Source: Defluviitalea phaphyphila (GTDB taxonomy: Bacteria; Bacillota; Clostridia; Lachnospirales; Defluviitaleaceae). From it: a stretch of 64,000 nucleotides of DNA. The notes under the pieces were generated by a model, which was not told the origin of the DNA, made no database searches, and worked only from the letters and a program-made list of their open reading frames with translations. The stretch is from contig NZ_JWID01000004.1 in NCBI RefSeq assembly GCF_001466305.1, positions 94,099 to 158,098 of the forward strand, written 5' to 3'. The translations under genes and the position numbers were made by a program. Below are positions 1 through 64,000 of the stretch, in pieces. The first letter of the stretch is position 1, and every line of letters begins with the position of its first letter.

Positions 1-68
1 TTATGTTAAGTAACACACAAAAACAATCTCCTAGAAAAGACGACTAACATGATTATACACTTAACATG

Positions 69-866
69 ATAAAAGATAACCTCCTTCTGTAAAGTTTGTA
101 AAAAGTTACAAAGGATTTTTGAAAGATTCACATCTAAAAATAACTTTAAGAAAGTAGGTAAACCTAAAAAGTATTCCGATTTACAAATAATTCAATGCTT
201 AATTTATAAAGTTATAAATAAAATTTACTGTTTAATAGAATTAGAATAGGTATTATCTAATAATGCTTTAGTTTCTACTATTATGGGATTAAAAGATATT
301 CTAGACCATTTTACTTTAAGCATTAGAATTAGATAAATAGAAAAAATAAGAAATTAACCTTTAATTTTACTACAGCTAACATATGTGATAGTAATTATAA
401 AAATTTAATAAACGAACTAAAAGATTATGATTTTTATATTATTAAGTAATGATATTAAAATTAAATTATTTAAACTTTGTAATAAAGTTACTATTAACTT
501 ATTAACTGATATATTAGAAAAGTTAAATTTTTAAATTCTATAAAATAAATATAAAATGAAAAATATATTATTTCTAAAATCTCCCATAGGGGAAAATATA
601 TAAAAAACAAATTGCAATTGAAAGATTATTTGTGGTATTAAAGCAACGTTACAATTTAGAAAATTCTAGACTCTATAGTTTTAATAAATATAAATCTTAT
701 GTAATGTGGACATTATTAGCATATTTAATTGAAAAATTAATTGACCAAGAAAAAGGGGTAGACAGTCTTAAATTTCCTTGGAATAAATAGTAAAATATCT
801 TAAATTATTGTATCTCTTAATCTATTAAGAAAATAATTATTTAACAATCTAAATTTATATATAATT
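69..866 (+). mobile_element. Degenerate IS copy 1 (DDE-type transposase remnant)
   Basis: The plus strand can be read as a broken transposase. An N-terminal part contains KKLQRIFERFTSKNNFKKVG and then GKPKKYSDLQIIQC, followed by stops and frameshifts. The C-terminal part reads AIERLFVVLKQRYNLENSRL and ends in SLKFPWNK before a stop near 790. A basic GKPKKYSD motif and a terminal 'ERLF..LKQRYNLEN' motif are typical of IS4/IS5-like DDE transposases; the exact family is uncertain. The same sequence recurs in direct orientation at about 5197-5805. No intact frame remains, so the element is dead. Its left boundary is unclear because it lies close to the window edge. Confidence 0.7.
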
Positions 867-910
867 ACTTCTTAAATTTTAAACTTATAATCAAAAAAAA
901 TAAATACTTA

Positions 911-2326
911 CTACCTAACTTTTGTAACAAAATTAAATTTTTTATAATTTAATAACAAAAATATAAATAATAAAACAGCCAACATATATCTTATTATTAA
1001 TAAATTTTTTAAAAATATCATTATAGTAGAAACGACACAAACAATTAATGTAGACAATATTATAAAAATTAAAGAATATAATTTTACTTTGAATAATTTT
1101 TTTAAAATAATCCAGTGAAAAATAAATAAACAAATATAAGAAATCAAAGTTGTATATGCAGCTGATATTGCTCCATATAAAGGTATAAAATATATATTTA
1201 ATATAATATTAAGTATAGCTGCTGCAACTGTACCTATTGCTATATAATTCGTTTTTTTTAAAAAATATTCAATACCTACAGGTAATACATATAAAAAATT
1301 AAAATATACAGATAAAACAATAGGTAAAATCATATCTATCCCACTCCAATATTCTTCAGGACCCATAATCATAATTATCTCTGGAGATATTGTCACTAAT
1401 CCTATCGTTAAAATTGAAAATAACACAATATAATATTTAGAATTATTATATATAGTCTTATAATCTTTTTTATCCATTTTAGAATATATCCATGGATCCC
1501 AAATATTTTGTATTGAATACAAAATAACTATCAATATTGTTCCTATATTATACACGAAGCTATAAATTCCTACTTGTGATGGATCTATATATTTCTGTAT
1601 CATAATCCTATCAAATTGAGCTAATACATTTTGAGATAAATAATGAATAACTAACGGAAGACCCATAACCAATCCAAACTTTATATGTTTTTTCCTATTT
1701 CTTTTTTTTATTTTTTTATTTGTTAAACTAATTAAAATACATATTCCTATAATAATCATAGGGAGTGAATTTCCTATAATTCTTCCCATATATTTATCTG
1801 ATTGTAAAATCATAATAATAATCAATGATATAATAACAGAAAAAATAGTATTTAAAAATGATATACTTAAAAACTTTTTATATTTAAATTCAATAATATA
1901 TCTTTGACTTATGAAAGATATTAAAAAACTTGAATAACTACTTAAAATTAAAAGATTATATATAAATTGATTAAATTCAAAATATTTTTGTATACTCTCA
2001 AAAAATGTGTTACCTATCAATAAAAAAAACATAAAAATCATAAAAGATAATTCTACTACAGATAATAAATAACTTTCAAATTCTTCCTTAAACTCATATT
2101 TTGCATTTTTAACTGTACCAACTAATCCAACACCAATTATTATAGATAAAATTTTCTCATAAGCAATATAAGTATTAACCATCCCATAATCTGATGTAGT
2201 TAATAATCTTGTAAATATAGGTATAGTTATAAAAACTACTCCTTTTAACAAAAAATTACCTACTGTATACCACAATCCTGCTTTTATTATTTTATTATTA
2301 AATTTATACAATAATTTGTTAAACAT
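911..2326 (-). CDS. Wzx-like polysaccharide flippase (MATE/PST superfamily)
   Basis: A 471-residue integral membrane protein with about 12-14 predicted hydrophobic helices, typical in length for oligosaccharide flippases of the Wzx/RfbX type, which move lipid-linked repeat units across the cytoplasmic membrane. The N-terminus (KAGLWYTVGNFLLKGVVFI, then IPIFTRLLTTSDYGMVN) is the family signature: an amphipathic start followed by 'P.ftr.l...dyG'. The start has a plausible purine-rich ribosome site. It follows the CDP-glycerol glycerophosphotransferase gene (66 bp gap, same strand) and so is probably the last gene of a surface-polymer operon. The substrate cannot be told from sequence. Codon use is extremely AT-rich, even against this background. 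Confidence 0.88.
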   Translation of the reverse strand: MFNKLLYKFNNKIIKAGLWYTVGNFLLKGVVFITIPIFTRLLTTSDYGMVNTYIAYEKILSIIIGVGLVGTVKNAKYEFKEEFESYLLSVVELSFMIFMFFLLIGNTFFESIQKYFEFNQFIYNLLILSSYSSFLISFISQRYIIEFKYKKFLSISFLNTIFSVIISLIIIMILQSDKYMGRIIGNSLPMIIIGICILISLTNKKIKKRNRKKHIKFGLVMGLPLVIHYLSQNVLAQFDRIMIQKYIDPSQVGIYSFVYNIGTILIVILYSIQNIWDPWIYSKMDKKDYKTIYNNSKYYIVLFSILTIGLVTISPEIIMIMGPEEYWSGIDMILPIVLSVYFNFLYVLPVGIEYFLKKTNYIAIGTVAAAILNIILNIYFIPLYGAISAAYTTLISYICLFIFHWIILKKLFKVKLYSLIFIILSTLIVCVVSTIMIFLKNLLIIRYMLAVLLFIFLLLNYKKFNFVTKVR

Positions 2327-2391
2327 AAAAATCTCTTTCCTATAAATATGATATTATAATTTTAATTATTTTCTAATATTTAAAACATTAG

Positions 2392-3621
2392 CTATTTATA
2401 TAATTTTAACTTTTCAACTACCTTATTATATACATTTTCACTAAAATTACAAGATTGTTTTTCATTAAATAAATTATTTAATTTTTTTATATGTTGTAAA
2501 TACGAAATATTGTCATTCATAATTTTATATAATAATTCAACAAATTCTTTAGAATTTGTTGCCTTTAATTCACCTGCTAAATAATTATAATCAATATAAA
2601 GCCCATTTTCTTTACTAATATATTCTTTTAAATCTGGAGCTAAAAATATTACAGGTCTTTCCAAAAGTAAAAAATCTACAAGAGAACTAGAATAATCCGT
2701 TACATGTATATCAGAAACTGCGAGTAATTCTTGAACATCATCGACATTATTATCATTTAAAAATATTATTCTATTTGTTATATGTTCATTAATATTTTTT
2801 GCTAATAAATGCCACTTAATTAATAAATAAGAATCACTATCCTCTAATAATTTAATTAATTCTTTATTATTAATTAAATTATTTAAAAAATTGTTAAATT
2901 TTCTTGAACTATCATCACTAGTCCTATATGTAGGTAAATATAAAATAATCTTTTTTTTATTGGTAATATTAGGAACAAATTTCGCTAAAACATTTTTTTT
3001 ATCTAAATTTTTAATAAAAACATCATTTCTAGGCTGTCCTGTAATAACAATATTATCTTTTTTTATTCTAAAAGCAGATGAAATATTTTTCAACATAAAA
3101 TTTGACGTACATATACTCATGTTTCTATAACATTCATTAAATAATTTTATTTTAATATTTTTTAAAAATATAATTATCTTATTAGTATTATTTCTAGCTA
3201 CTTCATCATATGTTATTTTTTTAATAGGCATCCCATGCCACAATGCTATAATATATGCTCCTCCACATAAAACAACATTCCCAAAATCAAATAATCCATT
3301 AGTATATAATTGAACCCCTGCTCTTAATCTAAACCATATACCTTTAATTTCTAAATGATTATATACTTCATACCCTTTATTTTTTAAATATTTTTTTATT
3401 TCTTTATTCTTAGTTATCCATATAGACCTTATTTCTGGATGATAAGAATTCATATATTCAAAAAAATATTTAGCATTATCAGCATATTTATTTCCTAACC
3501 ATGCACCATAAACCCATATTTTTTTATCCCTTGGAAATATTTTTATTAAATTAAACATTATAAAATTTATCAACCAAAAAAATCTATTTTTTATTTTAAA
3601 AATTCTAATTTTCTTATTCAT
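2392..3621 (-). CDS. CDP-glycerol glycerophosphotransferase family protein (TagB/TagF-like)
   Basis: A 409-residue protein of the Glyphos_transf family. These enzymes transfer glycerol phosphate from CDP-glycerol to a glycan or teichoic-acid-type acceptor at the inner face of the membrane. Visible signatures are ALWHGMPIKKITYDE in the first half (the conserved 'WHG.P.K' with its histidine), NIVITGQPRNDVFI near the middle, and TDYSSSLVDFLLLERPVIF towards the C-terminus. The last is the conserved 'DYSS...D....P..f' nucleotide-binding segment. A hydrophobic stretch near residues 13-28 may anchor it to the membrane. It lies between a flippase gene and a broken TagD-oxidoreductase gene, consistent with a glycerol-phosphate-containing surface polymer. 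Polymerase and primase activities cannot be separated here. Confidence 0.87.
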   Translation of the reverse strand: MNKKIRIFKIKNRFFWLINFIMFNLIKIFPRDKKIWVYGAWLGNKYADNAKYFFEYMNSYHPEIRSIWITKNKEIKKYLKNKGYEVYNHLEIKGIWFRLRAGVQLYTNGLFDFGNVVLCGGAYIIALWHGMPIKKITYDEVARNNTNKIIIFLKNIKIKLFNECYRNMSICTSNFMLKNISSAFRIKKDNIVITGQPRNDVFIKNLDKKNVLAKFVPNITNKKKIILYLPTYRTSDDSSRKFNNFLNNLINNKELIKLLEDSDSYLLIKWHLLAKNINEHITNRIIFLNDNNVDDVQELLAVSDIHVTDYSSSLVDFLLLERPVIFLAPDLKEYISKENGLYIDYNYLAGELKATNSKEFVELLYKIMNDNISYLQHIKKLNNLFNEKQSCNFSENVYNKVVEKLKLYK

Positions 3622-3820
3622 TATTTTCCTCCTAACTTTATCTTACATTTTGTAAACTTAAATTAAAATTAAAACTTAAAATTTTTGTACAATAATCTAC
3701 AAATCATACATTTCAAAAACAAATAATATTTTTGTAATAAAAACAATAAATTATTTTATATTGTTTTAATAACAATAATCAATAATAATAAATTATTCTA
3801 CCTATCTAATTATTAAAATA

Positions 3821-5172
3821 TTAATAAATTATTTCTATATTCTCTTTTTTAATAAATTTTTCAATAATATTTATAATTGCAATAGATTCTGAAGATGTTA
3901 ATTTGTATGTTTGAATTTTGCATTGATTTATCATTGAAACAAATTCTGCTAGTTCATATCGTAATCCTTCACCATCAAACTTATAGTAATATTTTTTATT
4001 ATCACTAAAATTTTCAAATCTTACTTCAAAATAATCTGTTTTCCACCAAGGAGAAGGTACGTATATATATCCCTTAGTTCCTGATATAATTAAATCTCCT
4101 TCTTATTTCACACCTAATCCTACTTTAGCTGTAGCAATAGCATCTCTATACTTTAAATTAACTTTTGTAAAAATGTCTACCTTTTTTTCAATATCATAAT
4201 AAGAATAAAACTTAACTTTTTCTATATTTTTACCTAATAATTTGATGATAGCCAATAATGGATACGACCCTAACTCAGTCATACTTCCAACACCTGCTTT
4301 TACATCCAACTCACGAATATTTCCTTTTACTAATTTAGTAAATGTAGCATCAATATTTTTTATTTCTCCTATTAATCCACTTTTCGCAATACCTAATAAT
4401 CTTAAAAATCCAGGAGAATACGCAGTTTTTATAGCTTCTAAAAGAACACATTTTTTTCTTTTGCTAACGCATATAACTCATGAGCTTGTTCAACTGATAA
4501 AACAATAGGCTTTTCACATAAAACATGTTTATCTTTAATAAGAGCTTTTTTAATATATTCATAATGAGTCAAATGTGGAGATGCAATATAAACTGCATCT
4601 ACTCTATCAAGAAGTTCATTGTAACTTGATGTAAAAAAAGCTAATTCATATTTTTTAACAAATTGTTCAAGTGAAGTTTGATTAGGTCCAAATACTCCCT
4701 CAACATTTATCCCACTAACAAATCTAGACTCTGGAACAAATCTATTAGCAATCCTTCCATAACCTACAATTCCTAATTTTATAATACCATTTTTCTTTTC
4801 TCTTAGTTGTGTACTTGATATACCTTTTGTTCTTTCTAGATAAACAACTTTACAATATTTATTTAAATAATCAAATTTCCCCTTCCAATCAGAACCTATT
4901 GCAAAAATATCTATATTGTATTTAAGTATATCATCTATTTTCTGACCTTCATATTCTTCAATGATTATTTCATCAGCTAATCCACTCTTTTTAACATTTT
5001 AAATACGCTGAATTAAGCTTTCCTGAACATTTAATTTACCTCGACTTTTATCATAATTTTCAGTAGTTACGCCTACAATTAAATAATCCCCCAACTCTTT
5101 AGCACGTTTTAGTAATTGATAATGACCTTCATGAAATAAATCAAATGTGCCATACGTTATAACTTTTTTCAT
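3821..5172 (-). pseudogene. Broken TagD-Gfo/Idh/MocA oxidoreductase fusion
   Basis: Read leftwards from the ATG at 5172, which has a strong AGGAGG site just upstream, the sequence encodes a glycerol-3-phosphate cytidylyltransferase domain (MKKVITYGTFDLFHEGH, then GSDWKGKFDYL). This runs directly into a NAD-dependent oxidoreductase of the Gfo/Idh/MocA type (IKLGIVGYGRIANRF, HVLCEKP, AGVGSMTELGSYPL). Three lesions break it: a nonsense codon at 4999-5001 in the cytidylyltransferase part, a one-base frameshift in the T7 run near 4451-4457, and a nonsense codon at 4103-4105. Everything else stays alignable to the end at 3821, so decay is recent. An intact stand-alone tagD occurs at 9775-10176. This gene sits between two dead IS copies. 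Confidence 0.85.
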
Positions 5173-5196
5173 TTTTACTTCCTCCTAAACTTATAA

Positions 5197-5805
5197 AAGA
5201 TAACCCTTTTATAAGATTTGTAAAAAGTTACAAAGGATTTTTGAAAAATTCACATCTAAAAATAACTTTAAGAAAGTAAGTAGACCTAAAAAATATTCTG
5301 ATAACCTTTAATTTTACTACTATTAACATATATGATAATAATTGTAAAGATTTAATAAACAAACTAGAAGATTATGATATTTTTATATTATTAGGTGATA
5401 CTGCTTAATATAGTATTAAATTATTTAAATTTTGTGATAAACTGACTATTAATTTATTAACTGATATAAATATTAGAAAAGGGAAATCTTTAAATTCTAT
5501 AAAAAATGAATATAAAAAAATAATATATTATTTCTAAAATCTCCTATTGAAGAAAAAATATATAAAAAACGAATTACAATTGAAAAATTATTTGCAGTAT
5601 TAAAACAATGTTACAATTTAGAAAAACCTTAAGCTCTATGATTTTAACAGATATAAATCTCATATCATGTAGACATTATTAGTATATTTAATTGAAAAAT
5701 TAATTGATAAAGAAAAAGAGATAGACAGTCTTAAATCCCCTTGGAATAAAAAATTATTAAATTCCTTAATCTATTAATAAAATAATTATTCAACAACCTA
5801 ACTTT
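5197..5805 (+). mobile_element. Degenerate IS copy 2, internally deleted
   Basis: This is a second copy of the element at 69-866, in the same orientation. Matching stretches include the start (aaaagataacc, then tttgtaaaaagttacaaagg), the coding remnant for TSKNNFKK, the 'IEKLFAVLKQ'-type C-terminal part near 5580, and the tail cttaatctattaa. Compared with copy 1 it lacks about 175 bases between the GKPKKYSD-coding part and the 'aacctttaattttacta' segment. It is riddled with stops. The left end abuts the ribosome site of the TagD-oxidoreductase pseudogene on the other strand, so that gene's upstream region was probably supplied or disrupted by the insertion. Confidence 0.7.
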
Positions 5806-5986
5806 ACCAATTAATTGTTACTTTAATACACTATAATTTTTAAATCAATATTTTCCTTTCCCTAAAATCAACATTTACTGCAATATGAAATAAATATATT
5901 AAAAATCATTTGTTCATACTATGAACATCACTTGTATTTTACCCTTCTATATTTTTAATGTCAACATTTTTCTATGATTTTTTCAT

Positions 5987-6022
5987 AAAAAAGCAATGAG
6001 CCCACGCTCATTGCTTTTTTTA
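5987..6022. terminator. Rho-independent terminator, bidirectional
   Basis: Perfect 14-bp inverted repeat: aaaaaagcaatgag, a 6-base loop cccacg, and ctcattgctttttt. T-runs on both strands suit termination from either side. It lies directly at the 3' end of the Rpn-like gene remnant on the minus strand. Confidence 0.85.
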
Positions 6023-6690
6023 TTTCTTTATTTCTTTGACTATTTTTTCTACCTCTTCTTTTGTTAACTGTGTTATATCTATAATAGTATCTATATCCTG
6101 TCCTTTTATAAGTAACCTTTTCACTATCATATATTTTTCTTCTTTAATGCCTTTTTGAATTTCTTGTTGCTTATTTTCTACAATTTTTTTAATTTTTTCT
6201 TCTTTTTCTTTTTTCCCTGCATCTTTTAAAAAAGTTATCCATTCTTCTAAATCTGTCATACTTTCTATATTTTTTTCTGAATTAAATTTAGACAACTCTA
6301 TATAATTAATTTCTAAATCATCTAAAAGTTCAAAACCTTCTTCTACTTCTTTTATCTTAAACTTTGTATGATATCTTTTTGTTTCATTAATTAATTCAAA
6401 GTCTAATATATTTATTACTATACATTTTTTAAGTTTATAATATGCATCCCCTTCTTTAATAGTATCTTTATACATCGTACTCCAATAATATATACTTCTT
6501 TTCCTATAATTATCTACATTATTTATTTGCATTTCTATATCTATTAATTCGCCTTTTTGATTTTTTATCTTTATATCTAATATAGATAATTTATCCTTAT
6601 CATACTCTTTATCATTAAACGGATTTAAACAAATATTTTTTTAAATGCAAAATCTACTGTTGGTCTTATTAGTATTTTTTCTTGGGCCAT
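6020..6690 (-). pseudogene. Rpn/PD-(D/E)XK nuclease-family gene with internal deletion
   Basis: The natural start is at 6690 (MAQEKILIRPTVDFAFKKIF). This N-terminus is characteristic of the Rpn/YhgA-like 'PD-(D/E)XK nuclease family transposase' group. After this the reading frame is lost near 6625-6640, and coding resumes in another frame as NPFNDKEYDKDKLSILDIK, KGELIDIEMQ and so on to a stop at 6020. The missing part corresponds to roughly 30 residues of the usual protein. The segment LDIKIKNQKGELIDIEMQ carries the nuclease-core 'D...(n)iEmQ' pattern. The remaining 170-residue open frame from an internal ATG at 6532 includes a C-terminal coiled, lysine-rich tail typical of the family. Probably inactive. 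Such genes are mobile and commonly decay. Confidence 0.8.
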
Positions 6691-6930
6691 TATATCTCTC
6701 CTTATGTAGTTTTATTATATCATATTTATCATAATATCGTCTTTAAATTAAACTTTTTATTTTAATAATTTATCCTAATAAATGTTTTTCTATAGCTTTT
6801 TTAGAGCTTCTATCATTAATTTCATTTTACATTTCTTCACCTTCTTATATATTTGTTATAAGTATTGTCATTTAGGTATATTTTTAAACATATGTTCGTA
6901 TATTTTTTAAAATTATTAAATTTACTTACT
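6691..6930. other. Intergenic, no gene seen
   Basis: AT-rich spacer upstream of the Rpn remnant and downstream of the nucleotidyltransferase gene. A short minus-strand stretch near 6770-6835 can be read as a coding-like tail (NDRSSKKAIEKHLLG then stop), but there is no start and it cannot be assigned. I see nothing else. Confidence 0.4.
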
Positions 6931-6967
6931 AAAAAAAACCAGTGGTCATACCTCACTGGTTTTTAGT
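6931..6967. terminator. Rho-independent terminator after the nucleotidyltransferase gene
   Basis: Inverted repeat aaaaaaaccagtg, loop tcataccts-like spacer, cactggttttt, with A/T runs on both sides. It overlaps the stop region of the minus-strand nucleotidyltransferase gene and should end that transcript. Confidence 0.8.
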
Positions 6968-7283
6968 TTTTTATTTTTTCTCTTCGCTTATAAATACATT
7001 TTCCTACACTATCAATATGTTTTATTAATTCTTGATTAGAAATATCGTTATAATTAATTACATCAAAAAAATATGGTAGAGGATATTCTTCATTTAAATC
7101 ATCACTTAATTTTCTTATTATTTTCCTATCTATATTTTCTCCTACTATAGCAAGATCAACATCTGAACCCTTTTTATAATTTCCCATAGCTCTACTACCA
7201 AATAATATAACTTTTTTTATTTCTTTATATTTACTGATAGCTTCAAAAATATATTTAAAATCTCTATCTAACAATCCATACAT
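6963..7283 (-). CDS. MNT-type nucleotidyltransferase (MntA/HI0073-like antitoxin)
   Basis: A 106-residue minimal nucleotidyltransferase. The pol-beta-type motif is complete: VILFGSRAMGNYKKGSDVDL, giving GSR..G..(k)GSD.D with both metal-binding aspartates, and a third acidic position in PYFFDVINY. Small proteins of this kind pair with HEPN proteins (HI0073/HI0074, MntA/HepT). In characterised pairs the nucleotidyltransferase neutralises its HEPN partner by adding AMP to it. The partner gene lies 2 bp upstream at 7286-7594 and is truncated, so this may now be an antitoxin without a working toxin. It is the last gene before a strong terminator. Confidence 0.85.
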   Translation of the reverse strand: MYGLLDRDFKYIFEAISKYKEIKKVILFGSRAMGNYKKGSDVDLAIVGENIDRKIIRKLSDDLNEEYPLPYFFDVINYNDISNQELIKHIDSVGKCIYKRREKIKN

Positions 7284-7285
7284 TT

Positions 7286-7594
7286 TTACAACTCCTTAAT
7301 TAATTTATCATATAATTTTTCTATCTCTGGATAATAAATTTGAACAATATCTTTAACTATTTTTTCAGCTAATTTTTCGTCATAAGTATGAACTGTCAAA
7401 TTTCTATCTGAAAGCGCATCAATCCAAATGTGACCATTATCAATTAACCCTATTTGATAAGCTTGTTTAATAGTTTTTCTAGGACTTTTTACAATAAATT
7501 CTTGAGCTTCAAGATAATCTTTCATTAACTTCCAAGACAGTTCAAAGGAATTTTTAAAAATATGTTTTAATAGTAAAATAATACAATAACACAA
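7286..7594 (-). pseudogene. 5'-truncated HEPN-domain gene (HI0074/HepT-like)
   Basis: The readable protein matches the HI0074-like substrate-binding/HEPN family from SFELSWKLMKDYLEAQEF onwards and through SPRKTIKQAYQIGLIDNG to the C-terminus. It retains the diagnostic R-x4-H motif (SDRNLTVHTYDE), which is the RNase active site in HEPN toxins. Normal members have about 35-40 more N-terminal residues forming the first helix. Here the frame instead begins with a TTG inside the end of the ABC permease gene and lacks a convincing ribosome site. The 5' part therefore appears deleted and fused to the permease 3' end. It might still be translated by coupling to the permease, but I would treat it as defective. 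Confidence 0.65.
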
Positions 7595-8775
7595 GTATAT
7601 ATCATACTTTTTAGTACTGTTATAACTTTATTATATTTAGGCAATTTTATATGTAATTTATTTACTATTAATATAATTATCGCAAATATTATTGTACTTA
7701 AAATATATTTTAATATTGAAACTTGTTTAATAAGGGTAAAAATTAAAAAATATATGCTAATAAACACTATAGATATACTAGAAGTTTTATATAAAATTTC
7801 ATTTTCTGAAAATGGAAGAATTAATCCGCATTTTTGTTTATTAATAATTGATAATAAATTCTCAGTGGATAGCTGTATTATATTAGTAACTAAAGCTACT
7901 TGTAACATTAAAGAAATAAAAAAATTATAACTATGTAATATTATTGAGGATAAAAAGATTACTCCATTTATTAAATGAAATATTTTTGGCTTTCTAAATA
8001 ATTCAACTAAGCCCTTTGCAATTATTACCCAAGAGCCTTTTGCTTTAAAGTTTGATAAATTTATTTTATACTCCACAGTTTTACTATTTTCCATTATAAA
8101 TGAAAGCATCTCTGCAGTATCTTTTCTAAATGCAATACTGGAAGATTTATATATATACGATGAATGTTCTAGAAATTTTCCCCAGTCAATATCTATCTTT
8201 AAAAACCATTTAATGCAAATAATCAAAGGTATAAAACTTAAAATTAATTTTAATATATATTGTTGAAACAAAGAAATGCTAGCTAATATATATACTCCAA
8301 ATATACTTATAATATTTTTGCTATTATTGTAATTAATCCAAGATAAGATTGCAGCAGATAAATTAAAAAATAAAATATTGATATATCCAATTGGTTCTAT
8401 ATTTCCATCTATTAATTGGCTATTTAATAATATATAAATAATAAGAGAAAAAATAGCCACTTTAAATACAGTTAAAATATATTTGCCATAAATTACTTTT
8501 TTCATTCTATCTGTATAAAAACATGTATATATAATTGGAGGTTTGATAAAAAAAATGGGAAGCTTTTTAAATATAATTATTAAATCCATAGCTATAAATA
8601 TTAAATATATATATATTGGGTTAATAATTATTTTATTAAATTTTAATTGTTCAATTAAAAAGGAAGCTGAAATAATAAAAAAGAATATAAAACTAAAAAC
8701 TATTAAAAAATAATTTTTTATATATAAAATTATCCTTCTCCAACTTTCTTTTAAAAATAGTTTTATCATTTTCAT
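7567..8775 (-). CDS. ABC transporter membrane subunit, ABC-2/EcsB-like
   Basis: A 402-residue protein with about 8-10 hydrophobic segments and no soluble domain, overlapping by 4 bp (ATGA) the ATP-binding subunit gene upstream. Two-gene modules like this are usually exporters or have regulatory roles (EcsAB-type). The sequence gives no direct substrate clue. The C-terminus ends inside a hydrophobic helix (MIYTCVIVLFYY), and the gene's 3' end overlaps the truncated HEPN gene. The permease tail may therefore have been altered by the same deletion that removed the start of that gene. Family assignment is by architecture and partner gene rather than by a strong motif. Confidence 0.65.
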   Translation of the reverse strand: MKMIKLFLKESWRRIILYIKNYFLIVFSFIFFFIISASFLIEQLKFNKIIINPIYIYLIFIAMDLIIIFKKLPIFFIKPPIIYTCFYTDRMKKVIYGKYILTVFKVAIFSLIIYILLNSQLIDGNIEPIGYINILFFNLSAAILSWINYNNSKNIISIFGVYILASISLFQQYILKLILSFIPLIICIKWFLKIDIDWGKFLEHSSYIYKSSSIAFRKDTAEMLSFIMENSKTVEYKINLSNFKAKGSWVIIAKGLVELFRKPKIFHLINGVIFLSSIILHSYNFFISLMLQVALVTNIIQLSTENLLSIINKQKCGLILPFSENEILYKTSSISIVFISIYFLIFTLIKQVSILKYILSTIIFAIIILIVNKLHIKLPKYNKVITVLKSMIYTCVIVLFYY

Positions 8776-9509
8776 TTATCCCTCATATAATCCTTTTCTA
8801 ATAATTTTAAGTATATATTTTCTACTGTATAATCTTTTTTATCTACTAAATCCATACTATCAAATAATTTTTCTTTTGATGCTTCTTTTAATACCTTCCC
8901 ATTATTGAGTATTACATACTTATCGCAAAAAGTCTGTGCCAAATCTAACAGATGAGTTGATACTAATACTATTTTCCCCATTTTCTTTTGCTTAAGCAAA
9001 ATATTCTTAAATATTTTTACTAAAACTGGATCCAAACCATCAAAAGGTTCATCAGCTATTAAAATATCAAAATCTTTTAATAAAGCAAAAGCAATCATTA
9101 ATTTTTTCTTATTTCCTTTTGATAATTTATCTGGGAAAAATGATAAATATTCTTGTAATTGTAATTCTTCTATAATAGGGGATATTTCACTATAATCCTT
9201 TTTATAAGCTGAACATATAAATTGTAAATTTTCTAAAACAGTAAGCTGTTCAAAATACACTGGAGCATCTGGTATATAAGATATTTTATAATTTTCGTTT
9301 TTAATTTTATTAATGTCAATATCATCAATATAAATATTTCCCTCATCAAAATTTGTAAGTTTAGTCAAACATTTTATTATGGTTGTCTTTCCTGCACCAT
9401 TTGAGCCGATAAGTGCAGTAATTTCTCCTGAATTAAGTTGAAAACTAACATTTTTTAAAGCTTTTACTGTTTCGTATGTTTTGGATACGTTAATAACACT
9501 TATATTCAT
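8772..9509 (-). CDS. ABC transporter ATP-binding protein
   Basis: A 245-residue nucleotide-binding subunit. Motifs are in order: Walker A IGSNGAGKTTIIKCL near residue 36-43, Q-loop region (SYIPDAPVYFEQLTV), a signature motif slightly off consensus (LSKGNKKKLMIAFALL instead of LSGGQ), Walker B ILIADEPFDGLDPVL and the switch histidine in VLVSTHLLD. The LSKGNKKK signature is common in ABC-2/Ecs-type exporter ATPases. The next gene, translationally coupled, encodes the membrane subunit. Upstream is an AT-rich gap of about 265 bp containing a small palindromic repeat, where a promoter presumably lies. Confidence 0.9.
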   Translation of the reverse strand: MNISVINVSKTYETVKALKNVSFQLNSGEITALIGSNGAGKTTIIKCLTKLTNFDEGNIYIDDIDINKIKNENYKISYIPDAPVYFEQLTVLENLQFICSAYKKDYSEISPIIEELQLQEYLSFFPDKLSKGNKKKLMIAFALLKDFDILIADEPFDGLDPVLVKIFKNILLKQKKMGKIVLVSTHLLDLAQTFCDKYVILNNGKVLKEASKEKLFDSMDLVDKKDYTVENIYLKLLEKDYMRDK

Positions 9510-9663
9510 ATAGTTCTAACTCCTTTATATACAATAAAAACTCTCTTTTATATCTTTACAATTTACACATTTATAAATTTAAAATTTTCAGTATTTTACT
9601 CCCATATTCTCATTGTATTTCCTTTGTATTTTTATGTCAATTAAATAAACTAAAAACTAATAA

Positions 9664-9707
9664 TGGAGTGGAATTAAAAATACCACTCCAACTATTTACA
9701 AAGAGCC
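9664..9707 (-). repeat. Small palindromic repeat A (ISL3-end-like)
   Basis: Inverted repeat tggagtgg...ccactcca (9664-9671 and 9683-9690), followed by actatttacaaagagcc. On the minus strand it reads GGCTCTTTGTAAATAGTTGG and then the hairpin. A close relative occurs at 42476-42537. Both lie just beyond the 3' end of a minus-strand gene. The GGCTCTTTGT terminus resembles, from memory, the ends of ISL3-family elements, which suggests a miniature or solo-end remnant. Alternatively it acts simply as a transcription terminator hairpin. Confidence 0.55.
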
Positions 9708-9774
9708 CAAAAAGACAAATTTTTTATTTTTTTGAACTTTGATATTAATTAACTTTATTTTAAATAATTTTTTA

Positions 9775-10176
9775 TTATATAAATTCATATTTCAAGTTTA
9801 AATCTTTTTTTATTTTAGTTGTCGATATTTCTGGAGTTCTAGTTAAATAAATTACTTCACAATAATCTTTTAAAAAATCAAACTTTCCTTTCCAATCATC
9901 TCCCATAACAAAAATATCTATATTAAAATTTTTTATATCATCAATCTTTTGTTCCCAACTATTTTCTGGTATAACTAAATCTACATATCTAATTGATTCA
10001 AGTATTTTTTTTCTTTCTTCATAAGAGAAATAACATTGTTTGCCTTTAATTTTATTAAATTCATTAGTTGATAAACCAACTATTAAGTAATCTCCATATT
10101 GCTTAGCTCTCCTTAAAAGATTTATATGTCCATAATGTAATAAATCAAAAGTTCCATATGTAATAACTCTTTTCAT
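9775..10176 (-). CDS. tagD: Glycerol-3-phosphate cytidylyltransferase
   Basis: A 133-residue enzyme that makes CDP-glycerol from CTP and sn-glycerol 3-phosphate, the activated donor used by the CDP-glycerol glycerophosphotransferase encoded at 2392-3621. Motifs are those of the family: TYGTFDLLHYGHINLLRRA (with the HxGH catalytic signature), GDYLIVGLST, VMGDDWKGKFDFL and the RTPEISTTKIKKDL tail. The RTxGISTT-like end is seen in TagD. Its length matches B. subtilis TagD (129 aa). It has a clean GGAGGGG ribosome site. It is the intact counterpart of the N-terminal half of the broken fusion at 3821-5172, so CDP-glycerol supply should be preserved. Confidence 0.93.
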   Translation of the reverse strand: MKRVITYGTFDLLHYGHINLLRRAKQYGDYLIVGLSTNEFNKIKGKQCYFSYEERKKILESIRYVDLVIPENSWEQKIDDIKNFNIDIFVMGDDWKGKFDFLKDYCEVIYLTRTPEISTTKIKKDLNLKYEFI

Positions 10177-10277
10177 TTATTCCCCTCCAATATTTCAGTC
10201 AATATCATTTTAATAAAATTTTACAGCTATAAACTTTCTTTTATTTTAAAATTCTTATAATGATTAATAATTCTATA

Positions 10278-11465
10278 TCAATTCATAGGTGTATAAAAAT
10301 TCTGTGTATAATATATTTTATATTCGCCACCAAAGGCTACTCCTGTTCCTAATCTTTCAAAATCCCCTAAAATATTTTTTCTATGACCTTCGGAATTCAT
10401 CCATCCTTCATGAGCATAAATAGCACTAGTTTGTCCTGCAGCTATATTTTCTCCTGCCATCATGTATATAATTCCTTGGTCTTTCATTCTATCAAAGGGA
10501 CTTTCACCATCTAAGTTTGTATGATTAAAAAAATTATTTTCTGCCATATCTTGGCTATGGAGTCTACTTGATTTTGCTGCCTTTTCATCCCATGTATATG
10601 GGTTTAATCCATTTCTCGCTCTTATAGCATTAGCAAGGTCAAATATTTGTTTTTCATAAGCTTCTATTAGTTCTTCGCTTTCTTCTCCATAAAAACTTTT
10701 TAATGATAATTCTGTATCTTTATCTATGATGAGAATTGATGTTACTGTTTGGTTATTATAGATATCATAAAAAATATTTACATAAGAATTATCTATAAGA
10801 AAAGTATTAACTTCACTTTTATCAGCACTAATATAATATCTGGTATTTCCCTTTAAAATATAAGAAAGAGGAGTTCCGTAAGCTTTTTGTACTTCTAAAC
10901 TAGTAGACCCTAATTTTATTCCTTTCTTAGATTCCCAGTTAGCAGAATTAGTATATAAACCAACTACTTTACCATCTTTTATTCCTACCTGTACATAATT
11001 CGTATAATCTTCATTATATATATACCATGTAAAACCATATTCTGAAGCATCTAATCTATTTGGATTTCCTAATTCCTGAATTACTTTTTCTTCACTATCT
11101 CCTATAGATATATTGTATATACTAAATTCTGCTTCACTAACCTTAGATGTATCGTTATTATTTGTAATTTCTTTTTTTATTTCTGGTTCATTACCTTCAC
11201 TATATATGTAAATTGAACTGCTTTCTTTATCATAAAGAACTTTTTTTCCTAAAGTTTCAGCAACACTTCTTACAGGAAGATAAGTTGTCCCATTATAAAT
11301 CATAGGACTTTTTGTAAAATTTGCTTTTGTCCCTTCTACATAAATAGGAATATTACTAAAAGCTACTTGTATATTTTTTAAAACATCTGCTGCTTTTATA
11401 GTAGGACTATTAAAGATAATAGCTGATATGCTAAAACCTAAAACAAAATACTTAACTTTTTTCAT
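10278..11465 (-). CDS. Secreted CAP/SCP-domain protein with stalk domain
   Basis: A 395-residue exported protein. Residues 1-25 form a signal peptide (KKVKYFVLGFSISAIIF, cleavage near IKA-AD). Residues about 30-92 are a copper-amine-oxidase-N 'stalk' domain (SPMIYNGTTYLPVRSVAETL). About 115-255 resembles the CAP-associated N domain (ISIGDSEEKVIQELGNPNR, repeated as IKLGSTSLEVQKAYGTP). The C-terminal 130 residues are a CAP domain with its conserved motifs: LHSQDMAENNFFNHTN, GENIA, HEGWMNSEGHRKNIL and the terminal YYTQNF. CAP proteins of this type (YkwD-like) are associated with spore coats and cell envelopes, but the biochemical role is unknown. It lies 47 bp downstream of the TPR gene with no terminator seen, so it may be read through from the Hsp70 operon. 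Confidence 0.85.
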   Translation of the reverse strand: MKKVKYFVLGFSISAIIFNSPTIKAADVLKNIQVAFSNIPIYVEGTKANFTKSPMIYNGTTYLPVRSVAETLGKKVLYDKESSSIYIYSEGNEPEIKKEITNNNDTSKVSEAEFSIYNISIGDSEEKVIQELGNPNRLDASEYGFTWYIYNEDYTNYVQVGIKDGKVVGLYTNSANWESKKGIKLGSTSLEVQKAYGTPLSYILKGNTRYYISADKSEVNTFLIDNSYVNIFYDIYNNQTVTSILIIDKDTELSLKSFYGEESEELIEAYEKQIFDLANAIRARNGLNPYTWDEKAAKSSRLHSQDMAENNFFNHTNLDGESPFDRMKDQGIIYMMAGENIAAGQTSAIYAHEGWMNSEGHRKNILGDFERLGTGVAFGGEYKIYYTQNFYTPMN

Positions 11466-11512
11466 TATTTTCCCCCTTACACTTATACAAATAATTATAA
11501 CATATAAAATAT

Positions 11513-12676
11513 TTACATGGAACCTCTACGATATCGATGAATCCATTTTTTTATTAATTGTTTTATGGAAAATTTATATTCTTTTTTATTTCCTTCTTCT
11601 TTTTGAATTTTTGCTAATTCAAGCTTTGCCTCATCATTTTCATCATCTATCCTAAAGGCTTTGTATATTGCTTCATAAGCTTTTTCAAAATTTTTATCTT
11701 TTCTATAAAACCTAGCTAAAGCAATCCATGCATATATGTACTTTGGGTTTTTTTCAATACTTTTTTTAATATATTCAAAAATTAAATTTTTCTTTTCTAA
11801 TATTTCATAAAGTTTTGCATATTCTAACCAAAATACTTCGTTTCTAGAAGACGCAGGAATTTTATCTAAACATTCTTTTGCTTTATCATATTCTTTTTTT
11901 CTTACATAAAATTTTGCTAAACTAATATAGCTTTTAAAATCGTCACCTTTATCTATAGCTCTTTTATAAGATTCCACTGCTTCTTCTTCCATACCTTTAT
12001 GATTATATAATTCTCCATAATAATACCAAATGGTTTTTGAATCTTCTATCATAGCTGCTTGATTTAAATATCTTCCTGCTTCTTCATAATTTTTTCTAAG
12101 CATATTTACTTCTACAAGATTTAAAAGAATTGGTATGTAATTTGGTTTTTTTTCATTAGCTTTAGTAAAAAAATATGTAGCATCTTCATATAAACCTAAT
12201 CTCATAAAAGCAACGCCCATATTATTATATATTTTTTCGTTTTCATCAAAAACTATGGCTTTTTTATACCATTTTAAGGCTTCTTCTGGTTTATTTTGCT
12301 TCATAAAATAATCTGCTTTTTCTTTGCATTTTTCCCATTCTGCTTTATTTTCCCATTTAAATATTTCTTTTCTAAGTAACTCTAATTCTGATTCATAAAA
12401 ATAGTCAATAAGTTTAAGAAAATTTATATACTGATCTGTTATAGAAGAATATTGGTCTTTTATTTTTACAATTTGTCCACTTATAGATATAAGCCCTAAC
12501 TCGTTTTTAATCCAATCTTCTAATTTACCCATTATAAAATCATCTATAGATTCTCTCCAATAATGATAACAATGATAATATAATTCTTCTAAGGAATATA
12601 CCTTTATTTTTGTAATGTAAAAATAGTATGGCCTCTCCACTTTTTCTGGAGAGACACTTAATATTAATGAGGACAT
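11513..12676 (-). CDS. TPR protein, last gene of the Hsp70-like operon
   Basis: A 387-residue soluble protein. Residues about 1-110 form a non-repeat helical domain of unknown type (SLEELYYHCYHYWRESIDDF). From about 115 to 350 there are six or seven tetratricopeptide repeats with the usual W/Y-A-F-P spacing, for example EEALKWYKKAIVFDENEKIY, MGVAFMRLGLYEDATYFF, EEAVESYKRAIDKGDDFK and EKAYEAIYKAFRIDDENDEA. TPR proteins are common Hsp70 co-factors. Its position 11 bp downstream of the Hsp70-VWA gene suggests it works as an adaptor for one or more of the operon's Hsp70-like proteins. I do not recognise the N-terminal domain. Confidence 0.85.
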   Translation of the reverse strand: MSSLILSVSPEKVERPYYFYITKIKVYSLEELYYHCYHYWRESIDDFIMGKLEDWIKNELGLISISGQIVKIKDQYSSITDQYINFLKLIDYFYESELELLRKEIFKWENKAEWEKCKEKADYFMKQNKPEEALKWYKKAIVFDENEKIYNNMGVAFMRLGLYEDATYFFTKANEKKPNYIPILLNLVEVNMLRKNYEEAGRYLNQAAMIEDSKTIWYYYGELYNHKGMEEEAVESYKRAIDKGDDFKSYISLAKFYVRKKEYDKAKECLDKIPASSRNEVFWLEYAKLYEILEKKNLIFEYIKKSIEKNPKYIYAWIALARFYRKDKNFEKAYEAIYKAFRIDDENDEAKLELAKIQKEEGNKKEYKFSIKQLIKKWIHRYRRGSM

Positions 12677-12687
12677 AGTTTCACCTC

Positions 12688-14763
12688 TTATAATCGAACT
12701 AATTCTGCAATTCTTAAAGCAATGTTATCTAATATATCTGTAAATTTTTCTTGTAAATCATAATATTTTCCGTCTGGTTTTGTTAAAGGGTCATAGCTTT
12801 CTATACTTGTTTTATCTTTTCTTGCTACAACGTAAGTTGTAATATTATTTTCCCTTAACATAGCTGATATTTCAGCTACATATTTACCACTTTCTGTAGG
12901 AACATGAGGAGGAGCATCTGTAATGAGTATAAATATATTTTTACCCTTTTTATCTACTTTAGAAGTTTTAAGTAATTCTATACCTGTTTCTATAGCATCT
13001 AAAGATGATTCAGGAATATCTCCTCCATAGGTTCTTGGAATATTTTTAACTTGTCTTTGAAACTTTTCTACTTCATTAGTAAAGTTATATACACTAGGTT
13101 TTTCTCTTTCTCTTAAATCTCCAAAACCAATAAGTCCTAATTGGAATCCTATTCCTTTACTTTTTAATATATTAGAAAATTCTATAGCTCTATTTTTTAC
13201 CCCATTAATATAACTATCCATACTTCCTGTTGTATCTATTATAAATACTATATTCATATTTTCAGTTTTTTTAGCTGCGTCTTTTTTGGGAGGAGGTAAA
13301 ACTTTAGTTCTATCAAATTCTGCTCTTTCTGTTTTCCCTGTAGATAAATCTTTTACAAATACCTCAAATAGATTATTTTTATCTAAAGCATAGGTTATTT
13401 CTAATTGAGTAGTGCCAGATAATCCTTCTAGCATAACACTTCCTATATATTTCCTATCTTCTTCATGGTCTTGCTCCCATTGATATACGTCTACTTGTAC
13501 AGAAGAAGCTCCTGACATACTAGCAAAATTATTATCTGATATTTTGATTGGTATAGGACTTCCCATAGGTATAATTGGAATTAATTTCTTTTCCATAGTT
13601 CCAAGATTAACCACTGCTTCTGTTCCAAAAATTTGACGAGTAATTTGTCCTACTTTTACATTGCTATTTGGCAGATGAATAAGATAGTTATAAATAGCTG
13701 CACCCATAGCTACACTTTTAGCAGGGTCAGTTGCACGATAAGGCTCTTTTATATATCCTGCCACCATACGTTTTACCATGGGAATAAGGGTTGAACCACC
13801 TACTAAAATAACCTTTGATATTTCATCTGGTTCTTTTCCTGCTCTTTTTAAGGCTTCTTCTATTATTTCACGGCTTCTATCTATATATTTTCTAATAAGT
13901 GCTTCAAAATCTTCTCTTTTTAATTCCATTACTAAATTTTTAGGTACTCCTTCATAAATTAATAAAGGATGAATTCTAATAGCTACCTTATTAGTTCCAG
14001 AAAGTTTCTTTTTTGCTTGTTCTGCTTCTTGTTTTAATTTTTGGAGTACTCTCTTTTTTTCTGTTGTTTCTAAATTATCCAAATTTATTCCTGTTTCTTT
14101 ATAAAACTGTTCTTTCATAAGTTTTATTAATTCGCTATCAAAATCATCTCCTCCAAGATTCATATCTCCTACATCAGATAGTTCTTGGAATATTTCTTGT
14201 CCATTTTCATCTTGGGATACTTTTAGCACACAAGCGTCAAAGGTTCCACCACCCAAGTCATATACTAACAGGGTTTGAGCATATCCTTGACGATATCCAT
14301 ACTCTATAGCAGCTGCTAAAGGTTCTGATAAAAGATGAACATTTTTAAATCCTGCTAATTCTCCTGCTTTTTTAGTTGCGAATATTTGTCTATCATTAAA
14401 ATAAGCTGGATGGGTTATTACTACTTCATCAAAAATTTCTCCTGCTTGATTTTCTGCAGATTTTTTTATTTTTTTTAGAATTTCTGAGCTTATTTCCTCT
14501 GGTGTCTTTTCCATATTCCCTATTTTTATTTTTTCAGTTTTTCCCATAAGTCTTTTAACTGAAATTATTGTTGTTTCAGGATATATAATAGCTCCTGCTT
14601 TAGCTTCACTTCCTACTATTACTCCTTCTTCTCCATAATTTACAACAGAAGGAAGTACTTCATCTACTCCATCTATTTTTACTACTTGAGTAGTATCTGT
14701 TTTATCATCATATATAATCCCTACTGAATTAGTAGTTCCTAAGTCTATCCCTAGATAACTCAT
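12688..14763 (-). CDS. Hsp70-type chaperone fused to a C-terminal VWA domain
   Basis: A 691-residue fusion. Residues 1-360 are a complete Hsp70 ATPase domain: phosphate-1 loop GIDLGTTNS at 5-13, phosphate-2 loop YDLGGGTFDACVL near 167, and adenosine motif VILVGGSTLIPMVKRM near 315. About 380-490 looks like a short beta-type substrate-binding domain (KYIGSVMLEGLSGTTQLEIT, then DKNNLFEVFVKDLSTGK). The alpha lid is absent. In its place, after a PPPKKD linker, is a von Willebrand A domain from residue 503 with a MIDAS motif DTTGS at 510-514, GDIPESS near 581 and ITDAPP near 614. The start overlaps the stop of the upstream Hsp70 gene (ATGA). Hsp70-VWA fusion suggests metal-dependent binding to a protein partner. 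The partner is unknown. Confidence 0.88.
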   Translation of the reverse strand: MSYLGIDLGTTNSVGIIYDDKTDTTQVVKIDGVDEVLPSVVNYGEEGVIVGSEAKAGAIIYPETTIISVKRLMGKTEKIKIGNMEKTPEEISSEILKKIKKSAENQAGEIFDEVVITHPAYFNDRQIFATKKAGELAGFKNVHLLSEPLAAAIEYGYRQGYAQTLLVYDLGGGTFDACVLKVSQDENGQEIFQELSDVGDMNLGGDDFDSELIKLMKEQFYKETGINLDNLETTEKKRVLQKLKQEAEQAKKKLSGTNKVAIRIHPLLIYEGVPKNLVMELKREDFEALIRKYIDRSREIIEEALKRAGKEPDEISKVILVGGSTLIPMVKRMVAGYIKEPYRATDPAKSVAMGAAIYNYLIHLPNSNVKVGQITRQIFGTEAVVNLGTMEKKLIPIIPMGSPIPIKISDNNFASMSGASSVQVDVYQWEQDHEEDRKYIGSVMLEGLSGTTQLEITYALDKNNLFEVFVKDLSTGKTERAEFDRTKVLPPPKKDAAKKTENMNIVFIIDTTGSMDSYINGVKNRAIEFSNILKSKGIGFQLGLIGFGDLREREKPSVYNFTNEVEKFQRQVKNIPRTYGGDIPESSLDAIETGIELLKTSKVDKKGKNIFILITDAPPHVPTESGKYVAEISAMLRENNITTYVVARKDKTSIESYDPLTKPDGKYYDLQEKFTDILDNIALRIAELVRL

Positions 14764-16400
14764 TTTTCTCCCTCCAATACTGTTTTATCAAATCTACTTG
14801 GATCAAAACTTGCTTTAAAACCACTAGGAGGATACATATCTCCAAATCCTAAATCTTCTACCATTCCTTTTACCAATCCTCCTTCTTCTTCTACTCCAAG
14901 GGTTACTTTTAACTTAGTTTTCCCTGAAGGTCTTTTAGGTAAACCCTGTATTTTAACTTCTCCTATTAACTTACAATTTTCTATGGTATCTTCTTTATCA
15001 ATTCGTTCTAATATTTTTAATTCTAAAGTTGTCATATCTTCTGGATTCTTGCCACTTAAGATAAAAATATGACTTTTTTTAGCTAAGGAATAAGGTGTTC
15101 CTCTTCTAATCATTGTAAAAAAGGATTTTCTATTTCCATGATTTACTTCTAATCCTATATCGTGAGGGACTGTTACTTCAAATTCTACTTCCATTTTTTC
15201 TGATTGTAAATCAGGATGAGTTAAAAGCCCCATTTTCATAGCAGCATAATAAGTAGCTCCTAAGGAAATGTCTAAAGCTGGCCTTTCTGATACATATATT
15301 TTATTTTCATCATTAAAAATTCCTATTAACATATCTTTAACCCAAGGCATTTGAGAAGAGCCTCCTTCTAGAAGGACTCTATCTATATCATCCGGAAGTA
15401 GAGCACCTATATAAGCTTCTCTTAAAGACTTTAATACTAGTTTTCTAGTTTTTTCTATAAAATCATGGATTAAATCTTCAAATTGATCTCTATTTATCTG
15501 CTCTACAAATGGAGGAATGCAAAAAGTAAAAGGTATTCTAAAACTTTTTACCCCTGATAATCTTTCTTTTGTTTCCCTAGCCCTTATAGCAAGTTCTGCT
15601 TGATTTTCTAAAGTCATATCTTCCTTTTTTTGATTTATTTTATTTTCAATAAATTTATAACATTGTTCTAATATTACTTCATCAACATTGTCTCCACCAT
15701 GATAAGCTTCTCCACCTTCACTAATTACTTGAAGTTTTATATGATAATCATCTTTTTCAACTACATGGAATAAAGTAATATCTAAAGTTCCTCCACCAAA
15801 ATCAAATACCATAATTTTTTCATCTTCAGATAATTGATGTCTAAAGTTATATGCTAGAGCTGCTGCTTTAGGCTCTTCTATTAAACAAATTAATTTATCT
15901 TTTAATCCTGCTAATTCACAAGCTTTCATAGTAGCTTTTTTGGCAGCATCATCAAAATCATATGGAACCGATACAACACATCCAGCTATTTCTGCATTTG
16001 GATTCATATTTTCACAATGCTTTACTAATTCTTTTAATATCATAGCTGATATCTCTTCTGGTAAATATTCTTTATCTGCAATTTTTATTTTTTCATTAGT
16101 TCCCATTTTTCTTTTAATTGAACGAATAGTGGTATCTGGATATATTTTCATGGATCTATAGGCTTCTTCTCCTATAACCCATTCTCCTTCTCCCTCTTCT
16201 TCTTTTCTATATTGAACTACGGAAGGAAGTGGAATTTTACCAAATCCATTGCTTATATCTATTGCTTCTGGCTTTTTATTATTATTATCCCAATAACTTA
16301 TAACAGAATTAGTAGTTCCTAAATCTATACCTAATATATACCATTCTTCTGGAACTTTTTTTGTTTCTTCTATTTCTTTTTTATATTCTTCCCAGTTCAT
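14760..16400 (-). CDS. Hsp70-family protein with intact ATPase motifs
   Basis: A 546-residue Hsp70-like protein with an unusual 20-residue N-terminal extension (MNWEEYKKEIEETKKVPEEW) before the ATPase domain. Nucleotide-binding motifs are intact: ILGIDLGTTNSVISYW near 23-38, IMVFDFGGGTLDITLF near 203, and VLLEGGSSQMPWVKDM near 345. The C-terminal part (about 400-546) resembles a reduced beta-sandwich (IGEVKIQGLPKRPSGKTKLK) and ends GFGDMYPPSGFKASFD; there is no DnaK-type lid or linker of the DVLLLD type. It is clearly paralogous to the downstream-numbered gene at 16440-18011, which shares the extension and the GFG..(y/f)P.SGF tail but has degraded motifs. The two adjacent genes may form an active/inactive pair. 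Confidence 0.88.
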   Translation of the reverse strand: MNWEEYKKEIEETKKVPEEWYILGIDLGTTNSVISYWDNNNKKPEAIDISNGFGKIPLPSVVQYRKEEEGEGEWVIGEEAYRSMKIYPDTTIRSIKRKMGTNEKIKIADKEYLPEEISAMILKELVKHCENMNPNAEIAGCVVSVPYDFDDAAKKATMKACELAGLKDKLICLIEEPKAAALAYNFRHQLSEDEKIMVFDFGGGTLDITLFHVVEKDDYHIKLQVISEGGEAYHGGDNVDEVILEQCYKFIENKINQKKEDMTLENQAELAIRARETKERLSGVKSFRIPFTFCIPPFVEQINRDQFEDLIHDFIEKTRKLVLKSLREAYIGALLPDDIDRVLLEGGSSQMPWVKDMLIGIFNDENKIYVSERPALDISLGATYYAAMKMGLLTHPDLQSEKMEVEFEVTVPHDIGLEVNHGNRKSFFTMIRRGTPYSLAKKSHIFILSGKNPEDMTTLELKILERIDKEDTIENCKLIGEVKIQGLPKRPSGKTKLKVTLGVEEEGGLVKGMVEDLGFGDMYPPSGFKASFDPSRFDKTVLEGEK

Positions 16401-16439
16401 TGAATCACTCCTTATATGTAAAAAACACTTAAAATATTT

Positions 16440-18011
16440 TTATACTGGAATAACAAATTTTTCTGAAAATCCTGAAGAAGGAAAAATTTCTCCAAAACCA
16501 CAATCGCTTATAGTAGCTTCTATAGTATTATAATTCTTAAAGTTTATTAAAAATTTAAGACGTATTGTCCTAGAAGGTCTATGGGGTAAGTTTTTTAAAG
16601 TTATTGTATGAATTTCCTTTAAATCTCCTTTATCATTTCTTTTATAAAGGGGTATTTCTAATATATTATTTTCTTTTAAATTTAAAATAAATATTTTAGG
16701 TTTTGGAATCTCCCACCAAAATGTATTTTTTTCAATCAAAGGTATAAAACTATTTTCTTTTTTAAAAATTGCTTTAATCCCTATATCTATATTTAACTTT
16801 TGTTTATCTATTAGATGTATTTCTTTTTCTTTTATAATTCCTAAATAAGAAGCGGCCCCTATACAAGCTCCTAAAGATATAATTCCCTCTGTTTGTTTAG
16901 GATAAATAACTTCTATTCCCTCAAACTCTTTTTCAAATAATTCTTTTACCCAATTCATTTCAAATCCGCCACCAGCAACTATGACTTTATTAACTTCTTT
17001 TTTTGATATAGGACCATAAATAGTTTTATCTAAAAGATTGTTAATAAATTTTTTTATCTCTTTTTTAAAAGGAGATATTAACTTATTCATATCTTCTATA
17101 GATATAATTTTCTGGAAAGCAGGATAAGCAAAATTAAAATATAATTTTGTAGGATTTTTTTTATAATAATTTTGAAATAATAAATTTTTATTTTGATAAA
17201 CAAAGGTTTCTATCTGATTTAATATATCCTCTGTAATATTATCCTTAAGAATTTTAGTTTCTTCACAATAAAAATTAATAAATAACTCTTTTAGTAGTTT
17301 ATCTATATTATTTAATCCTAAAGTTTTATTAAATAAAAAAGATAAATTTTCCCCTTTAAAATTTGATTCATTTTGAGGTTTTATCTTAATTAATCCTCCT
17401 CTTATTTCCTCTCCACCATAATCAACATATAAGACCTTTTCTTCTTCTATTAAATTTTTTTCAAAATATAAATATCTTAATATACATTCTCTATAACTCA
17501 TAAAAGTAATTAATGCTTTATCTAATCCTGCCATAAAAAATGCTCTTTTTAATTCTTCCTTTGCAGCGTCAGAAAAATAGTCTGGTATAGCAACTACAAT
17601 TCCAACTACTTCTCCATTTGGATTTATATTTTTACACATTTCTATTATTTCTTTAATATATCTACTTAAAATACTAGGAATATTAATAGGTTTTCCATTA
17701 ATATCAATAAGTTCTTTTGTTCCTAATTTTGATAATATATTATAAATAGTAATATCATTAAAATATCCCTTATTAAAAAAAGCATATTCTCCATAAACCC
17801 ATTCTTTATTCTCTGGTATATATTGTATAACTGTTGGAATAGAAGGGCTACCATATCCACCACTCATATCAATTAATTCAGGGAGTTTTCTATTAACATT
17901 CCAAAAAGCTATTTTAGTTGATTTTGTCCCCATATCTATTCCTAATATAAATTTTGTTTCATCATTAAAATCTAAAGAAGATATTTCTTTTTTGAAAATT
18001 TTCCAACTCAT
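16440..18011 (-). CDS. Hsp70-like protein with degenerate nucleotide-binding motifs
   Basis: A 523-residue paralogue of the protein at 14760-16400, alignable from the N-terminus (MSWKIFKKEISSLDFNDETK) to the tail (GFGEIFPSSGFSEKF). The ATPase signatures are eroded: GIDMGTKSTKIAFW instead of GTTNS, VLYVDYGGEEIRGGLI instead of DFGGGTFD, and VIVAGGGFEMNWVKEL instead of GGSSQMP. The phosphate-2 aspartate-threonine pair is lost, so ATP hydrolysis is doubtful. The reading frame is intact and its ribosome site and spacing are normal, so this is probably a maintained pseudo-chaperone rather than a dying gene. It lies 16 bp downstream of the GrpE-like coiled-coil gene. Its role could be scaffolding or regulating the active paralogue, which is an inference. 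Confidence 0.85.
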   Translation of the reverse strand: MSWKIFKKEISSLDFNDETKFILGIDMGTKSTKIAFWNVNRKLPELIDMSGGYGSPSIPTVIQYIPENKEWVYGEYAFFNKGYFNDITIYNILSKLGTKELIDINGKPINIPSILSRYIKEIIEMCKNINPNGEVVGIVVAIPDYFSDAAKEELKRAFFMAGLDKALITFMSYRECILRYLYFEKNLIEEEKVLYVDYGGEEIRGGLIKIKPQNESNFKGENLSFLFNKTLGLNNIDKLLKELFINFYCEETKILKDNITEDILNQIETFVYQNKNLLFQNYYKKNPTKLYFNFAYPAFQKIISIEDMNKLISPFKKEIKKFINNLLDKTIYGPISKKEVNKVIVAGGGFEMNWVKELFEKEFEGIEVIYPKQTEGIISLGACIGAASYLGIIKEKEIHLIDKQKLNIDIGIKAIFKKENSFIPLIEKNTFWWEIPKPKIFILNLKENNILEIPLYKRNDKGDLKEIHTITLKNLPHRPSRTIRLKFLINFKNYNTIEATISDCGFGEIFPSSGFSEKFVIPV

Positions 18012-18027
18012 TTATATTTCATCCTCA

Positions 18028-19920
18028 CTATTTCCCTGCTATAACATTAGCTTTTAGCACTATTTGTTTATTGTATAAATATCCTCTATTCATTGTTTTT
18101 ATAATTTCGCCTTTTTTAAATCCTTCTCTAATTTCTGCCATTAATACTTCATGTTCTTTCCCATTAAATTTTTCATGGGGAGTTGGATTAATAAACTCTA
18201 TTTTATAAAACTTAAGCACTTCTTCTATAGATTCTGTTAAATTGTCTATATCTTTTACATATTCTAATACAATCTCTTCCTTTTCTTCTCTTAGTTTAGA
18301 AACAGAATAATGAAGTATTTCTTCATAAGTGCTTATCTCAAACAATAAATGTTCTTTTAAAAATTTAATAATATTTTTATCTACTTCTTGCTTTATTTTT
18401 TCATGTTGTTTAATTAACTTTTCATTAAAATCTTTAATCTCTTGTTCTAATAATTCATTTAAATAATTTGTTTCAGTTTCTGATAATCCTTTATTTATAA
18501 AATTCCCATGAGATTCTTCTATTAAATATGATTTTTTTACAAAAGTTTTCAGATCTTTTTTAATGTTATTTAAAAATCCCTCTATATGTTCCTTAAATAA
18601 CTCTATGCTTTCTTTAAGACTTTCAATTTTTATATTTATTGTTTGAGAAATCCCTTCAATTATAGGACTATAATTAGTGTTTAACTGTAATTTTTCTTTA
18701 TTATTATACTTTTTATCAAAATCTAAAAATAAATTTAATATTTTTTCAGACATCTCTATATTATTTTTTATCTGTTTAGTCACGTTATTTTCTATAAATT
18801 CTTTATTAATTTTATCCCAGTATTTTATTCCTTCTTTTTTAAAAACTTCCCATTTATCATTAAATTCTTCATATAATTCATAAAAATTTAATAATTTTTC
18901 ATCATTTAAGCCTATTTTTTTTCTTACTTTAACATCATTAATATAGGCTTCCATCCCATTTTTATTAATATATTGTTGAAACTCTTCATAATTATATAAT
19001 TTTATTTTACTAGATTGATTTTCTGCTTCTTTAAAGAAACTTTCTAACTCTTCTATTTCTTTTCCTAAATGCTGATAAGCTTCTCTTATTGTATGAAGTA
19101 TTTTTTGTATAATCTCTTCTTCTGCACGTTTATAAGCTTCTTCTTTGATTTCCTCTTCTAAAGCATTAACCTGAATTTTAATAATAGCTTCTATATTTTC
19201 TTTTTCTTGCTTTATAGATTCATAATAAAAATTTGCAGCTTTCCTTAAATGAAAATCATTTAACTTTTCTATTCCTTTTTTAGACTTATCTATATAACAT
19301 TTATATAATTCTTCTTTTACATCTTCAATTAATAAAGTATATATGTATTTTATAAATTTATAATAATCATCTTTATTTTTTGATATTTCTGTTATATTTT
19401 TTCTATTTTCTATAATAATTTTATTAATTTTTTTCTTTTCCCATCTGCTTTCAATATTATCTAATTCATCTAATATACTTATTTTTTGTTCTGTTATAAA
19501 TTTATCTTTTTCTATTTTTATAGGATTTTCAACAGATTTGCCTTCACTTATTCCTTCATTTAATCTTTGATTTTCTCTAAATTGTTTTAATTGAGCTGCT
19601 AATACAATACATATCCCATCTAATATTTCTTTTGCTTTCCCCGTTTTGATATTTTTCTTGTTTTTATTAAATAAATCTATTGTTATCTGATAATATTTTG
19701 TTAATTCGTCAAAATACTCAAATATCTTTTCATCATATATAGAAAGCTTATTTTCTTCACTAAGATGATGAAGAATTTTAAGCATTACTTTCATCTTTAA
19801 ATGAAAAAAACAATTTTTTATAGTTTCTCTACTAAATTTGTCAAAAGCCTGAAGGACGTTTCTCCAGGCTTTAATCAGTTCATTAGATTTTATCAAAAGA
19901 GGGGGGTAATCTTTTAACAT
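18028..19920 (-). CDS. Large coiled-coil protein with GrpE-like C-terminus
   Basis: A 630-residue, highly charged, mostly helical protein with long predicted coiled coils between about 90 and 560 and no membrane segment. The last 70 residues differ and resemble the GrpE beta domain, the wing that docks on the Hsp70 nucleotide-binding lobe. NPTPHEKFNGKEHEVLMAEI, then a turn and KGEIIKTMNRGYLYNKQIVL and KANVIAG, parallel the GrpE pattern 'fdP..HeAv......pgtV..v.q.GY.l.gr.lRpA.V.V'. Encoded between two Hsp70-like genes (17 and 16 bp gaps), it may be a dedicated nucleotide-exchange factor or holder of this system. The GrpE resemblance is by eye and applies only to the C-terminal end; the rest is unrecognised. 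Confidence 0.7.
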   Translation of the reverse strand: MLKDYPPLLIKSNELIKAWRNVLQAFDKFSRETIKNCFFHLKMKVMLKILHHLSEENKLSIYDEKIFEYFDELTKYYQITIDLFNKNKKNIKTGKAKEILDGICIVLAAQLKQFRENQRLNEGISEGKSVENPIKIEKDKFITEQKISILDELDNIESRWEKKKINKIIIENRKNITEISKNKDDYYKFIKYIYTLLIEDVKEELYKCYIDKSKKGIEKLNDFHLRKAANFYYESIKQEKENIEAIIKIQVNALEEEIKEEAYKRAEEEIIQKILHTIREAYQHLGKEIEELESFFKEAENQSSKIKLYNYEEFQQYINKNGMEAYINDVKVRKKIGLNDEKLLNFYELYEEFNDKWEVFKKEGIKYWDKINKEFIENNVTKQIKNNIEMSEKILNLFLDFDKKYNNKEKLQLNTNYSPIIEGISQTINIKIESLKESIELFKEHIEGFLNNIKKDLKTFVKKSYLIEESHGNFINKGLSETETNYLNELLEQEIKDFNEKLIKQHEKIKQEVDKNIIKFLKEHLLFEISTYEEILHYSVSKLREEKEEIVLEYVKDIDNLTESIEEVLKFYKIEFINPTPHEKFNGKEHEVLMAEIREGFKKGEIIKTMNRGYLYNKQIVLKANVIAGK

Positions 19921-19937
19921 ATAAATCCTCCTTTTGC

Positions 19938-21617
19938 CTAATATAAATCATCCACAGATAATTCCGTCTCTACTCCATCTGTACTCATACTTTTAGCTGT
20001 TACTTTAAGCATATTATCTTGACTTATATTAAAAATTACTTTTACTTTTTCTTCTCCTTTTGCTTTAGGAGGAATTCCTCTTAAGCTTGTTCCTGCTAGT
20101 CTTTTCATTCCCTCTTCTGTTACATATTGAACTTTTCCTTTTTCTTTTGAAGGTTTTGTATTTTCATATACAACTATTGCCATACTAGTTACATTGTCAA
20201 AATTTGTCATAAGTAATTCTTCTGCTTCTACTACTAATCCTTCCTTTGGAATATCCATACCACTCTTTACGATTTCCATAAATCTTCTTCCTGATATCTC
20301 AAGTCCTAAAGGATGAATTGTTTTTTCTTGAACTACTGGTCCTTTTACAGTGGGCATCATAATCATATTACAATAATAAGCTGCTCCTCTTGAAATGCTT
20401 AATGCAGGGCTTATCTTGGATTTAAAAGGTTCTTTATTAAATTTTTCTGTTATTTTTTCTCTAATTCTCGGAATAGAAGATGAACCTCCAACTAAAAATA
20501 TTTCATCTATTTCTTCTGCTTTTAAAGAAGCTGCTTTTAAGCATTCATCTATACACTCCATAGTTCTTTCAATTAAATCTTCTACGGATTTTCCTTCCAT
20601 TTTTTTAAATACTTCATCTGAATCTCCTAAAGGATTAACTCTTTTGTGGTTTAAAAATGCTTCTCTTGTGATTTCCATATTAATATTTATAATTTTAGGT
20701 TCTTGTATAAATGGAGCTAAGACAACCTTTGTCGATTTAGCTGAGGAAAGTCTTTCCTTTGCTTGATTAGCTACCTGTGCTAATCTTACTAAAGCTGTTT
20801 TTTTCTGTCTTTTTGAAACTCCATCATCCACATTAAAATCAAATAAATCAATTTCTTCATTGGTCATTTTTTTAAATTCTTCATAAATCATATCCATAAT
20901 AATTTTATCTATATCGTTTCCACCTAAATAGTTATCCCCATAAGTACTTAAAATAGAAATCTTAGGTTCATCATCTTCTGTAAGTTTTATATCTAATATA
21001 CAAGCATCAAAAGTTCCTCCACCAAAATCATAAACTAATACTTTTTTATTTTTTCTTTCATTTACTGCATAGGAAATAGCTGCTGCAGCTGGCTCTAATC
21101 TAAGATATATATTATCTTCATCAAATCCTGCTAGTTTTGCAGCTTCTTTTGTCATTTTCTTTTGTTTATCTGTAGAATTAGCTGGTACTGTTATTACACA
21201 TCCTGAAAATTCCCCAGCTATATTTAATTCTTCTTGAACATATTCATCTGCCTTTTGCTTTAAATATCCTAAGATTTCTCCCGCAATTTGTTCTGGAGTA
21301 AATTCATATTCCTTATCATCAACTGAAATTTTTATTTTTTCATCTCCTCCAAGAAAACGTTTTACAGATAAAACTGTACTTTGAGGATAAATTATAGCAG
21401 CTTCTTTTGCTTGTATTCCAAAAATTCTAGATAATTTATCAGGGTCTTCGGGGTCTGTTTCAAACTGTATAGCAGTAGGAAAAATATTACTTCCATCAAT
21501 AGGAATAGTATGTACTTCTCCTTCTTTAAAATCATACACGCTAACAACGGAATTAGTTGTCCCAAAATCAATTCCTAAAAATAAACCTCTTTCCACATCT
21601 AATCCTAAAGTTCCCAC
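19938..21617 (-). CDS. Hsp70-family chaperone lacking the lid domain
   Basis: A 559-residue Hsp70-type protein. Phosphate-1 loop LGIDFGTTNS at 14-23, phosphate-2 VYDFGGGTFDACILDI near 199, and adenosine motif IFLVGGSSSIPRIREKI near 353 are all intact, so ATP binding and hydrolysis are likely. The linker is replaced by a short HPLGLEIS segment, reminiscent of DnaK's 'TPLSLGIE'. A beta substrate-binding domain follows (LAGTSLRGIPPKAKGEEKVK, INISQDNMLKVTAKS-like), and then the protein stops (ELSVDDLY) where DnaK would begin its alpha lid. Compared with about 610-640 aa for DnaK it is short. It is the first Hsp70 of the eight-gene operon, 24 bp after the large helical-repeat gene. It is not the housekeeping dnaK: no grpE, dnaJ or hrcA neighbours and no CIRCE. 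Confidence 0.88.
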   Translation of the reverse strand: MGTLGLDVERGLFLGIDFGTTNSVVSVYDFKEGEVHTIPIDGSNIFPTAIQFETDPEDPDKLSRIFGIQAKEAAIIYPQSTVLSVKRFLGGDEKIKISVDDKEYEFTPEQIAGEILGYLKQKADEYVQEELNIAGEFSGCVITVPANSTDKQKKMTKEAAKLAGFDEDNIYLRLEPAAAAISYAVNERKNKKVLVYDFGGGTFDACILDIKLTEDDEPKISILSTYGDNYLGGNDIDKIIMDMIYEEFKKMTNEEIDLFDFNVDDGVSKRQKKTALVRLAQVANQAKERLSSAKSTKVVLAPFIQEPKIININMEITREAFLNHKRVNPLGDSDEVFKKMEGKSVEDLIERTMECIDECLKAASLKAEEIDEIFLVGGSSSIPRIREKITEKFNKEPFKSKISPALSISRGAAYYCNMIMMPTVKGPVVQEKTIHPLGLEISGRRFMEIVKSGMDIPKEGLVVEAEELLMTNFDNVTSMAIVVYENTKPSKEKGKVQYVTEEGMKRLAGTSLRGIPPKAKGEEKVKVIFNISQDNMLKVTAKSMSTDGVETELSVDDLY

Positions 21618-21641
21618 AAATATTCCTCCTTTTAGTTTTTA

Positions 21642-24317
21642 TCATATTAAATATCCTAAATTATTTGCGTTATTTTCATAAATTATATTTTCTAATTCTT
21701 CTTCTGCTTTTTTAAATTCTAAATCTTCAAAATAAATTATTGTATTATTTAACTTTTCATATAGTTTTTGAGGAGAAGTTTTTATATTCTTCCCTTTATT
21801 TGTATAGATTTTAACTTCTGTAAGTTCATAATTACCTTCTTTATCTATTTCTTCAATATAATATTCCATACTCTCATTATAAAATAAAGTTATACAAGTA
21901 GCATATAAATTAAAAGCCACATGATACATTCTTTTTTTAATTAGAGGAAAACCTGATATTTTATAGCAAAAATTAACTTCTTTTTTCTCTGTTGTATAAT
22001 GTATAAATGGAATATTCTCCTCTATATACGAAAAATAAGGGAATTTGTCTTGCTTTTCTTTAATAATTGGTAAAATAAATTGATTTTTTTTCATCCATGA
22101 AAAGATAGGGTATATAATTTCTTTTTTATCCTTAACATCATTTGATAATTTTGAATAAACTTGTAGTAAAGCTGTTCCTAGTATCATATTTTTTGTTTTT
22201 TTAAATATGCTTTCTAATGGTTCTAAAGTTTTTTTATTAACTATTTTTTTATTTACTAAAATTTCATAACAACAATAAACTACAAACTTTTCTATAAGTG
22301 GAGAATTAGGTTCTTTTTCATAAAGACTTTGAAATACTTGCTCTAATTTTTCATCTAATCCATGAACCCATATGCCTTTTTCTAATATTTTTTTATCTAT
22401 ATAAAAAGTTGATTTTTCTAAAGAAATTACTATATCCCTTAATTTATACCAATCTTTTAAACTTCCTTCATAATTATTTATAACATAATTTAATATAAAT
22501 ATATCATATTTTCCATTTAAAAGTAATTCATAACTTTTATTTATAATAAAAAAGTCTTTTATTTCTAAACTAATAGACTTTTTAACTAATTCAAAACATA
22601 TATCATTTTCAATTTTAGGTAATTTTTTAGCCCATGCTATAGCTAAATTAATTTCATTAATTTTAATAAAAGACCTTATTCCCTCTTGTATTTGTAATAT
22701 ATTTAAATTATTTGGATTTAAAGATTTAAAATAAAGGGCTGCCTTTTCTAGATTAGCGCTCCTAATAAATAAGCTTCCTAAAGCAGTAGAAGCCCTTATT
22801 CTAAATTCATTAGATATAATATTATTTTCTAAACATTCTAAAATAATTTTTTCAACTTTCTTATATATATTAGATATGCTTTTATTTTGTTCTATTTCAT
22901 ATATAAAATGTTTTGTAAGCATTATAAGAAGATTAGGATTCTTATATCCTTCATCATAATATTGTAATAAAATTTCTATTGGAATTTCTTTTATTAATTT
23001 TTTTACTATGATATATTCCTTAGAATAAATTTTTTTTTGCCTATTTCCTAAGCAAAGAATAGTTAAATCTGACTCTTTAGAAGAAGCCGCTTCTATATAT
23101 AAAGTATTACCAGTAACTGTATATGTAGTCATATTTTCTTTTTCATTTTCCATAACCCAAATATACTTAATAAATGGAGAATTAATACTTATTTCATATA
23201 AAAACAAATGATCAAAAACTACTTGTTTGAACAAATAATTATTGGGATTTTTTTCAAGAAGTTTGAAATAAATATCTATGTAATATTTACCTTTTTTATT
23301 CTTTTTTAATGCATTTTCTCCAAAGTATAAAATTTTTTTATAATTTATTTTAAAAAGAACTTTATATTGTTCATTAGTACATATAATTGAATAAATATAA
23401 GCTTTTAAATCTTCACTTAAATTTTCTTTTATTAATGCAGACTGTATAATAGATAAAGGAATATCATTTATGTTAAGATTTTTGGCAGTTTCTAAATAAT
23501 TTAAATATAAATTTTTTATAAAAAGTTGTCTTTTTATTGCGCTTTCATAAACTTTAAATGCTTCTTTATCTTTCTTATTTTGTTTTATACAAGCTTTACA
23601 TAATAGATTTAAAAGTTCATTTGTATCCCATTTATTATAAATATCTTTTATATATGATATAGGGATTTTTGTATTATCTTTAAATTGAAGCATCCAATTT
23701 GTAAATAAAAGCATACTTTCTTTATTTATAATTTTATATTTTATGGAATATATAAATATGTATTTAAGTACATCTTGCATAGAATAAAAATAAGAAGGAT
23801 TTAGAATAAAGATAGAATACATCTCTAAATATAAAAATGGACTTCTAAAACCATGTTTAAATGCTTCATAGTAGTATTTTATTTCATTTTTTTCATCTTC
23901 AAATAATTCTTTTTCTATTTTAGCCTTTAAAAAAAATAATATTCCTGCATTTTCTACTTTTAGACATTCATCAAAAACTCTAATACTACTTTGTATAAAT
24001 ATATGTCTTCCCGTATAATAATCTAATAATATTTTTAAATAATATAAAATCCCTAAAATTATTTTATCATTTTCTTTAAAATATTTTTTATATTGCAATA
24101 AAATTTTTATCATATTATTAGCTTTTTCATATCTTTCTAAATTAATATTTAATTGAATTCTAGCTAAGAAAACTTTTATATCCGTTGGGTCTTCTATATT
24201 AATTTTATCTAATAAATCTAAAGCTTTTATAAAATAATCTTTTCCTCTATTATTGTACTGCTGACCAATTAACCAATAGGATACGGCTTTTATTAAAGTT
24301 TTTTTGTATTCTATCAT
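21642..24317 (-). CDS. Large helical-repeat protein of unknown function (DUF5717-like?)
   Basis: An 891-residue protein if the ATG at 24317 is used. This start is chosen for its GAGGG site 7 bases upstream; an ATG at 24344 would overlap the previous gene by 14 bp and has no good site. The sequence is dominated by repeated amphipathic helices of TPR/HAT appearance (YFIKALDLLDKINIEDPTDI, ALYFKSLNPNNLNILQIQEG). The last ~130 residues are different (YKISGFPLIKKRMYHVAFNL, EEIDKEGNYELTEVKIYT) and may form a beta domain. From memory, large DUF5717 proteins accompany Hsp70-like clusters in Clostridia, and this and the preceding gene could be their split equivalents; I cannot verify that. No catalytic motif is visible. 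Confidence 0.7.
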   Translation of the reverse strand: MIEYKKTLIKAVSYWLIGQQYNNRGKDYFIKALDLLDKINIEDPTDIKVFLARIQLNINLERYEKANNMIKILLQYKKYFKENDKIILGILYYLKILLDYYTGRHIFIQSSIRVFDECLKVENAGILFFLKAKIEKELFEDEKNEIKYYYEAFKHGFRSPFLYLEMYSIFILNPSYFYSMQDVLKYIFIYSIKYKIINKESMLLFTNWMLQFKDNTKIPISYIKDIYNKWDTNELLNLLCKACIKQNKKDKEAFKVYESAIKRQLFIKNLYLNYLETAKNLNINDIPLSIIQSALIKENLSEDLKAYIYSIICTNEQYKVLFKINYKKILYFGENALKKNKKGKYYIDIYFKLLEKNPNNYLFKQVVFDHLFLYEISINSPFIKYIWVMENEKENMTTYTVTGNTLYIEAASSKESDLTILCLGNRQKKIYSKEYIIVKKLIKEIPIEILLQYYDEGYKNPNLLIMLTKHFIYEIEQNKSISNIYKKVEKIILECLENNIISNEFRIRASTALGSLFIRSANLEKAALYFKSLNPNNLNILQIQEGIRSFIKINEINLAIAWAKKLPKIENDICFELVKKSISLEIKDFFIINKSYELLLNGKYDIFILNYVINNYEGSLKDWYKLRDIVISLEKSTFYIDKKILEKGIWVHGLDEKLEQVFQSLYEKEPNSPLIEKFVVYCCYEILVNKKIVNKKTLEPLESIFKKTKNMILGTALLQVYSKLSNDVKDKKEIIYPIFSWMKKNQFILPIIKEKQDKFPYFSYIEENIPFIHYTTEKKEVNFCYKISGFPLIKKRMYHVAFNLYATCITLFYNESMEYYIEEIDKEGNYELTEVKIYTNKGKNIKTSPQKLYEKLNNTIIYFEDLEFKKAEEELENIIYENNANNLGYLI

Positions 24318-24330
24318 TTTATTTCCCTCA

Positions 24331-25497
24331 CTAGCTAATTGCATTAACTTTTATGATATAGTTTTCTTTAAACTTATATTTTTTAGTATTAATACTTATT
24401 GTAAGCATTAATTCATAATATGGTTTTTTCCCTAAAATTCTCATATTCCAATTCTTTAAATAAATTATAAAAGGTATCTCTGCTTTTTTAGATATTAAAT
24501 ATCTTTTAGCTTCAAATTTTATAAATTTTTCTCTAGGAATTATTTTTACCTTAGCATCTTCTCCACTTCTATTTTTGATAATTAATGTTCCACTGTCTCT
24601 TTTATTATATATTTTTTTTGAAAAACTAATCTCAAAAATATCTTCTTTTTTTGCATAAATTTTATAAGGAATTTTTTCATCTTCGCATACAATATAAATA
24701 TATCCTACACTTTTTTGAGAGGGTATTTTATTCTTTAAAATTTTATAATAAACTATTAATTGATTCTTTATAAAATCTTCACTAGTAAAATGAGTTTTAT
24801 AAAAATTAACCCACTCTAGATTATTTTCTATATTAAATTCTACAAAGCCCCATCCTTTTTTTTGTATTATAATTTCTGTATTAAAATTATTGTCTAAATT
24901 AATAACTTCTATAATTGCCTTTTCTTTATAACCTGTTAATCTTAAAAAATATTCTAATGCCCAATCTCTATTAGTAGAAGTTAAAATAAGTTTATTATAT
25001 AATTTTTCCCATGATAATTTTTTATATTGTTCAAGCCATATATAAAATTTAGGCGAAAAAAATATTTCTTTTGCCATATCCCAATTTTCTTTAGCTAATT
25101 TAGAAAAATCTTCTAATGTAGATATACTATCTTTTTCATTTAGTATTAATGTTGGTTCTTTAATATACATAAAAACTGAAACTTCTTCTTCTCCCCCATT
25201 AGATTCTATAAACCAGATATCTTCATATGTATTTCCCCATGCCATATCCTTAGTATCTATACGATATATTATAACTTGTTCATTTCCTACCCATTGACTT
25301 GGAATAAACTGAGTATATCCTTTTCTAGAAAAAATTCTACCTTTAAGTTCTCCTTTCCCTATATTTTTTAGCTTTATAGCTCCCGTGTACACACTAGAAT
25401 AAATAATTTCTATATTTATTTCTTTTTTAGAAACTGAAAGTATTGGAGGTCCATCAGTATATTCTTCTAATTTAATTTCATATCTATCATCTTCCAT
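24331..25497 (-). CDS. Unknown beta-rich protein, first gene of the Hsp70-like operon
   Basis: A 388-residue soluble protein that I do not recognise with certainty. It contains two segments that look like tandem beta-sandwich modules: ILSVSKKEINIEIIYSSVYT with KLKNIGKGELKGRIFS at the start, and IFEISFSKKIYNKRDSGTLI with VNAIS at the end. The middle holds a helical, tryptophan-rich part (KFYIWLEQYKKLSWEKLYNK). The repeated phrase 'g.l.lkN.g......ki' is like the Ig-like/ASH modules that recognise unfolded or surface ligands. It may be the N-terminal part of a DUF5717-type protein split from the next gene. There is a GGAGGG ribosome site and a promoter-like sequence at 25531-25560, making it the operon's first gene. 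Confidence 0.65.
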   Translation of the reverse strand: MEDDRYEIKLEEYTDGPPILSVSKKEINIEIIYSSVYTGAIKLKNIGKGELKGRIFSRKGYTQFIPSQWVGNEQVIIYRIDTKDMAWGNTYEDIWFIESNGGEEEVSVFMYIKEPTLILNEKDSISTLEDFSKLAKENWDMAKEIFFSPKFYIWLEQYKKLSWEKLYNKLILTSTNRDWALEYFLRLTGYKEKAIIEVINLDNNFNTEIIIQKKGWGFVEFNIENNLEWVNFYKTHFTSEDFIKNQLIVYYKILKNKIPSQKSVGYIYIVCEDEKIPYKIYAKKEDIFEISFSKKIYNKRDSGTLIIKNRSGEDAKVKIIPREKFIKFEAKRYLISKKAEIPFIIYLKNWNMRILGKKPYYELMLTISINTKKYKFKENYIIKVNAIS

Positions 25498-25530
25498 TTT
25501 ATCCCTCCGTACTTTTTAAGTCCTTTTTTT

Positions 25531-25560
25531 ATTATATCCTAATCTATTATGATTTTACAA
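25531..25560 (-). promoter_or_regulatory. Candidate sigma-A promoter of the Hsp70-like operon
   Basis: On the minus strand, TTGTAA (25555-25560), an 18-base spacer and a perfect TATAAT (25531-25536) lie about 34 bp upstream of the first gene's ATG. No CIRCE inverted repeat (TTAGCACTC-N9-GAGTGCTAA) or CtsR-like repeat is visible, so classic heat-shock repression is not suggested. Confidence 0.6.
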
Positions 25561-25598
25561 TATTTTAAAATCTATTCAGCTATAAGCTTATCTACATC

Positions 25599-25647
25599 AT
25601 AAAAAGAGTAAATACACCTACTTTTTGGTATATTTACTCTTTTATTT
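25599..25647. terminator. Terminator of the amino-sugar operon
   Basis: Inverted repeat aaaagagtaaata (from 25602) and tatttactctttt (to about 25643) with a loop of about 15 bases. T-runs follow on both strands. It lies just past the stop of nagA on the minus strand and separates that operon from the Hsp70-like one. Confidence 0.8.
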
Positions 25648-25660
25648 TAAAACAAATAAG

Positions 25661-26842
25661 TTATTTCATATAATTAATTTTCCCCATAACCATAACCATT
25701 TCAATATTTATATTTTTATCAAATATTAATAAATCAGCATCTTTATTGGGAGCAATGGAACCTTTATTTTTGTCTATATTAAGTAATTTTGCAGGAGTTA
25801 AAGACATCATTTTTACTACTTCATATAAAGGTGCTGGGGTTAATTCATAAAAAGTTTTAACAAGTCTATCAGTAGTTGCTACACTACCTGCAAAAGCACT
25901 TCTATCCATTAACTTTGCTACATTATCTTCAACAATAACCTTCATTCCTTTTTCTTTACTACCTAATATATATTCTCCATCAGGCATTCCTGCTGCTCTC
26001 ATAGAATCTGTTACTAAACATATTCTATCTGAACCTTTTACCTTATATATAAGCTGAAGTAATTCCTTTGGTAAATGCTTTCCATCAGCAATTACTTCAA
26101 CATATAAATCATCTAGTAAATATCCAGCTTCTACTGCTCCTGCTACTCTATAAGCATTTTTACGTGTTACAGTAGACATGGCAGAATAGAAATGGGTTAA
26201 TGCAGATAAGCCATTTTCATAAGCTCTGATTACTTCTTCACAGGTTGCATCGGAATGAGCTAAGGAACTAATTATATTATGTTCTCTTAATGTATTTAAA
26301 AACTCCCTAGACCCTTCTAACTCTACTGCAAAGGACCATCTAATAATTCTATCTGTTGCATTTAATACTTCTTCATATTCACTTTTATCTGGATTTCTTA
26401 AATATTTAGGGTCTTGTGCTCCTTTTTGGCTATATGCAAAATATGGCCCTTCTAAATGAAGTCCTAAAATATTAGGAAAGCCTTCTTTTTGTAAATCAAG
26501 TTGATTAAAAAGACTTACTACATGAAGCAAGGACTCTTTCGTACTTGTAATAGTTGTAGGTACAATAGAAGTTGTCCCATGAAGCATGTGAGCTTTACAT
26601 GCTTGATAAATGCTATCTATATCTCCATCCATAAAATCCGCATTTCCTGCTCCATGAGTGTGAATATCAATAAATCCTGGAGATAAATATTTTCCTTCAA
26701 CATCTATTATTTCATCAGCTGAATCTTCTATTGTTTTATTAAATACTACTTTTTCAATATTTTTATCACAAACTAATACTTCTCCCTTTGTAATACCTGT
26801 AGGAGTAATAATATTGGCATTTTTAAATAATATTTTTTTCAT
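25661..26842 (-). CDS. nagA: N-acetylglucosamine-6-phosphate deacetylase
   Basis: A 393-residue amidohydrolase that converts GlcNAc-6-phosphate to glucosamine-6-phosphate and acetate. Signatures: LSPGFIDIHTHGAGNADFMDG (metal-binding HxH), LGLHLEGPYFAYSQKGAQDP (catalytic-site Glu), SSLAHSDATCEEVIRAYENG, LTHFYSAM, and the C-terminal catalytic LVTDSMRAAGMPDGEY. The segment normally reading 'HLFNAM' is HFYSAM, common in Gram-positive enzymes. Last gene of the operon, 1 bp after the SIS gene. Its product feeds the deaminase encoded at 32465-33220. Specificity for GalNAc-6-phosphate (AgaA-like) cannot be excluded. Confidence 0.92.
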   Translation of the reverse strand: MKKILFKNANIITPTGITKGEVLVCDKNIEKVVFNKTIEDSADEIIDVEGKYLSPGFIDIHTHGAGNADFMDGDIDSIYQACKAHMLHGTTSIVPTTITSTKESLLHVVSLFNQLDLQKEGFPNILGLHLEGPYFAYSQKGAQDPKYLRNPDKSEYEEVLNATDRIIRWSFAVELEGSREFLNTLREHNIISSLAHSDATCEEVIRAYENGLSALTHFYSAMSTVTRKNAYRVAGAVEAGYLLDDLYVEVIADGKHLPKELLQLIYKVKGSDRICLVTDSMRAAGMPDGEYILGSKEKGMKVIVEDNVAKLMDRSAFAGSVATTDRLVKTFYELTPAPLYEVVKMMSLTPAKLLNIDKNKGSIAPNKDADLLIFDKNINIEMVMVMGKINYMK

Positions 26843-26843
26843 A

Positions 26844-27614
26844 TCACAACATCCTTATCTTATCTCTAAATCTGTGCATAAACTTATTATTCCACTCATC
26901 TCCACCAGGAGCATTTCCACTCATCCAAACTGGTGGTTTTATTCCTTCATCTACCATAATATTAATAGCTTCAATTACTACGCAATTTAATACATATGCA
27001 TTAGCAAAAGTACTTAATGCTCCTATCTTTTGTTCAAAATCAGGCAATTTTATTACAGCGTCTCCTACTTTAACTTTACAGTCTATGGTATAATCAACTA
27101 TTTCATGTAAATTTTTCTTTGAAGGATGACGAGCCACATGGTCTTTAGGACAATTATTGGCATGTTCATGAGAGCTAATTCCTATTACTGTTGCTCCATT
27201 TTCTTTTGCTTGTAACGCTGCATCAATTGTTGCAGAGTTAATACCATATGCATTTGCAACAATAAATAAATCTCCTTCTCCTATATTATAATCGTTTACT
27301 ACTATTCTTCCATATCCTGGCAATCTCTCTGTTTGCATGGATTTTAATGCTCCAACACTTAACATAGTGTCTGTATTTAAAATTGCGTTAACATGCATAA
27401 GTCCACCTGCACGGAAAAATATTTCCATTGCAGCAAGATTAGAGTGTCCTCCAGGTCCCCAAATATAGAGTAATTTATCTTGTTTTACGTGATTTGCAAC
27501 TACTTTAGCTACTTCAATAATTCTTTCCTTTTCATTTTCATGAATATCAGTAATAATACCTATTACTTCTTTATAATAAGCGTCCATTACTAATCCTGAT
27601 TTCATTTTATTCAC
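26844..27614 (-). CDS. SIS-domain phosphosugar-binding protein
   Basis: A 256-residue protein resembling the UPF0309 SIS family. The sugar-phosphate-binding fold is indicated by LLYIWGPGGHSNLAAMEIFF, DLFIVANAYGINSATIDAAL and ATVIGISSHEHANNCP; the middle one has the typical 'G.N..t.d' after a strand, in place of the S-x-S of isomerases. Conserved C-terminal ALSTFANAYVLNCVVIEAIN. The gene overlaps the upstream hydrolase-like gene by 8 bp and precedes nagA by 1 bp. Its likely role is isomerising or sensing an amino-sugar phosphate in the same pathway. The exact reaction is not known for this family. Confidence 0.8.
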   Translation of the reverse strand: MNKMKSGLVMDAYYKEVIGIITDIHENEKERIIEVAKVVANHVKQDKLLYIWGPGGHSNLAAMEIFFRAGGLMHVNAILNTDTMLSVGALKSMQTERLPGYGRIVVNDYNIGEGDLFIVANAYGINSATIDAALQAKENGATVIGISSHEHANNCPKDHVARHPSKKNLHEIVDYTIDCKVKVGDAVIKLPDFEQKIGALSTFANAYVLNCVVIEAINIMVDEGIKPPVWMSGNAPGGDEWNNKFMHRFRDKIRML

Positions 27615-28860
27615 CTCTAATTAATTTTTTTATATTATTATGAATTTTTTCTTCTATTTCTGGTTTATAAGTTCCCGATAATGCAAAATATAATGCTGAA
27701 CCCTCTGGTTCATATCCCCCTTCTGATATTTGTTTTTTTGTGCAAATATATCCAATCATTCCATTCGTATACGCCATAGAAATAATATTTTTATCAAGAG
27801 ATTTTGCAAACTTAGAATAATATTGGGAAACTTCAGCATTAAATGTTAAAAAAGAAATTTTATCTGCAAAATCTATTTTATTTATTTCCATAATTTCATA
27901 ATTTCTATTATCTTTTTCTAAAACTTTTTTAGCCCATTCTCTTTCAACTTCTACTTCTGACTTTAACATTAATATTATTTCATCTAAAGTTTTTAAATTT
28001 TCTTCATATAAAATCACTTCTTTTTTAGATGTTTTTAAATTAAAATCTAATAATAAGGGGTCTGTTTTTAAAGTTTTGCAACAATCTTCATAAAATGATG
28101 TTGCAAATTTTATAACTTCTTTGTAAGTACCAGATACAAATTTGTTCCCTAATACAAAATTAGGTCTTATATCCGCTGTACATCCTTGTAAAAATATAGA
28201 TACACTACTTGGAAACTTTTCATCTAACATTCTAAGAGCTACTCCAGGATAATCTGGTTGTATATAATTTTCATTAGAAATATTTGCATGACATGGATAA
28301 TGAATTATTAAACCCTTTAAAGTATGATCTTTTCTATATAATCCTACAATTGTTAAATTTCTATCTACTTCTATATCGTAATTAGGAGCCATAGTAACCT
28401 TTCCATCAACTATTACCCTCCTAAAAACGTTTAAATTAGATTTTCCATAATATATTTCCCCCGTAACTTCTTCCATATTTTCTAATGCTTTTTTTATGCC
28501 TTCTACAACCTTTTGTTTTAAAAATTCACTATATTTTTTATCATAAGTTTCTAAGGGGCTGGTAAAAAGATTGCTTGTAGGCGGTCCAGAATGATTATGA
28601 GAAGCTATAAAAAAAATATTATTTTTTTCTAGAGGAAATTTTTTAATTAAATCAGATTTTATATTTTTAACAAAATCAGAACCCCACCAAAGTAAATCTC
28701 CGTAAATAAATAATATATCCTTATTATCTTTATTGTAAGCATGTATTCTTATATAAATATCCTCTTTAACTTCTTCAAAATTGCTTGTGCGAGTTGCATA
28801 CCCGCACAAGCGTACTGGATTTTGAGGAGTTATTTTTATTTTTGATATTCCTAGTTTCAT
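27607..28860 (-). CDS. Neutral/alkaline ceramidase-like N-terminal domain protein
   Basis: A 417-residue protein of the family named for neutral ceramidases but common in bacterial sugar operons. Evidence: GISKIKITPQNPVRLCGYAT at the start, FIYGDLLWWGSDFVKNI, a metal-site-like FFIASHNHSGPPTSNLF, HYPCHANISNENY and FLQGCTADIRPNF. There is no signal peptide, so it acts in the cytoplasm. Real ceramidases are exported and longer, so amide hydrolysis of a sphingolipid is unlikely. In this operon it may cleave an N-acyl or other amide on an amino-sugar derivative, which is inference. It follows the AGE-epimerase gene by 9 bp and overlaps the SIS gene. Confidence 0.75.
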   Translation of the reverse strand: MKLGISKIKITPQNPVRLCGYATRTSNFEEVKEDIYIRIHAYNKDNKDILFIYGDLLWWGSDFVKNIKSDLIKKFPLEKNNIFFIASHNHSGPPTSNLFTSPLETYDKKYSEFLKQKVVEGIKKALENMEEVTGEIYYGKSNLNVFRRVIVDGKVTMAPNYDIEVDRNLTIVGLYRKDHTLKGLIIHYPCHANISNENYIQPDYPGVALRMLDEKFPSSVSIFLQGCTADIRPNFVLGNKFVSGTYKEVIKFATSFYEDCCKTLKTDPLLLDFNLKTSKKEVILYEENLKTLDEIILMLKSEVEVEREWAKKVLEKDNRNYEIMEINKIDFADKISFLTFNAEVSQYYSKFAKSLDKNIISMAYTNGMIGYICTKKQISEGGYEPEGSALYFALSGTYKPEIEEKIHNNIKKLIRGE

Positions 28861-28869
28861 ATTTTCCCC

Positions 28870-30114
28870 TCAACTTTCATATAGCTCAATAATTTTTATA
28901 AAGTTTCTTAAAATATGAAATGGATCCTTAACTGGTAATGCTACTAATTTATCTTCTGGAGTACCATCCCTTTTTCTAATTTGTATCCATTCTCCTATTT
29001 CCTTATTTGGAAATGTATTAAATACATATTCAAAAGATTTTTCATAAAGTTTTATCATTTCTTCGTCATTTGTAAGTTCGTAAAGTAAAAGAAATAAATA
29101 GAGTATTTCAGAATGGGGCCACCACAGCTTCATATCATGAGTGTCTCTAATTAATAGTTCATAATCACTATTTTGGAATACTCCATGGGGAGCTGTTCCA
29201 TCCTTGTCTACAAATCGAAGTAATCCGCCATATTCCTTATCCCATCCCAATTTAAAAGTTTTTTTAGAAATTCTAACAATTTTAGAAATATATTTATTTA
29301 AATCCCCAAATTCTCTTAAAAATTCTATGATAAACCACATATCCTCTAAAGTATGTCCAGGATTAATATGTCTATCTAGTAAATATGTTTCATAATTATC
29401 ATCTATAGATATATATTCCCGTATCAAATCATTACAACAAAAATCTTCTAATATAGTATTAATTTGCTTAAGGCCGTATTCTATCTCTTTTTTATAATCA
29501 AGACCTAACTTTTGAAGCATCTTTATATATTCATAGGTAGTATTTAACATAATCATTGGAATAGAATGAACTTTATAACCTTCTGGAATAGGATAAGGCT
29601 GGGTTAGAAAATCATTTTGTTTAATACGTTCTGTAATACTATTATATAAAGCTGTTACTTCTTCTACTAATTCCTTTTTATTTAATGATTTAACATATTG
29701 TGCCATGCCAATTAATGCAAAACAATCTGCAAAAATACTTGCATCATATCTCTTAGTTTTCTCATCAACTAATTTATTCCCAAATTCGTCTAATAAGTAA
29801 CAACATTTAGAATCATAGATGGAATATCTAGTAATAAAATTATATGTTTTATCCATTTGAACTTTTATACTTTCATTATCAATCTTAGGGAAAATATTTT
29901 TTTGATTTAAATCATAAATTTTACCAAGTATCCATAAATATCTTCCTTGAGACCAAGTAAATTTATTATTACTTAATTTTTTATCCCCAAAATTATTAAT
30001 GCAATTTAATATTCCACCATTTTCTTTATCCTCAAACTGTCTCCAGTAAGGCATGAAATTATCTTGTATTTGTGAAATATAAAAATTTAAAATTTCATCT
30101 TTTTGCATTACCAT
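28870..30114 (-). CDS. N-acylglucosamine 2-epimerase (AGE) family enzyme
   Basis: A 414-residue (alpha/alpha)6-barrel protein. Family features seen are FTWSQGRYLWILGKIYDL, DRHINPGHTLEDMWFIIEFL (the conserved H-P-G-H with catalytic histidine), GWDKEYGGLLRFVDKDGTAP and MKLWWPHSEILYLFLLLYEL (with the second catalytic-site histidine). AGE enzymes interconvert GlcNAc/ManNAc, or glucose-series and mannose-series sugars. The length of about 400 fits. The gene lies between a sodium symporter and a ceramidase-like hydrolase, so the substrate is probably the imported sugar. Whether it is ManNAc or another 2-epimer cannot be read from the sequence. Confidence 0.85.
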   Translation of the reverse strand: MVMQKDEILNFYISQIQDNFMPYWRQFEDKENGGILNCINNFGDKKLSNNKFTWSQGRYLWILGKIYDLNQKNIFPKIDNESIKVQMDKTYNFITRYSIYDSKCCYLLDEFGNKLVDEKTKRYDASIFADCFALIGMAQYVKSLNKKELVEEVTALYNSITERIKQNDFLTQPYPIPEGYKVHSIPMIMLNTTYEYIKMLQKLGLDYKKEIEYGLKQINTILEDFCCNDLIREYISIDDNYETYLLDRHINPGHTLEDMWFIIEFLREFGDLNKYISKIVRISKKTFKLGWDKEYGGLLRFVDKDGTAPHGVFQNSDYELLIRDTHDMKLWWPHSEILYLFLLLYELTNDEEMIKLYEKSFEYVFNTFPNKEIGEWIQIRKRDGTPEDKLVALPVKDPFHILRNFIKIIELYES

Positions 30115-30135
30115 CAGTTCTTTCTTTATATTTTC

Positions 30136-31638
30136 TTAATTATCTAATTTTACCATTAAATCTTCTATTTCATCAGGCACTTTATATCCTAATACATATT
30201 TGTTTAATAATCCTATACCTGCAAATAAAATAAATGATACAGCAAGGGGTGCAATTAATGCAACATCAGCTTCTAATTTTAATCCCATCTTGGTTAGAGC
30301 AAATACTCCTAATCCTCCAAGCATAGAAATAATAGCTGCTTTTGCATCTGAATATTTAAATTGAGGTAATAATCCAAAAAGTAGAGGAATAGCTGTAGGA
30401 CCTAATAAAGCTGCAAACCATGATAGAATCAATCCAGTTACTCCACCAAGTTGATCTCTAAATAATGCTACTAAAATAGTTAATGAAGTAAATGCAATTG
30501 TAGTTATACGAGCATAATATAAGGATTTTTTCTCTGTCATATTTTTTAATTCAGGTTTAAAAATTGGAAGAACATCACGAGTTAAAACAGAAGAAATTGT
30601 ATTTGCATCTGAAGTACACATAGATAATGTGTTTGCAAACATAGAAGCAAGAACTAATCCTACTAATCCAACAGGTAAAAATTCATTTGTTAACATAGCA
30701 TATAAGTTTGCTTCTGCTTCTGCTTGAGTTAAACCTGGGAAAATAAGTGGTCCACACCACATTGGGAAAAATAAGATAAATGGCCATACTAAATAAAGTG
30801 CTGCAGATAGATAAGCTGATTTTTTAGCTTCTTTGTCATTAGGTGTTGAAATAAATCTTGCTGCAAGATTCCATGTCCCACCACTATAGCTAAAGAATAT
30901 TACAAAGAAATAAAGTAGAGTCCATGATAAGGAACCTTGTCCTCTTCCTGCATTAAATATCGCTGTATTTGCTTCAGGTAACTCAGAAAATACACTAAAG
31001 AAATTAAGTCCATATTCACTTAAATGAGATATAACTCCAATAAATAATACTAAACCTGCTATAATTTGTACTACAAACTGCGCAAAATCTGTCCAAAGGT
31101 CTGCAATTAATCCTCCAATAGCAATATATACTAAAGATACTAAACTAGATACTATAATACCAATCCAAATAGGTAATCCTGTAAATCCATATAATAAAAT
31201 TCCCATAGATGCCCATTTAGCACCTACATCTAAAAGCTTTACAACTACTCCGGAAATTGCTATAATTAATTGTGCTGCAGTATTATAACGCATTTTTAAA
31301 TATTCTGTAGGAGATTGAATTCCTAAAGCCTTTCTTAAACGTGGCCATCTAGGGGCTATTAAAATTGCTCCTAGAACCATGGCAATAGCAATATTAACAC
31401 CCCACCAAAAATAAATAGATATTCCATGAGTATATGCAATACCTGCATATCCTACAAATACAACTCCTGAATATCCTGATACATGATGAGAAATTCCAGA
31501 TAGCCACCAAGGTATTTTCCCACCACCTACGAAAAAATCTTCTGAGCTTTTTACGGAAGTTACTGATTTAAAACCAATAATCAACATAACAATAAAAAAT
31601 AGTGCAACCATAAAATAATCCAACGCATGCATGGTCAT
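30136..31638 (-). CDS. Sodium:solute symporter (SSS family)
   Basis: A 500-residue membrane protein with about 13 helices and SSS features: DYFMVALFFIVMLIIGF, SEDFFVGGGKIPWWLSGISH (the typical 'F..ggr.l.ww..g.s'), LGIQSPTEYLKMRYN, YIAIGGLIADLWTDFAQFVV (the G-G..A..wTD..Q signature) and FLPVGLVGLVLASMFANTLS near 330 (the Na2-site helix). It should drive uptake of the operon's sugar with sodium. Position 21 bp upstream of the epimerase gene and 12 bp downstream of a small membrane protein gene supports co-expression. SSS members in such operons often take N-acetylated sugars or sialic acid. Confidence 0.9.
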   Translation of the reverse strand: MTMHALDYFMVALFFIVMLIIGFKSVTSVKSSEDFFVGGGKIPWWLSGISHHVSGYSGVVFVGYAGIAYTHGISIYFWWGVNIAIAMVLGAILIAPRWPRLRKALGIQSPTEYLKMRYNTAAQLIIAISGVVVKLLDVGAKWASMGILLYGFTGLPIWIGIIVSSLVSLVYIAIGGLIADLWTDFAQFVVQIIAGLVLFIGVISHLSEYGLNFFSVFSELPEANTAIFNAGRGQGSLSWTLLYFFVIFFSYSGGTWNLAARFISTPNDKEAKKSAYLSAALYLVWPFILFFPMWCGPLIFPGLTQAEAEANLYAMLTNEFLPVGLVGLVLASMFANTLSMCTSDANTISSVLTRDVLPIFKPELKNMTEKKSLYYARITTIAFTSLTILVALFRDQLGGVTGLILSWFAALLGPTAIPLLFGLLPQFKYSDAKAAIISMLGGLGVFALTKMGLKLEADVALIAPLAVSFILFAGIGLLNKYVLGYKVPDEIEDLMVKLDN

Positions 31639-31650
31639 AAAAATACCCCC

Positions 31651-32442
31651 TTATTTTAAATTTCTTAGTCTTTTGATCCTCTGATTTGCATAATAATTAT
31701 TAAATTCCTTATACTTTGTTTTTTCTTCCCTCCCTTCTAATTTTTCAATTTCATTAATATATTTTTCAACATCATTTACATTAAAGTATGATGTTAAAAA
31801 CAAATCTAATTTTGTTTCTTCATAGGATATATATTTATTCCAAAAAAACAAATATATTAATGAACAACTTACTACTAAAAAAGGTAAAATAAAGTACGCA
31901 ACCATAGGATTAAAATAATCTAATAATTCTATTTTTAATACTAATCCTCCTAAAATAACTATTGCTAATATTAAAGCTGGCATTACAAAACTTAAAACAA
32001 TCTTAACTAAACTTTTTCTTCTATATTTTTCTATTTCTCTGCAAACTGCTATTTTTATAAACTTTTTGCTTTTACTTTTTAACAAATTTTCACTAATTAC
32101 TACTTTTAATTTTTCTCCTGATTTCATGTAAAGGGGGGAAAGTATTTCTATATTTCTTACTAAAAATGAATACTTGTCCAAATCCTTAGAGCTAAAATAT
32201 TCAACATCATATTTTATGGGTAACTCCAAATTAATTGGTTTTAAATCCGTATATTCTTTCAAAGGTCTCGGCAAATAAATAAACTTTTTAAATAATTGAT
32301 AAATCACCAAAGTTCCTATAAAAAGAATCGGATAAAATATCCACACTTTTCCATAACTCAAGATTAAAGATAATATTAAAACAATTATAGTTAATGGAAT
32401 AATCCCTAAAATATAATATTTGTTATTACTTTTAAGCTTCAT
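31651..32442 (-). CDS. Membrane protein resembling a degenerate M48-type peptidase
   Basis: A 263-residue protein with two N-terminal transmembrane segments (YILGIIPLTIIVLILSLILS and a second at about 34-50) and two more after residue 145. Between them, KLKVVISENLLKSKSKKFIK followed by AVCREIEKYRRKSLVK looks like the M48 pattern 'visdgLl..ls..el.avlaHElgH...rd'. However, the zinc-binding HExxH is replaced by CREIEKY. It is therefore probably not an active protease, and the resemblance is by eye only. The gene is in the middle of the amino-sugar operon, 22 bp after nagB. Function unknown. Confidence 0.55.
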   Translation of the reverse strand: MKLKSNNKYYILGIIPLTIIVLILSLILSYGKVWIFYPILFIGTLVIYQLFKKFIYLPRPLKEYTDLKPINLELPIKYDVEYFSSKDLDKYSFLVRNIEILSPLYMKSGEKLKVVISENLLKSKSKKFIKIAVCREIEKYRRKSLVKIVLSFVMPALILAIVILGGLVLKIELLDYFNPMVAYFILPFLVVSCSLIYLFFWNKYISYEETKLDLFLTSYFNVNDVEKYINEIEKLEGREEKTKYKEFNNYYANQRIKRLRNLK

Positions 32443-32464
32443 CTAGACTCCCCCAATATATTAT

Positions 32465-33220
32465 CTACAATTTTGATGCACATGCCTCATCAATATACAT
32501 ATTGACATTTTTTGTAATACGCAAAATGGAAGCAGGACATTTTTCAGTAATTTCTCCCTTTAATGCTGAAGCAACTGCATTTGCCTTATTAATTGTTGGA
32601 ACAATACAAAAAATATAATCAGTATTTAATAAAGTAGGAATAGTAAGAGTTATGGCTTTTTTAGGAACATCTTCTATAGTAGGAAAACATCCATCATTAA
32701 CTTGCTGTATTCTACAAGATTCTTCTAATTCAACTACTTTAACAATCTTTTCATCTTTAAAATTGGCAACACTTGGATCATTAAAAGCAATATGTCCATT
32801 TTCGCCAATTCCCATAAAAACAATATCAATATGACTATTTTTTATTAATTCTCCATATCTTTTACATTCTTCTTCAGGATCAGCAAGTCCATTTAACAAA
32901 TTAACTGATTTAAAAGGAACTTTTTTAAAAATGGCATTATTTAGAAAACCACTAAAGGACCTACTATCTCCTATCTCAAATCCAATATATTCATCCATAT
33001 GGTATGCATTTATCCTGCTCCAATCAATGTCTTTATTTTCTGCTAAACTTTTTAAAAATTCATTTTGTGATGGAGCCGCTGCAAAAATACAGTTTATTTC
33101 TTCTTTTTTAGAAAGCAATTCTTTAATTACTTCTGCTGCCTCCTTTGCTGCTACCTTTCCCATTTCTTCTCTTGTTTCAAAAATCTTTAAATCTATTTCC
33201 CCAAATTTTAATTGTTTCAT
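32465..33220 (-). CDS. nagB: Glucosamine-6-phosphate deaminase family protein
   Basis: A 251-residue NagB/SOL-family enzyme, converting glucosamine-6-phosphate to fructose-6-phosphate and ammonia. Motifs: IFAAAPSQNEFLKSL, INAYHMDEYIG (catalytic Asp in the D-E-Y-x-G loop), MGIGENGHIAFNDP (the G-IG-x-x-GHIAFNDP active-site signature) and the C-terminal CPASILRITKNVNMYID. Length fits. The 'AAPSQ' in place of the usual 'TG.(t/s)p' phosphate loop suggests a somewhat divergent member, so galactosamine-6-phosphate (AgaS/AgaI) or another substrate is possible. First metabolic gene after the regulator (4 bp gap). Confidence 0.85.
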   Translation of the reverse strand: MKQLKFGEIDLKIFETREEMGKVAAKEAAEVIKELLSKKEEINCIFAAAPSQNEFLKSLAENKDIDWSRINAYHMDEYIGFEIGDSRSFSGFLNNAIFKKVPFKSVNLLNGLADPEEECKRYGELIKNSHIDIVFMGIGENGHIAFNDPSVANFKDEKIVKVVELEESCRIQQVNDGCFPTIEDVPKKAITLTIPTLLNTDYIFCIVPTINKANAVASALKGEITEKCPASILRITKNVNMYIDEACASKL

Positions 33221-33224
33221 TGTA

Positions 33225-34283
33225 TTACCTCCTTAATTTTATGTGTATTTTTTTAACTGAATTTCTTTCAATAAGAGTAGGTTGTAAAATTATCTTATTA
33301 TTTTCTATCTCTTTGCCTTCTATTCTGTCTAAAAGCATTTTTGCAGCTAAAGTTCCAGTTTTATATGCAGGTTGATGCATTGTTGTAAGAGACGGATTTA
33401 TCATTTCACCAATTGAAATATTATCAAATCCAATAACTGATATATCATTAGGAACATCTATCTTATTACTCATTAATTCTTTTATAATCCCAATAGCAGT
33501 CATGTCATTTATAGCTACAATGGCATCTGGTAATGTTTCTGATTTTAGAAGCATCTTAACCAATTTTTTGCCGTTTTCATATTCTCTTTCTCCCTGAAAT
33601 TCCATATCTTTTATAGAAGATATAACTACCCTTTTTCTATTAAATCTTAATCCATTATCTCTTAAAGCTTGTTTGTATCCCTTATATATCATTTTTCTAC
33701 TTTTTCTATCTATAGGGGCAGTTAAAAAAGCTATATCTTTATGTCCACATTTGATTAAATATTCTACAGCAAGATAACTACTTTTATAGAAGTCAAAGGA
33801 TACACTATCATATTCTAAATCTTCATAGTTTTGGTCAAATAATACAAACTTCATATTATAACTAGACAAACTTTTTAAAAATGTTTTACTCGTATTAATA
33901 GTAGATATAAGCATTCCTGCTACTTGTTTCTGTAATAACATATCTAGATGTTTTTTTTCTAATTTAGAACTATTATATGAACTACAAACAATAGGCACAT
34001 AATCTCTATTTATACATTCTTTTTCTACAGCAGAAATTAACTGAGCATAAAAAGGATTTGTAATACTAGGTATAATTACTCCAATCTCTCTACTCATGCC
34101 TCCCTTTAACATCTTACTAAAAATATTTGGTTTATAATTTAATTCTTTAGCTATTTTTAATACTTTTTCTCTTACTTCTTTTTTAACCGGATAATTAGTA
34201 TTATTTAATACTCTAGATACTGTCGCAATGGAAACATTAGCAAGCTTTGCTATATCAGAAATTGTTGGAGCTTTTTTCCCCAT
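33225..34283 (-). CDS. LacI-family transcriptional regulator of the amino-sugar operon
   Basis: A 352-residue regulator. Residues 1-55 are the LacI helix-turn-helix (TISDIAKLANVSIATVSRVL, with NYPVKKEVREKV hinge region). The rest is a periplasmic-binding-protein-like sensor domain (IGVIIPSITNPFYAQLISAV, IAFLTAPIDRKSRKM, DAIVAINDMTAIGIIKEL, SVIGFDNISIGEMINPSLTT). It is the first gene of its own operon, so it probably autoregulates. Two identical 14-bp candidate operators lie upstream at 34334-34347 and 34382-34395. The effector is likely an amino-sugar phosphate. It could also be a CcpA paralogue, but the gene context favours a local regulator. Confidence 0.92.
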   Translation of the reverse strand: MGKKAPTISDIAKLANVSIATVSRVLNNTNYPVKKEVREKVLKIAKELNYKPNIFSKMLKGGMSREIGVIIPSITNPFYAQLISAVEKECINRDYVPIVCSSYNSSKLEKKHLDMLLQKQVAGMLISTINTSKTFLKSLSSYNMKFVLFDQNYEDLEYDSVSFDFYKSSYLAVEYLIKCGHKDIAFLTAPIDRKSRKMIYKGYKQALRDNGLRFNRKRVVISSIKDMEFQGEREYENGKKLVKMLLKSETLPDAIVAINDMTAIGIIKELMSNKIDVPNDISVIGFDNISIGEMINPSLTTMHQPAYKTGTLAAKMLLDRIEGKEIENNKIILQPTLIERNSVKKIHIKLRR

Positions 34284-34333
34284 TTACAATATCACCTCTT
34301 ACAATAAACCTATTATAAAAATATTTGATATAT

Positions 34334-34347
34334 AGTAAACGTTTTCT
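34334..34347. promoter_or_regulatory. LacI-type operator O2
   Basis: AGTAAACGTTTTCT, a near-palindrome centred on CG, as bound by LacI/GalR proteins (a cre-like core). It is identical to the copy at 34382-34395, centre-to-centre distance 48 bp, and lies about 50 bp upstream of the regulator's ATG in the leader. Confidence 0.75.
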
Positions 34348-34381
34348 GTTTTGTTTATAAAAAAACTGTGTCAAAACACAC

Positions 34382-34395
34382 AGTAAACGTTTTCT
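34382..34395. promoter_or_regulatory. LacI-type operator O1, next to the -10 box
   Basis: Second copy of AGTAAACGTTTTCT. It begins three bases downstream of the -10 hexamer of the minus-strand promoter, so bound repressor would block transcription start. Together with O2 it could allow cooperative or looped binding. Confidence 0.78.
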
Positions 34396-34397
34396 TT

Positions 34398-34426
34398 ATA
34401 ATAACAATAATTTTGTTGAATGTCAA
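34398..34426 (-). promoter_or_regulatory. Strong sigma-A promoter of the amino-sugar operon
   Basis: Minus strand: perfect -35 TTGACA (34421-34426), a 17-base spacer, and -10 TATTAT (34398-34403). It drives the LacI-like gene and the seven genes after it. Confidence 0.8.
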
Positions 34427-34719
34427 TATTTTTATTTTTATAACTATTTAAAATTTATATATATATCTTAATATCCTTATATATAGTTTCTTAAATATTT
34501 AGTCAAATTATTCAGAATATATGTTTTTTATTGTATAATTTTAAGCTTTTTTAATTTCTTTTTTAAAATAATTTATATATTATAACTACTTTTTTTATAT
34601 ATTTTTAATAATTTATTATTTAAAAATATTTTTTTATTAAAAACTCTTGCGTAAATAATATGATATAATTAAATTTAATGTATAATATATAAAAATTTAT
34701 TTATAAAGAGGAGAATACT
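34427..34719. other. AT-rich divergent intergenic region
   Basis: About 290 bp of almost pure A and T between the leftward amino-sugar promoter and the rightward PLP-enzyme gene. A TATAAT at 34681-34686 preceded by ATG could be the -10 of the rightward gene, but I see no good -35. No RNA gene or reading frame is visible. Confidence 0.4.
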
Positions 34720-35820
34720 ATGGAAAAATCGAAACATTATTTACATGGTGGAGATCTTGAAGCTATAGAAACCTTTTATAAAATTCCTAGAAATGAAATT
34801 ATTGATTTTAGTTCTAATGTAAATCCTTTAGGAATCTCTCCGAAAGCTAAAAAAGAATTAGCTAAAAATTTAGATTTAATCTCCACATATCCAGATAGAA
34901 AATACACAAAACTTCGTCAAAAACTTTCTATATATACAGGTGCTGATTTTGAATCTATATTGGTAGGCAATGGTTCAACAGAACTTATCTCCCTTTTTAT
35001 TAATCTAATTCATCCTAAAAAAGCTTTAATCATAGGACCTACTTATTCAGAATATGAAAGGGAAGTTATTTTAAATGGGGGACATATAGAGTATTACCCT
35101 TTAAAAGAAGAGCTAAACTTTGAAATTGATATTAATAATTTTAAAAAAAGCTTAACTGAAGATATAGACCTTTTAATTTTATGTAATCCTAATAATCCTA
35201 CTAGCTCTGCTATATCTAGAACTAATCTTGAAGAAATTTTATCATATTGTAAAAATAAAAATATCTTTGTTATGATTGATGAAACATATATAGAGTTTGC
35301 TAAAAATATGGACAATATAAGTTCTGTACCTTTGATAAAATATTTTGATAATATTATTATTCTTAGAGGAATTTCTAAATTTTTCTCTGCTCCTGGGCTT
35401 CGTTTTGGATATGGCTTGTGTGGTAATATGGATTTAGTAAATAAAATAAATGAAATTAAAAATCCTTGGACTATAAATATATTAGCTTCCTTTGGAGCTG
35501 AAATTATGCTAGAAGATATGGAATATATAGAAGCTACAAAAAAACTTATAAATTCTGAAAGAGATAAAATATATAATTCTCTTAAAAATTTAAAAAATAT
35601 TAAAGTATATAAACCTACTGCAAATTTCATTTTATTTAAACTACTTAGAAATGATATTACTTCATCAGATATATTTGAAAAATTAATTAAACAAAAAATG
35701 CTTATAAGAGATGCCAGTAGCTTTCCTTTCTTAGATTCTAGATATATGAGATTTTGCTTTTTACTACCAGAACAAAATCAAAGACTTATAAATTCTCTTA
35801 AGGAAATTATAGAAGATTAA
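34720..35820 (+). CDS. PLP-dependent aminotransferase fold protein (CobD/HisC-like)
   Basis: A 366-residue fold-type-I PLP enzyme. The N-terminus (LHGGDLEAIETFYKIPRNEI, DFSSNVNPLGIS) matches threonine-phosphate decarboxylase (CobD) better than histidinol-phosphate aminotransferase. CobD proteins begin 'HGG....(a)...g.....iDFSaNiNPlG'. Also seen are ILVGNGSTELI, LLILCNPNNPTS, IDETYIEF, the PLP-lysine region ILRGISKFFSAPGLRFGYG and the C-terminal phosphate-binding RYMRFCFL. CobD makes the aminopropanol linker of cobalamin, but no cobalamin gene is nearby, so the assignment stays open. It has an AGAGGAGA ribosome site and is the only rightward gene in this part. Confidence 0.75.
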   Translation: MEKSKHYLHGGDLEAIETFYKIPRNEIIDFSSNVNPLGISPKAKKELAKNLDLISTYPDRKYTKLRQKLSIYTGADFESILVGNGSTELISLFINLIHPKKALIIGPTYSEYEREVILNGGHIEYYPLKEELNFEIDINNFKKSLTEDIDLLILCNPNNPTSSAISRTNLEEILSYCKNKNIFVMIDETYIEFAKNMDNISSVPLIKYFDNIIILRGISKFFSAPGLRFGYGLCGNMDLVNKINEIKNPWTINILASFGAEIMLEDMEYIEATKKLINSERDKIYNSLKNLKNIKVYKPTANFILFKLLRNDITSSDIFEKLIKQKMLIRDASSFPFLDSRYMRFCFLLPEQNQRLINSLKEIIED

Positions 35821-35833
35821 TTATTGTTAAAAA

Positions 35834-35866
35834 TTATAACCACCCGTAAAACGGGTGGTTATGATT
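35834..35866. terminator. Terminator between convergent genes
   Basis: GC-rich hairpin ataaccacccg, loop taaaa, cgggtggttat. It lies between the rightward PLP-enzyme gene and the leftward polyamine operon. The T-run is better on the minus strand (ataattttta), so it mainly ends the polyamine transcript. Confidence 0.75.
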
Positions 35867-35873
35867 AAATATA

Positions 35874-37022
35874 TTACGATAAACGACTTTTAAAATCCTC
35901 ATATCCAAATTGTCTAATTATTTTTATTCCATCTTTATCATTATAATTAACTATAGATGGTAAATTAATTCCATTGAATGTGTTATTTTTTACCATTGTA
36001 TATATAGCCATATCAGTAAAAACTAATATATCACCTATTTTTAAAGGTTTCTTAAAAGAATAATCCCCTATTATATCCCCTGCAAGGCAGGTAACTCCTC
36101 CAAGTCTATAAGTATAAGGATATTCTCCTGGTTTACCAGCTCCTATTATATTAGGTCTGTATGGCATTTCTATAACATCAGGCATATGGCAAGCTGCAGA
36201 AGTATCTAAAATAGCAATATCTATCTCGTTATTAATTATATCAAGTACTCTAGTTACAAGATATCCTGCATTTAAAGCTATAGCTTCTCCAGGTTCTAAA
36301 TAAACTTCTAAATCATACTTTTCTTTTAGAGATATTATGACTTTAATTAATGTTTCAATATCATAATCAGGTCTTGTAATATGATGACCTCCCCCTAAGT
36401 TAATCCACTTCATTTTCTTTAAATATTTCCCAAATTTCTCATCTACGATTTTTATAGTACGTTCTAATACATCTGAATTTTGCTCACACATAGTATGAAA
36501 ATGGAGGCCATCAATTCCATCAAGTTCATCTTCTTTAAAGTTCTTTAATGTTATTCCAAGCCTTGAACCTTTAGCACAAGGATTATAAATTTCTGTTTTT
36601 ATCTCAGAATATTCTGGATTAATGCGTAATCCACACTCAATTTTTTTCTCTGAATTTTTAATTTTATCCTTATATTTATTCCATTGAGAAAATGAATTAA
36701 ATATTATGTGATCACAAAAGTTCATAATTTCATCAAATTCTTCTTCCCTGTATGCTGGAGAGTATATATGAACTTCTTTTCCTTTCATCTCTTCATACCC
36801 AAGCCTTGCTTCAAATAGTGAACTTGCAGCAGTACCGCTTAAGTACTGTCCTATTAAAGGATATAAAGAAAACATAGAAAAAGCTTTTTGTGCAAGAAGA
36901 ATACGGCATCTTGTTCTATCCATTACGTTTTTTAAAATTTCCAAATTTTTTATTATAAGTCTTTCATCAACTACATACGCTGGAGATGGTACTTTACTAA
37001 AATTTATATCTATCTTATTCAT
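35874..37022 (-). CDS. nspC: Carboxynorspermidine/carboxyspermidine decarboxylase
   Basis: A 382-residue fold-type-III PLP decarboxylase (alanine-racemase fold) that removes CO2 from carboxyspermidine or carboxynorspermidine. Features: SPAYVVDERLIIKNLEILKN at the start, ILLAQKAFSMFS with the PLP lysine near 45, HFHTMCEQN, WINLGGGHHITRPDYD, EPGEAIALNAGYLV, and CHMPDVIEMPYRPN with LAGDIIGDY near the end supplying the other half of the active site. Members of this family are distinguished from diaminopimelate decarboxylase by their shorter length of about 380 and by the LGGGHH motif. Last gene of the polyamine operon, 9 bp after its synthase partner. Confidence 0.9.
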   Translation of the reverse strand: MNKIDINFSKVPSPAYVVDERLIIKNLEILKNVMDRTRCRILLAQKAFSMFSLYPLIGQYLSGTAASSLFEARLGYEEMKGKEVHIYSPAYREEEFDEIMNFCDHIIFNSFSQWNKYKDKIKNSEKKIECGLRINPEYSEIKTEIYNPCAKGSRLGITLKNFKEDELDGIDGLHFHTMCEQNSDVLERTIKIVDEKFGKYLKKMKWINLGGGHHITRPDYDIETLIKVIISLKEKYDLEVYLEPGEAIALNAGYLVTRVLDIINNEIDIAILDTSAACHMPDVIEMPYRPNIIGAGKPGEYPYTYRLGGVTCLAGDIIGDYSFKKPLKIGDILVFTDMAIYTMVKNNTFNGINLPSIVNYNDKDGIKIIRQFGYEDFKSRLS

Positions 37023-37031
37023 TTTCTCCTC

Positions 37032-38231
37032 CTAATCTATAAGCTCTGGGGAAAAACTTTCTTTCCATGGTAATCCATACTTATTTAATGCATCCATATA
37101 AGGATCGGGATCAAATTCTTCTACATTAAATACTCCAGGTTTTTTCCACTTACCAGTCATCACCATTAATGCTCCAATCATTGCTGGTACCCCTGCTGTA
37201 TAAGAAACTGCCTGTGAACCTACTTCTTTATAGCATTCTTGATGATCACAAACATTATAGAGATAATAAGTCTTCTTTTTACCATCTTTTATGCCTTGGA
37301 AAATACATCCAATATTAGTTTTCCCTTTTGTCCTTGGACCTAAAGTTGCTGGATCAGGAAGTACTGCCTTTAAAAATTGTAAAGGCTGAATTTTCATTCC
37401 TTGAAATTCAATAGGCTCTATAGAAGTCATTCCTACATTTTGTAAAACTTGAAGATGAGTTAAATATTTTTCTGAAAAAGTCATCCAAAATCTTATTCTT
37501 TTTACCCCTTTTATATTTTTTGCTAAGGATTCTATTTCTTCGTGATGTAAAAGGTATATATCCATTTCTCCAATTTCAGGAAAATTATATTTTCTTTTTA
37601 TTTCTAAGGGTTCTGTTTCAATCCATTTTCCATTTTCCCAATAACTTCCTTTTGCTGTTATTTCACGAATGTTAATTTCTGGGTTAAAATTTGTAGCAAA
37701 AGGATAACCATGGTCTCCTGCATTAGCATCTAATATATCAACATAATGTATTTCATCAAAATGATGTTTTTTAGCATAAGCTGTAAATACTCCCGTTACT
37801 CCTGGGTCAAATCCACTTCCTAAAAGAGCTGTTATCCCTGCATCCTTAAACTTATCTTTATATGCCCACTGCCATTTGTATTCGAATTTAGGTATATCTG
37901 GAGGCTCATAGTTAGCTGTATCAACATAATCGGTCTTTGTAGCAAGACATGCATCCATAATTGGAAGATCATGATATGGTAATGCTACGTTTATTACAAT
38001 ATCAGGTTTAAATTTATTAATTAAATTAATAATTTCTTCTGTATTATTTGCGTCAACTTGAGCAGTTTGAATTTTTGTTTTTCCTCCATCTAATTTTTGC
38101 TTTAATTCATCACATTTTGATTTTGTTCTACTAGCTATACAAATTTCTTCAAAAACTTCAGGAGCTTGAACACATTTATGGGCAACTACACTGCCTACTC
38201 CACCTGCTCCAATTATCAATGCTTTTCCCAT
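37032..38231 (-). CDS. Carboxynorspermidine/carboxyspermidine dehydrogenase (saccharopine dehydrogenase fold)
   Basis: A 399-residue NAD(P)H-dependent enzyme that condenses a diamine with aspartate semialdehyde to make carboxy(nor)spermidine, the substrate of the next gene's decarboxylase. It opens with a Rossmann motif ALIIGAGGVGSVVAHKCVQ and continues DIVINVALPYHDLPIMDACL, YVDTANYEPPD, ALLGSGFDPGVTGVFTAYA (the conserved G-x-DPG) and HEECY-like metal-free C-terminal segments (YNVCDHQECYKEVGSQAVSY). Length and the 'GCDPGV' type motif fit the carboxynorspermidine synthase (Lys1-like) subgroup. Adjacent to the decarboxylase and agmatinase genes, so putrescine is the likely acceptor. Confidence 0.9.
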   Translation of the reverse strand: MGKALIIGAGGVGSVVAHKCVQAPEVFEEICIASRTKSKCDELKQKLDGGKTKIQTAQVDANNTEEIINLINKFKPDIVINVALPYHDLPIMDACLATKTDYVDTANYEPPDIPKFEYKWQWAYKDKFKDAGITALLGSGFDPGVTGVFTAYAKKHHFDEIHYVDILDANAGDHGYPFATNFNPEINIREITAKGSYWENGKWIETEPLEIKRKYNFPEIGEMDIYLLHHEEIESLAKNIKGVKRIRFWMTFSEKYLTHLQVLQNVGMTSIEPIEFQGMKIQPLQFLKAVLPDPATLGPRTKGKTNIGCIFQGIKDGKKKTYYLYNVCDHQECYKEVGSQAVSYTAGVPAMIGALMVMTGKWKKPGVFNVEEFDPDPYMDALNKYGLPWKESFSPELID

Positions 38232-38242
38232 TTACATTCCTC

Positions 38243-39091
38243 CTATTTATAAATTAATAAAAGTAGCTCTCTAAGAAGTTTACAAGCCAGGGCAGTTGAA
38301 GCTCCTGTTATATCTAAAGGCGGAGATAATTCTGTTATATCCAAGCCTACAATATTTAACTTTGATACTTTTTTTAGAGCATGTAATAATTCATTAAAAG
38401 TTACTCCTCCTGCTTCCGGAGTTCCCGTCCCTGGAAATACAGAAGTATCTAGTACATCTAAATCTACTGTTAAATAAACAGGCTTATCTTTCAATCTTTC
38501 AACTATTAAATTTAAATTATCAAAATTAAAAAAACATGTTTTAACATGCATTTTTCCCCAATAGATTTCTTCTCTACAACCGCTTCTAATACCAAACTGA
38601 AATATTTTATCATCGCCTACTAAATCCCAGCAGCGTCTTATAACCGTAGCATGGGATAATTTTTCTCCTAAATATTCATCTCTTAAATCAGCATGAGCAT
38701 CAAAATGGATTATATGAAGATTTTTATATTTTTTTACTATTCCTTGAACTGCTCCTAAAGTTACTAAATGCTCTCCTCCAATCATTAATGGAATTTTATC
38801 ATCTTTTATTATTTTAAAAACATATTTTTCTATTTTCTCTAATACTTTTTGTACATTGCCAAAGGGAAGTTCTAAGTCTCCTCCATCAAACACATATATA
38901 TCTTCTAAATCTTTATCTTGATATGGACTATAAGTTTCTATAGAATAACTTTCATTCCTAATAGCTGAACTAGCAAATCTGGCCCCCGGTCGATATGAAG
39001 TAGTTCCATCGAAAGGAGCTCCAAATACCACTATTTTACTATCATTATAATTCTTATCACACCCTAATATAGTATGAATATTTTTATGCAT
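38243..39091 (-). CDS. speB: Agmatinase/ureohydrolase
   Basis: A 282-residue arginase-fold enzyme that hydrolyses agmatine to putrescine and urea. All manganese-binding motifs are present: MIGGEHLVTLG (His), IIHFDAHADLRDEY (D-x-H-x-D) and VDLDVLDTSVFPGTGTPEAG (D-x-D). The N-terminal FGAPFDGTTSYRPGARFASS is conserved in bacterial agmatinases. The start overlaps the stop of speE by 8 bp, a sign of translational coupling. If the upstream SpeE accepts agmatine, as in Thermus, this enzyme would instead act on N1-aminopropylagmatine to give spermidine; sequence alone does not decide. Confidence 0.92.
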   Translation of the reverse strand: MHKNIHTILGCDKNYNDSKIVVFGAPFDGTTSYRPGARFASSAIRNESYSIETYSPYQDKDLEDIYVFDGGDLELPFGNVQKVLEKIEKYVFKIIKDDKIPLMIGGEHLVTLGAVQGIVKKYKNLHIIHFDAHADLRDEYLGEKLSHATVIRRCWDLVGDDKIFQFGIRSGCREEIYWGKMHVKTCFFNFDNLNLIVERLKDKPVYLTVDLDVLDTSVFPGTGTPEAGGVTFNELLHALKKVSKLNIVGLDITELSPPLDITGASTALACKLLRELLLLIYK

Positions 39092-39932
39092 TTTTCAAAA
39101 GCTCCTTTACATAGTTAGGAAGTGCAAAACATCCCTTATGTAATTCTGTATTATAATATCTAGTTTTTAATCCTAGAGAATTCCACTTTTGTGCTTTTAA
39201 ATCATCAACAGGATTAAATCCTTTAGAAGCAAACCCAAACAACCAATGTCCTGAAGGATATGTGGGTATGTGAGCTTGATAAACATAAGCCAGTGGAAAA
39301 ACAGATTTTATTTTTTTATGAGCTTTCTGCATTGCTAGTGCATCTTTTGGATAATAAGGACTTTCATGCTGATTGATTAAAATTCCATTTTCTTTTAATG
39401 CTTTATAGCAATTCCCATAAAATTCTTTTGTAAATAATCCTTCTCCTGGTCCAAAAGGGTCAGTTGAATCAACAATAATTAAATCATATTCTTCTTTTTT
39501 ACTACGTACATATTTTAATCCATCTTCAAAATATATATTAACTCTACTGTCATCTAATTTAGAAGCTGTTTGGGGGATGTATTTTTTACATGTTTTTACT
39601 ACCATTTCATCTATTTCAACCATGTCAATTTTTTGTATTGTTTTATATCGTGTAAGTTCCCGTATTGTCCCCCCATCACCAGCTCCTATTACAAGAACAT
39701 CTTTTATTTCAGGATTTACTGCCATAGGTACATGAGTTATCATTTCATGATAAATAAATTCATCTTTTTCTGTAATCATTAAATATCCATCTAAAACTAA
39801 TATTTTCCCAAAATTATAGGATTCTAATATATCTATTCTTTGGAACTGACTTTGTTCACTGAATAATTGTTTTTTTATTTTAATTGAAAATCTTGCATTT
39901 TCTATATGTTTTTCTGTAAACCAAAGTTCCAT
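39084..39932 (-). CDS. speE: Spermidine synthase/aminopropyltransferase
   Basis: A 282-residue aminopropyltransferase that moves the aminopropyl group of decarboxylated SAM to putrescine (or agmatine). Motifs: LWFTEKHIENARFSIKIKKQ at the start, ESYNFGKILVLDGYLMITEK, DEFIYHEMITHVPM, VLVIGAGDGGTIRELTRY (the GGGDGG-type dcSAM loop with A in the second position), VEIDEMVV and the substrate-side DSTDPFGPGEGLFTKEFY. The final QHESPYYP is typical of SpeE. Flanked by arginine-decarboxylase-like and agmatinase genes. Two residues upstream of speA's stop it starts with a good AGGAGG. Confidence 0.93.
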   Translation of the reverse strand: MELWFTEKHIENARFSIKIKKQLFSEQSQFQRIDILESYNFGKILVLDGYLMITEKDEFIYHEMITHVPMAVNPEIKDVLVIGAGDGGTIRELTRYKTIQKIDMVEIDEMVVKTCKKYIPQTASKLDDSRVNIYFEDGLKYVRSKKEEYDLIIVDSTDPFGPGEGLFTKEFYGNCYKALKENGILINQHESPYYPKDALAMQKAHKKIKSVFPLAYVYQAHIPTYPSGHWLFGFASKGFNPVDDLKAQKWNSLGLKTRYYNTELHKGCFALPNYVKELLKNA

Positions 39933-39933
39933 A

Positions 39934-41376
39934 TTATTCCTCCATAACTTTTATATTCTCAATGTTCATATCTTCTGTCCCCATAAGTAAGCTTCCTTTT
40001 TCTTTATTATAAATTATATAATCTATTATCTCTTCTGTTATTCTTTCTCCAGGAGCTAATATAGGAATACCAGGAGGATAAGCCATTATAAATTCACCAC
40101 TTATTTTACCCTTACTATTTTTAATAGGCACAGACTTTTTATTACTATAAAACGCTTTTTGAGGCGTATATACTACTTCAGGATTTATATAATTATGGTC
40201 ATATATAGATGTAGAATCTTTAGAATAAATCCTCTTAATTTCATAAAGAGCTGAAACTAATCTTTCTATCTCCATATCTCTGTCTCCAGATGATATTACT
40301 GCAAGAATATTACTTAAATCTCCAAATTCTATTTGTATGCCATATTCATCTCTAAGAATATCATATACTTCTACTCCAGAAAGGCCAATATCTCTAGTAT
40401 TTACAGAAAGTTTTGTAATATCAAAATCATATATTGCATCTCTATCAATTAGTTCTTTAGAAAAAGCATAATAACCGCCAAGTTTATTTATTTCATCTCT
40501 TGCATATTGAGAAAGTTCTATAATTTTTCTAATAATTTCTTTGCCATTTAAAACTAAATTTTTTCTGGCTAAATCAAGAGAAGATAACAGCAAATAAGAA
40601 GCACTTGTTGTTTGAGTAAGATTTATTACTTGTCTAATATAGTCACTATTAACATTTTCGCCGCATAAAAGTATAGAACTCTGAGTTAATGAACCTCCTG
40701 TTTTATGCATGCTCACAGCTGCCATATCCGCTCCTGCTTCCATAGCCGAAACAGGCAAATTTTCTTCAAAATAAAAATGTGTTCCATGAGCTTCATCTAC
40801 AAGCACCATCATGTTATATTTATGAGCTATTTCTACTATTTTTCTTAAATTAGAACATATTCCATAATAAGTAGGATTATTTACTAAAATAGCTTTAGCA
40901 TCTGGATTTTTTTTGATTGTTTTTTCTATATCTATAATAGACATACCTAAAGCTATCCCAAGTCTTTTATTAATACCGGGATTAACATACACAGGAATTG
41001 CTCCAGATAATACAAGAGCATTTATAGCACTTTTATGTACATTACGAGGCATAATAATTTTTTCTCCAGCTTTACAAACAGACATTACCATAGCTTGAAC
41101 AGCCGCTGTTGTACCATTGACAATAAAAAAGCAACTGTTAGCACCAAACGCTTCTGCAGCTAATTCTTGAGCATATTTTATAACTGATACTGGATGGTTT
41201 AAATTATCAAGGGGCTTCATAGAATTTACATCAACCTTAAGACAGTTTTCTCCTAGAAACTCCGTAAGTTCTTTATTCCCTCTTCCTCCTTTATGCCCTG
41301 GAACATCAAAATGCACTATTCTTTCAAGTTTATGTTTTAGCAAAGCTTCATATATGGGGGCCTTTTTTTGTTCCAA
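39934..41376 (-). CDS. speA: Arginine decarboxylase, Orn/Lys/Arg decarboxylase class-I family
   Basis: A 480-residue fold-type-I PLP decarboxylase of the Gram-positive SpeA/SpeF-like type. Motifs: RIVHFDVPGHKGGRGNKELT (the H-x-PGHK signature), CFFIVNGTTAAVQAMVMSVC, AILVNNPTYYGICSNLRKIV, MVLVDEAHGTHFYFEE and the PLP-lysine segment AAVSMHKTGGSLTQSSIL. The C-terminal MAYPPGIPILAPGERIT is diagnostic of the family. These enzymes differ in substrate (Arg, Lys or Orn). An agmatinase gene in the same operon argues for arginine to agmatine. It lies 2 bp downstream of speD. Confidence 0.88.
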   Translation of the reverse strand: MEQKKAPIYEALLKHKLERIVHFDVPGHKGGRGNKELTEFLGENCLKVDVNSMKPLDNLNHPVSVIKYAQELAAEAFGANSCFFIVNGTTAAVQAMVMSVCKAGEKIIMPRNVHKSAINALVLSGAIPVYVNPGINKRLGIALGMSIIDIEKTIKKNPDAKAILVNNPTYYGICSNLRKIVEIAHKYNMMVLVDEAHGTHFYFEENLPVSAMEAGADMAAVSMHKTGGSLTQSSILLCGENVNSDYIRQVINLTQTTSASYLLLSSLDLARKNLVLNGKEIIRKIIELSQYARDEINKLGGYYAFSKELIDRDAIYDFDITKLSVNTRDIGLSGVEVYDILRDEYGIQIEFGDLSNILAVISSGDRDMEIERLVSALYEIKRIYSKDSTSIYDHNYINPEVVYTPQKAFYSNKKSVPIKNSKGKISGEFIMAYPPGIPILAPGERITEEIIDYIIYNKEKGSLLMGTEDMNIENIKVMEE

Positions 41377-41378
41377 TT

Positions 41379-42212
41379 TTAATTACCTCCATATATGTTC
41401 ATACCACTAAAAATATCTATCATTTCCTTTCGAAGTTGTTCCATTATCTCTAATCTTTTTCTAGGAGAAATTTCATGTATGTCTTTATTAAAAAGATAAT
41501 TCTGCAAGTCTATTTCTTTTATAAGCATTTTTGTATGAAAAGTATTAGTTTGATATACATTTACATCAACCGAATCATATTTTTCTAATATTTTTTCATC
41601 TATATAGTCTTGAATTGACTTTATATTATGATCTATAAAATATTTATTTCTATGAATATCCCTTGTAAATCCTCGAACTTTGTAGTCAATAGTAATAATA
41701 TCTGAATCAAAACTATTTATTAGAAAATTTAATGCATTTAAAGGCGAAATTTTCCCACAAGTAGATACATCAATATCTACACGAAAGGTAGAAATAGCAT
41801 TATCGGGATGGTACTCCGGAAAAGTATGAACTGTAACATGGCTTTTATCTAAATGAGCATGAATAGTATCCCGGCTTATGCTATATATATCTTCTAAAAT
41901 TCCTTGGTTACAGCTGTCATCTACTTGATCTGGCATTAGTGGCTCTTCTGCTATTAAAACATTTACAGATGCTCCTTGCGGGTCATAATCCTGCTTTGAA
42001 ATATTAAGAATATGTGCTCCTATTATGTCAGTTACTTCACATAAAATTTCAGTAAGCCTTTCTGAATTATATTGTTCATCTATATACTCTATATATTCTT
42101 TTTGTTCTCTTTGACTTTCTGCATAACATACATCATAAATATTAAAACTAAGAGATTTTGTAAGATTGTTAAATCCATATAAAGCCAGTTTTTTTCCCAA
42201 CCCTAACACCAC
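41379..42212 (-). CDS. speD: S-adenosylmethionine decarboxylase proenzyme (E. coli-type)
   Basis: A 277-residue pyruvoyl-dependent enzyme of the long class (compare E. coli, 264 aa), not the 120-130 aa form common in Firmicutes. Self-cleavage occurs before the serine of [17 protein letters not shown] near residue 114, which becomes the pyruvoyl group. Other conserved parts are [52 protein letters not shown] and [16 protein letters not shown]. No ATG is present at the start; a GTG at 42212 or the next GTG at 42209 follows an AAAGG site. First gene of the operon and source of decarboxylated SAM for SpeE. Confidence 0.92.
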
Positions 42213-42475
42213 TACCTTTCTTCGGATAAAATAATCAATTTATTATTAACATATTTTTTGTTCAAATGCAATATTGTTTTTTTACACTTTTGCTAACAGT
42301 TTTATTTAATAAAACTATAAGAAATTTCGATATATAAATTTATTAATGTCAAACGCATAAAAAAATAAATTATAATTTTAAGTCTTATTAATAAATATTA
42401 GGTATATGACTATAATTTAAAAAATTTTTATAAAAGTTTATATATGCTACAAAAACTTATTTTTACATTAAAGTA
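42213..42475. other. Intergenic region upstream of the polyamine operon
   Basis: About 260 bp of AT-rich sequence. On the minus strand a TTGACA occurs near 42347-42352 but without a well-placed -10. A TTGAAC near 42260 with TAAATT 17 bases on is another weak option. I see no riboswitch-like fold or reading frame. Confidence 0.35.
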
Positions 42476-42537
42476 GACTCAAAGTCAATAGTGGAGCAGA
42501 ATTTTTAAGATTCTACTCCAAATATTAACAAAGAGCC
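42476..42537 (-). repeat. Small palindromic repeat B, MITE-like (ISL3-end-like)
   Basis: 62-bp near-palindrome. Left arm gactcaaagtcaatagt and ggagcagaat; right arm, read on the minus strand, ggctctttgttaatatt and tggagtagaat; loop ttttaag. Right-end sequence acaaagagcc is identical to repeat A at 9664-9707. It lies immediately after the thrC stop, so its RNA hairpin may also end that transcript. The ends resemble those recalled for ISL3-family elements; no transposase is present. Confidence 0.6.
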
Positions 42538-42542
42538 ATATT

Positions 42543-44027
42543 TTATAATATTTCTTCTACTACTTTTTTCATATCATTCTTTTTACAAACCTTATTATGA
42601 AGAATTGGTCTTTTATCAATATCTTTTATTCCTTTTGGGATATCTTTTTTAGTTAATTCATTCATTTTTTCTATTAGTTCAAAATCTGAATAATCTTTAT
42701 ACTTTTTATCTATAGCTCCCATAACACTGGTAGTAAACTTATATGGACTTGCAGTAGAAGCTATAACTGTTTTAGTCATATCTTTTGTTTTGCTTACATA
42801 ATCTTTATATACAGCATATGCTACTGCTGTATGAGTATCTATTAGATATCCTGTTTTTTCAAATAATTCTTTTATACGTTTAAGAGTTTCTTCTTGAGTT
42901 GCAAATCCTCCATAAAAATCTCCTAATCTTTCTTTCATCTCATTCGTAATCTCATAATTTCCTTTGACTTTTAATGTTTCCATTAATTCTTTTGTCTTAT
43001 TTGTATCTTCTCCTGCTATTTTAAATATTAACCTTTCTAAATTACTAGAAATAAGTATATCCATAGAAGGTGAGATAGTAAGAATAAATTCTCTGTCTTT
43101 ATCATATTTCCCTGTATTAAAGAAATCATATAATACTTTATTATCATTAGATGCACATATTAATTTCCCCACAGGAAGTCCCATCTGCTTAGCATAATAA
43201 GCTGCTAGTATATTTCCAAAATTTCCTGTTGGTACTACCACATTAAAAATATCTCCAAGGGATATTTCCTTTTCTTTAACCATTTGAAAATAAGCATAAA
43301 AATAATATACTACTTGGGGAACTAATCTTCCTATATTTATTGAATTAGCAGATGATAACATATAGTTATTTTCATTTAATTTTTTATTAAATTCTTTATC
43401 TCCAAATATTTCTTTTACTCCATTTTGAGCATCATCAAAATTACCTTCAATTCCTATTACATAAGTATTATTACCTGTTTGAGTTGTCATTTGACGTTTT
43501 TGAATTTCACTAACTCCATCTTGAGGGAAAAATACTATTATTTTTGTCCCTTCTACATTAGCAAATCCTTCTAAAGCTGCTTTTCCTGTGTCTCCTGATG
43601 TAGCTGTTAATATCACTATTTCTTTCTCTATATTAAGTTTTTTAGCAGCTGTTTTTAAAAGATAAGGAAGTATGGATAAAGCCATATCTTTAAAAGCTAA
43701 AGTAGGACCATGAAATAATTCTAAAAAATATACTCCATCTTTTTTCACTACAGGAGCAATTTTAGGAGTATCAAATTTTGTATCATAGGCTTTATTAACA
43801 CATTCTCTTAATTCATCTTCTGTAAAATCTGTCAAGAAATGTTGCATAATAGTATATGCTAATTTTTGATAATTCATATCTTTTAATTTTTCTAAAGAAT
43901 ATTCTAATTTTGGCATCTCTTCTGGGACAAATAATCCCCCGTCACTAGCAATCCCTTGAATAATGGCTTGGGAAGGGGAGATATTTTTTTGTCCTCCACG
44001 GGTACTTTTATATTTTATTTGTTTCAT
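42543..44027 (-). CDS. thrC: Threonine synthase
   Basis: A 494-residue PLP enzyme converting O-phosphohomoserine to threonine. Motifs: STRGGQKNISPSQAIIQGIA and ASDGGLFVPEEMPKL at the start (family N-terminus), FFHGPTLAFKDMALSILPYL-type PLP-lysine segment near residue 110 (LFHGPTLAFKDMAL), ILTATSGDTGKAALEG, PTGNFGNILAAYYAKQMGLP and the C-terminal IASTASPYKF. The length of 494 is typical of the longer, plant/fungal- and E. coli-like class. No hom or thrB gene is adjacent and no T-box leader is visible in the ~130 bp upstream. It stands alone. Confidence 0.95.
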   Translation of the reverse strand: MKQIKYKSTRGGQKNISPSQAIIQGIASDGGLFVPEEMPKLEYSLEKLKDMNYQKLAYTIMQHFLTDFTEDELRECVNKAYDTKFDTPKIAPVVKKDGVYFLELFHGPTLAFKDMALSILPYLLKTAAKKLNIEKEIVILTATSGDTGKAALEGFANVEGTKIIVFFPQDGVSEIQKRQMTTQTGNNTYVIGIEGNFDDAQNGVKEIFGDKEFNKKLNENNYMLSSANSINIGRLVPQVVYYFYAYFQMVKEKEISLGDIFNVVVPTGNFGNILAAYYAKQMGLPVGKLICASNDNKVLYDFFNTGKYDKDREFILTISPSMDILISSNLERLIFKIAGEDTNKTKELMETLKVKGNYEITNEMKERLGDFYGGFATQEETLKRIKELFEKTGYLIDTHTAVAYAVYKDYVSKTKDMTKTVIASTASPYKFTTSVMGAIDKKYKDYSDFELIEKMNELTKKDIPKGIKDIDKRPILHNKVCKKNDMKKVVEEIL

Positions 44028-44163
44028 TATATTTCCTCCTCAAGTATTAAAAAGTTGTATAAATTATATCATAAAAATTAAAATAATATAACTATTTTAT
44101 GTATATACAATTTTATTATGATATAATTTATCTATCTTCTAAAGTTTGTGCATGTTTTTCTAT

Positions 44164-44197
44164 ACAAAAATACCACCCATTTGGGTGGCATTTTTGT
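44164..44197 (-). terminator. Terminator of the cold-shock gene
   Basis: Hairpin acaaaaataccaccca, loop tt, tgggtggcatttttgt: a 13-bp stem with A/T runs on both sides. It lies about 40 bp downstream of the csp stop on the minus strand. Confidence 0.85.
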
Positions 44198-44235
44198 GTA
44201 GCGATATATATTTAAATATATAATAATTATCCTTA

Positions 44236-44436
44236 TTATAATTTAGATACATTCGCTGCTTGAGGTCCTCTGGCTCCTTCTACAACTTCGAATTCTACCG
44301 CTTGACCTTCTTCCAAAGTTTTAAAACCTTCTCCTTGGATAGCAGAGAAATGTACAAATACATCATCTTCTCCCTCTACAGAAATAAAGCCAAATCCTTT
44401 CTCTGCATTAAACCATTTTACTGTACCTTTTTTCAT
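44236..44436 (-). CDS. Cold-shock protein, CspA family
   Basis: A 66-residue single cold-shock domain, an RNA/ssDNA-binding OB fold acting as an RNA chaperone. RNP1 KGFGFIS and RNP2 DVFVHFSAI are intact, and the C-terminal [10 protein letters not shown] is the usual ending. It has a GGAGG ribosome site and a 5' leader of about 50 bases, consistent with cold-regulated mRNAs. Monocistronic, flanked by its own promoter-like sequence and terminator. A paralogue set is likely elsewhere in the genome. Confidence 0.97.
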
Positions 44437-44483
44437 TTAAAAATCCTCCAAAACAAAAATTTATTTGGCATACTGCCTATTTA

Positions 44484-44512
44484 AAAGTATCATATATTTG
44501 ACCTAATGTCAA
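44484..44512 (-). promoter_or_regulatory. Candidate csp promoter
   Basis: Minus strand TTGACA (44507-44512), 17-base spacer, TACTTT (44484-44489). The -35 is perfect and the -10 weak. About 50 bp upstream of the csp ATG. Confidence 0.5.
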
Positions 44513-44586
44513 TTAGTTATGAAAAATAATTTTACTTTTCATAACAATGATACTTTACACTAATATTTTTCCCTATTTTTTTTATT

Positions 44587-45320
44587 TTAATCATTTAAAT
44601 CCGGTAAGTTATTTACAAATTTGTAAAAATCATTATAATTACCTTTATAAGTACTAATAAAATTAGTATTGGAGGAATTAATAATAAAATCTTCTATTAA
44701 ATATGTTTTAATTCCCAATTCTCCGGCTATTAAATCTTCTTCTACGTTATTTCCTACCATCATACATTCTTCTGGAATTTTATTAATTTTTTTTAATATT
44801 TCTTCATAAAATTGAATTTTAGGTTTACAATAATGACTTTCTTCATAGGAAGTTATATGCATAAAATCCTCTGGATCAAATCCAGCCCATTTTATTCTAT
44901 GCAATATAGCTTTTTTAGGGAAAATTGGATTAGTTGCTACTACCATATTATATTTTTTTTGTTTTAAAATTTTTATAGTTTCTTTGATTATTGGGATATC
45001 TATAACTGCTTCTCTTGTTTTTAAAAATTCTTTATCGTAAAATATATCTAATCTTTTTTTAATTCTTTAATATCTTTTTCATTAATATATTTTTTACATG
45101 ATTCCATAAAAATTTCTTCATTAATTCTGTATTCAGTATTTTCTACCATATCATTAAGCGCTTTATAAATATTATCTATAAATTCTTTAGGATTCATAAA
45201 ATAAGAAAACGTTTTGCTAATTTGTTCTAAAAAAATTTTTATAAAAATATCCATATTTAAAGGTAAAAGTGTTCCATCTAAATCAAATAAAATCGTATTT
45301 AAAATTGCATTTCCCTCCAA
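44587..45320 (-). pseudogene. HAD-family hydrolase interrupted by a frameshift
   Basis: Two adjacent reading frames together make one haloacid-dehalogenase-like phosphatase. The first (from 45320) has motif I ILNTILFDLDGTLLPL and ends ELKKD at a stop near 45048. The second continues in another frame as RLDIFYDKEFLKTREAVID, YNMVVATNPIFPKKA (motif II region), HYCKPKIQFYEEIL (motif III lysine) and MMVGNNVEEDLIAGELGIKT (motif IV). Adding one base in the A7 run (T7 at 45054-45060 on the plus strand) restores a single protein of about 244 residues. It could be a true mutation, a sequencing error in a homopolymer, or a -1 ribosomal slip at AAAAAAG. Confidence 0.82.
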
Positions 45321-45348
45321 TATATAAATATTAATAAAGTCTTTATTT

Positions 45349-45834
45349 CTATAAAGTTAATTGATAAAAAACTACATTTCTCCATTGATTGAATTTATAT
45401 CCAACTTCTTTTAAGCTTCCCATATATTTAAATCCAAATTTTTCATGAAATTTTATACTTTCTTCATTATCTTGTTCAATCACAGCTACTATAACATGGT
45501 AATTTAGCTTAGAAGCTATTTTAATAAGCTCTTTCATCAACAAACTTCCTACTCCTATATTTTTATAATCTCTATGTATATAAATAGAATTTTCTACTGT
45601 ATTATTGTATAAAGGTCTAAAACTAGATAAACAAGCATATCCGACAACTTTATTTTTATATTCTGCTATTATTATAGGATAATTTTCATTATGGGTTTCA
45701 AACCATTTTTTTCTATTTTGTATGTCTTTTTTTTCTAAATCAAAGGTAACACAAGTATTCAAAACATAATAATTATAAATATCCATCATAGCTTCTATAT
45801 CTCTATCTTCAGCTTTTCTTATAGTAATATCCAT
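45349..45834 (-). CDS. GNAT N-acetyltransferase (phosphinothricin acetyltransferase-like)
   Basis: A 161-residue acetyl-CoA-dependent acetyltransferase. The start at 45834 (MDITIRKAEDRDIEAMMDIY) is chosen because AAAGGAGG lies six bases upstream; an earlier in-frame TTG would place that site inside the coding region. Family features: YNYYVLNTCVTFDLEKKD (PAT-type substrate segment), VVGYACLSSFRPLYNNTVEN, the acetyl-CoA loop YKNIGVGSLLMKELIKIA (R/Q-x-x-G-x-G/A variant, NIGVGS) and the C-terminal ESIKFHEKFGFKYMGSLKEV. Many such enzymes acetylate amino acids such as methionine sulfoximine; the true substrate is unknown. Confidence 0.88.
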   Translation of the reverse strand: MDITIRKAEDRDIEAMMDIYNYYVLNTCVTFDLEKKDIQNRKKWFETHNENYPIIIAEYKNKVVGYACLSSFRPLYNNTVENSIYIHRDYKNIGVGSLLMKELIKIASKLNYHVIVAVIEQDNEESIKFHEKFGFKYMGSLKEVGYKFNQWRNVVFYQLTL

Positions 45835-45976
45835 ATCTATCCTCCTTTGTAAGTGTAACAACTTTTTTAAATTAAATTATAGCTTACTATTTTTTTATCG
45901 TAAATATAAATATAACTAAAAAATAAAAATAAAAGAAAATATTTTTATATTTTTTTTGATATTTTTAATAATTATA

Positions 45977-46005
45977 TTGATTTTTTCCCATAAATAGGCT
46001 ATACT
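45977..46005 (+). promoter_or_regulatory. Candidate sigma-A promoter of the PAP2 gene
   Basis: TTGATT (45977-45982), 17-base spacer, TATACT (46000-46005), 36 bp before the ATG. Well spaced and close to consensus. Confidence 0.65.
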
Positions 46006-46041
46006 ATTACAAGTGTACTAATACAAGTAGAGAGGGATTGT

Positions 46042-46725
46042 ATGACATATATAAAAAATTTTTTAAGTAAAAATCGTCATTTTTTTATTTTACTTTATTA
46101 TCTTGTTATTGGACTTGGATATCAAATTTTAAACAAAATTACTGTTCCAAAATATTATATGTATCATCCAATTGATGATTACATCCCTTTTGTTCCTATA
46201 ATGATTATACCTTATATATTTTGGTACTTTTATATTACCGCTTCCTTAGTTTTTTTAGGATTTAATTGTAAAAAAGATTTTTATCGACTTGCCATGTTTA
46301 TGTTCGGTGGAATGACTATTTGCTATATAATATTTCTTATTTTCCCTAATGGGCAAAATTTAAGGCCAGTTATAAATGATACAAATATTTTTTATAAGTT
46401 AATTAACCATATTTATACAATAGACAACCCTACTAACTCTGCTCCTAGTATGCATGTAATAGATTCCATGGCTGTATTTATAGCTCTTAGGAAAAATAAA
46501 ACACTAAGTAAAATGAAAAAATTGCAAATAGCATCTTTTATTTCTAATATATTAATTATTATGTCTACAGTAATGATTAAACAACATTCTATTCTCGATG
46601 TTATGTATGGACTTATTATGAGCTTTATTCTTTATGTAGCAATCTATACTGAAACATTACCTAAATTTTATTTATTTATTAAAAAATTTACCAAAAAACA
46701 ATTTAGAAAAGAAGAAAGAGCATAA
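46042..46725 (+). CDS. PAP2-family membrane phosphatase
   Basis: A 227-residue integral membrane protein with six probable helices. The phosphatase triad motifs are in the modified form seen in clostridial and inositol-phosphorylceramide-synthase-like members: NGQNLRPVI (C1, R-P), NPTNSAPSMHVIDSMAVF (C2, PSMH with the catalytic His) and MIKQHSILDVMYGL (C3, H-x3-D). Such enzymes dephosphorylate undecaprenyl pyrophosphate or phosphatidic acid, or exchange lipid headgroups. The substrate here is unknown. A GAGAGGGA ribosome site, its own promoter and a terminator make it monocistronic. Confidence 0.88.
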   Translation: MTYIKNFLSKNRHFFILLYYLVIGLGYQILNKITVPKYYMYHPIDDYIPFVPIMIIPYIFWYFYITASLVFLGFNCKKDFYRLAMFMFGGMTICYIIFLIFPNGQNLRPVINDTNIFYKLINHIYTIDNPTNSAPSMHVIDSMAVFIALRKNKTLSKMKKLQIASFISNILIIMSTVMIKQHSILDVMYGLIMSFILYVAIYTETLPKFYLFIKKFTKKQFRKEERA

Positions 46726-46757
46726 ATCCCTTAGTTTTAAGTTAAACTAAGGGATTT
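46724..46757. terminator. Bidirectional terminator between PAP2 and the phosphatase gene
   Basis: Inverted repeat aaatcccttagttt, loop taagtt, aaactaagggattt, followed by T-rich sequence. It separates two convergent genes. Confidence 0.82.
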
Positions 46758-46762
46758 TATAT

Positions 46763-47932
46763 TTAAACATACTTAATTGTAACTTCTTTTCCTAATTTTT
46801 TCATGCATTCAACTAATTCATTTACTATTTTTATTTTTATATTAAAATCCATAGGAAAATCTGGATTTTGATGAGCAGGATTAATGGCTTTACCCACCCA
46901 AAGATTTAAATGAGTACAATCATTAATTAAAAGTCTTGCAAGTTTTGTAGCCCCATCATCTCCTTCTATCTTATTTAATTCACTATAACAAGAAGTATTA
47001 ATATATTTTTTTATAATTTCTACACATTGATTAAGAGTTAATACTCCTTCAGTTACTAAATCAATTCCTTCTATTTTAGCTATGGGTGGGAGATTTTTAG
47101 TATAACTGTTAGTATCTACTATAATCTCTCTATTTAATTCTCTAGATGCAATATTAGCTGTTGTTCCACCACAAATTACAATTTTACCTTTTTTATTCAT
47201 TAACTCTTTTATCACTTTAGAATCGTCTTCTCGTTTTTTAGGAGGACCAGTAAACAAATTTACTACTTCTGGTTTCCTGAGCTTTATAGTTATAACAGTA
47301 GTATCGTCTCCTGGTTTTCCATCATATAAATTTTCACATACTCCAAGTAAATTTCCTGTTATATCTTTTGAATTTTTTTCAACAATAGAAAGATCTCTTA
47401 AATAGTCATTTATATTTTCCCAGCGCCATCCTAAATTAAGTAATTTACCAACACCTGCATGAATTGCTCCATCACTAACTACTACTAGTAAATCTTTATC
47501 ATCTATCGTAAATCTGCTTTCTAATATTGTTTTTTTATTTATTATATTTTTTTGTTTTTTTACTACTCTATCTACTCCAGAATGGAATAAAAAAAATGGT
47601 GGATTATCATATTCTGCTATATATATCTTTCCATCATTATAAACTTTAATAATAGTAAAAGTGGAATAGGCTAATTTTCTTATTTGACATTCTGGTAAAG
47701 TATGAATAATAGTATCTACTGTTTCATCTAAACTAGCACCTTCTTTTAACATAGTAACTGCTATTTTAGATGTTAATGTAGCTAATATATTAGCTTTAAC
47801 TCCACTTCCAAGGCCATCTGCCATAACAATAATTATTCCATCTTCTATTCGTGTTATTTCTACATGGTCTCCACATAATTCTTCTCCTTCTTTATAAATA
47901 CTATTATATGCCACATCAATATAATAGCTCAT
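46763..47932 (-). CDS. SpoIIE/PP2C-type protein phosphatase in a redox-sensing unit
   Basis: A 389-residue protein. Residues about 1-200 form a SpoIIE-type PP2C phosphatase domain (IIIVMADGLGSGVKANILAT, with metal-binding DG, and LLVVSDGAIHAGVG and GKPGDDTTVITIKL, giving the C-terminal metal-binding D-D). Residues about 215-389 are an extra domain (KGKIVICGGTTANIASRELN; DLVTEGVLTLNQCVEIIKKY) of unknown role. PP2C phosphatases of this group dephosphorylate Ser/Thr on anti-anti-sigma-type proteins. The gene overlaps by 4 bp (ATGA) the sensory hydrogenase gene, so the phosphatase is probably the output of hydrogen or redox sensing. Confidence 0.85.
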   Translation of the reverse strand: MSYYIDVAYNSIYKEGEELCGDHVEITRIEDGIIIVMADGLGSGVKANILATLTSKIAVTMLKEGASLDETVDTIIHTLPECQIRKLAYSTFTIIKVYNDGKIYIAEYDNPPFFLFHSGVDRVVKKQKNIINKKTILESRFTIDDKDLLVVVSDGAIHAGVGKLLNLGWRWENINDYLRDLSIVEKNSKDITGNLLGVCENLYDGKPGDDTTVITIKLRKPEVVNLFTGPPKKREDDSKVIKELMNKKGKIVICGGTTANIASRELNREIIVDTNSYTKNLPPIAKIEGIDLVTEGVLTLNQCVEIIKKYINTSCYSELNKIEGDDGATKLARLLINDCTHLNLWVGKAINPAHQNPDFPMDFNIKIKIVNELVECMKKLGKEVTIKYV

Positions 47933-49647
47933 TTTCTTTCACCATCTTCTCCTAGTACTATTTGTTTTAGTTTTGTTAGGGTCACCTTTGTTTCTGCTGT
48001 TGTTTCTCCTAATAAACTAGCAATTTCTTGAGCTACCCTCATTTGTTTTTCTATAACCTTTTGAGCAATATCTAAAGTACTTTGCTTAACTTCTGCTAAT
48101 TCTCTTTTTCTTTTTTCTTCTGAGGTCAAATTAAGAAGTATAACTAAAATCATATTTTGTTTTTCAAGGAAAAGTATATTTTTTAAAACAATTACTCCAT
48201 AGTTTGTATAATATACTTTTTTATCAAAAATGCTCTTTTTTGTCTCTATAACTGTTCTAAAATCCGTATCATCTATTATTGTAGAAATTGGTTTTGACTT
48301 TATTTGTTTCTGAGTTATATGAAACATTTCTTCTGCAGCAGGATTAAATTCTTTTACCATCAAATCTTCATCTAAAATAAATACTGCATTGGGAGATTTT
48401 TCAAATATAATATTGCTAATCTTTTCAGCTTTACTCCTCATATAAGGCATACACATTTCTAATTGGGACATTCCTTCATATACGGCTTTAGCTTTTTCTC
48501 TACAGGTATCATAACCGCAAGCTCCGCAATTTAACTCATCACTTTTTTCATATTTCCCCATTTTTCTAAGAATTTTTTTTAAATCTTCTTCGCTAGGTAA
48601 ATTTCTTTTTATACTTTTATCTACAAATGTTCTACTAAACTCAATTCCTTCCCAATCTAAAATAGTGCTTTTTTCCGTAGTTTTAGGTTTGTTTAATAAA
48701 TATTTTTTTAAATTCATTTTTCTAACATATATACTTTTTGATTTTTTAGGAACTCCTGGACCTCCTACACAACCTCCTTCACAAACACTAGCTTCTACAC
48801 ATACATTTTTTAAATCGCCTTGTTTTATACTTTCAAATAACTCTTTACATTGTTTAGTTCCATCTACTTTTATAATGTCATATCCGTATTTATCTACAAC
48901 TTCTTTCATTCCAGTCAAAATTCCCCCTGCAATAGGGTATATACTTCCCTTTTTACCAGCTATATTTTCTAAAGGAGTTTCTTCTAACTCATTTATATTA
49001 ATTTCTCTATCCTCTAGCCATTGTACTAATTCTTCAAAAGTTAATACTGCATCAATGCATTTATTAGAAATATTTCCTGCTGCCTCACATTTTTTTGAAA
49101 TACACGGCCCTATAAATACTACATAACTATTTTCGTATCTTTTTTTTAATATTTGTCCATGAGCAAGCATAGGTGATATTATAGGCAACATATATGGAAT
49201 AATCTTTGGATAATATCTTTGTACTAAAAAATTAACCGATGGACAACAACTTGTAATTATATTTTCTGGTTTATTATATTCTATATATTTTATATATCTA
49301 TTTGTTATTTCTTCTGCTGCTATAGCAGTTTCTTCTACATATTCAAATCCTAATTTTTTTAATGCTGTAATTAATTTTTTAGGTTCTTCAAAAAAACTTG
49401 CAAAAGAAGGAGCTATGGATGCAATTACTTTTTTTTCTCCTTCAATTGCAAGTTTTATTTTATCAAGGTCACTTTTTATATTTCTTGCATTTTGAGGACA
49501 AACCATAAAACAGTGTCCACAAGCAATACACCTATCTTCTATAATCTTGGCTTGGTAATTATCAATTTTTATAGCCTTTACTGGACAAAATCTTACACAT
49601 TTATAACAATTCTTGCAATTAGCGGCAGAAAAATTCATAATTTGCAT
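47929..49647 (-). CDS. Putative sensory [FeFe]-hydrogenase with PAS domain
   Basis: A 572-residue protein. Residues 11-51 carry two 4Fe-4S ferredoxin motifs (C11, C14, C17, C21 and C40, C43, C46, C50). Residues about 65-300 form the hydrogenase large-subunit domain with H-cluster motifs in altered form: TSCCPSV (L1), GPCISKKCEA (L2) and VEASVCEGGCVGGPG (L3, with S in place of the usual M). Next is another Fe-S motif (LNCGACGYDTCREKAKAVYE near 375) and a PAS domain (KSPNAVFILDEDLMVKEFNP). The C-terminus is helical. This layout is that of sensory (group C, HydS/HsfB-like) proteins rather than of a catalytic hydrogenase. A 2Fe-2S protein gene precedes it and a phosphatase gene follows. Confidence 0.85.
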   Translation of the reverse strand: MQIMNFSAANCKNCYKCVRFCPVKAIKIDNYQAKIIEDRCIACGHCFMVCPQNARNIKSDLDKIKLAIEGEKKVIASIAPSFASFFEEPKKLITALKKLGFEYVEETAIAAEEITNRYIKYIEYNKPENIITSCCPSVNFLVQRYYPKIIPYMLPIISPMLAHGQILKKRYENSYVVFIGPCISKKCEAAGNISNKCIDAVLTFEELVQWLEDREININELEETPLENIAGKKGSIYPIAGGILTGMKEVVDKYGYDIIKVDGTKQCKELFESIKQGDLKNVCVEASVCEGGCVGGPGVPKKSKSIYVRKMNLKKYLLNKPKTTEKSTILDWEGIEFSRTFVDKSIKRNLPSEEDLKKILRKMGKYEKSDELNCGACGYDTCREKAKAVYEGMSQLEMCMPYMRSKAEKISNIIFEKSPNAVFILDEDLMVKEFNPAAEEMFHITQKQIKSKPISTIIDDTDFRTVIETKKSIFDKKVYYTNYGVIVLKNILFLEKQNMILVILLNLTSEEKRKRELAEVKQSTLDIAQKVIEKQMRVAQEIASLLGETTAETKVTLTKLKQIVLGEDGERK

Positions 49648-49889
49648 ACTTCAACCTTCCTTCGAAGTTCTTTCTCAAAAAAATCTTGCACTGTTTCTGG
49701 TTGAACTGAATAAATTTTATTATTAATTCTAACGGATACTGCTTTTGTACAATTTCCCAAACAAAAAGAGCCCTTTACTATTATTTTATCTTGTAAATTA
49801 TTTTTTTTAATTAATTGTTCTAATATACTGACTACTTCATAAGCTCCCTTTAAATGACAAGCACTTCCTATACATACTTCGACTATCAA
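49635..49889 (-). CDS. Thioredoxin-like [2Fe-2S] ferredoxin (NuoE/HndA-like)
   Basis: An 84-residue small protein with the NuoE-like [2Fe-2S] cysteine pattern: EVCIGSACHLKGAYEV (C6 and C11) and KGSFCLGNCTKAVSV (two more Cys, C-x3-C). It probably passes electrons to or from the sensory hydrogenase encoded downstream, whose start overlaps its stop by 13 bp. Catalytic hydrogenases have larger HydC/HydA proteins with a similar domain; here it is a stand-alone domain, as found in regulatory clusters. Confidence 0.85.
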   Translation of the reverse strand: MIVEVCIGSACHLKGAYEVVSILEQLIKKNNLQDKIIVKGSFCLGNCTKAVSVRINNKIYSVQPETVQDFFEKELRRKVEVCKL

Positions 49890-50030
49890 TATTATTCACT
49901 CCCCTTATTATATTTCAACCTTAGTATATGATATAGTTAATTTTTTGTCAAACTTTTCACTTATTTGACAAAAGCTTTTACTTTAGTCCATAATAAAAAC
50001 ATTAATATTAAATATGAAATGGTGAGTGAA

Positions 50031-50684
50031 ATGATAAATAATAATATGAATGGACTTGTTTTTGAAGGCATTTCTGGTTCTGGGAAAACTACTATTTTAA
50101 AATGCTTACTAAAAAATAATACTTATATTAATAGAAAAGCTCTTTCTACTATAGTTTATACCGAACACCAAACTCAAAGAATTCTTGAAAAAAAAGATAG
50201 AGAAAATATTTTAAAAATAGAAGATAATCTAAATTTACTATGGGATATCATTAATACTTTAAAAAGACTTGATAAAAGGCTTAATGAAAGAGATTGGAAT
50301 GGTAAAAGTTATGAAGAATCTAAAATATCTTATATTTTTGAAAGATTTCATTTAACCCATGTATGCCATTATCCTCATATTACTTGGGATATGGTAAAAC
50401 CAATTGATACTAAGTTATCTTTATTAGGTTGTAAAATATGTCTTTTTACTGTAAATGAAGATATGCTTTATAAAAGATTATTTCGTAGAAAAGAAAGCTG
50501 TTGGTTAGAATATCTAAAAAGATACGGTGATACAGAAAAAGAAATAATTAAAAATTTTATGATACAACAAGAAAAATTTATAAATTTATGTAAAATTTCG
50601 TCTATTCCTTCAATGATCATAGATACTTCATATCAGGAAGAAAAATATATAGTTGATAAAATAATTGACTTCTGGGGAATATAA
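50031..50684 (+). CDS. P-loop kinase-like protein (thymidylate-kinase-like)
   Basis: A 217-residue protein starting at the ATG at 50031, preferred over an upstream TTG because of the GGTGAG site just before it. A Walker A motif is visible at MNGLVFEGISGSGKTTILKC. The middle has helical, charged segments and SYIFERFHLTHVCHYPHITW, with the F-E-R-F-H arrangement like the D-R/E-R of deoxynucleoside and thymidylate kinases. IIDTSY and VNEDMLYKRLF near the end fit a lid and adenine-binding part. Substrate unknown. A promoter-like TTGACA lies at 49965. Convergent with hpt, with a shared terminator. Confidence 0.7.
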   Translation: MINNNMNGLVFEGISGSGKTTILKCLLKNNTYINRKALSTIVYTEHQTQRILEKKDRENILKIEDNLNLLWDIINTLKRLDKRLNERDWNGKSYEESKISYIFERFHLTHVCHYPHITWDMVKPIDTKLSLLGCKICLFTVNEDMLYKRLFRRKESCWLEYLKRYGDTEKEIIKNFMIQQEKFINLCKISSIPSMIIDTSYQEEKYIVDKIIDFWGI

Positions 50685-50716
50685 AAAATGCAGAAGAAAA
50701 TTCTTCTGCATTTTAT
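50683..50716. terminator. Bidirectional terminator between the kinase-like gene and hpt
   Basis: Inverted repeat aaaatgcagaagaa, loop aa, ttcttctgcatttt with A/T runs on both sides. It overlaps the stop codon of hpt on the minus strand. Confidence 0.85.
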
Positions 50717-51249
50717 TTATATGCTTCTTCTTTTAATACTGCAACGTAAGGAAGATTTCTATATTTTTCTGCATAATCTATACCATACCCTACAATAAAT
50801 TCATCAGGGATTTCAAACCCTTTATAATCTATTTTTAAATCAATTTTTCTTCTTGCTGGTTTATCTAAAAGAGTACATATTTTAAGAGATTTAGGCTTTC
50901 TTCTAAGTAAATTTGATTTTAAATAATCTAAAGTAAGTCCTGTATCTATAATATCCTCTACTATTAAAACATTTTTTCCTTCTATACTATGTTCTAAATC
51001 TTTTAAAACTTTTACTACTCCACTACTTTCTGTAGATTGTCCATAGCTTGATACAACCATAAAATCGATATAAACAGGAATATCTATTTTTCTAATTAAA
51101 TCTCCCATAAAAATATTAGAACCTTTTAATATTCCTATAACAGTAAGTTCTTCACCTTCGTAATCCTTGGTGATTTTCTTCCCTAGTTCTTCTACTTTTT
51201 TTAATAATTCTTCTTCTGTAAATAATATCTCTTTTATATCACTTTTCAT
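50713..51249 (-). CDS. hpt: Hypoxanthine phosphoribosyltransferase
   Basis: A 178-residue purine-salvage enzyme forming IMP/GMP from hypoxanthine/guanine and PRPP. Motifs: LTVIGILKGSNIFMGDLIRK, FMVVSSYGQSTESSGVVKVL, the PRPP loop VLIVEDIIDTGLTLDYLKSN and IPDEFIVGYGIDYAEKYRNL near the end. The start at 51249 (MKSDIKEILFTEEE) is preferred because GAGGGG lies about ten bases upstream; ATG 51258 lies too close to it. The gene overlaps the stop region of the topoisomerase A gene upstream and so is translationally coupled to it, an unusual partnership with no clear functional meaning. Confidence 0.95.
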   Translation of the reverse strand: MKSDIKEILFTEEELLKKVEELGKKITKDYEGEELTVIGILKGSNIFMGDLIRKIDIPVYIDFMVVSSYGQSTESSGVVKVLKDLEHSIEGKNVLIVEDIIDTGLTLDYLKSNLLRRKPKSLKICTLLDKPARRKIDLKIDYKGFEIPDEFIVGYGIDYAEKYRNLPYVAVLKEEAYK

Positions 51250-53425
51250 TATCTTCATACCCCTCAAAATTTAATTTCATTTGTATATCAATTACTTTCC
51301 CTAATGCGGGTAAAGTATTTACTCTTAAATTTTCTAAATTATCTTCTTTAAATTCATCTAAACAATATACTGCTTTTAAATAACTTCTTTTAGAATTTTT
51401 TATTACTTGCTTCCCTGCAGCAGTCCTTTTACTTACAGTATCAATAAGATTTGTATTAATAAGTATATATCTATTATCACTTCTTTTTAATATAAGGTCT
51501 ATATCTTCTTTAACATAAATAATTCTAACACATTTTGAACGACTATAAAATCCATTTATTAATTTTTTTCTGCTCTGCTTAGTTTTATAAAACTTAAGAG
51601 GAATTTTAACCCCTTTCCCATTTTCATAAAATATTAATAAGTTACCTTCATAATTATTATCGTTAATAATATAAATTATTTCTTCGTCTTCTTCTAATTC
51701 TAATATATTTGGAATATAATCTCCTAAATTACTAGCTTTAGTATCTTCTAATTCATATGCTTTTATTTTATATACATTTTGTTTATTAGAAAATAACAAA
51801 ATTTCTTCTTTATTAGTTGTTTCTATTTCTTGTAAAATTTTGTCTCCATCTTTTAATTTATGCTTTGAATTAGCTCGTAAAGAAACTAGAGAAATTTTTT
51901 TGATATATTGGTGCTCTGTTAAAAATATTTTTATATTATAATCTTCTATTAAATCTTCTTCTGAAATGGTTTCAATTTTTTCTTCTTGAATAATTTGGCT
52001 TTTTCTTGGCTTACCATATTTTTTTGATACTTCTTGAAGTTCTTTTTTTATTACATCTTTGATTTTATCATCATCTTCTATTATATCAGAAAGTATTTTT
52101 ATTTCTTCTTTAAGCTTATTTATTTCTGAAGTTCTTTTTAGAATATATTCTTTATTAAGATTTCTCAGTTTTATTTCTGCAATAAATTCTGCTTGAGTTT
52201 CATCTACTTTAAAACCTTTTATTAAATTAGGTACAACATCTTTTTCTTTTTCTGTATCTCTTATTATTTTTATTGCTTTATCTATATCTAATAATATTTT
52301 TTCAAGTCCCAACAAGAGATGCATTTTTTCTGACTTTTTATTTATTTCGTATTGAAATTTTCTACGAATACAAGATATTCTAAATTTCGTCCATTCATAA
52401 AGTATTTCTTTTACGCCCATAACTTTTGGGCGTCCTTCAATAAGTATATTAAAATTGCAATTAAAACTATCTTCTAAAGGAGTAAGTTTATATAATTTTT
52501 TCATTAAATCTTCTGGATTTGTTCCTCTTTTTAAATCTAATGTTAATTTTAATCCATTAAGATCTGTTTCATCTCGAATATCAGATATTTCTTTTATCTT
52601 TCCTAATTTAATTAAAGATACTATTTTATCAATAATAGCTTCTACCGTAGTTGTATAGGGAATCTCTATAATTTCAATAGCATTATTTTTAGAATCATAA
52701 TTATATACCGCCCTAACCTTAAAACTACCTCTACCTGTTTCTAATATTTTATTCATTATTTCTTTATTATAAATTATCTGTCCTCCTGTTGGAAAATCAG
52801 GAGCTTTTATATATTTGGATAAATCTACATTTTCATTTTTTAGGTAAGCTATGGTAGCTTTACATACTTCTTTTAAATTAAAAGAACATAAATTATTAGC
52901 CATTCCTACTGCTATTCCTTGATTAGGGTTAACCAAAATATTAGGAAATGTAGTAGGTAAAAGGGTAGGTTCTTTCATAGTTCCATCATAATTATCCACA
53001 AAATCAACTGTGTTTTTATCAATATCAGAAAATAATTCCTTGCAAATAGGTTCTAATTTAGCTTCTGTATATCTAGGAGCTGCATAAGCCATATCCCTTG
53101 AATATTGTTTACCAAAATTCCCTTTTGAATCAATAAAAGGTACTAATAAAGATTCTGCTCCTGTTGTAAGACGAACCATTGTTTCATATATTGCTTGATC
53201 CCCATGGGGATTAAGACGCATAGTTTGCCCTACAATATTAGCTGATTTTGTTCTATTTCCTTGTAATAATCCCATCTTATACATAGTATATAATAATTTT
53301 CTATGGGATGGTTTAAACCCATCTATTTCTGGAATTGCCCTAGATACAATTACACTCATAGCATAGGGCATATAATTTTCTTTTATAGTATCAGTAATTT
53401 TTTGCATAGTTGTAAGTGTTTCCAT
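51239..53425 (-). CDS. Type IIA DNA topoisomerase subunit A (ParC/GyrA-like)
   Basis: A 728-residue breakage-reunion subunit. The N-terminus has IVSRAIPEIDGFKPSHRKLL, a QRMNPHGDQAIYET-type quinolone-region helix (MRLNPHGDQAIYETMVRLT), and the active-site tyrosine in MAYAAPRYTEAKLE. A conserved NPNQGIAVGMANNL follows, then a coiled part. The final ~200 residues carry weak beta-propeller repeats. It is shorter than typical GyrA (about 820-840 aa) and lacks the GyrA-box QRRGGKG, pointing to topoisomerase IV or to a second clostridial pair rather than gyrase. Encoded 20 bp downstream of its B subunit and overlapping hpt. Confidence 0.88.
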   Translation of the reverse strand: METLTTMQKITDTIKENYMPYAMSVIVSRAIPEIDGFKPSHRKLLYTMYKMGLLQGNRTKSANIVGQTMRLNPHGDQAIYETMVRLTTGAESLLVPFIDSKGNFGKQYSRDMAYAAPRYTEAKLEPICKELFSDIDKNTVDFVDNYDGTMKEPTLLPTTFPNILVNPNQGIAVGMANNLCSFNLKEVCKATIAYLKNENVDLSKYIKAPDFPTGGQIIYNKEIMNKILETGRGSFKVRAVYNYDSKNNAIEIIEIPYTTTVEAIIDKIVSLIKLGKIKEISDIRDETDLNGLKLTLDLKRGTNPEDLMKKLYKLTPLEDSFNCNFNILIEGRPKVMGVKEILYEWTKFRISCIRRKFQYEINKKSEKMHLLLGLEKILLDIDKAIKIIRDTEKEKDVVPNLIKGFKVDETQAEFIAEIKLRNLNKEYILKRTSEINKLKEEIKILSDIIEDDDKIKDVIKKELQEVSKKYGKPRKSQIIQEEKIETISEEDLIEDYNIKIFLTEHQYIKKISLVSLRANSKHKLKDGDKILQEIETTNKEEILLFSNKQNVYKIKAYELEDTKASNLGDYIPNILELEEDEEIIYIINDNNYEGNLLIFYENGKGVKIPLKFYKTKQSRKKLINGFYSRSKCVRIIYVKEDIDLILKRSDNRYILINTNLIDTVSKRTAAGKQVIKNSKRSYLKAVYCLDEFKEDNLENLRVNTLPALGKVIDIQMKLNFEGYEDNEK

Positions 53426-53445
53426 AGATGTTCTCCTTACTTATT

Positions 53446-55425
53446 TTATATTACATCCATTTCATCTAAATAGTTGTGTCCATATTGTGAAATGTATTCT
53501 TTTCTTTCATTTAGTTTATCTCCTAAAAGAATTTCAAAAATTTCTTTTGTTTTTTCTATATCGTCTGGAATAACTTTTATAAGTCTTCTTGTTTCTGGAT
53601 TCATTGTGGTCTCCCACATCATATCCGGGTCATTTTCTCCTAATCCTTTTGAACGCTGTATTGTATATTTACCTTTTATTTGAGATAAAATTCTCTTTTT
53701 TTCACTTTCATTATAAGCAAAATAAGTCTTTCTACTACTCCTAATTTCAAATAAGGGAGTTTCTGCAATATACACTTTTCCTTCTTTTATTAAAGTAGGA
53801 ACAAGTCTATAAAGCATAGTTAAAATTAAAGTTCTTATTTGATATCCATCCACATCTGCATCTGTACAAATAATAATTTTATCCCATTTAAGCTTATTTA
53901 TATCAAAAGTATGAAGGTCTTTACTATGTCTATTATTAATCTCTACTCCACATCCTAAAACTTTAAGAAGATCTACAATTATTTCATTTTTAAATATTTT
54001 GTGATCATCTGCTTTTAAACAATTAAGTATTTTCCCCCTAACAGGCATTATAGCTTGAAACTCTGCGTTACGACCTAATTTACAAGACCCTAAAGCAGAA
54101 TCTCCTTCAACAATATATAATTCTCTTTTTTTAATATCTTTAGTTCTACAATCTACAAACTTTTTAACTCTATTTACAACATCTATTTCCCCGCCTAACT
54201 TCTTTTTTATATCAATCCTTGTTTTTTCTGCCTTTTCACGACTTCTTTTATTTATTAATATTTGGTTTGCTATTTTTTCTGCCTCGTCTTTATTTTCTAT
54301 AAAATATATTTCTAATTTCTTTTTTAAGAAATCAGTCATCGCTTCTTGAATAAATGTGTTAGTAATAGCTTTTTTTGTTTGATTTTCATAACTGGTTATA
54401 GTAGAAAATGAATTACTAACTAAAATTAAACTATCTTCAATATCAGTAAAAGTTATTTTCTTTTCTCCCTTATTATATTTATTCTCAGCTTTTAAATATT
54501 TATCTATAGCATATACAAAGGCACTTTTTACTGCTTTATCTGGTGCTCCTCCATACTCTAAGAAACTAGAATTATGAAAGTATTCTAAAAGATTAATTTC
54601 GTTATTAAAACAAAAACCTATTTGCATTTTTACTTTATATTCTGGTTTATCTTCCCTATCTCTTCCTTTAGTCTCAGTTTCAAAAAATTGAATAGAAGAA
54701 AAACCCTTATCATTATTTATTTCTTTTATATAATCTACAATACCATTTTCATAACAGTATACATATTTTTCATTTGAAACTTCATCTTTTAACTCAAATA
54801 CTACTCCTGCATTAACAACTGCTTGCTTTTTTAAGGTTTCTTTAAAATAAGAAATAGGTATATTAATATCAGTAAAAACTTCTATATCTGGTTTCCATTT
54901 TATAATTGTTCCTGTATATTTACTATCACTTTTTTCTTTTTTAAGTCCTCCTATATTATTTCCCTTTTCAAAGTGCAACTCATATTTATATCCATCTCTA
55001 TAAACTATTACATCCATATATTCCGAACTATATTGAGTAGCACAACTTCCAAGCCCATTTAATCCTAAACTAAATTCATAATTTTCACCATCATTATTAT
55101 TATACTTTCCTCCCGCATATAGTTCACAAAATACTAATTCCCAATTATATCTTTTTTCTTTTTCATTATAATCCAAAGGAATGCCTCTTCCATAATCTTT
55201 TACCATAATTGAAGAATCTTTATATACAGTCACCTCTATTTTATCTCCAAAACCTTCCCTAGCTTCATCAATTGCATTAGCAAGAATTTCAAAAAATGCA
55301 TGTTGACATCCGCTAAGTCCATCTGAACCAAATATAACACTAGGTCTTAATCTAACTCTATCTGCTCCTTTTAAAAGAGATATGCTTTCATTTCCGTATT
55401 TTTTCTCTTGTTTTTTTGTTGACAT
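53446..55425 (-). CDS. Type IIA DNA topoisomerase subunit B (ParE/GyrB-like)
   Basis: A 659-residue GHKL ATPase subunit. The ATP site reads FFEILANAIDEAREG (conserved E, N and D) and DYGRGIPLD, with LGLNGLGSCATQYSSEYMDV as the lid, and the Toprim domain has ELYIVEGDSALGSCKLGRNA and ICTDADVDGYQIRTLILTML (E-G-D-S-A, D-x-D). The N-terminal 'LKGADRVRLRPSVIFGSDGL' departs from the usual 'LEGLEAVRKRPGMYIG', marking a divergent clade found in Clostridia. With the A subunit next door it probably forms a topoisomerase IV-type enzyme for chromosome decatenation. Confidence 0.9.
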   Translation of the reverse strand: MSTKKQEKKYGNESISLLKGADRVRLRPSVIFGSDGLSGCQHAFFEILANAIDEAREGFGDKIEVTVYKDSSIMVKDYGRGIPLDYNEKEKRYNWELVFCELYAGGKYNNNDGENYEFSLGLNGLGSCATQYSSEYMDVIVYRDGYKYELHFEKGNNIGGLKKEKSDSKYTGTIIKWKPDIEVFTDINIPISYFKETLKKQAVVNAGVVFELKDEVSNEKYVYCYENGIVDYIKEINNDKGFSSIQFFETETKGRDREDKPEYKVKMQIGFCFNNEINLLEYFHNSSFLEYGGAPDKAVKSAFVYAIDKYLKAENKYNKGEKKITFTDIEDSLILVSNSFSTITSYENQTKKAITNTFIQEAMTDFLKKKLEIYFIENKDEAEKIANQILINKRSREKAEKTRIDIKKKLGGEIDVVNRVKKFVDCRTKDIKKRELYIVEGDSALGSCKLGRNAEFQAIMPVRGKILNCLKADDHKIFKNEIIVDLLKVLGCGVEINNRHSKDLHTFDINKLKWDKIIICTDADVDGYQIRTLILTMLYRLVPTLIKEGKVYIAETPLFEIRSSRKTYFAYNESEKKRILSQIKGKYTIQRSKGLGENDPDMMWETTMNPETRRLIKVIPDDIEKTKEIFEILLGDKLNERKEYISQYGHNYLDEMDVI

Positions 55426-55520
55426 AAATAAAACTCCTCTATATTCATTTCTCTAATTAGATTAATAGAAACTTATGTTCGTGTCAAGTTTAATTCTAAA
55501 AAATAAAAAATTTTTTATTT

Positions 55521-57617
55521 TTAGTTAATCCATACAGTAGTATCTCTAGGAATTGTATCATAAAACCATTTACTATTTTCTAGGGAAAAACGAATACATC
55601 CATGAGAAGCTCTTTTACCTAAAACATTATTTTCTAAAATATAAGTCCCTGTTGCATCCATAATAACTGAATGGTATAAATAATCCCCCCATATTTGAAC
55701 CCAATTTTTACACATATAGCCATCTCCAAAGTATGCTCCCCTTGCTTTAATTGTAAAAAATCCTCTTGGAGTTGGAGTAATATTTTTCCCAGTTGAGCAA
55801 AGCATACTTCTTACAAGCTTCCAGCTATTATTTTCTTTTTTAAACACATGAGTAATTTGTCTATCTAAATCAGTCCATACAAAATAATCTGTATTACTTT
55901 TAAAATCTTTTATATTAACATATGCTTCTAACTGTTCTTTAGTCATTTGATTTTTATTAGTTGGTGGATCTTCAGGAATTGATACAGAACCCCAAGGAAT
56001 CCTTCCTTCTTTTTTTCCATCTATGCTTTTACATTGATACCAGTATCCTGCTTCAGCATATAATATTTCTACTTTTTCTCCCTTTTCAAATCCTGATACA
56101 CTTCTTCTCATTGTCCCAATAATTATAGAAGGTTTTACTAAAGATAAAATTTCTTCCTCTAGGTTTTTATATATGTTTAGCATATATTCAATAATTTTAT
56201 CTGATTTTAAATAATTTAATTCATCTATAAATAAAGGATTTTCTTTTAAATTTATACTTTTAATTATTGTTCCTATATATAAATATTTTTCATATGAATC
56301 ATACTTCCTTAAATCAAAAATTTCATACCCATTCTTAGGAATTCCGTAAAAAGAATCTTCTTCTATATTAAATTCTTTCTTCTTCACATCATACCAAACA
56401 TTAACTATCTCTAGATCAACTGTGTTATCACTATGGTTTAATATTTTATTTTCTATTATTTCAATCTTTAAATCTTTTTTATTATATTCTTTTATTAAGT
56501 TTATACTGATTTCTTTTTCATTTTCATTCCAAATAATATCACCAAATACTAATAAATCTTTTATATAAATAATAGTCTTATTATTAGCATTATAAGAGGG
56601 AATCTTTCTATCTCCTATATAGACGTCTATATTTGTATAAATCATAGGTTTTTTTATAAGAGCATCTTCTCTTTTTTTAATTTCATCATCTGATATACCT
56701 ATAATATTTTTATTTCCATTTCTATATAAAAATATATTTTTACTTTCTTTATCAAATTCTATATCAAATCCATAGTATTGAAGATCTGATAAAACTATCA
56801 TAGTAGAATCCTTATACATAAAAGAAGGAATTAAATATCCATTAATAAATACTTTATTATTCCCTTTTTCTAAAATTCCTATTTCTAAACCATAATTTAT
56901 TTTTTTAAAAGGAGATTTAAATTCTGTCATTGATAAAAGTTTTTTTACTTTTTCATTTGTCCTGTTAGAAATATCGGTATTATATTTAAATCTTTTTATT
57001 TTTTCTAATATATTCTCTAATTCTTTTTTGGTTATGTTTTTATTGGGATAAAACATATTTTCATCTTCACTATCTATTAAATTATTTACATAAGCTGCAT
57101 TAATATATGCTTCATTATAAGTATTTTTAATATCTTCAAAAAGTGAATATTTAGAGTATATTGGCTCAAGTTCTAATACATTGCATATTATTCTAGATGC
57201 CATAGACTTTGTGAGAATCTCATTCTTATTTCTATTAGGAATCCCTTTTAAATATCCTTTTTCTTCTCCTAAAATAATATAATCTTCATCTTCAAAAACT
57301 TCTTCTTCATAAAAAATCTTTATAAGTTCTTTAATAAATTCTATCAATCTTACATTTTCTATTTGTTCTTTTTCTTCTAAACTATTATTTGTTTCTCTGT
57401 TCTTTTCTTTTTCTATATCATTTGATAAAATGTTGTTTATATTTTCTTTGTTAAAAAAATCTTTTATATTTATATTTTCCTTTCCCTCAAAAATATTATT
57501 TATTTCTTTATTTATATTATTTATAAAAATATTATTTATTTTTGCTTTTGTATAAATAGGAATAAAACTTATAATAAAAATAATTGATATTACACTAATG
57601 ATTTTTTTAATCTGCAT
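55521..57617 (-). CDS. Secreted L,D-transpeptidase with SLH-like, stalk and SH3-like parts
   Basis: A 698-residue exported protein. Residues 1-26 form a signal peptide. About 115-215 is an S-layer-homology-like pair (KGYLKGIPNRNKNEILTKSM, NKNITKKELENILEKIK) that could hold it to cell-wall polymer. About 225-385 looks like a copper-amine-oxidase-N stalk repeat (VFINGYLIPSFMYKDSTMIV). About 480-545 is SH3-like. The YkuD catalytic domain at about 570-698 ends with IMDATGTYILENNVLGKRAS and HGCIRFSLENSKWFYD, containing the catalytic H-G-C-x-R. YkuD enzymes make 3-3 peptidoglycan crosslinks or anchor proteins to the wall. The catalytic motifs look intact. Confidence 0.85.
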   Translation of the reverse strand: MQIKKIISVISIIFIISFIPIYTKAKINNIFINNINKEINNIFEGKENINIKDFFNKENINNILSNDIEKEKNRETNNSLEEKEQIENVRLIEFIKELIKIFYEEEVFEDEDYIILGEEKGYLKGIPNRNKNEILTKSMASRIICNVLELEPIYSKYSLFEDIKNTYNEAYINAAYVNNLIDSEDENMFYPNKNITKKELENILEKIKRFKYNTDISNRTNEKVKKLLSMTEFKSPFKKINYGLEIGILEKGNNKVFINGYLIPSFMYKDSTMIVLSDLQYYGFDIEFDKESKNIFLYRNGNKNIIGISDDEIKKREDALIKKPMIYTNIDVYIGDRKIPSYNANNKTIIYIKDLLVFGDIIWNENEKEISINLIKEYNKKDLKIEIIENKILNHSDNTVDLEIVNVWYDVKKKEFNIEEDSFYGIPKNGYEIFDLRKYDSYEKYLYIGTIIKSINLKENPLFIDELNYLKSDKIIEYMLNIYKNLEEEILSLVKPSIIIGTMRRSVSGFEKGEKVEILYAEAGYWYQCKSIDGKKEGRIPWGSVSIPEDPPTNKNQMTKEQLEAYVNIKDFKSNTDYFVWTDLDRQITHVFKKENNSWKLVRSMLCSTGKNITPTPRGFFTIKARGAYFGDGYMCKNWVQIWGDYLYHSVIMDATGTYILENNVLGKRASHGCIRFSLENSKWFYDTIPRDTTVWIN

Positions 57618-57731
57618 TATAAATCCCCCATTTAATTTTATTTTTGTAAAATCATTATTATAATACCAATTATTGGAATTATTTTCAACAAAAAATTATA
57701 TTTATAAAAGCAGAAAAATTAAGACATATAA

Positions 57732-57760
57732 TTGAATTTAATATATAAAACTGTTATACT
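57732..57760 (+). promoter_or_regulatory. Candidate sigma-A promoter of the small membrane-anchored protein
   Basis: TTGAAT (57732-57737), exactly 17 bases, TATACT (57755-57760), 46 bp before the ATG at 57807. It faces away from the L,D-transpeptidase gene. Confidence 0.65.
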
Positions 57761-57806
57761 ACCTTAAGTAGGTTTTTTTAAATACATCAATATGGAGGTT
57801 ATAATT

Positions 57807-58241
57807 ATGCAAGAAAACAACGGTAAAAATTTTATTTGGCTTTTTGTAGGATTATTTGTAGTACTATTTGGATTTGCCTTATTTAATGAGGCTTCTGGAA
57901 AAACTAATAAAAATGTAGTTTCTGTAGATGAAATGATTAAATCTATAGTACAAAGCGATGCTGTTCTTTCTGATTTACCTAATATACTTCCAGAAGAAAG
58001 CGATGTACCAGAAGAACTTGTTCCTTACTTAAGAATTGAAAAAGAAAGAGCTGCTTCTCATAAAATGATAGGAGACCTTATTTATTTTTATAATCCAAAT
58101 ACAAATATATCTTCTTTATATTATTATTCAACTAATGGCTCTATTCTTCTTTATAATTCTTCAGAAGGAATTCAATTTTCTGATGAAACTTTTGCCCCTT
58201 TTAGAGAAAAAATTGAACAAACCTATAAACAAACTTTATAA
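57807..58241 (+). CDS. Hypothetical single-pass membrane protein
   Basis: A 144-residue protein with one N-terminal transmembrane helix (NFIWLFVGLFVVLFGFALF) and an acidic, likely extracytoplasmic, remainder (LPNILPEESDVPEELVPYLR; SLYYYSTNGSILLYNSSEGI). The start at 57807 is chosen because TGGAGG lies about nine bases upstream; the ATG at 57792 overlaps that site. No cysteine suggests no lipoprotein signal. I do not recognise the family. Its promoter and terminator make it a single-gene unit. Confidence 0.7.
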   Translation: MQENNGKNFIWLFVGLFVVLFGFALFNEASGKTNKNVVSVDEMIKSIVQSDAVLSDLPNILPEESDVPEELVPYLRIEKERAASHKMIGDLIYFYNPNTNISSLYYYSTNGSILLYNSSEGIQFSDETFAPFREKIEQTYKQTL

Positions 58242-58266
58242 AAGGCAACCACTGGTTGCCTTTAAA
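58241..58266. terminator. Bidirectional terminator after the small membrane protein gene
   Basis: Inverted repeat aaaggcaacca, loop ct, ggttgccttt with flanking A/T. It overlaps the stop region of the convergent S1-domain gene. Confidence 0.82.
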
Positions 58267-59440
58267 ATTTTAATCCTTTTAATTTATCTTTAAGTATATC
58301 TCCTATTGTAATATTATCTTGTTCATCATTATTATATTTTGATATATCTTCTCTATAATCTTCTTTTGCTTCTCTAATACTTAATCCGATTCTTTTTTCT
58401 TCTGTATTTAATTCTATTATTTTTGCTTTAACTTTATCTCCTACTGAGATCACTTCCGACACTTTTGCAATATGTTTATCAGAAATTTGTGAAATATGAA
58501 CTAATCCTTCTACACCGGGTTCTATTTCAACAAATGCTCCAAAATTAGCAATTCTAACAACTTTACCTTCTACAATATCATTTACTTGATATTTATTACT
58601 TACTTCATTCCAAGGATCTTCTGTTATATCTTTTAATCCTAAGGAAATTCTTTCTTTCTTCTCATCAAAATCTATTACATAAACCTCTACTTTATCTCCT
58701 ATTTTAACCACTTCAGCAGGATCTAATACTCTTTTCCAAGATAGATCAGATAAATGAATTAAACCTTCTACCCCACCTAAATCTACAAAAGCACCAAACT
58801 TTGTAAGCTTAGTTATAACACCTTTTCTTTTTTCTCCTTTTTGAAGACTTTTAAAAAGTTCTTGTTTTTTTAGTTCCCTTTCTTCTTGTTCTACTACTTT
58901 TCTAGATAATACAACTTTATTAGTTGCTTTATCAAATTCAATAAGTTTTACTTTTAAAGTTTTTCCTACATATTCATTTAAATCTTCTACATAATGAATA
59001 GAAAGATGAGAAGCTGGTATAAATCCTCTAACTCCTTTTATATTTGCAACTACTCCTCCCTTTACTGTTTCTTTAATTTTTACTTCAAAAGGAGTATCTG
59101 ATGTATAGTAATCATTTAATTCTTCCCATACTACAACTCTATCTGCCTGTTTTTTAGATAAAACAACATTTCCTTCTCCATCATCTAGTTGAATAATGCA
59201 TACATCTATTTCATCTTCTTCCTTTAAAATATCTCTTGGGTCTATATTTTCATCTTCACATACTTCTTGTTTTGTTATAATTCCATCTGACATATAACCT
59301 ATATTGACTAAAACTTCATCTTCTGTTACCTTTATTACTTTTCCTTTTACAATATCTCCTGGCCTAAGTTTTTTCATGTTTTTTTCAATATCTTCCATTA
59401 CTTGATCCATGGTAGTTTCTTCAGTATAATTTTTCTCCAT
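58262..59440 (-). CDS. rpsA: S1-domain RNA-binding protein (ribosomal protein S1 homologue)
   Basis: A 392-residue protein with four S1 OB-fold repeats, for example LRPGDIVKGKVIKVTEDEVL, TPFEVKIKETVKGGVVANIK, GEKRKGVITKLTKFGAFVDL and NDIVEGKVVRIANFGAFVEI; the last two have the full GAFV(d/e)(l/i) and GL(v/i)H(i/l)S(q/d) motifs. This is the shorter Gram-positive S1-like form; enzymes in some Clostridia carry an IspH fusion, which is absent here. It probably binds mRNA on the 30S subunit. The start at 59440 (MEKNYTEET) is used because AAGGAG lies nine bases upstream. Confidence 0.9.
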   Translation of the reverse strand: MEKNYTEETTMDQVMEDIEKNMKKLRPGDIVKGKVIKVTEDEVLVNIGYMSDGIITKQEVCEDENIDPRDILKEEDEIDVCIIQLDDGEGNVVLSKKQADRVVVWEELNDYYTSDTPFEVKIKETVKGGVVANIKGVRGFIPASHLSIHYVEDLNEYVGKTLKVKLIEFDKATNKVVLSRKVVEQEERELKKQELFKSLQKGEKRKGVITKLTKFGAFVDLGGVEGLIHLSDLSWKRVLDPAEVVKIGDKVEVYVIDFDEKKERISLGLKDITEDPWNEVSNKYQVNDIVEGKVVRIANFGAFVEIEPGVEGLVHISQISDKHIAKVSEVISVGDKVKAKIIELNTEEKRIGLSIREAKEDYREDISKYNNDEQDNITIGDILKDKLKGLKF

Positions 59441-59500
59441 GTAATACATCTCCTTATTTATATTAATTAGTTGTTATTATGATACACTAAAATTTTAAAT

Positions 59501-60061
59501 TTATAAATACTTACTTTTTAAATATCCAAATACTCCCCCGCAAAATCCTCCTATAATATGAGTTAATTGAGATATTTGATCCTTAGAAAATAATCCTTCC
59601 ATTATTTCTCTTCCTATAAAAATAACTATTACTAATATTAAAGTTAACGGAATAGTTCCTTTTTGAATATTAGTAAAAGAACTTAAAAGAATAAACATAA
59701 AAACTATTCCACTAGCTCCTAATAATGCTGTATTAAAAAACATAACATTAATAATTCCTGTAATAAAAGCTGTAAATAATATCATGAAAAGTATATTATA
59801 AGACCCATATTTTTCTTCTAAAATAGGTCCTATTAGAAGAATTAATAAAAAATTATTTATAAAATGTTCCCAATTAATATGCCCTAATATATGAGTAAAT
59901 AATCTAATATAAAAAAGTGGATCTTTTATAGATGTTCTGTAAATTGAAAATAAAAATATAGTAGACTTAGAATTTGTCAATTCTCCTAAAATAAATACTA
60001 AAAATGCTAAACAAGTAAATGTTAAAATAACTGGAGAATTATAATGGATTTTTTTTAACAT
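59501..60061 (-). CDS. Rhomboid-family intramembrane serine protease
   Basis: A 186-residue membrane protein with about six helices. Rhomboid features: GHINWEHFINNFLLILLIGP (conserved N and H in TM2), LGASGIVFMFILLSS (catalytic Ser in G-x-S-G, TM4) and QLTHIIGGFCGGVFGYLKSK (catalytic His, TM6). It should cleave transmembrane substrates inside the membrane. Short, with no extra domain. It follows folA by 12 bp on the same strand; the pairing is not functionally obvious. Confidence 0.9.
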   Translation of the reverse strand: MLKKIHYNSPVILTFTCLAFLVFILGELTNSKSTIFLFSIYRTSIKDPLFYIRLFTHILGHINWEHFINNFLLILLIGPILEEKYGSYNILFMILFTAFITGIINVMFFNTALLGASGIVFMFILLSSFTNIQKGTIPLTLILVIVIFIGREIMEGLFSKDQISQLTHIIGGFCGGVFGYLKSKYL

Positions 60062-60073
60062 AATATTATCACC

Positions 60074-60583
60074 CTAGAAATTTATCTTTTTTATATTATT
60101 ATTCTTATAAACGGTATATTGAAAAGAAGTATCTTTATAAGATTTTATGTCACTTTCTTTAATTAAATCCCAATCTTTATTATTATCTAAATTAGGGAAA
60201 AATGTATCAGCATCGTATACTTCTTTTATTTTTGTAACATATACTATATTACAATATGGAAGAAGAAGTTTATAAATTTGTTCTCCTCCTATTACAAAAA
60301 TATCTTCACTATTATATTTTTTTATTTTTAAAAATAATTCTGATATAGAATTACATATTATGGCATTTTCTACTTTATAATTAATATCTCTAGTAAGTAT
60401 AATATTAATTCTATCTTTTAAAGGTTTTTTATTAGGTAAAGATTCAAAGGTATTTCTTCCCATAATCACTACTTTTCCTAAAGTTTTTTCTCTAAATTGC
60501 TTCATATCTTCAGGTATTACTTTTAATAGGTCTCCCCTACAGCCTATTCCCCAATTTTTATCTACTGCTACAATGGCATTCAT
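60074..60583 (-). CDS. folA: Dihydrofolate reductase
   Basis: A 169-residue enzyme reducing dihydrofolate to tetrahydrofolate with NADPH. Motifs: MNAIVAVDKNWGIGCRGDLL (with the substrate-site W-G and NADPH-side GDL), PEDMKQFREKTLGKVVIMGR (conserved M-G-R), TFESLPNKKPLKDRINIILT and EDIFVIGGEQIYKLLLPYC (IGG-x-x-iY). It regenerates folate oxidised by the thymidylate synthase encoded 11 bp upstream. The classic thyA-folA operon order is preserved. Confidence 0.95.
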   Translation of the reverse strand: MNAIVAVDKNWGIGCRGDLLKVIPEDMKQFREKTLGKVVIMGRNTFESLPNKKPLKDRINIILTRDINYKVENAIICNSISELFLKIKKYNSEDIFVIGGEQIYKLLLPYCNIVYVTKIKEVYDADTFFPNLDNNKDWDLIKESDIKSYKDTSFQYTVYKNNNIKKINF

Positions 60584-60594
60584 ATTTGTACCTC

Positions 60595-61425
60595 CTATAT
60601 TGCCACAGGAATATTTTTTATAGGCTCTCCATATTTATATCCCTCTAATTTAAAATCTTCAACTTTAAAAGCATAAAAATCTTTTATATCAGGATTTATT
60701 ATTAATTTAGGAGCTGGATATGATTTTCTTTTTATTAATTTTTTTATAATAGGAATATGTCTGTCATAAATATGAGCATCTGCTATAACATGAACTAATT
60801 CTCCAGCTTCTAAATTACTAACCTGTGCAAACATATGAATTAATATTGCATATTGCACCACATTCCATCCATTAGCAACTAAAATATCTTGAGATCTTTG
60901 ATTTAAAATGGCATTTAATTTATTTTCTGTTACATTAAAGGTAACACTATATGCACAAGGATATAAGTTCATTTCATTTAGATCTTGATGATTATATATA
61001 TTAGTTATAATTCTTCTACTATATGGATTATGTTTTAAATCGTAAAGTACTCTATCAACTTGATCAAATTCTCCTTCTTTATATTTATGTTTAATTCCTA
61101 ATTGATAACCATAAGCTTTTCCTATAGACCCATTTTCATCTGCCCAAGCATCCCATATATGACTATTTAAATCTTTTATATTATTCGATTTTTTTTGCCA
61201 AATCCAAAGAATTTCATCAATAGCAGATTTAAACGGAATTTTTCTTAAAGTCAAAATGGGAAATTCTTTAGATAAATCATATCTATTAACTACTCCAAAT
61301 TTTTTTATAGTATGAGCAGGAGTTCCATCCTCCCATCTAGGTCTTACCTCTTGACCTTCTGAACTTATTCCATTCTCTAATATATCTTCACACATATCTA
61401 TAAAAATCTTATCTGCTAAACTCAC
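60595..61425 (-). CDS. thyA: Thymidylate synthase
   Basis: A 276-residue ThyA enzyme forming dTMP from dUMP and methylene-tetrahydrofolate. Conserved parts: VRPRWEDGTPAHTIKKFGVV (N-terminal arginine phosphate site), IWDAWADENGSIGKAYGYQL, LYPCAYSVTFNVTENKLN (catalytic Cys in P-C-A-Y), RSQDILVANGWNVVQYAIL (the R-S-x-D and N contacts) and HVIADAHIYDRHI. Length normal. First gene of the thyA-folA-rhomboid operon. A flavin-dependent ThyX is not needed with this present. Confidence 0.95.
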   Translation of the reverse strand: MSLADKIFIDMCEDILENGISSEGQEVRPRWEDGTPAHTIKKFGVVNRYDLSKEFPILTLRKIPFKSAIDEILWIWQKKSNNIKDLNSHIWDAWADENGSIGKAYGYQLGIKHKYKEGEFDQVDRVLYDLKHNPYSRRIITNIYNHQDLNEMNLYPCAYSVTFNVTENKLNAILNQRSQDILVANGWNVVQYAILIHMFAQVSNLEAGELVHVIADAHIYDRHIPIIKKLIKRKSYPAPKLIINPDIKDFYAFKVEDFKLEGYKYGEPIKNIPVAI

Positions 61426-61506
61426 ATAGCCACCTTCTTTCTACATTTCTTAATATTTTTCTATTATATAATACTTTATATTTCATATTTGAGCAATAAA
61501 TATAAA

Positions 61507-61548
61507 AAATCCCTTAATAAGAATTAACTTATTAAGGGACAATTTTTA
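61507..61548 (-). terminator. Terminator of the glutaredoxin gene
   Basis: Perfect inverted repeat tcccttaataag, loop aattaa, cttattaaggga with T-rich ends. It overlaps the 3' end of the minus-strand glutaredoxin gene. Confidence 0.85.
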
Positions 61549-61779
61549 TATTCCTAATAAACTATTAATTTTATTTCTATCAAATCCTACTACAATATTC
61601 CCATCGATATCAATTACAGGAACTCCCATCTGCCCAGATTTTCTTATCATTTCTTGAGCAGCTACTTGATCTTCTGCTACATTAATATCTCTATAACTAA
61701 AATTATTTTTCTTCAGATAATCTTTAACCATATGACAAAAAGGACAAGTTGGAGTGGAATATACAGTAATATTATTCAT
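61546..61779 (-). CDS. Glutaredoxin-like protein (NrdH/YruB-type)
   Basis: A 77-residue thioredoxin-fold redox protein. Redox-active cysteines C12 and C15 are in STPTCPFCHMVKDYL, and the cis-proline loop GVPVIDIDGNIVVGFDR is clear. It probably reduces disulfides with thioredoxin-reductase electrons, as members of this small Gram-positive class lack glutathione. Monocistronic with an AGGAGG site and a terminator. Confidence 0.93.
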   Translation of the reverse strand: MNNITVYSTPTCPFCHMVKDYLKKNNFSYRDINVAEDQVAAQEMIRKSGQMGVPVIDIDGNIVVGFDRNKINSLLGI

Positions 61780-61954
61780 ATCAAAACCTCCTTTTTTAAA
61801 GATATTGATTTTTCTAACAAATTTTTATAAAATTTATTATAATATTATTATATTATAATTTTACGATATGTCAATACCCTAAAATCTATTTTATCAAAGA
61901 CAAATAATTTTTCTAATTTAGCATCAGTATATATAATTTGTTTTATAGATAAGA

Positions 61955-64000
61955 TCATCTTTCCTCTTTATCTAATTTTTTCTCACAAAATTTTTCTATA
62001 TGTGAATACTTATAATTTTTAATCTGTGCAAGTATTTTTGCACTTTTAATTCTTTCACTTATATTTTTCACTTTTTTGACATTTTTAAATTCGTAAAATT
62101 TATTATTATCTCTAAATCCTAAATTTTCTCTAGTTTTTTCTCTATCAAGATCTATTTTATTATCATGTTTTAAACTATTAAGTATTTTCTCTCTTTGATT
62201 CTCTAATTCTTTTTTATTAGTTTGTTTTTTTAGAAATTCTTGGAAACTAAAATCATTTTTTTCTATTTTTTCAGAAGTTTGTTTTTGTATGATATCATAT
62301 TTTAAACTAACTAAATTAATACCCCAAGTTTCAATAATATCATCAAAAGTTTGTATCCATTCTCTGCTATCCATAAAATTTTCAGACGAATTATATAATT
62401 CATCAATTAAATCTTTTATATTTTTCTGTTTAATTCGAATATTATAATTATTGTTTAATTCAATAACTATTTGAAGTATTTTATTATATTGATTAATAGT
62501 AAGTGGTATTATTTTTTGTTTTTTACCTTCATACCCTAATTTAATTCCCATCCAAAAAGTGTTTAATGTATCTCTATGTATTAATGGGGCAATAAATAAA
62601 CAATAATTATCTTTATTAGGATTTTTATCTTCAAAATCTCTTAAATGTCTCATTACAGGTTGTCCTTCTGCATACCATTGATTACGCCCTTTTAAAAGTG
62701 TTACTTCTGAAATCATGTTAAAATCATCATAATAACATTCAATATCAGCTTTATCTCCAGAGGCAGTAAAAATAGGCATATTATCATCTGCTACCAAATA
62801 ATTAGGCATAATTTTGCGAGCATCATCTAAAGCAATAAGAGTTTGTGCTACATAATATTCAAGATTTAACGGATCCTGTCCAGATATAGCTTTTCGTCTA
62901 GTAGCAAGATCATTTAATTTTTCAATATACTTAGGTAAATTATTAAGATTTCTTTCTGATAAAATTAAATAATCGGTCTGAAGTATTTTTATAATTGTCT
63001 TTAATTCACTTATTTGGGCATTATATTCATTTGAAGTTTTATATTTAGTTTTAACAAGATTAAATTTATGTAAGCTTTGTCCTTTATAATTCTGTTCTAT
63101 AAAATTTTGAAGATTAATAGCTGTATCAAATAATTTGGCATATATTTTTTTAAGAGATTCTAAATCTTCCCAAGGTAATATTGGCTGGTTTATGTCAGCC
63201 ATATATTCTAAATATGTATATATATTTTTAAAGTGCTTAGCTCTTCCATCATATGTTTTTAATATCTTTTGTATTTCAACTGCTCTTGTAGGTGATAAAT
63301 CAATATACCTACCTTTACCACGATAATACAATAGGTTTGTCTGTCTAAAATAACGAATTGCAGAATCTCCATAATCATATAAATTATTTATTTTTTTTAC
63401 AATATTAATTTCATCTCTTTTATCTAATCCAAAAATATCTATAACTGTTTTTCTAAAACAATTATCTATATATTCTCTTGCATTATTACGATCTAATGTT
63501 CTAACTGTTTTTCTAAAACTTATAATATTTTCTGCCGTTTTTCTTATATCTTTATAATTAGTTAAAGTAGGAATAAAAAGTGCAAACTCTTCTTTATTTA
63601 AACCAACAGGTTTATAGCCTTCTTTACTCCATAATTCATTTACCTTATTAATCACATGTAGGGTACCAATAAAAGGATTAATATTAAATCCATTATACCC
63701 AGATTCAGCAGGATTAGGAAGTTGCCACTTCAAAAAATATCTCAAAAATATATTTTCAAAGTTAGGAGAATCAGATAAAATCTCTCGTCCTAATGGCGTA
63801 ATAGTAACAGTACCAATTGACTCCCTTGCTATAGCCATTCCCATTTTATTCAGATTTCCAACAGCAGTTCTACCACGAAAAGCATATATCTGCTCTTGAT
63901 TATCAAATTGCGAATTTTCATATTGTATTAAGTTTAATATTTGCTCAAGTTCTTCATCTGTAAATTCTTCAGGTTCTTCATACTTGACTTTAATATTATG
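61955..64000 (-). CDS. AlwI-family type II restriction endonuclease, 5' end outside the window
   Basis: At least 681 residues are coded on the minus strand; the frame stays open to 64000, so the start lies beyond the window. The first visible residues (EEFTDEELEQILNLIQYENS, YAFRGRTAVGNLNKMGMAIA) and GTVTITPLGREILSD form the winged-helix-like N-terminal part of AlwI-type enzymes. A PD-(D/E)xK-type core is suggested by NMPIFTASGDKADIECYYDD, then FNMISEVTLLKGRNQWYAEG, giving D...E-V-T. A partner methyltransferase is expected next door, beyond 64000. Recognition sequence cannot be inferred. The assignment rests on motif pattern by eye. Confidence 0.75.
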   Translation of the reverse strand, partial: HNIKVKYEEPEEFTDEELEQILNLIQYENSQFDNQEQIYAFRGRTAVGNLNKMGMAIARESIGTVTITPLGREILSDSPNFENIFLRYFLKWQLPNPAESGYNGFNINPFIGTLHVINKVNELWSKEGYKPVGLNKEEFALFIPTLTNYKDIRKTAENIISFRKTVRTLDRNNAREYIDNCFRKTVIDIFGLDKRDEINIVKKINNLYDYGDSAIRYFRQTNLLYYRGKGRYIDLSPTRAVEIQKILKTYDGRAKHFKNIYTYLEYMADINQPILPWEDLESLKKIYAKLFDTAINLQNFIEQNYKGQSLHKFNLVKTKYKTSNEYNAQISELKTIIKILQTDYLILSERNLNNLPKYIEKLNDLATRRKAISGQDPLNLEYYVAQTLIALDDARKIMPNYLVADDNMPIFTASGDKADIECYYDDFNMISEVTLLKGRNQWYAEGQPVMRHLRDFEDKNPNKDNYCLFIAPLIHRDTLNTFWMGIKLGYEGKKQKIIPLTINQYNKILQIVIELNNNYNIRIKQKNIKDLIDELYNSSENFMDSREWIQTFDDIIETWGINLVSLKYDIIQKQTSEKIEKNDFSFQEFLKKQTNKKELENQREKILNSLKHDNKIDLDREKTRENLGFRDNNKFYEFKNVKKVKNISERIKSAKILAQIKNYKYSHIEKFCEKKLDKEER

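Follow-up and report, generated by a model that had tools for sequence, protein, structure and literature searches.

J-proteins have been described as obligatory cochaperones of Hsp70 (PMC7289447). The contacts that the J-domain makes on Hsp70 are documented (PMC8215388), and R167 and D393 of Hsp70 have a role in J-docking (PMC7289447). Specialised Hsp70s such as HscA and HscC, which serve few clients, use J-proteins of their own and no GrpE, and the membrane is the presumed site of HscC action (PMC8215388). Among published systems, the parts list closest to that of the locus described here belongs to the HSP70-GrpE theme in the GAP1-N2 GTPase-centric systems (Kaur et al., 2020, eLife; PMC7159879), which unites an HSP70 and GrpE with a second HSP70-like protein and a beta-sandwich/TPR protein. 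The operon analysed below resembles this theme in its parts. A functional account of its DUF5716 and DUF5717 families was not found in the open-access papers searched, of which a single off-topic one mentions either name, nor was a published description of the operon, so that its designation as an undescribed system stands provisionally.

Gene Organization and Genomic Setting

The window, that is, the whole 64,000-nt stretch of DNA that was analysed, lies on contig C34 of a 2.54 Mb genome that is 100% complete. Its positions 11513-25497 hold eight ORFs, all on the minus strand (Table 1). The tight spacing noted in the sequence-only reading is present in the ORF list, where neighbouring genes are 11-39 bp apart or overlap by 4-14 bp, and all eight are preceded by a Shine-Dalgarno-like sequence. 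In order of transcription they encode the N-terminal and C-terminal halves of DUF5717, Hsp70a, a coiled-coil protein with a GrpE domain, DUF5716, Hsp70b, an Hsp70-VWA fusion, and a TPR protein. Pfam assigns to these products three Hsp70 domains, VWA, GrpE, TPR, and DUF5716, a degenerate Hsp70; in a simple hydropathy scan all eight were free of strong transmembrane segments. A promoter scan gave results no better than shuffled sequences, and neither it nor a terminator scan was informative. The earlier observation that neither a J-protein nor CIRCE accompanies these genes agrees with scans in which no CIRCE was found in the window and the J-domain motif HPD occurred once. This sole HPD, which sits within Hsp70b, was considered as a sign of a hidden J-domain and rejected as a chance occurrence.

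Table 1. Features of the operon and its former left border (window coordinates)
Feature	Position	Strand	Evidence
DUF5717 N-terminal half, 388 aa	24331..25497	-	PF18984 positions 13-304; AF2 pLDDT 90.7; Foldseek
DUF5717 C-terminal half, ~891 aa from likely start	21642..24317	-	PF18984 positions 323-851, PF18983; AF2 pLDDT 89.6; ribosome-binding site
Hsp70a, 559 aa, GTG start	19938..21617	-	PF00012; ATPase residues intact; SBD-beta without a lid
Long coiled-coil protein with C-terminal GrpE domain, 630 aa	18028..19920	-	PF01025, PDB 4ani match
DUF5716 pseudo-Hsp70, 523 aa	16440..18011	-	PF18980 and weak PF00012
Hsp70b, 546 aa, no lid, DUF5716-like C-terminus	14760..16400	-	Intact ATPase residues; Pfam
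Hsp70-VWA fusion, 691 aa	12688..14763	-	PF00012 and PF00092; intact ATPase residues, MIDAS (DTTGSM)
TPR protein, 387 aa, conserved unnamed N-terminal domain of ~110 aa	11513..12676	-	Pfam TPR
Aminotransferase, old left border, not an operon component	34720..35820	+	617 bits to flanking-aminotransferase profile

In relatives the aminotransferase gene directly flanks the operon in divergent orientation; in the window ~9 kb of sugar genes separate the two. This intervening stretch (25661-34283) carries genes for an amidohydrolase, a SIS protein, ceramidase-like and GlcNAc epimerase-like proteins, a sodium-solute symporter, a glucosamine-6-P isomerase-like protein, and LacI. Elsewhere in the window are a fragment-like PD-(D/E)XK transposase (6020-6532; profile positions 73-202 of 229), a SpoIIE-type phosphatase gene that overlaps an iron-only hydrogenase/PAS gene (46763-49647), and a gene for an AlwI-family restriction endonuclease (61955-63844).

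DUF5717, a Predicted Scaffold Protein Split in Two

The two large proteins that had been taken for separate unknown partners are instead the N- and C-terminal parts of one DUF5717 protein, because the PF18984 match runs on from the first ORF into the second (323-875), which PF18983 also matches, and because relatives carry DUF5717 as a single gene of ~1,180-1,330 aa. Fused frames of 1,332-1,335 codons occur in part of the window's own family. A sequencing error as the origin of the split was rejected, since split genes turn up across many families and a separate ribosome-binding site serves the second ORF. For this ORF the start at 24317 appears more likely than that at 24344, as only the former has a ribosome-binding site, and the two halves would then lie 13 bp apart.

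In AlphaFold2 models the N-terminal half, predicted to be cytosolic, has the domain order Ig, five-helix, Ig, Ig. The C-terminal half consists of two TPR-like solenoids with a beta domain between them and a C-terminal beta-sandwich, and its profile matches were to TPR designs and LapB. Foldseek placed central-pair/SPD-2-type Ig domains nearest to the N-terminal half and generic TPR/HAT scaffolds nearest to the C-terminal half, with low TM-scores in both cases. The eukaryotic names among these matches were not taken as homology, because the matches are of a generic Ig and TPR/HAT kind and score low. As modelled, DUF5717 is an Ig/TPR scaffold protein without transmembrane segments.

Three Lidless Hsp70s, a Dead Paralogue, and a GrpE Domain

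The count of four Hsp70-like proteins given in the sequence-only reading was right, although one of them, DUF5716, is a pseudo-ATPase. In the other three the residues D8, T11, K70, E171, D194, T199, and D201 are invariant wherever they are aligned (Hsp70a, n = 90; Hsp70b, n = 63; Hsp70-VWA, n = 55), and the substrate-binding domain of Hsp70a has a mean column identity of 79% over 19 genomes. The alpha-helical lid (SBD-alpha) is absent from all three: Hsp70a and Hsp70b, already read as lidless from the letters, stop after SBD-beta, and Hsp70-VWA runs into its VWA domain. The LLLDV linker is likewise gone from all three, and the J-docking residues are replaced, T173 by A, K, or L, D393 by E, V, or Q, N170 by L, E, or S, and R167 by S/N or L in Hsp70a and Hsp70b (this column is gapped in the Hsp70-VWA alignment). 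The difference from the housekeeping chaperone, also pointed out earlier, is confirmed by a normal lidded DnaK encoded elsewhere in the genome, which retains R167, N170, T173, D393, and the LLLDV linker. The source genome has, besides, a second free-standing Hsp70 of 566 aa (C9:30324-31961) that keeps R167, T173, and D393. The loss of lid, linker, and J-docking residues would explain why DnaJ is missing, and we infer from these alignments that the three active Hsp70s are J-independent.

The same losses bear on the reading of the operon as a set of chaperones for general stress, in which a dnaK system would have expanded to refold damaged proteins. Hsp70 and GrpE do occur together here, and SBD-beta is strongly conserved. 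However, the lid, the linker, the J-docking residues, and CIRCE are all absent, and the f2 lineage (see below) retains only the parts that have no ATPase, which makes a stress function improbable.

DUF5716 is, judged by its residues, a dead Hsp70 kept for structure. K70, T199, and D201 are replaced across relatives, K70 mostly by L/I/V and D201 by R in 72 of 80 sequences, and the protein is still matched by PF00012 and PF18980 despite the loss of K70 and D201 nearly throughout. The GrpE-like tail that had been recognised on the coiled-coil protein is a real GrpE domain by all indications: PF01025 covers residues 480-627 (E 7e-11), the GrpE beta-wing is conserved in the alignment, and the PDB match is to the GrpE 4ani. 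The protein is a putative nucleotide exchange factor. In 51 of the 53 full-length relatives the VWA domain of the Hsp70-VWA fusion has an intact MIDAS; this motif is the one feature that points to a possible metal role.

Distribution and Gene Order

All eight genomes examined from the window's family carry DUF5717, as do 228 of 392 across the order (Lachnospirales). In class- and phylum-wide samples DUF5717 was confined to this order, except for one sub-threshold match. Gene neighbourhoods were collected from whole genomes and also from 80 named records, whose labels were Candidatus Epulonipiscium, Defluviitaleaceae, Petrocella, Vallitaleaceae, Eubacteriaceae, and uncultured Clostridia; they gave 85 unique Hsp70a loci. 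In none of these loci were the components permuted, and median intergenic gaps were 3-35 bp; the full set was found in 35. The genes are thus kept together in relatives, and the earlier idea of a conserved, self-contained operon gains support from the identical order in 75 of 75 loci with at least three components. Among Hsp70a-positive genomes, 60 of 61 also have DUF5717. The operon has come apart in some termite-gut MAGs, where only Hsp70a-GrpE-DUF5716 or Hsp70a alone remains at the locus.

This distribution also speaks to a spore-assembly machine, which had been among the functions first suggested. Judged by gene content, some carriers are spore formers, among them the source genome, which has SpoIVA. 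No association with SpoIVA was found, however (p 0.57 for DUF5717), and SpoIVA is missing from 21 of 75 DUF5717-positive and 13 of 61 Hsp70a-positive genomes; a role in spore assembly is hardly credible on these counts.

A Short Form in Family f2

A large sister family, f2 (probably Lachnospiraceae, a major gut family, to judge by its size within the order), has a short locus, DUF5717-DUF5716-TPR, from which active Hsp70 and GrpE are absent. None of the f2 genomes sampled for Hsp70a had it, and DUF5717 is near-universal, being present in 70 of 71 genomes (G693-G763). The core may thus be a basic, unstudied part of the cell biology of this family, given how few sampled genomes lack it. The long and short forms have in common the N-terminal domain of the TPR protein (residues 1-110), which is conserved, carries the motif YSLEEL...W I..ELGL, and has no Pfam match.

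In a tree of Hsp70 domains each active Hsp70 type forms one clade (100/98-100), and DUF5716 of the short form falls together with its long-form counterpart in family f90 (100/99). Because of this grouping the simplest reading derives the short form from the long one by reduction, with the caveat that DUF5716 branches are long and may distort the topology. The f90 long form itself looks eroded (L067:5142-12290, genome G400), with a GrpE protein of 279 aa and broken VWA70 and TPR frames; this could be decay or an error of the MAG.

Distribution and parts together bear on a third reading, that of a biological-conflict system, antiphage or for self/non-self recognition, in which ATP-driven Hsp70 would be the threshold switch, much as in the HSP70-GrpE theme of GAP1-N2. 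The parts are indeed similar: HSP70 and GrpE come with a further HSP70-like protein and with one of the beta-sandwich/TPR type (PMC7159879). The operon has no gene for GAP1, a GTPase, tubulin, or an effector, however, and no GTPase was seen among 40 window proteins scanned. PADLOC returned only weak partial matches, for example between ZorA and the coiled coil and between PDC-M61B and Hsp70. Vertical descent at a single syntenic locus and near-universality in f2 are, moreover, unlike a patchy defence island. Such a system has a slim chance of being the right reading, and defence, like spore assembly, is disfavoured.

CTM and the Link to Flagella

The TPR gene is often directly followed, in long and short forms alike, by a gene for CTM, a family of ~400-aa proteins built of a coiled coil, a hydrophobic hairpin of two transmembrane segments, and a second coiled coil; in 11 loci the two genes overlap by a median of 19 bp. 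No Pfam or NCBIfam family was found among the CTM members tested, and a profile search gave only coiled-coil noise. In the source genome CTM lies beside valS on the same contig, ~139 kb from the operon (C34:258702-259790; L189:11685-12899). It also persists beside valS in several lineages that have lost the whole operon (L199, L201, L203), and membership of CTM is therefore not obligatory. Since these lineages of clean operon loss keep the order aminotransferase-CTM-valS, the ancestral layout was probably aminotransferase - operon - CTM - valS. In family f98 (L200:3852-11000) CTM lies, unlike elsewhere, within a few kb of dnaK- and grpE-like genes, which were recognised by matches to the VWA70 and GrpE profiles.

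CTM is nearly confined to flagellated genomes. Of the 95 CTM-positive genomes in the order sample, 92 have FlhA (Fisher p 2e-20, ignoring phylogeny), and the three exceptions are MAGs that are 73-86% complete. Among 80 near-complete DUF5717-positive f2 genomes all 41 with CTM have FlhA, and all 32 without FlhA lack CTM, again ignoring phylogeny. Matched losses of CTM and FlhA are found within genera g8 and g346. Seven f2 genomes have FlhA and no CTM (G564, G633, G651, G669, G717, G733, G736). Their FlhA reaches at most 847.7 bits, and the minimum in CTM-positive genomes is 862 bits, above all seven; this suggests a distinct flagellar type without CTM.

These data could indicate a dedicated chaperone for flagellar assembly or placement, in which the Hsp70s and the scaffold would prepare or position flagellar parts and CTM would be the membrane receptor. 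The co-occurrence of CTM and FlhA, the matched losses, and the overlap of CTM with the TPR gene would all fit, as would FlhA in 55 of 61 Hsp70a-positive genomes, the other six being MAGs that are 73-94% complete. Against this, DUF5717 is retained in the 32 f2 carriers without FlhA, which argues that the DUF5717 core is not strictly flagellar. Family f4, furthermore, is FlhA-positive, yet CTM is missing from nine of its genomes that were sampled, and the family does not figure among those with DUF5717. Nor were flagellar genes seen next to the operon in the window. A dedicated flagellar chaperone thus seems unlikely.

A Model for the Complex

A broader model, which we put forward tentatively and at just under an even chance, is an Hsp70 complex, independent of J-proteins and driven by GrpE, that sits on an Ig/TPR scaffold, has few clients, and acts at the envelope or membrane, where it would remodel or position envelope machinery, with the flagellum among its outputs. 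The eight gene products would form one multi-protein complex. Instead of waiting for a J-protein, the Hsp70s would be bound to the DUF5717/TPR scaffold, with the built-in GrpE driving their cycle, and would serve as an ATP-driven switch for the assembly or remodelling of few dedicated clients. DUF5716 might be a fixed subunit in a position like that of Hsp70b, and the VWA domain might provide a metal-dependent grip on the client or on the scaffold. Less certain is an action at the inner face of the membrane, which would be exerted through CTM. One output might be to place, assemble, or control the flagellum, as CTM often follows the TPR gene and is so closely tied to flagellated genomes; other outputs would continue in genomes that lack flagella. 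The f2 lineage would have lost the ATP-driven part and retained the DUF5717-DUF5716-TPR scaffold. The step from the complex to a flagellar or envelope function is the weakest of the model. Of the surface role proposed in the sequence-only reading, an envelope function is favoured only indirectly, via CTM as a membrane protein tied to flagella.

Comparison with Known Systems

The operon shares with the DnaK-DnaJ-GrpE system the catalytic residues of the nucleotide-binding domain and the beta-wing domain of GrpE. It differs in the absence of the lid, the LLLDV linker, the J-docking residues, and a DnaJ gene, and in having several Hsp70 paralogues in one operon. Service to few clients and a possible site at the membrane would recall HscA and HscC; the operon has a GrpE, however, and its Hsp70s have lost the J-docking site, whereas HscA and HscC depend on dedicated J-proteins and not on GrpE. 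If three Hsp70s with ATPase and GrpE function although the J-docking site is lost in every sequence examined, this would show that Hsp70 can be driven in another way.

The scaffold and the pseudo-Hsp70 are members of the Pfam families PF18980, PF18983, and PF18984. The DUF5716 and DUF5717 entries give no function, do not describe a dead Hsp70, and make no tie to active Hsp70s.

The likeness to the GAP1-N2 systems extends from HSP70 with GrpE, the second HSP70-like protein, and the beta-sandwich/TPR protein to the suspected action near the membrane (PMC7159879). The beta-sandwich part is represented here by Ig-like domains, whose homology to FNIII is at most putative. The operon has no GAP1, TRAFAC GTPase, DnaJ fusion, or effector, and neither a GAP1 protein nor a TRAFAC GTPase was found among its eight proteins and 30 further proteins of the window. 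As the defining GAP1 and GTPase are absent, the operon is not classed as a GAP1-N2 member. It is further set apart by three active Hsp70s with SBD-beta, the VWA fusion, the pseudo-Hsp70, and vertical, order-wide inheritance. It is conceivable, though we lean towards doubt, that the operon represents a new class of ATP-driven envelope machine, which would combine J-independent Hsp70s with an Ig/TPR scaffold, GrpE, and a pseudo-Hsp70, would connect to flagella via CTM, and would later have been reduced to its scaffold in f2.
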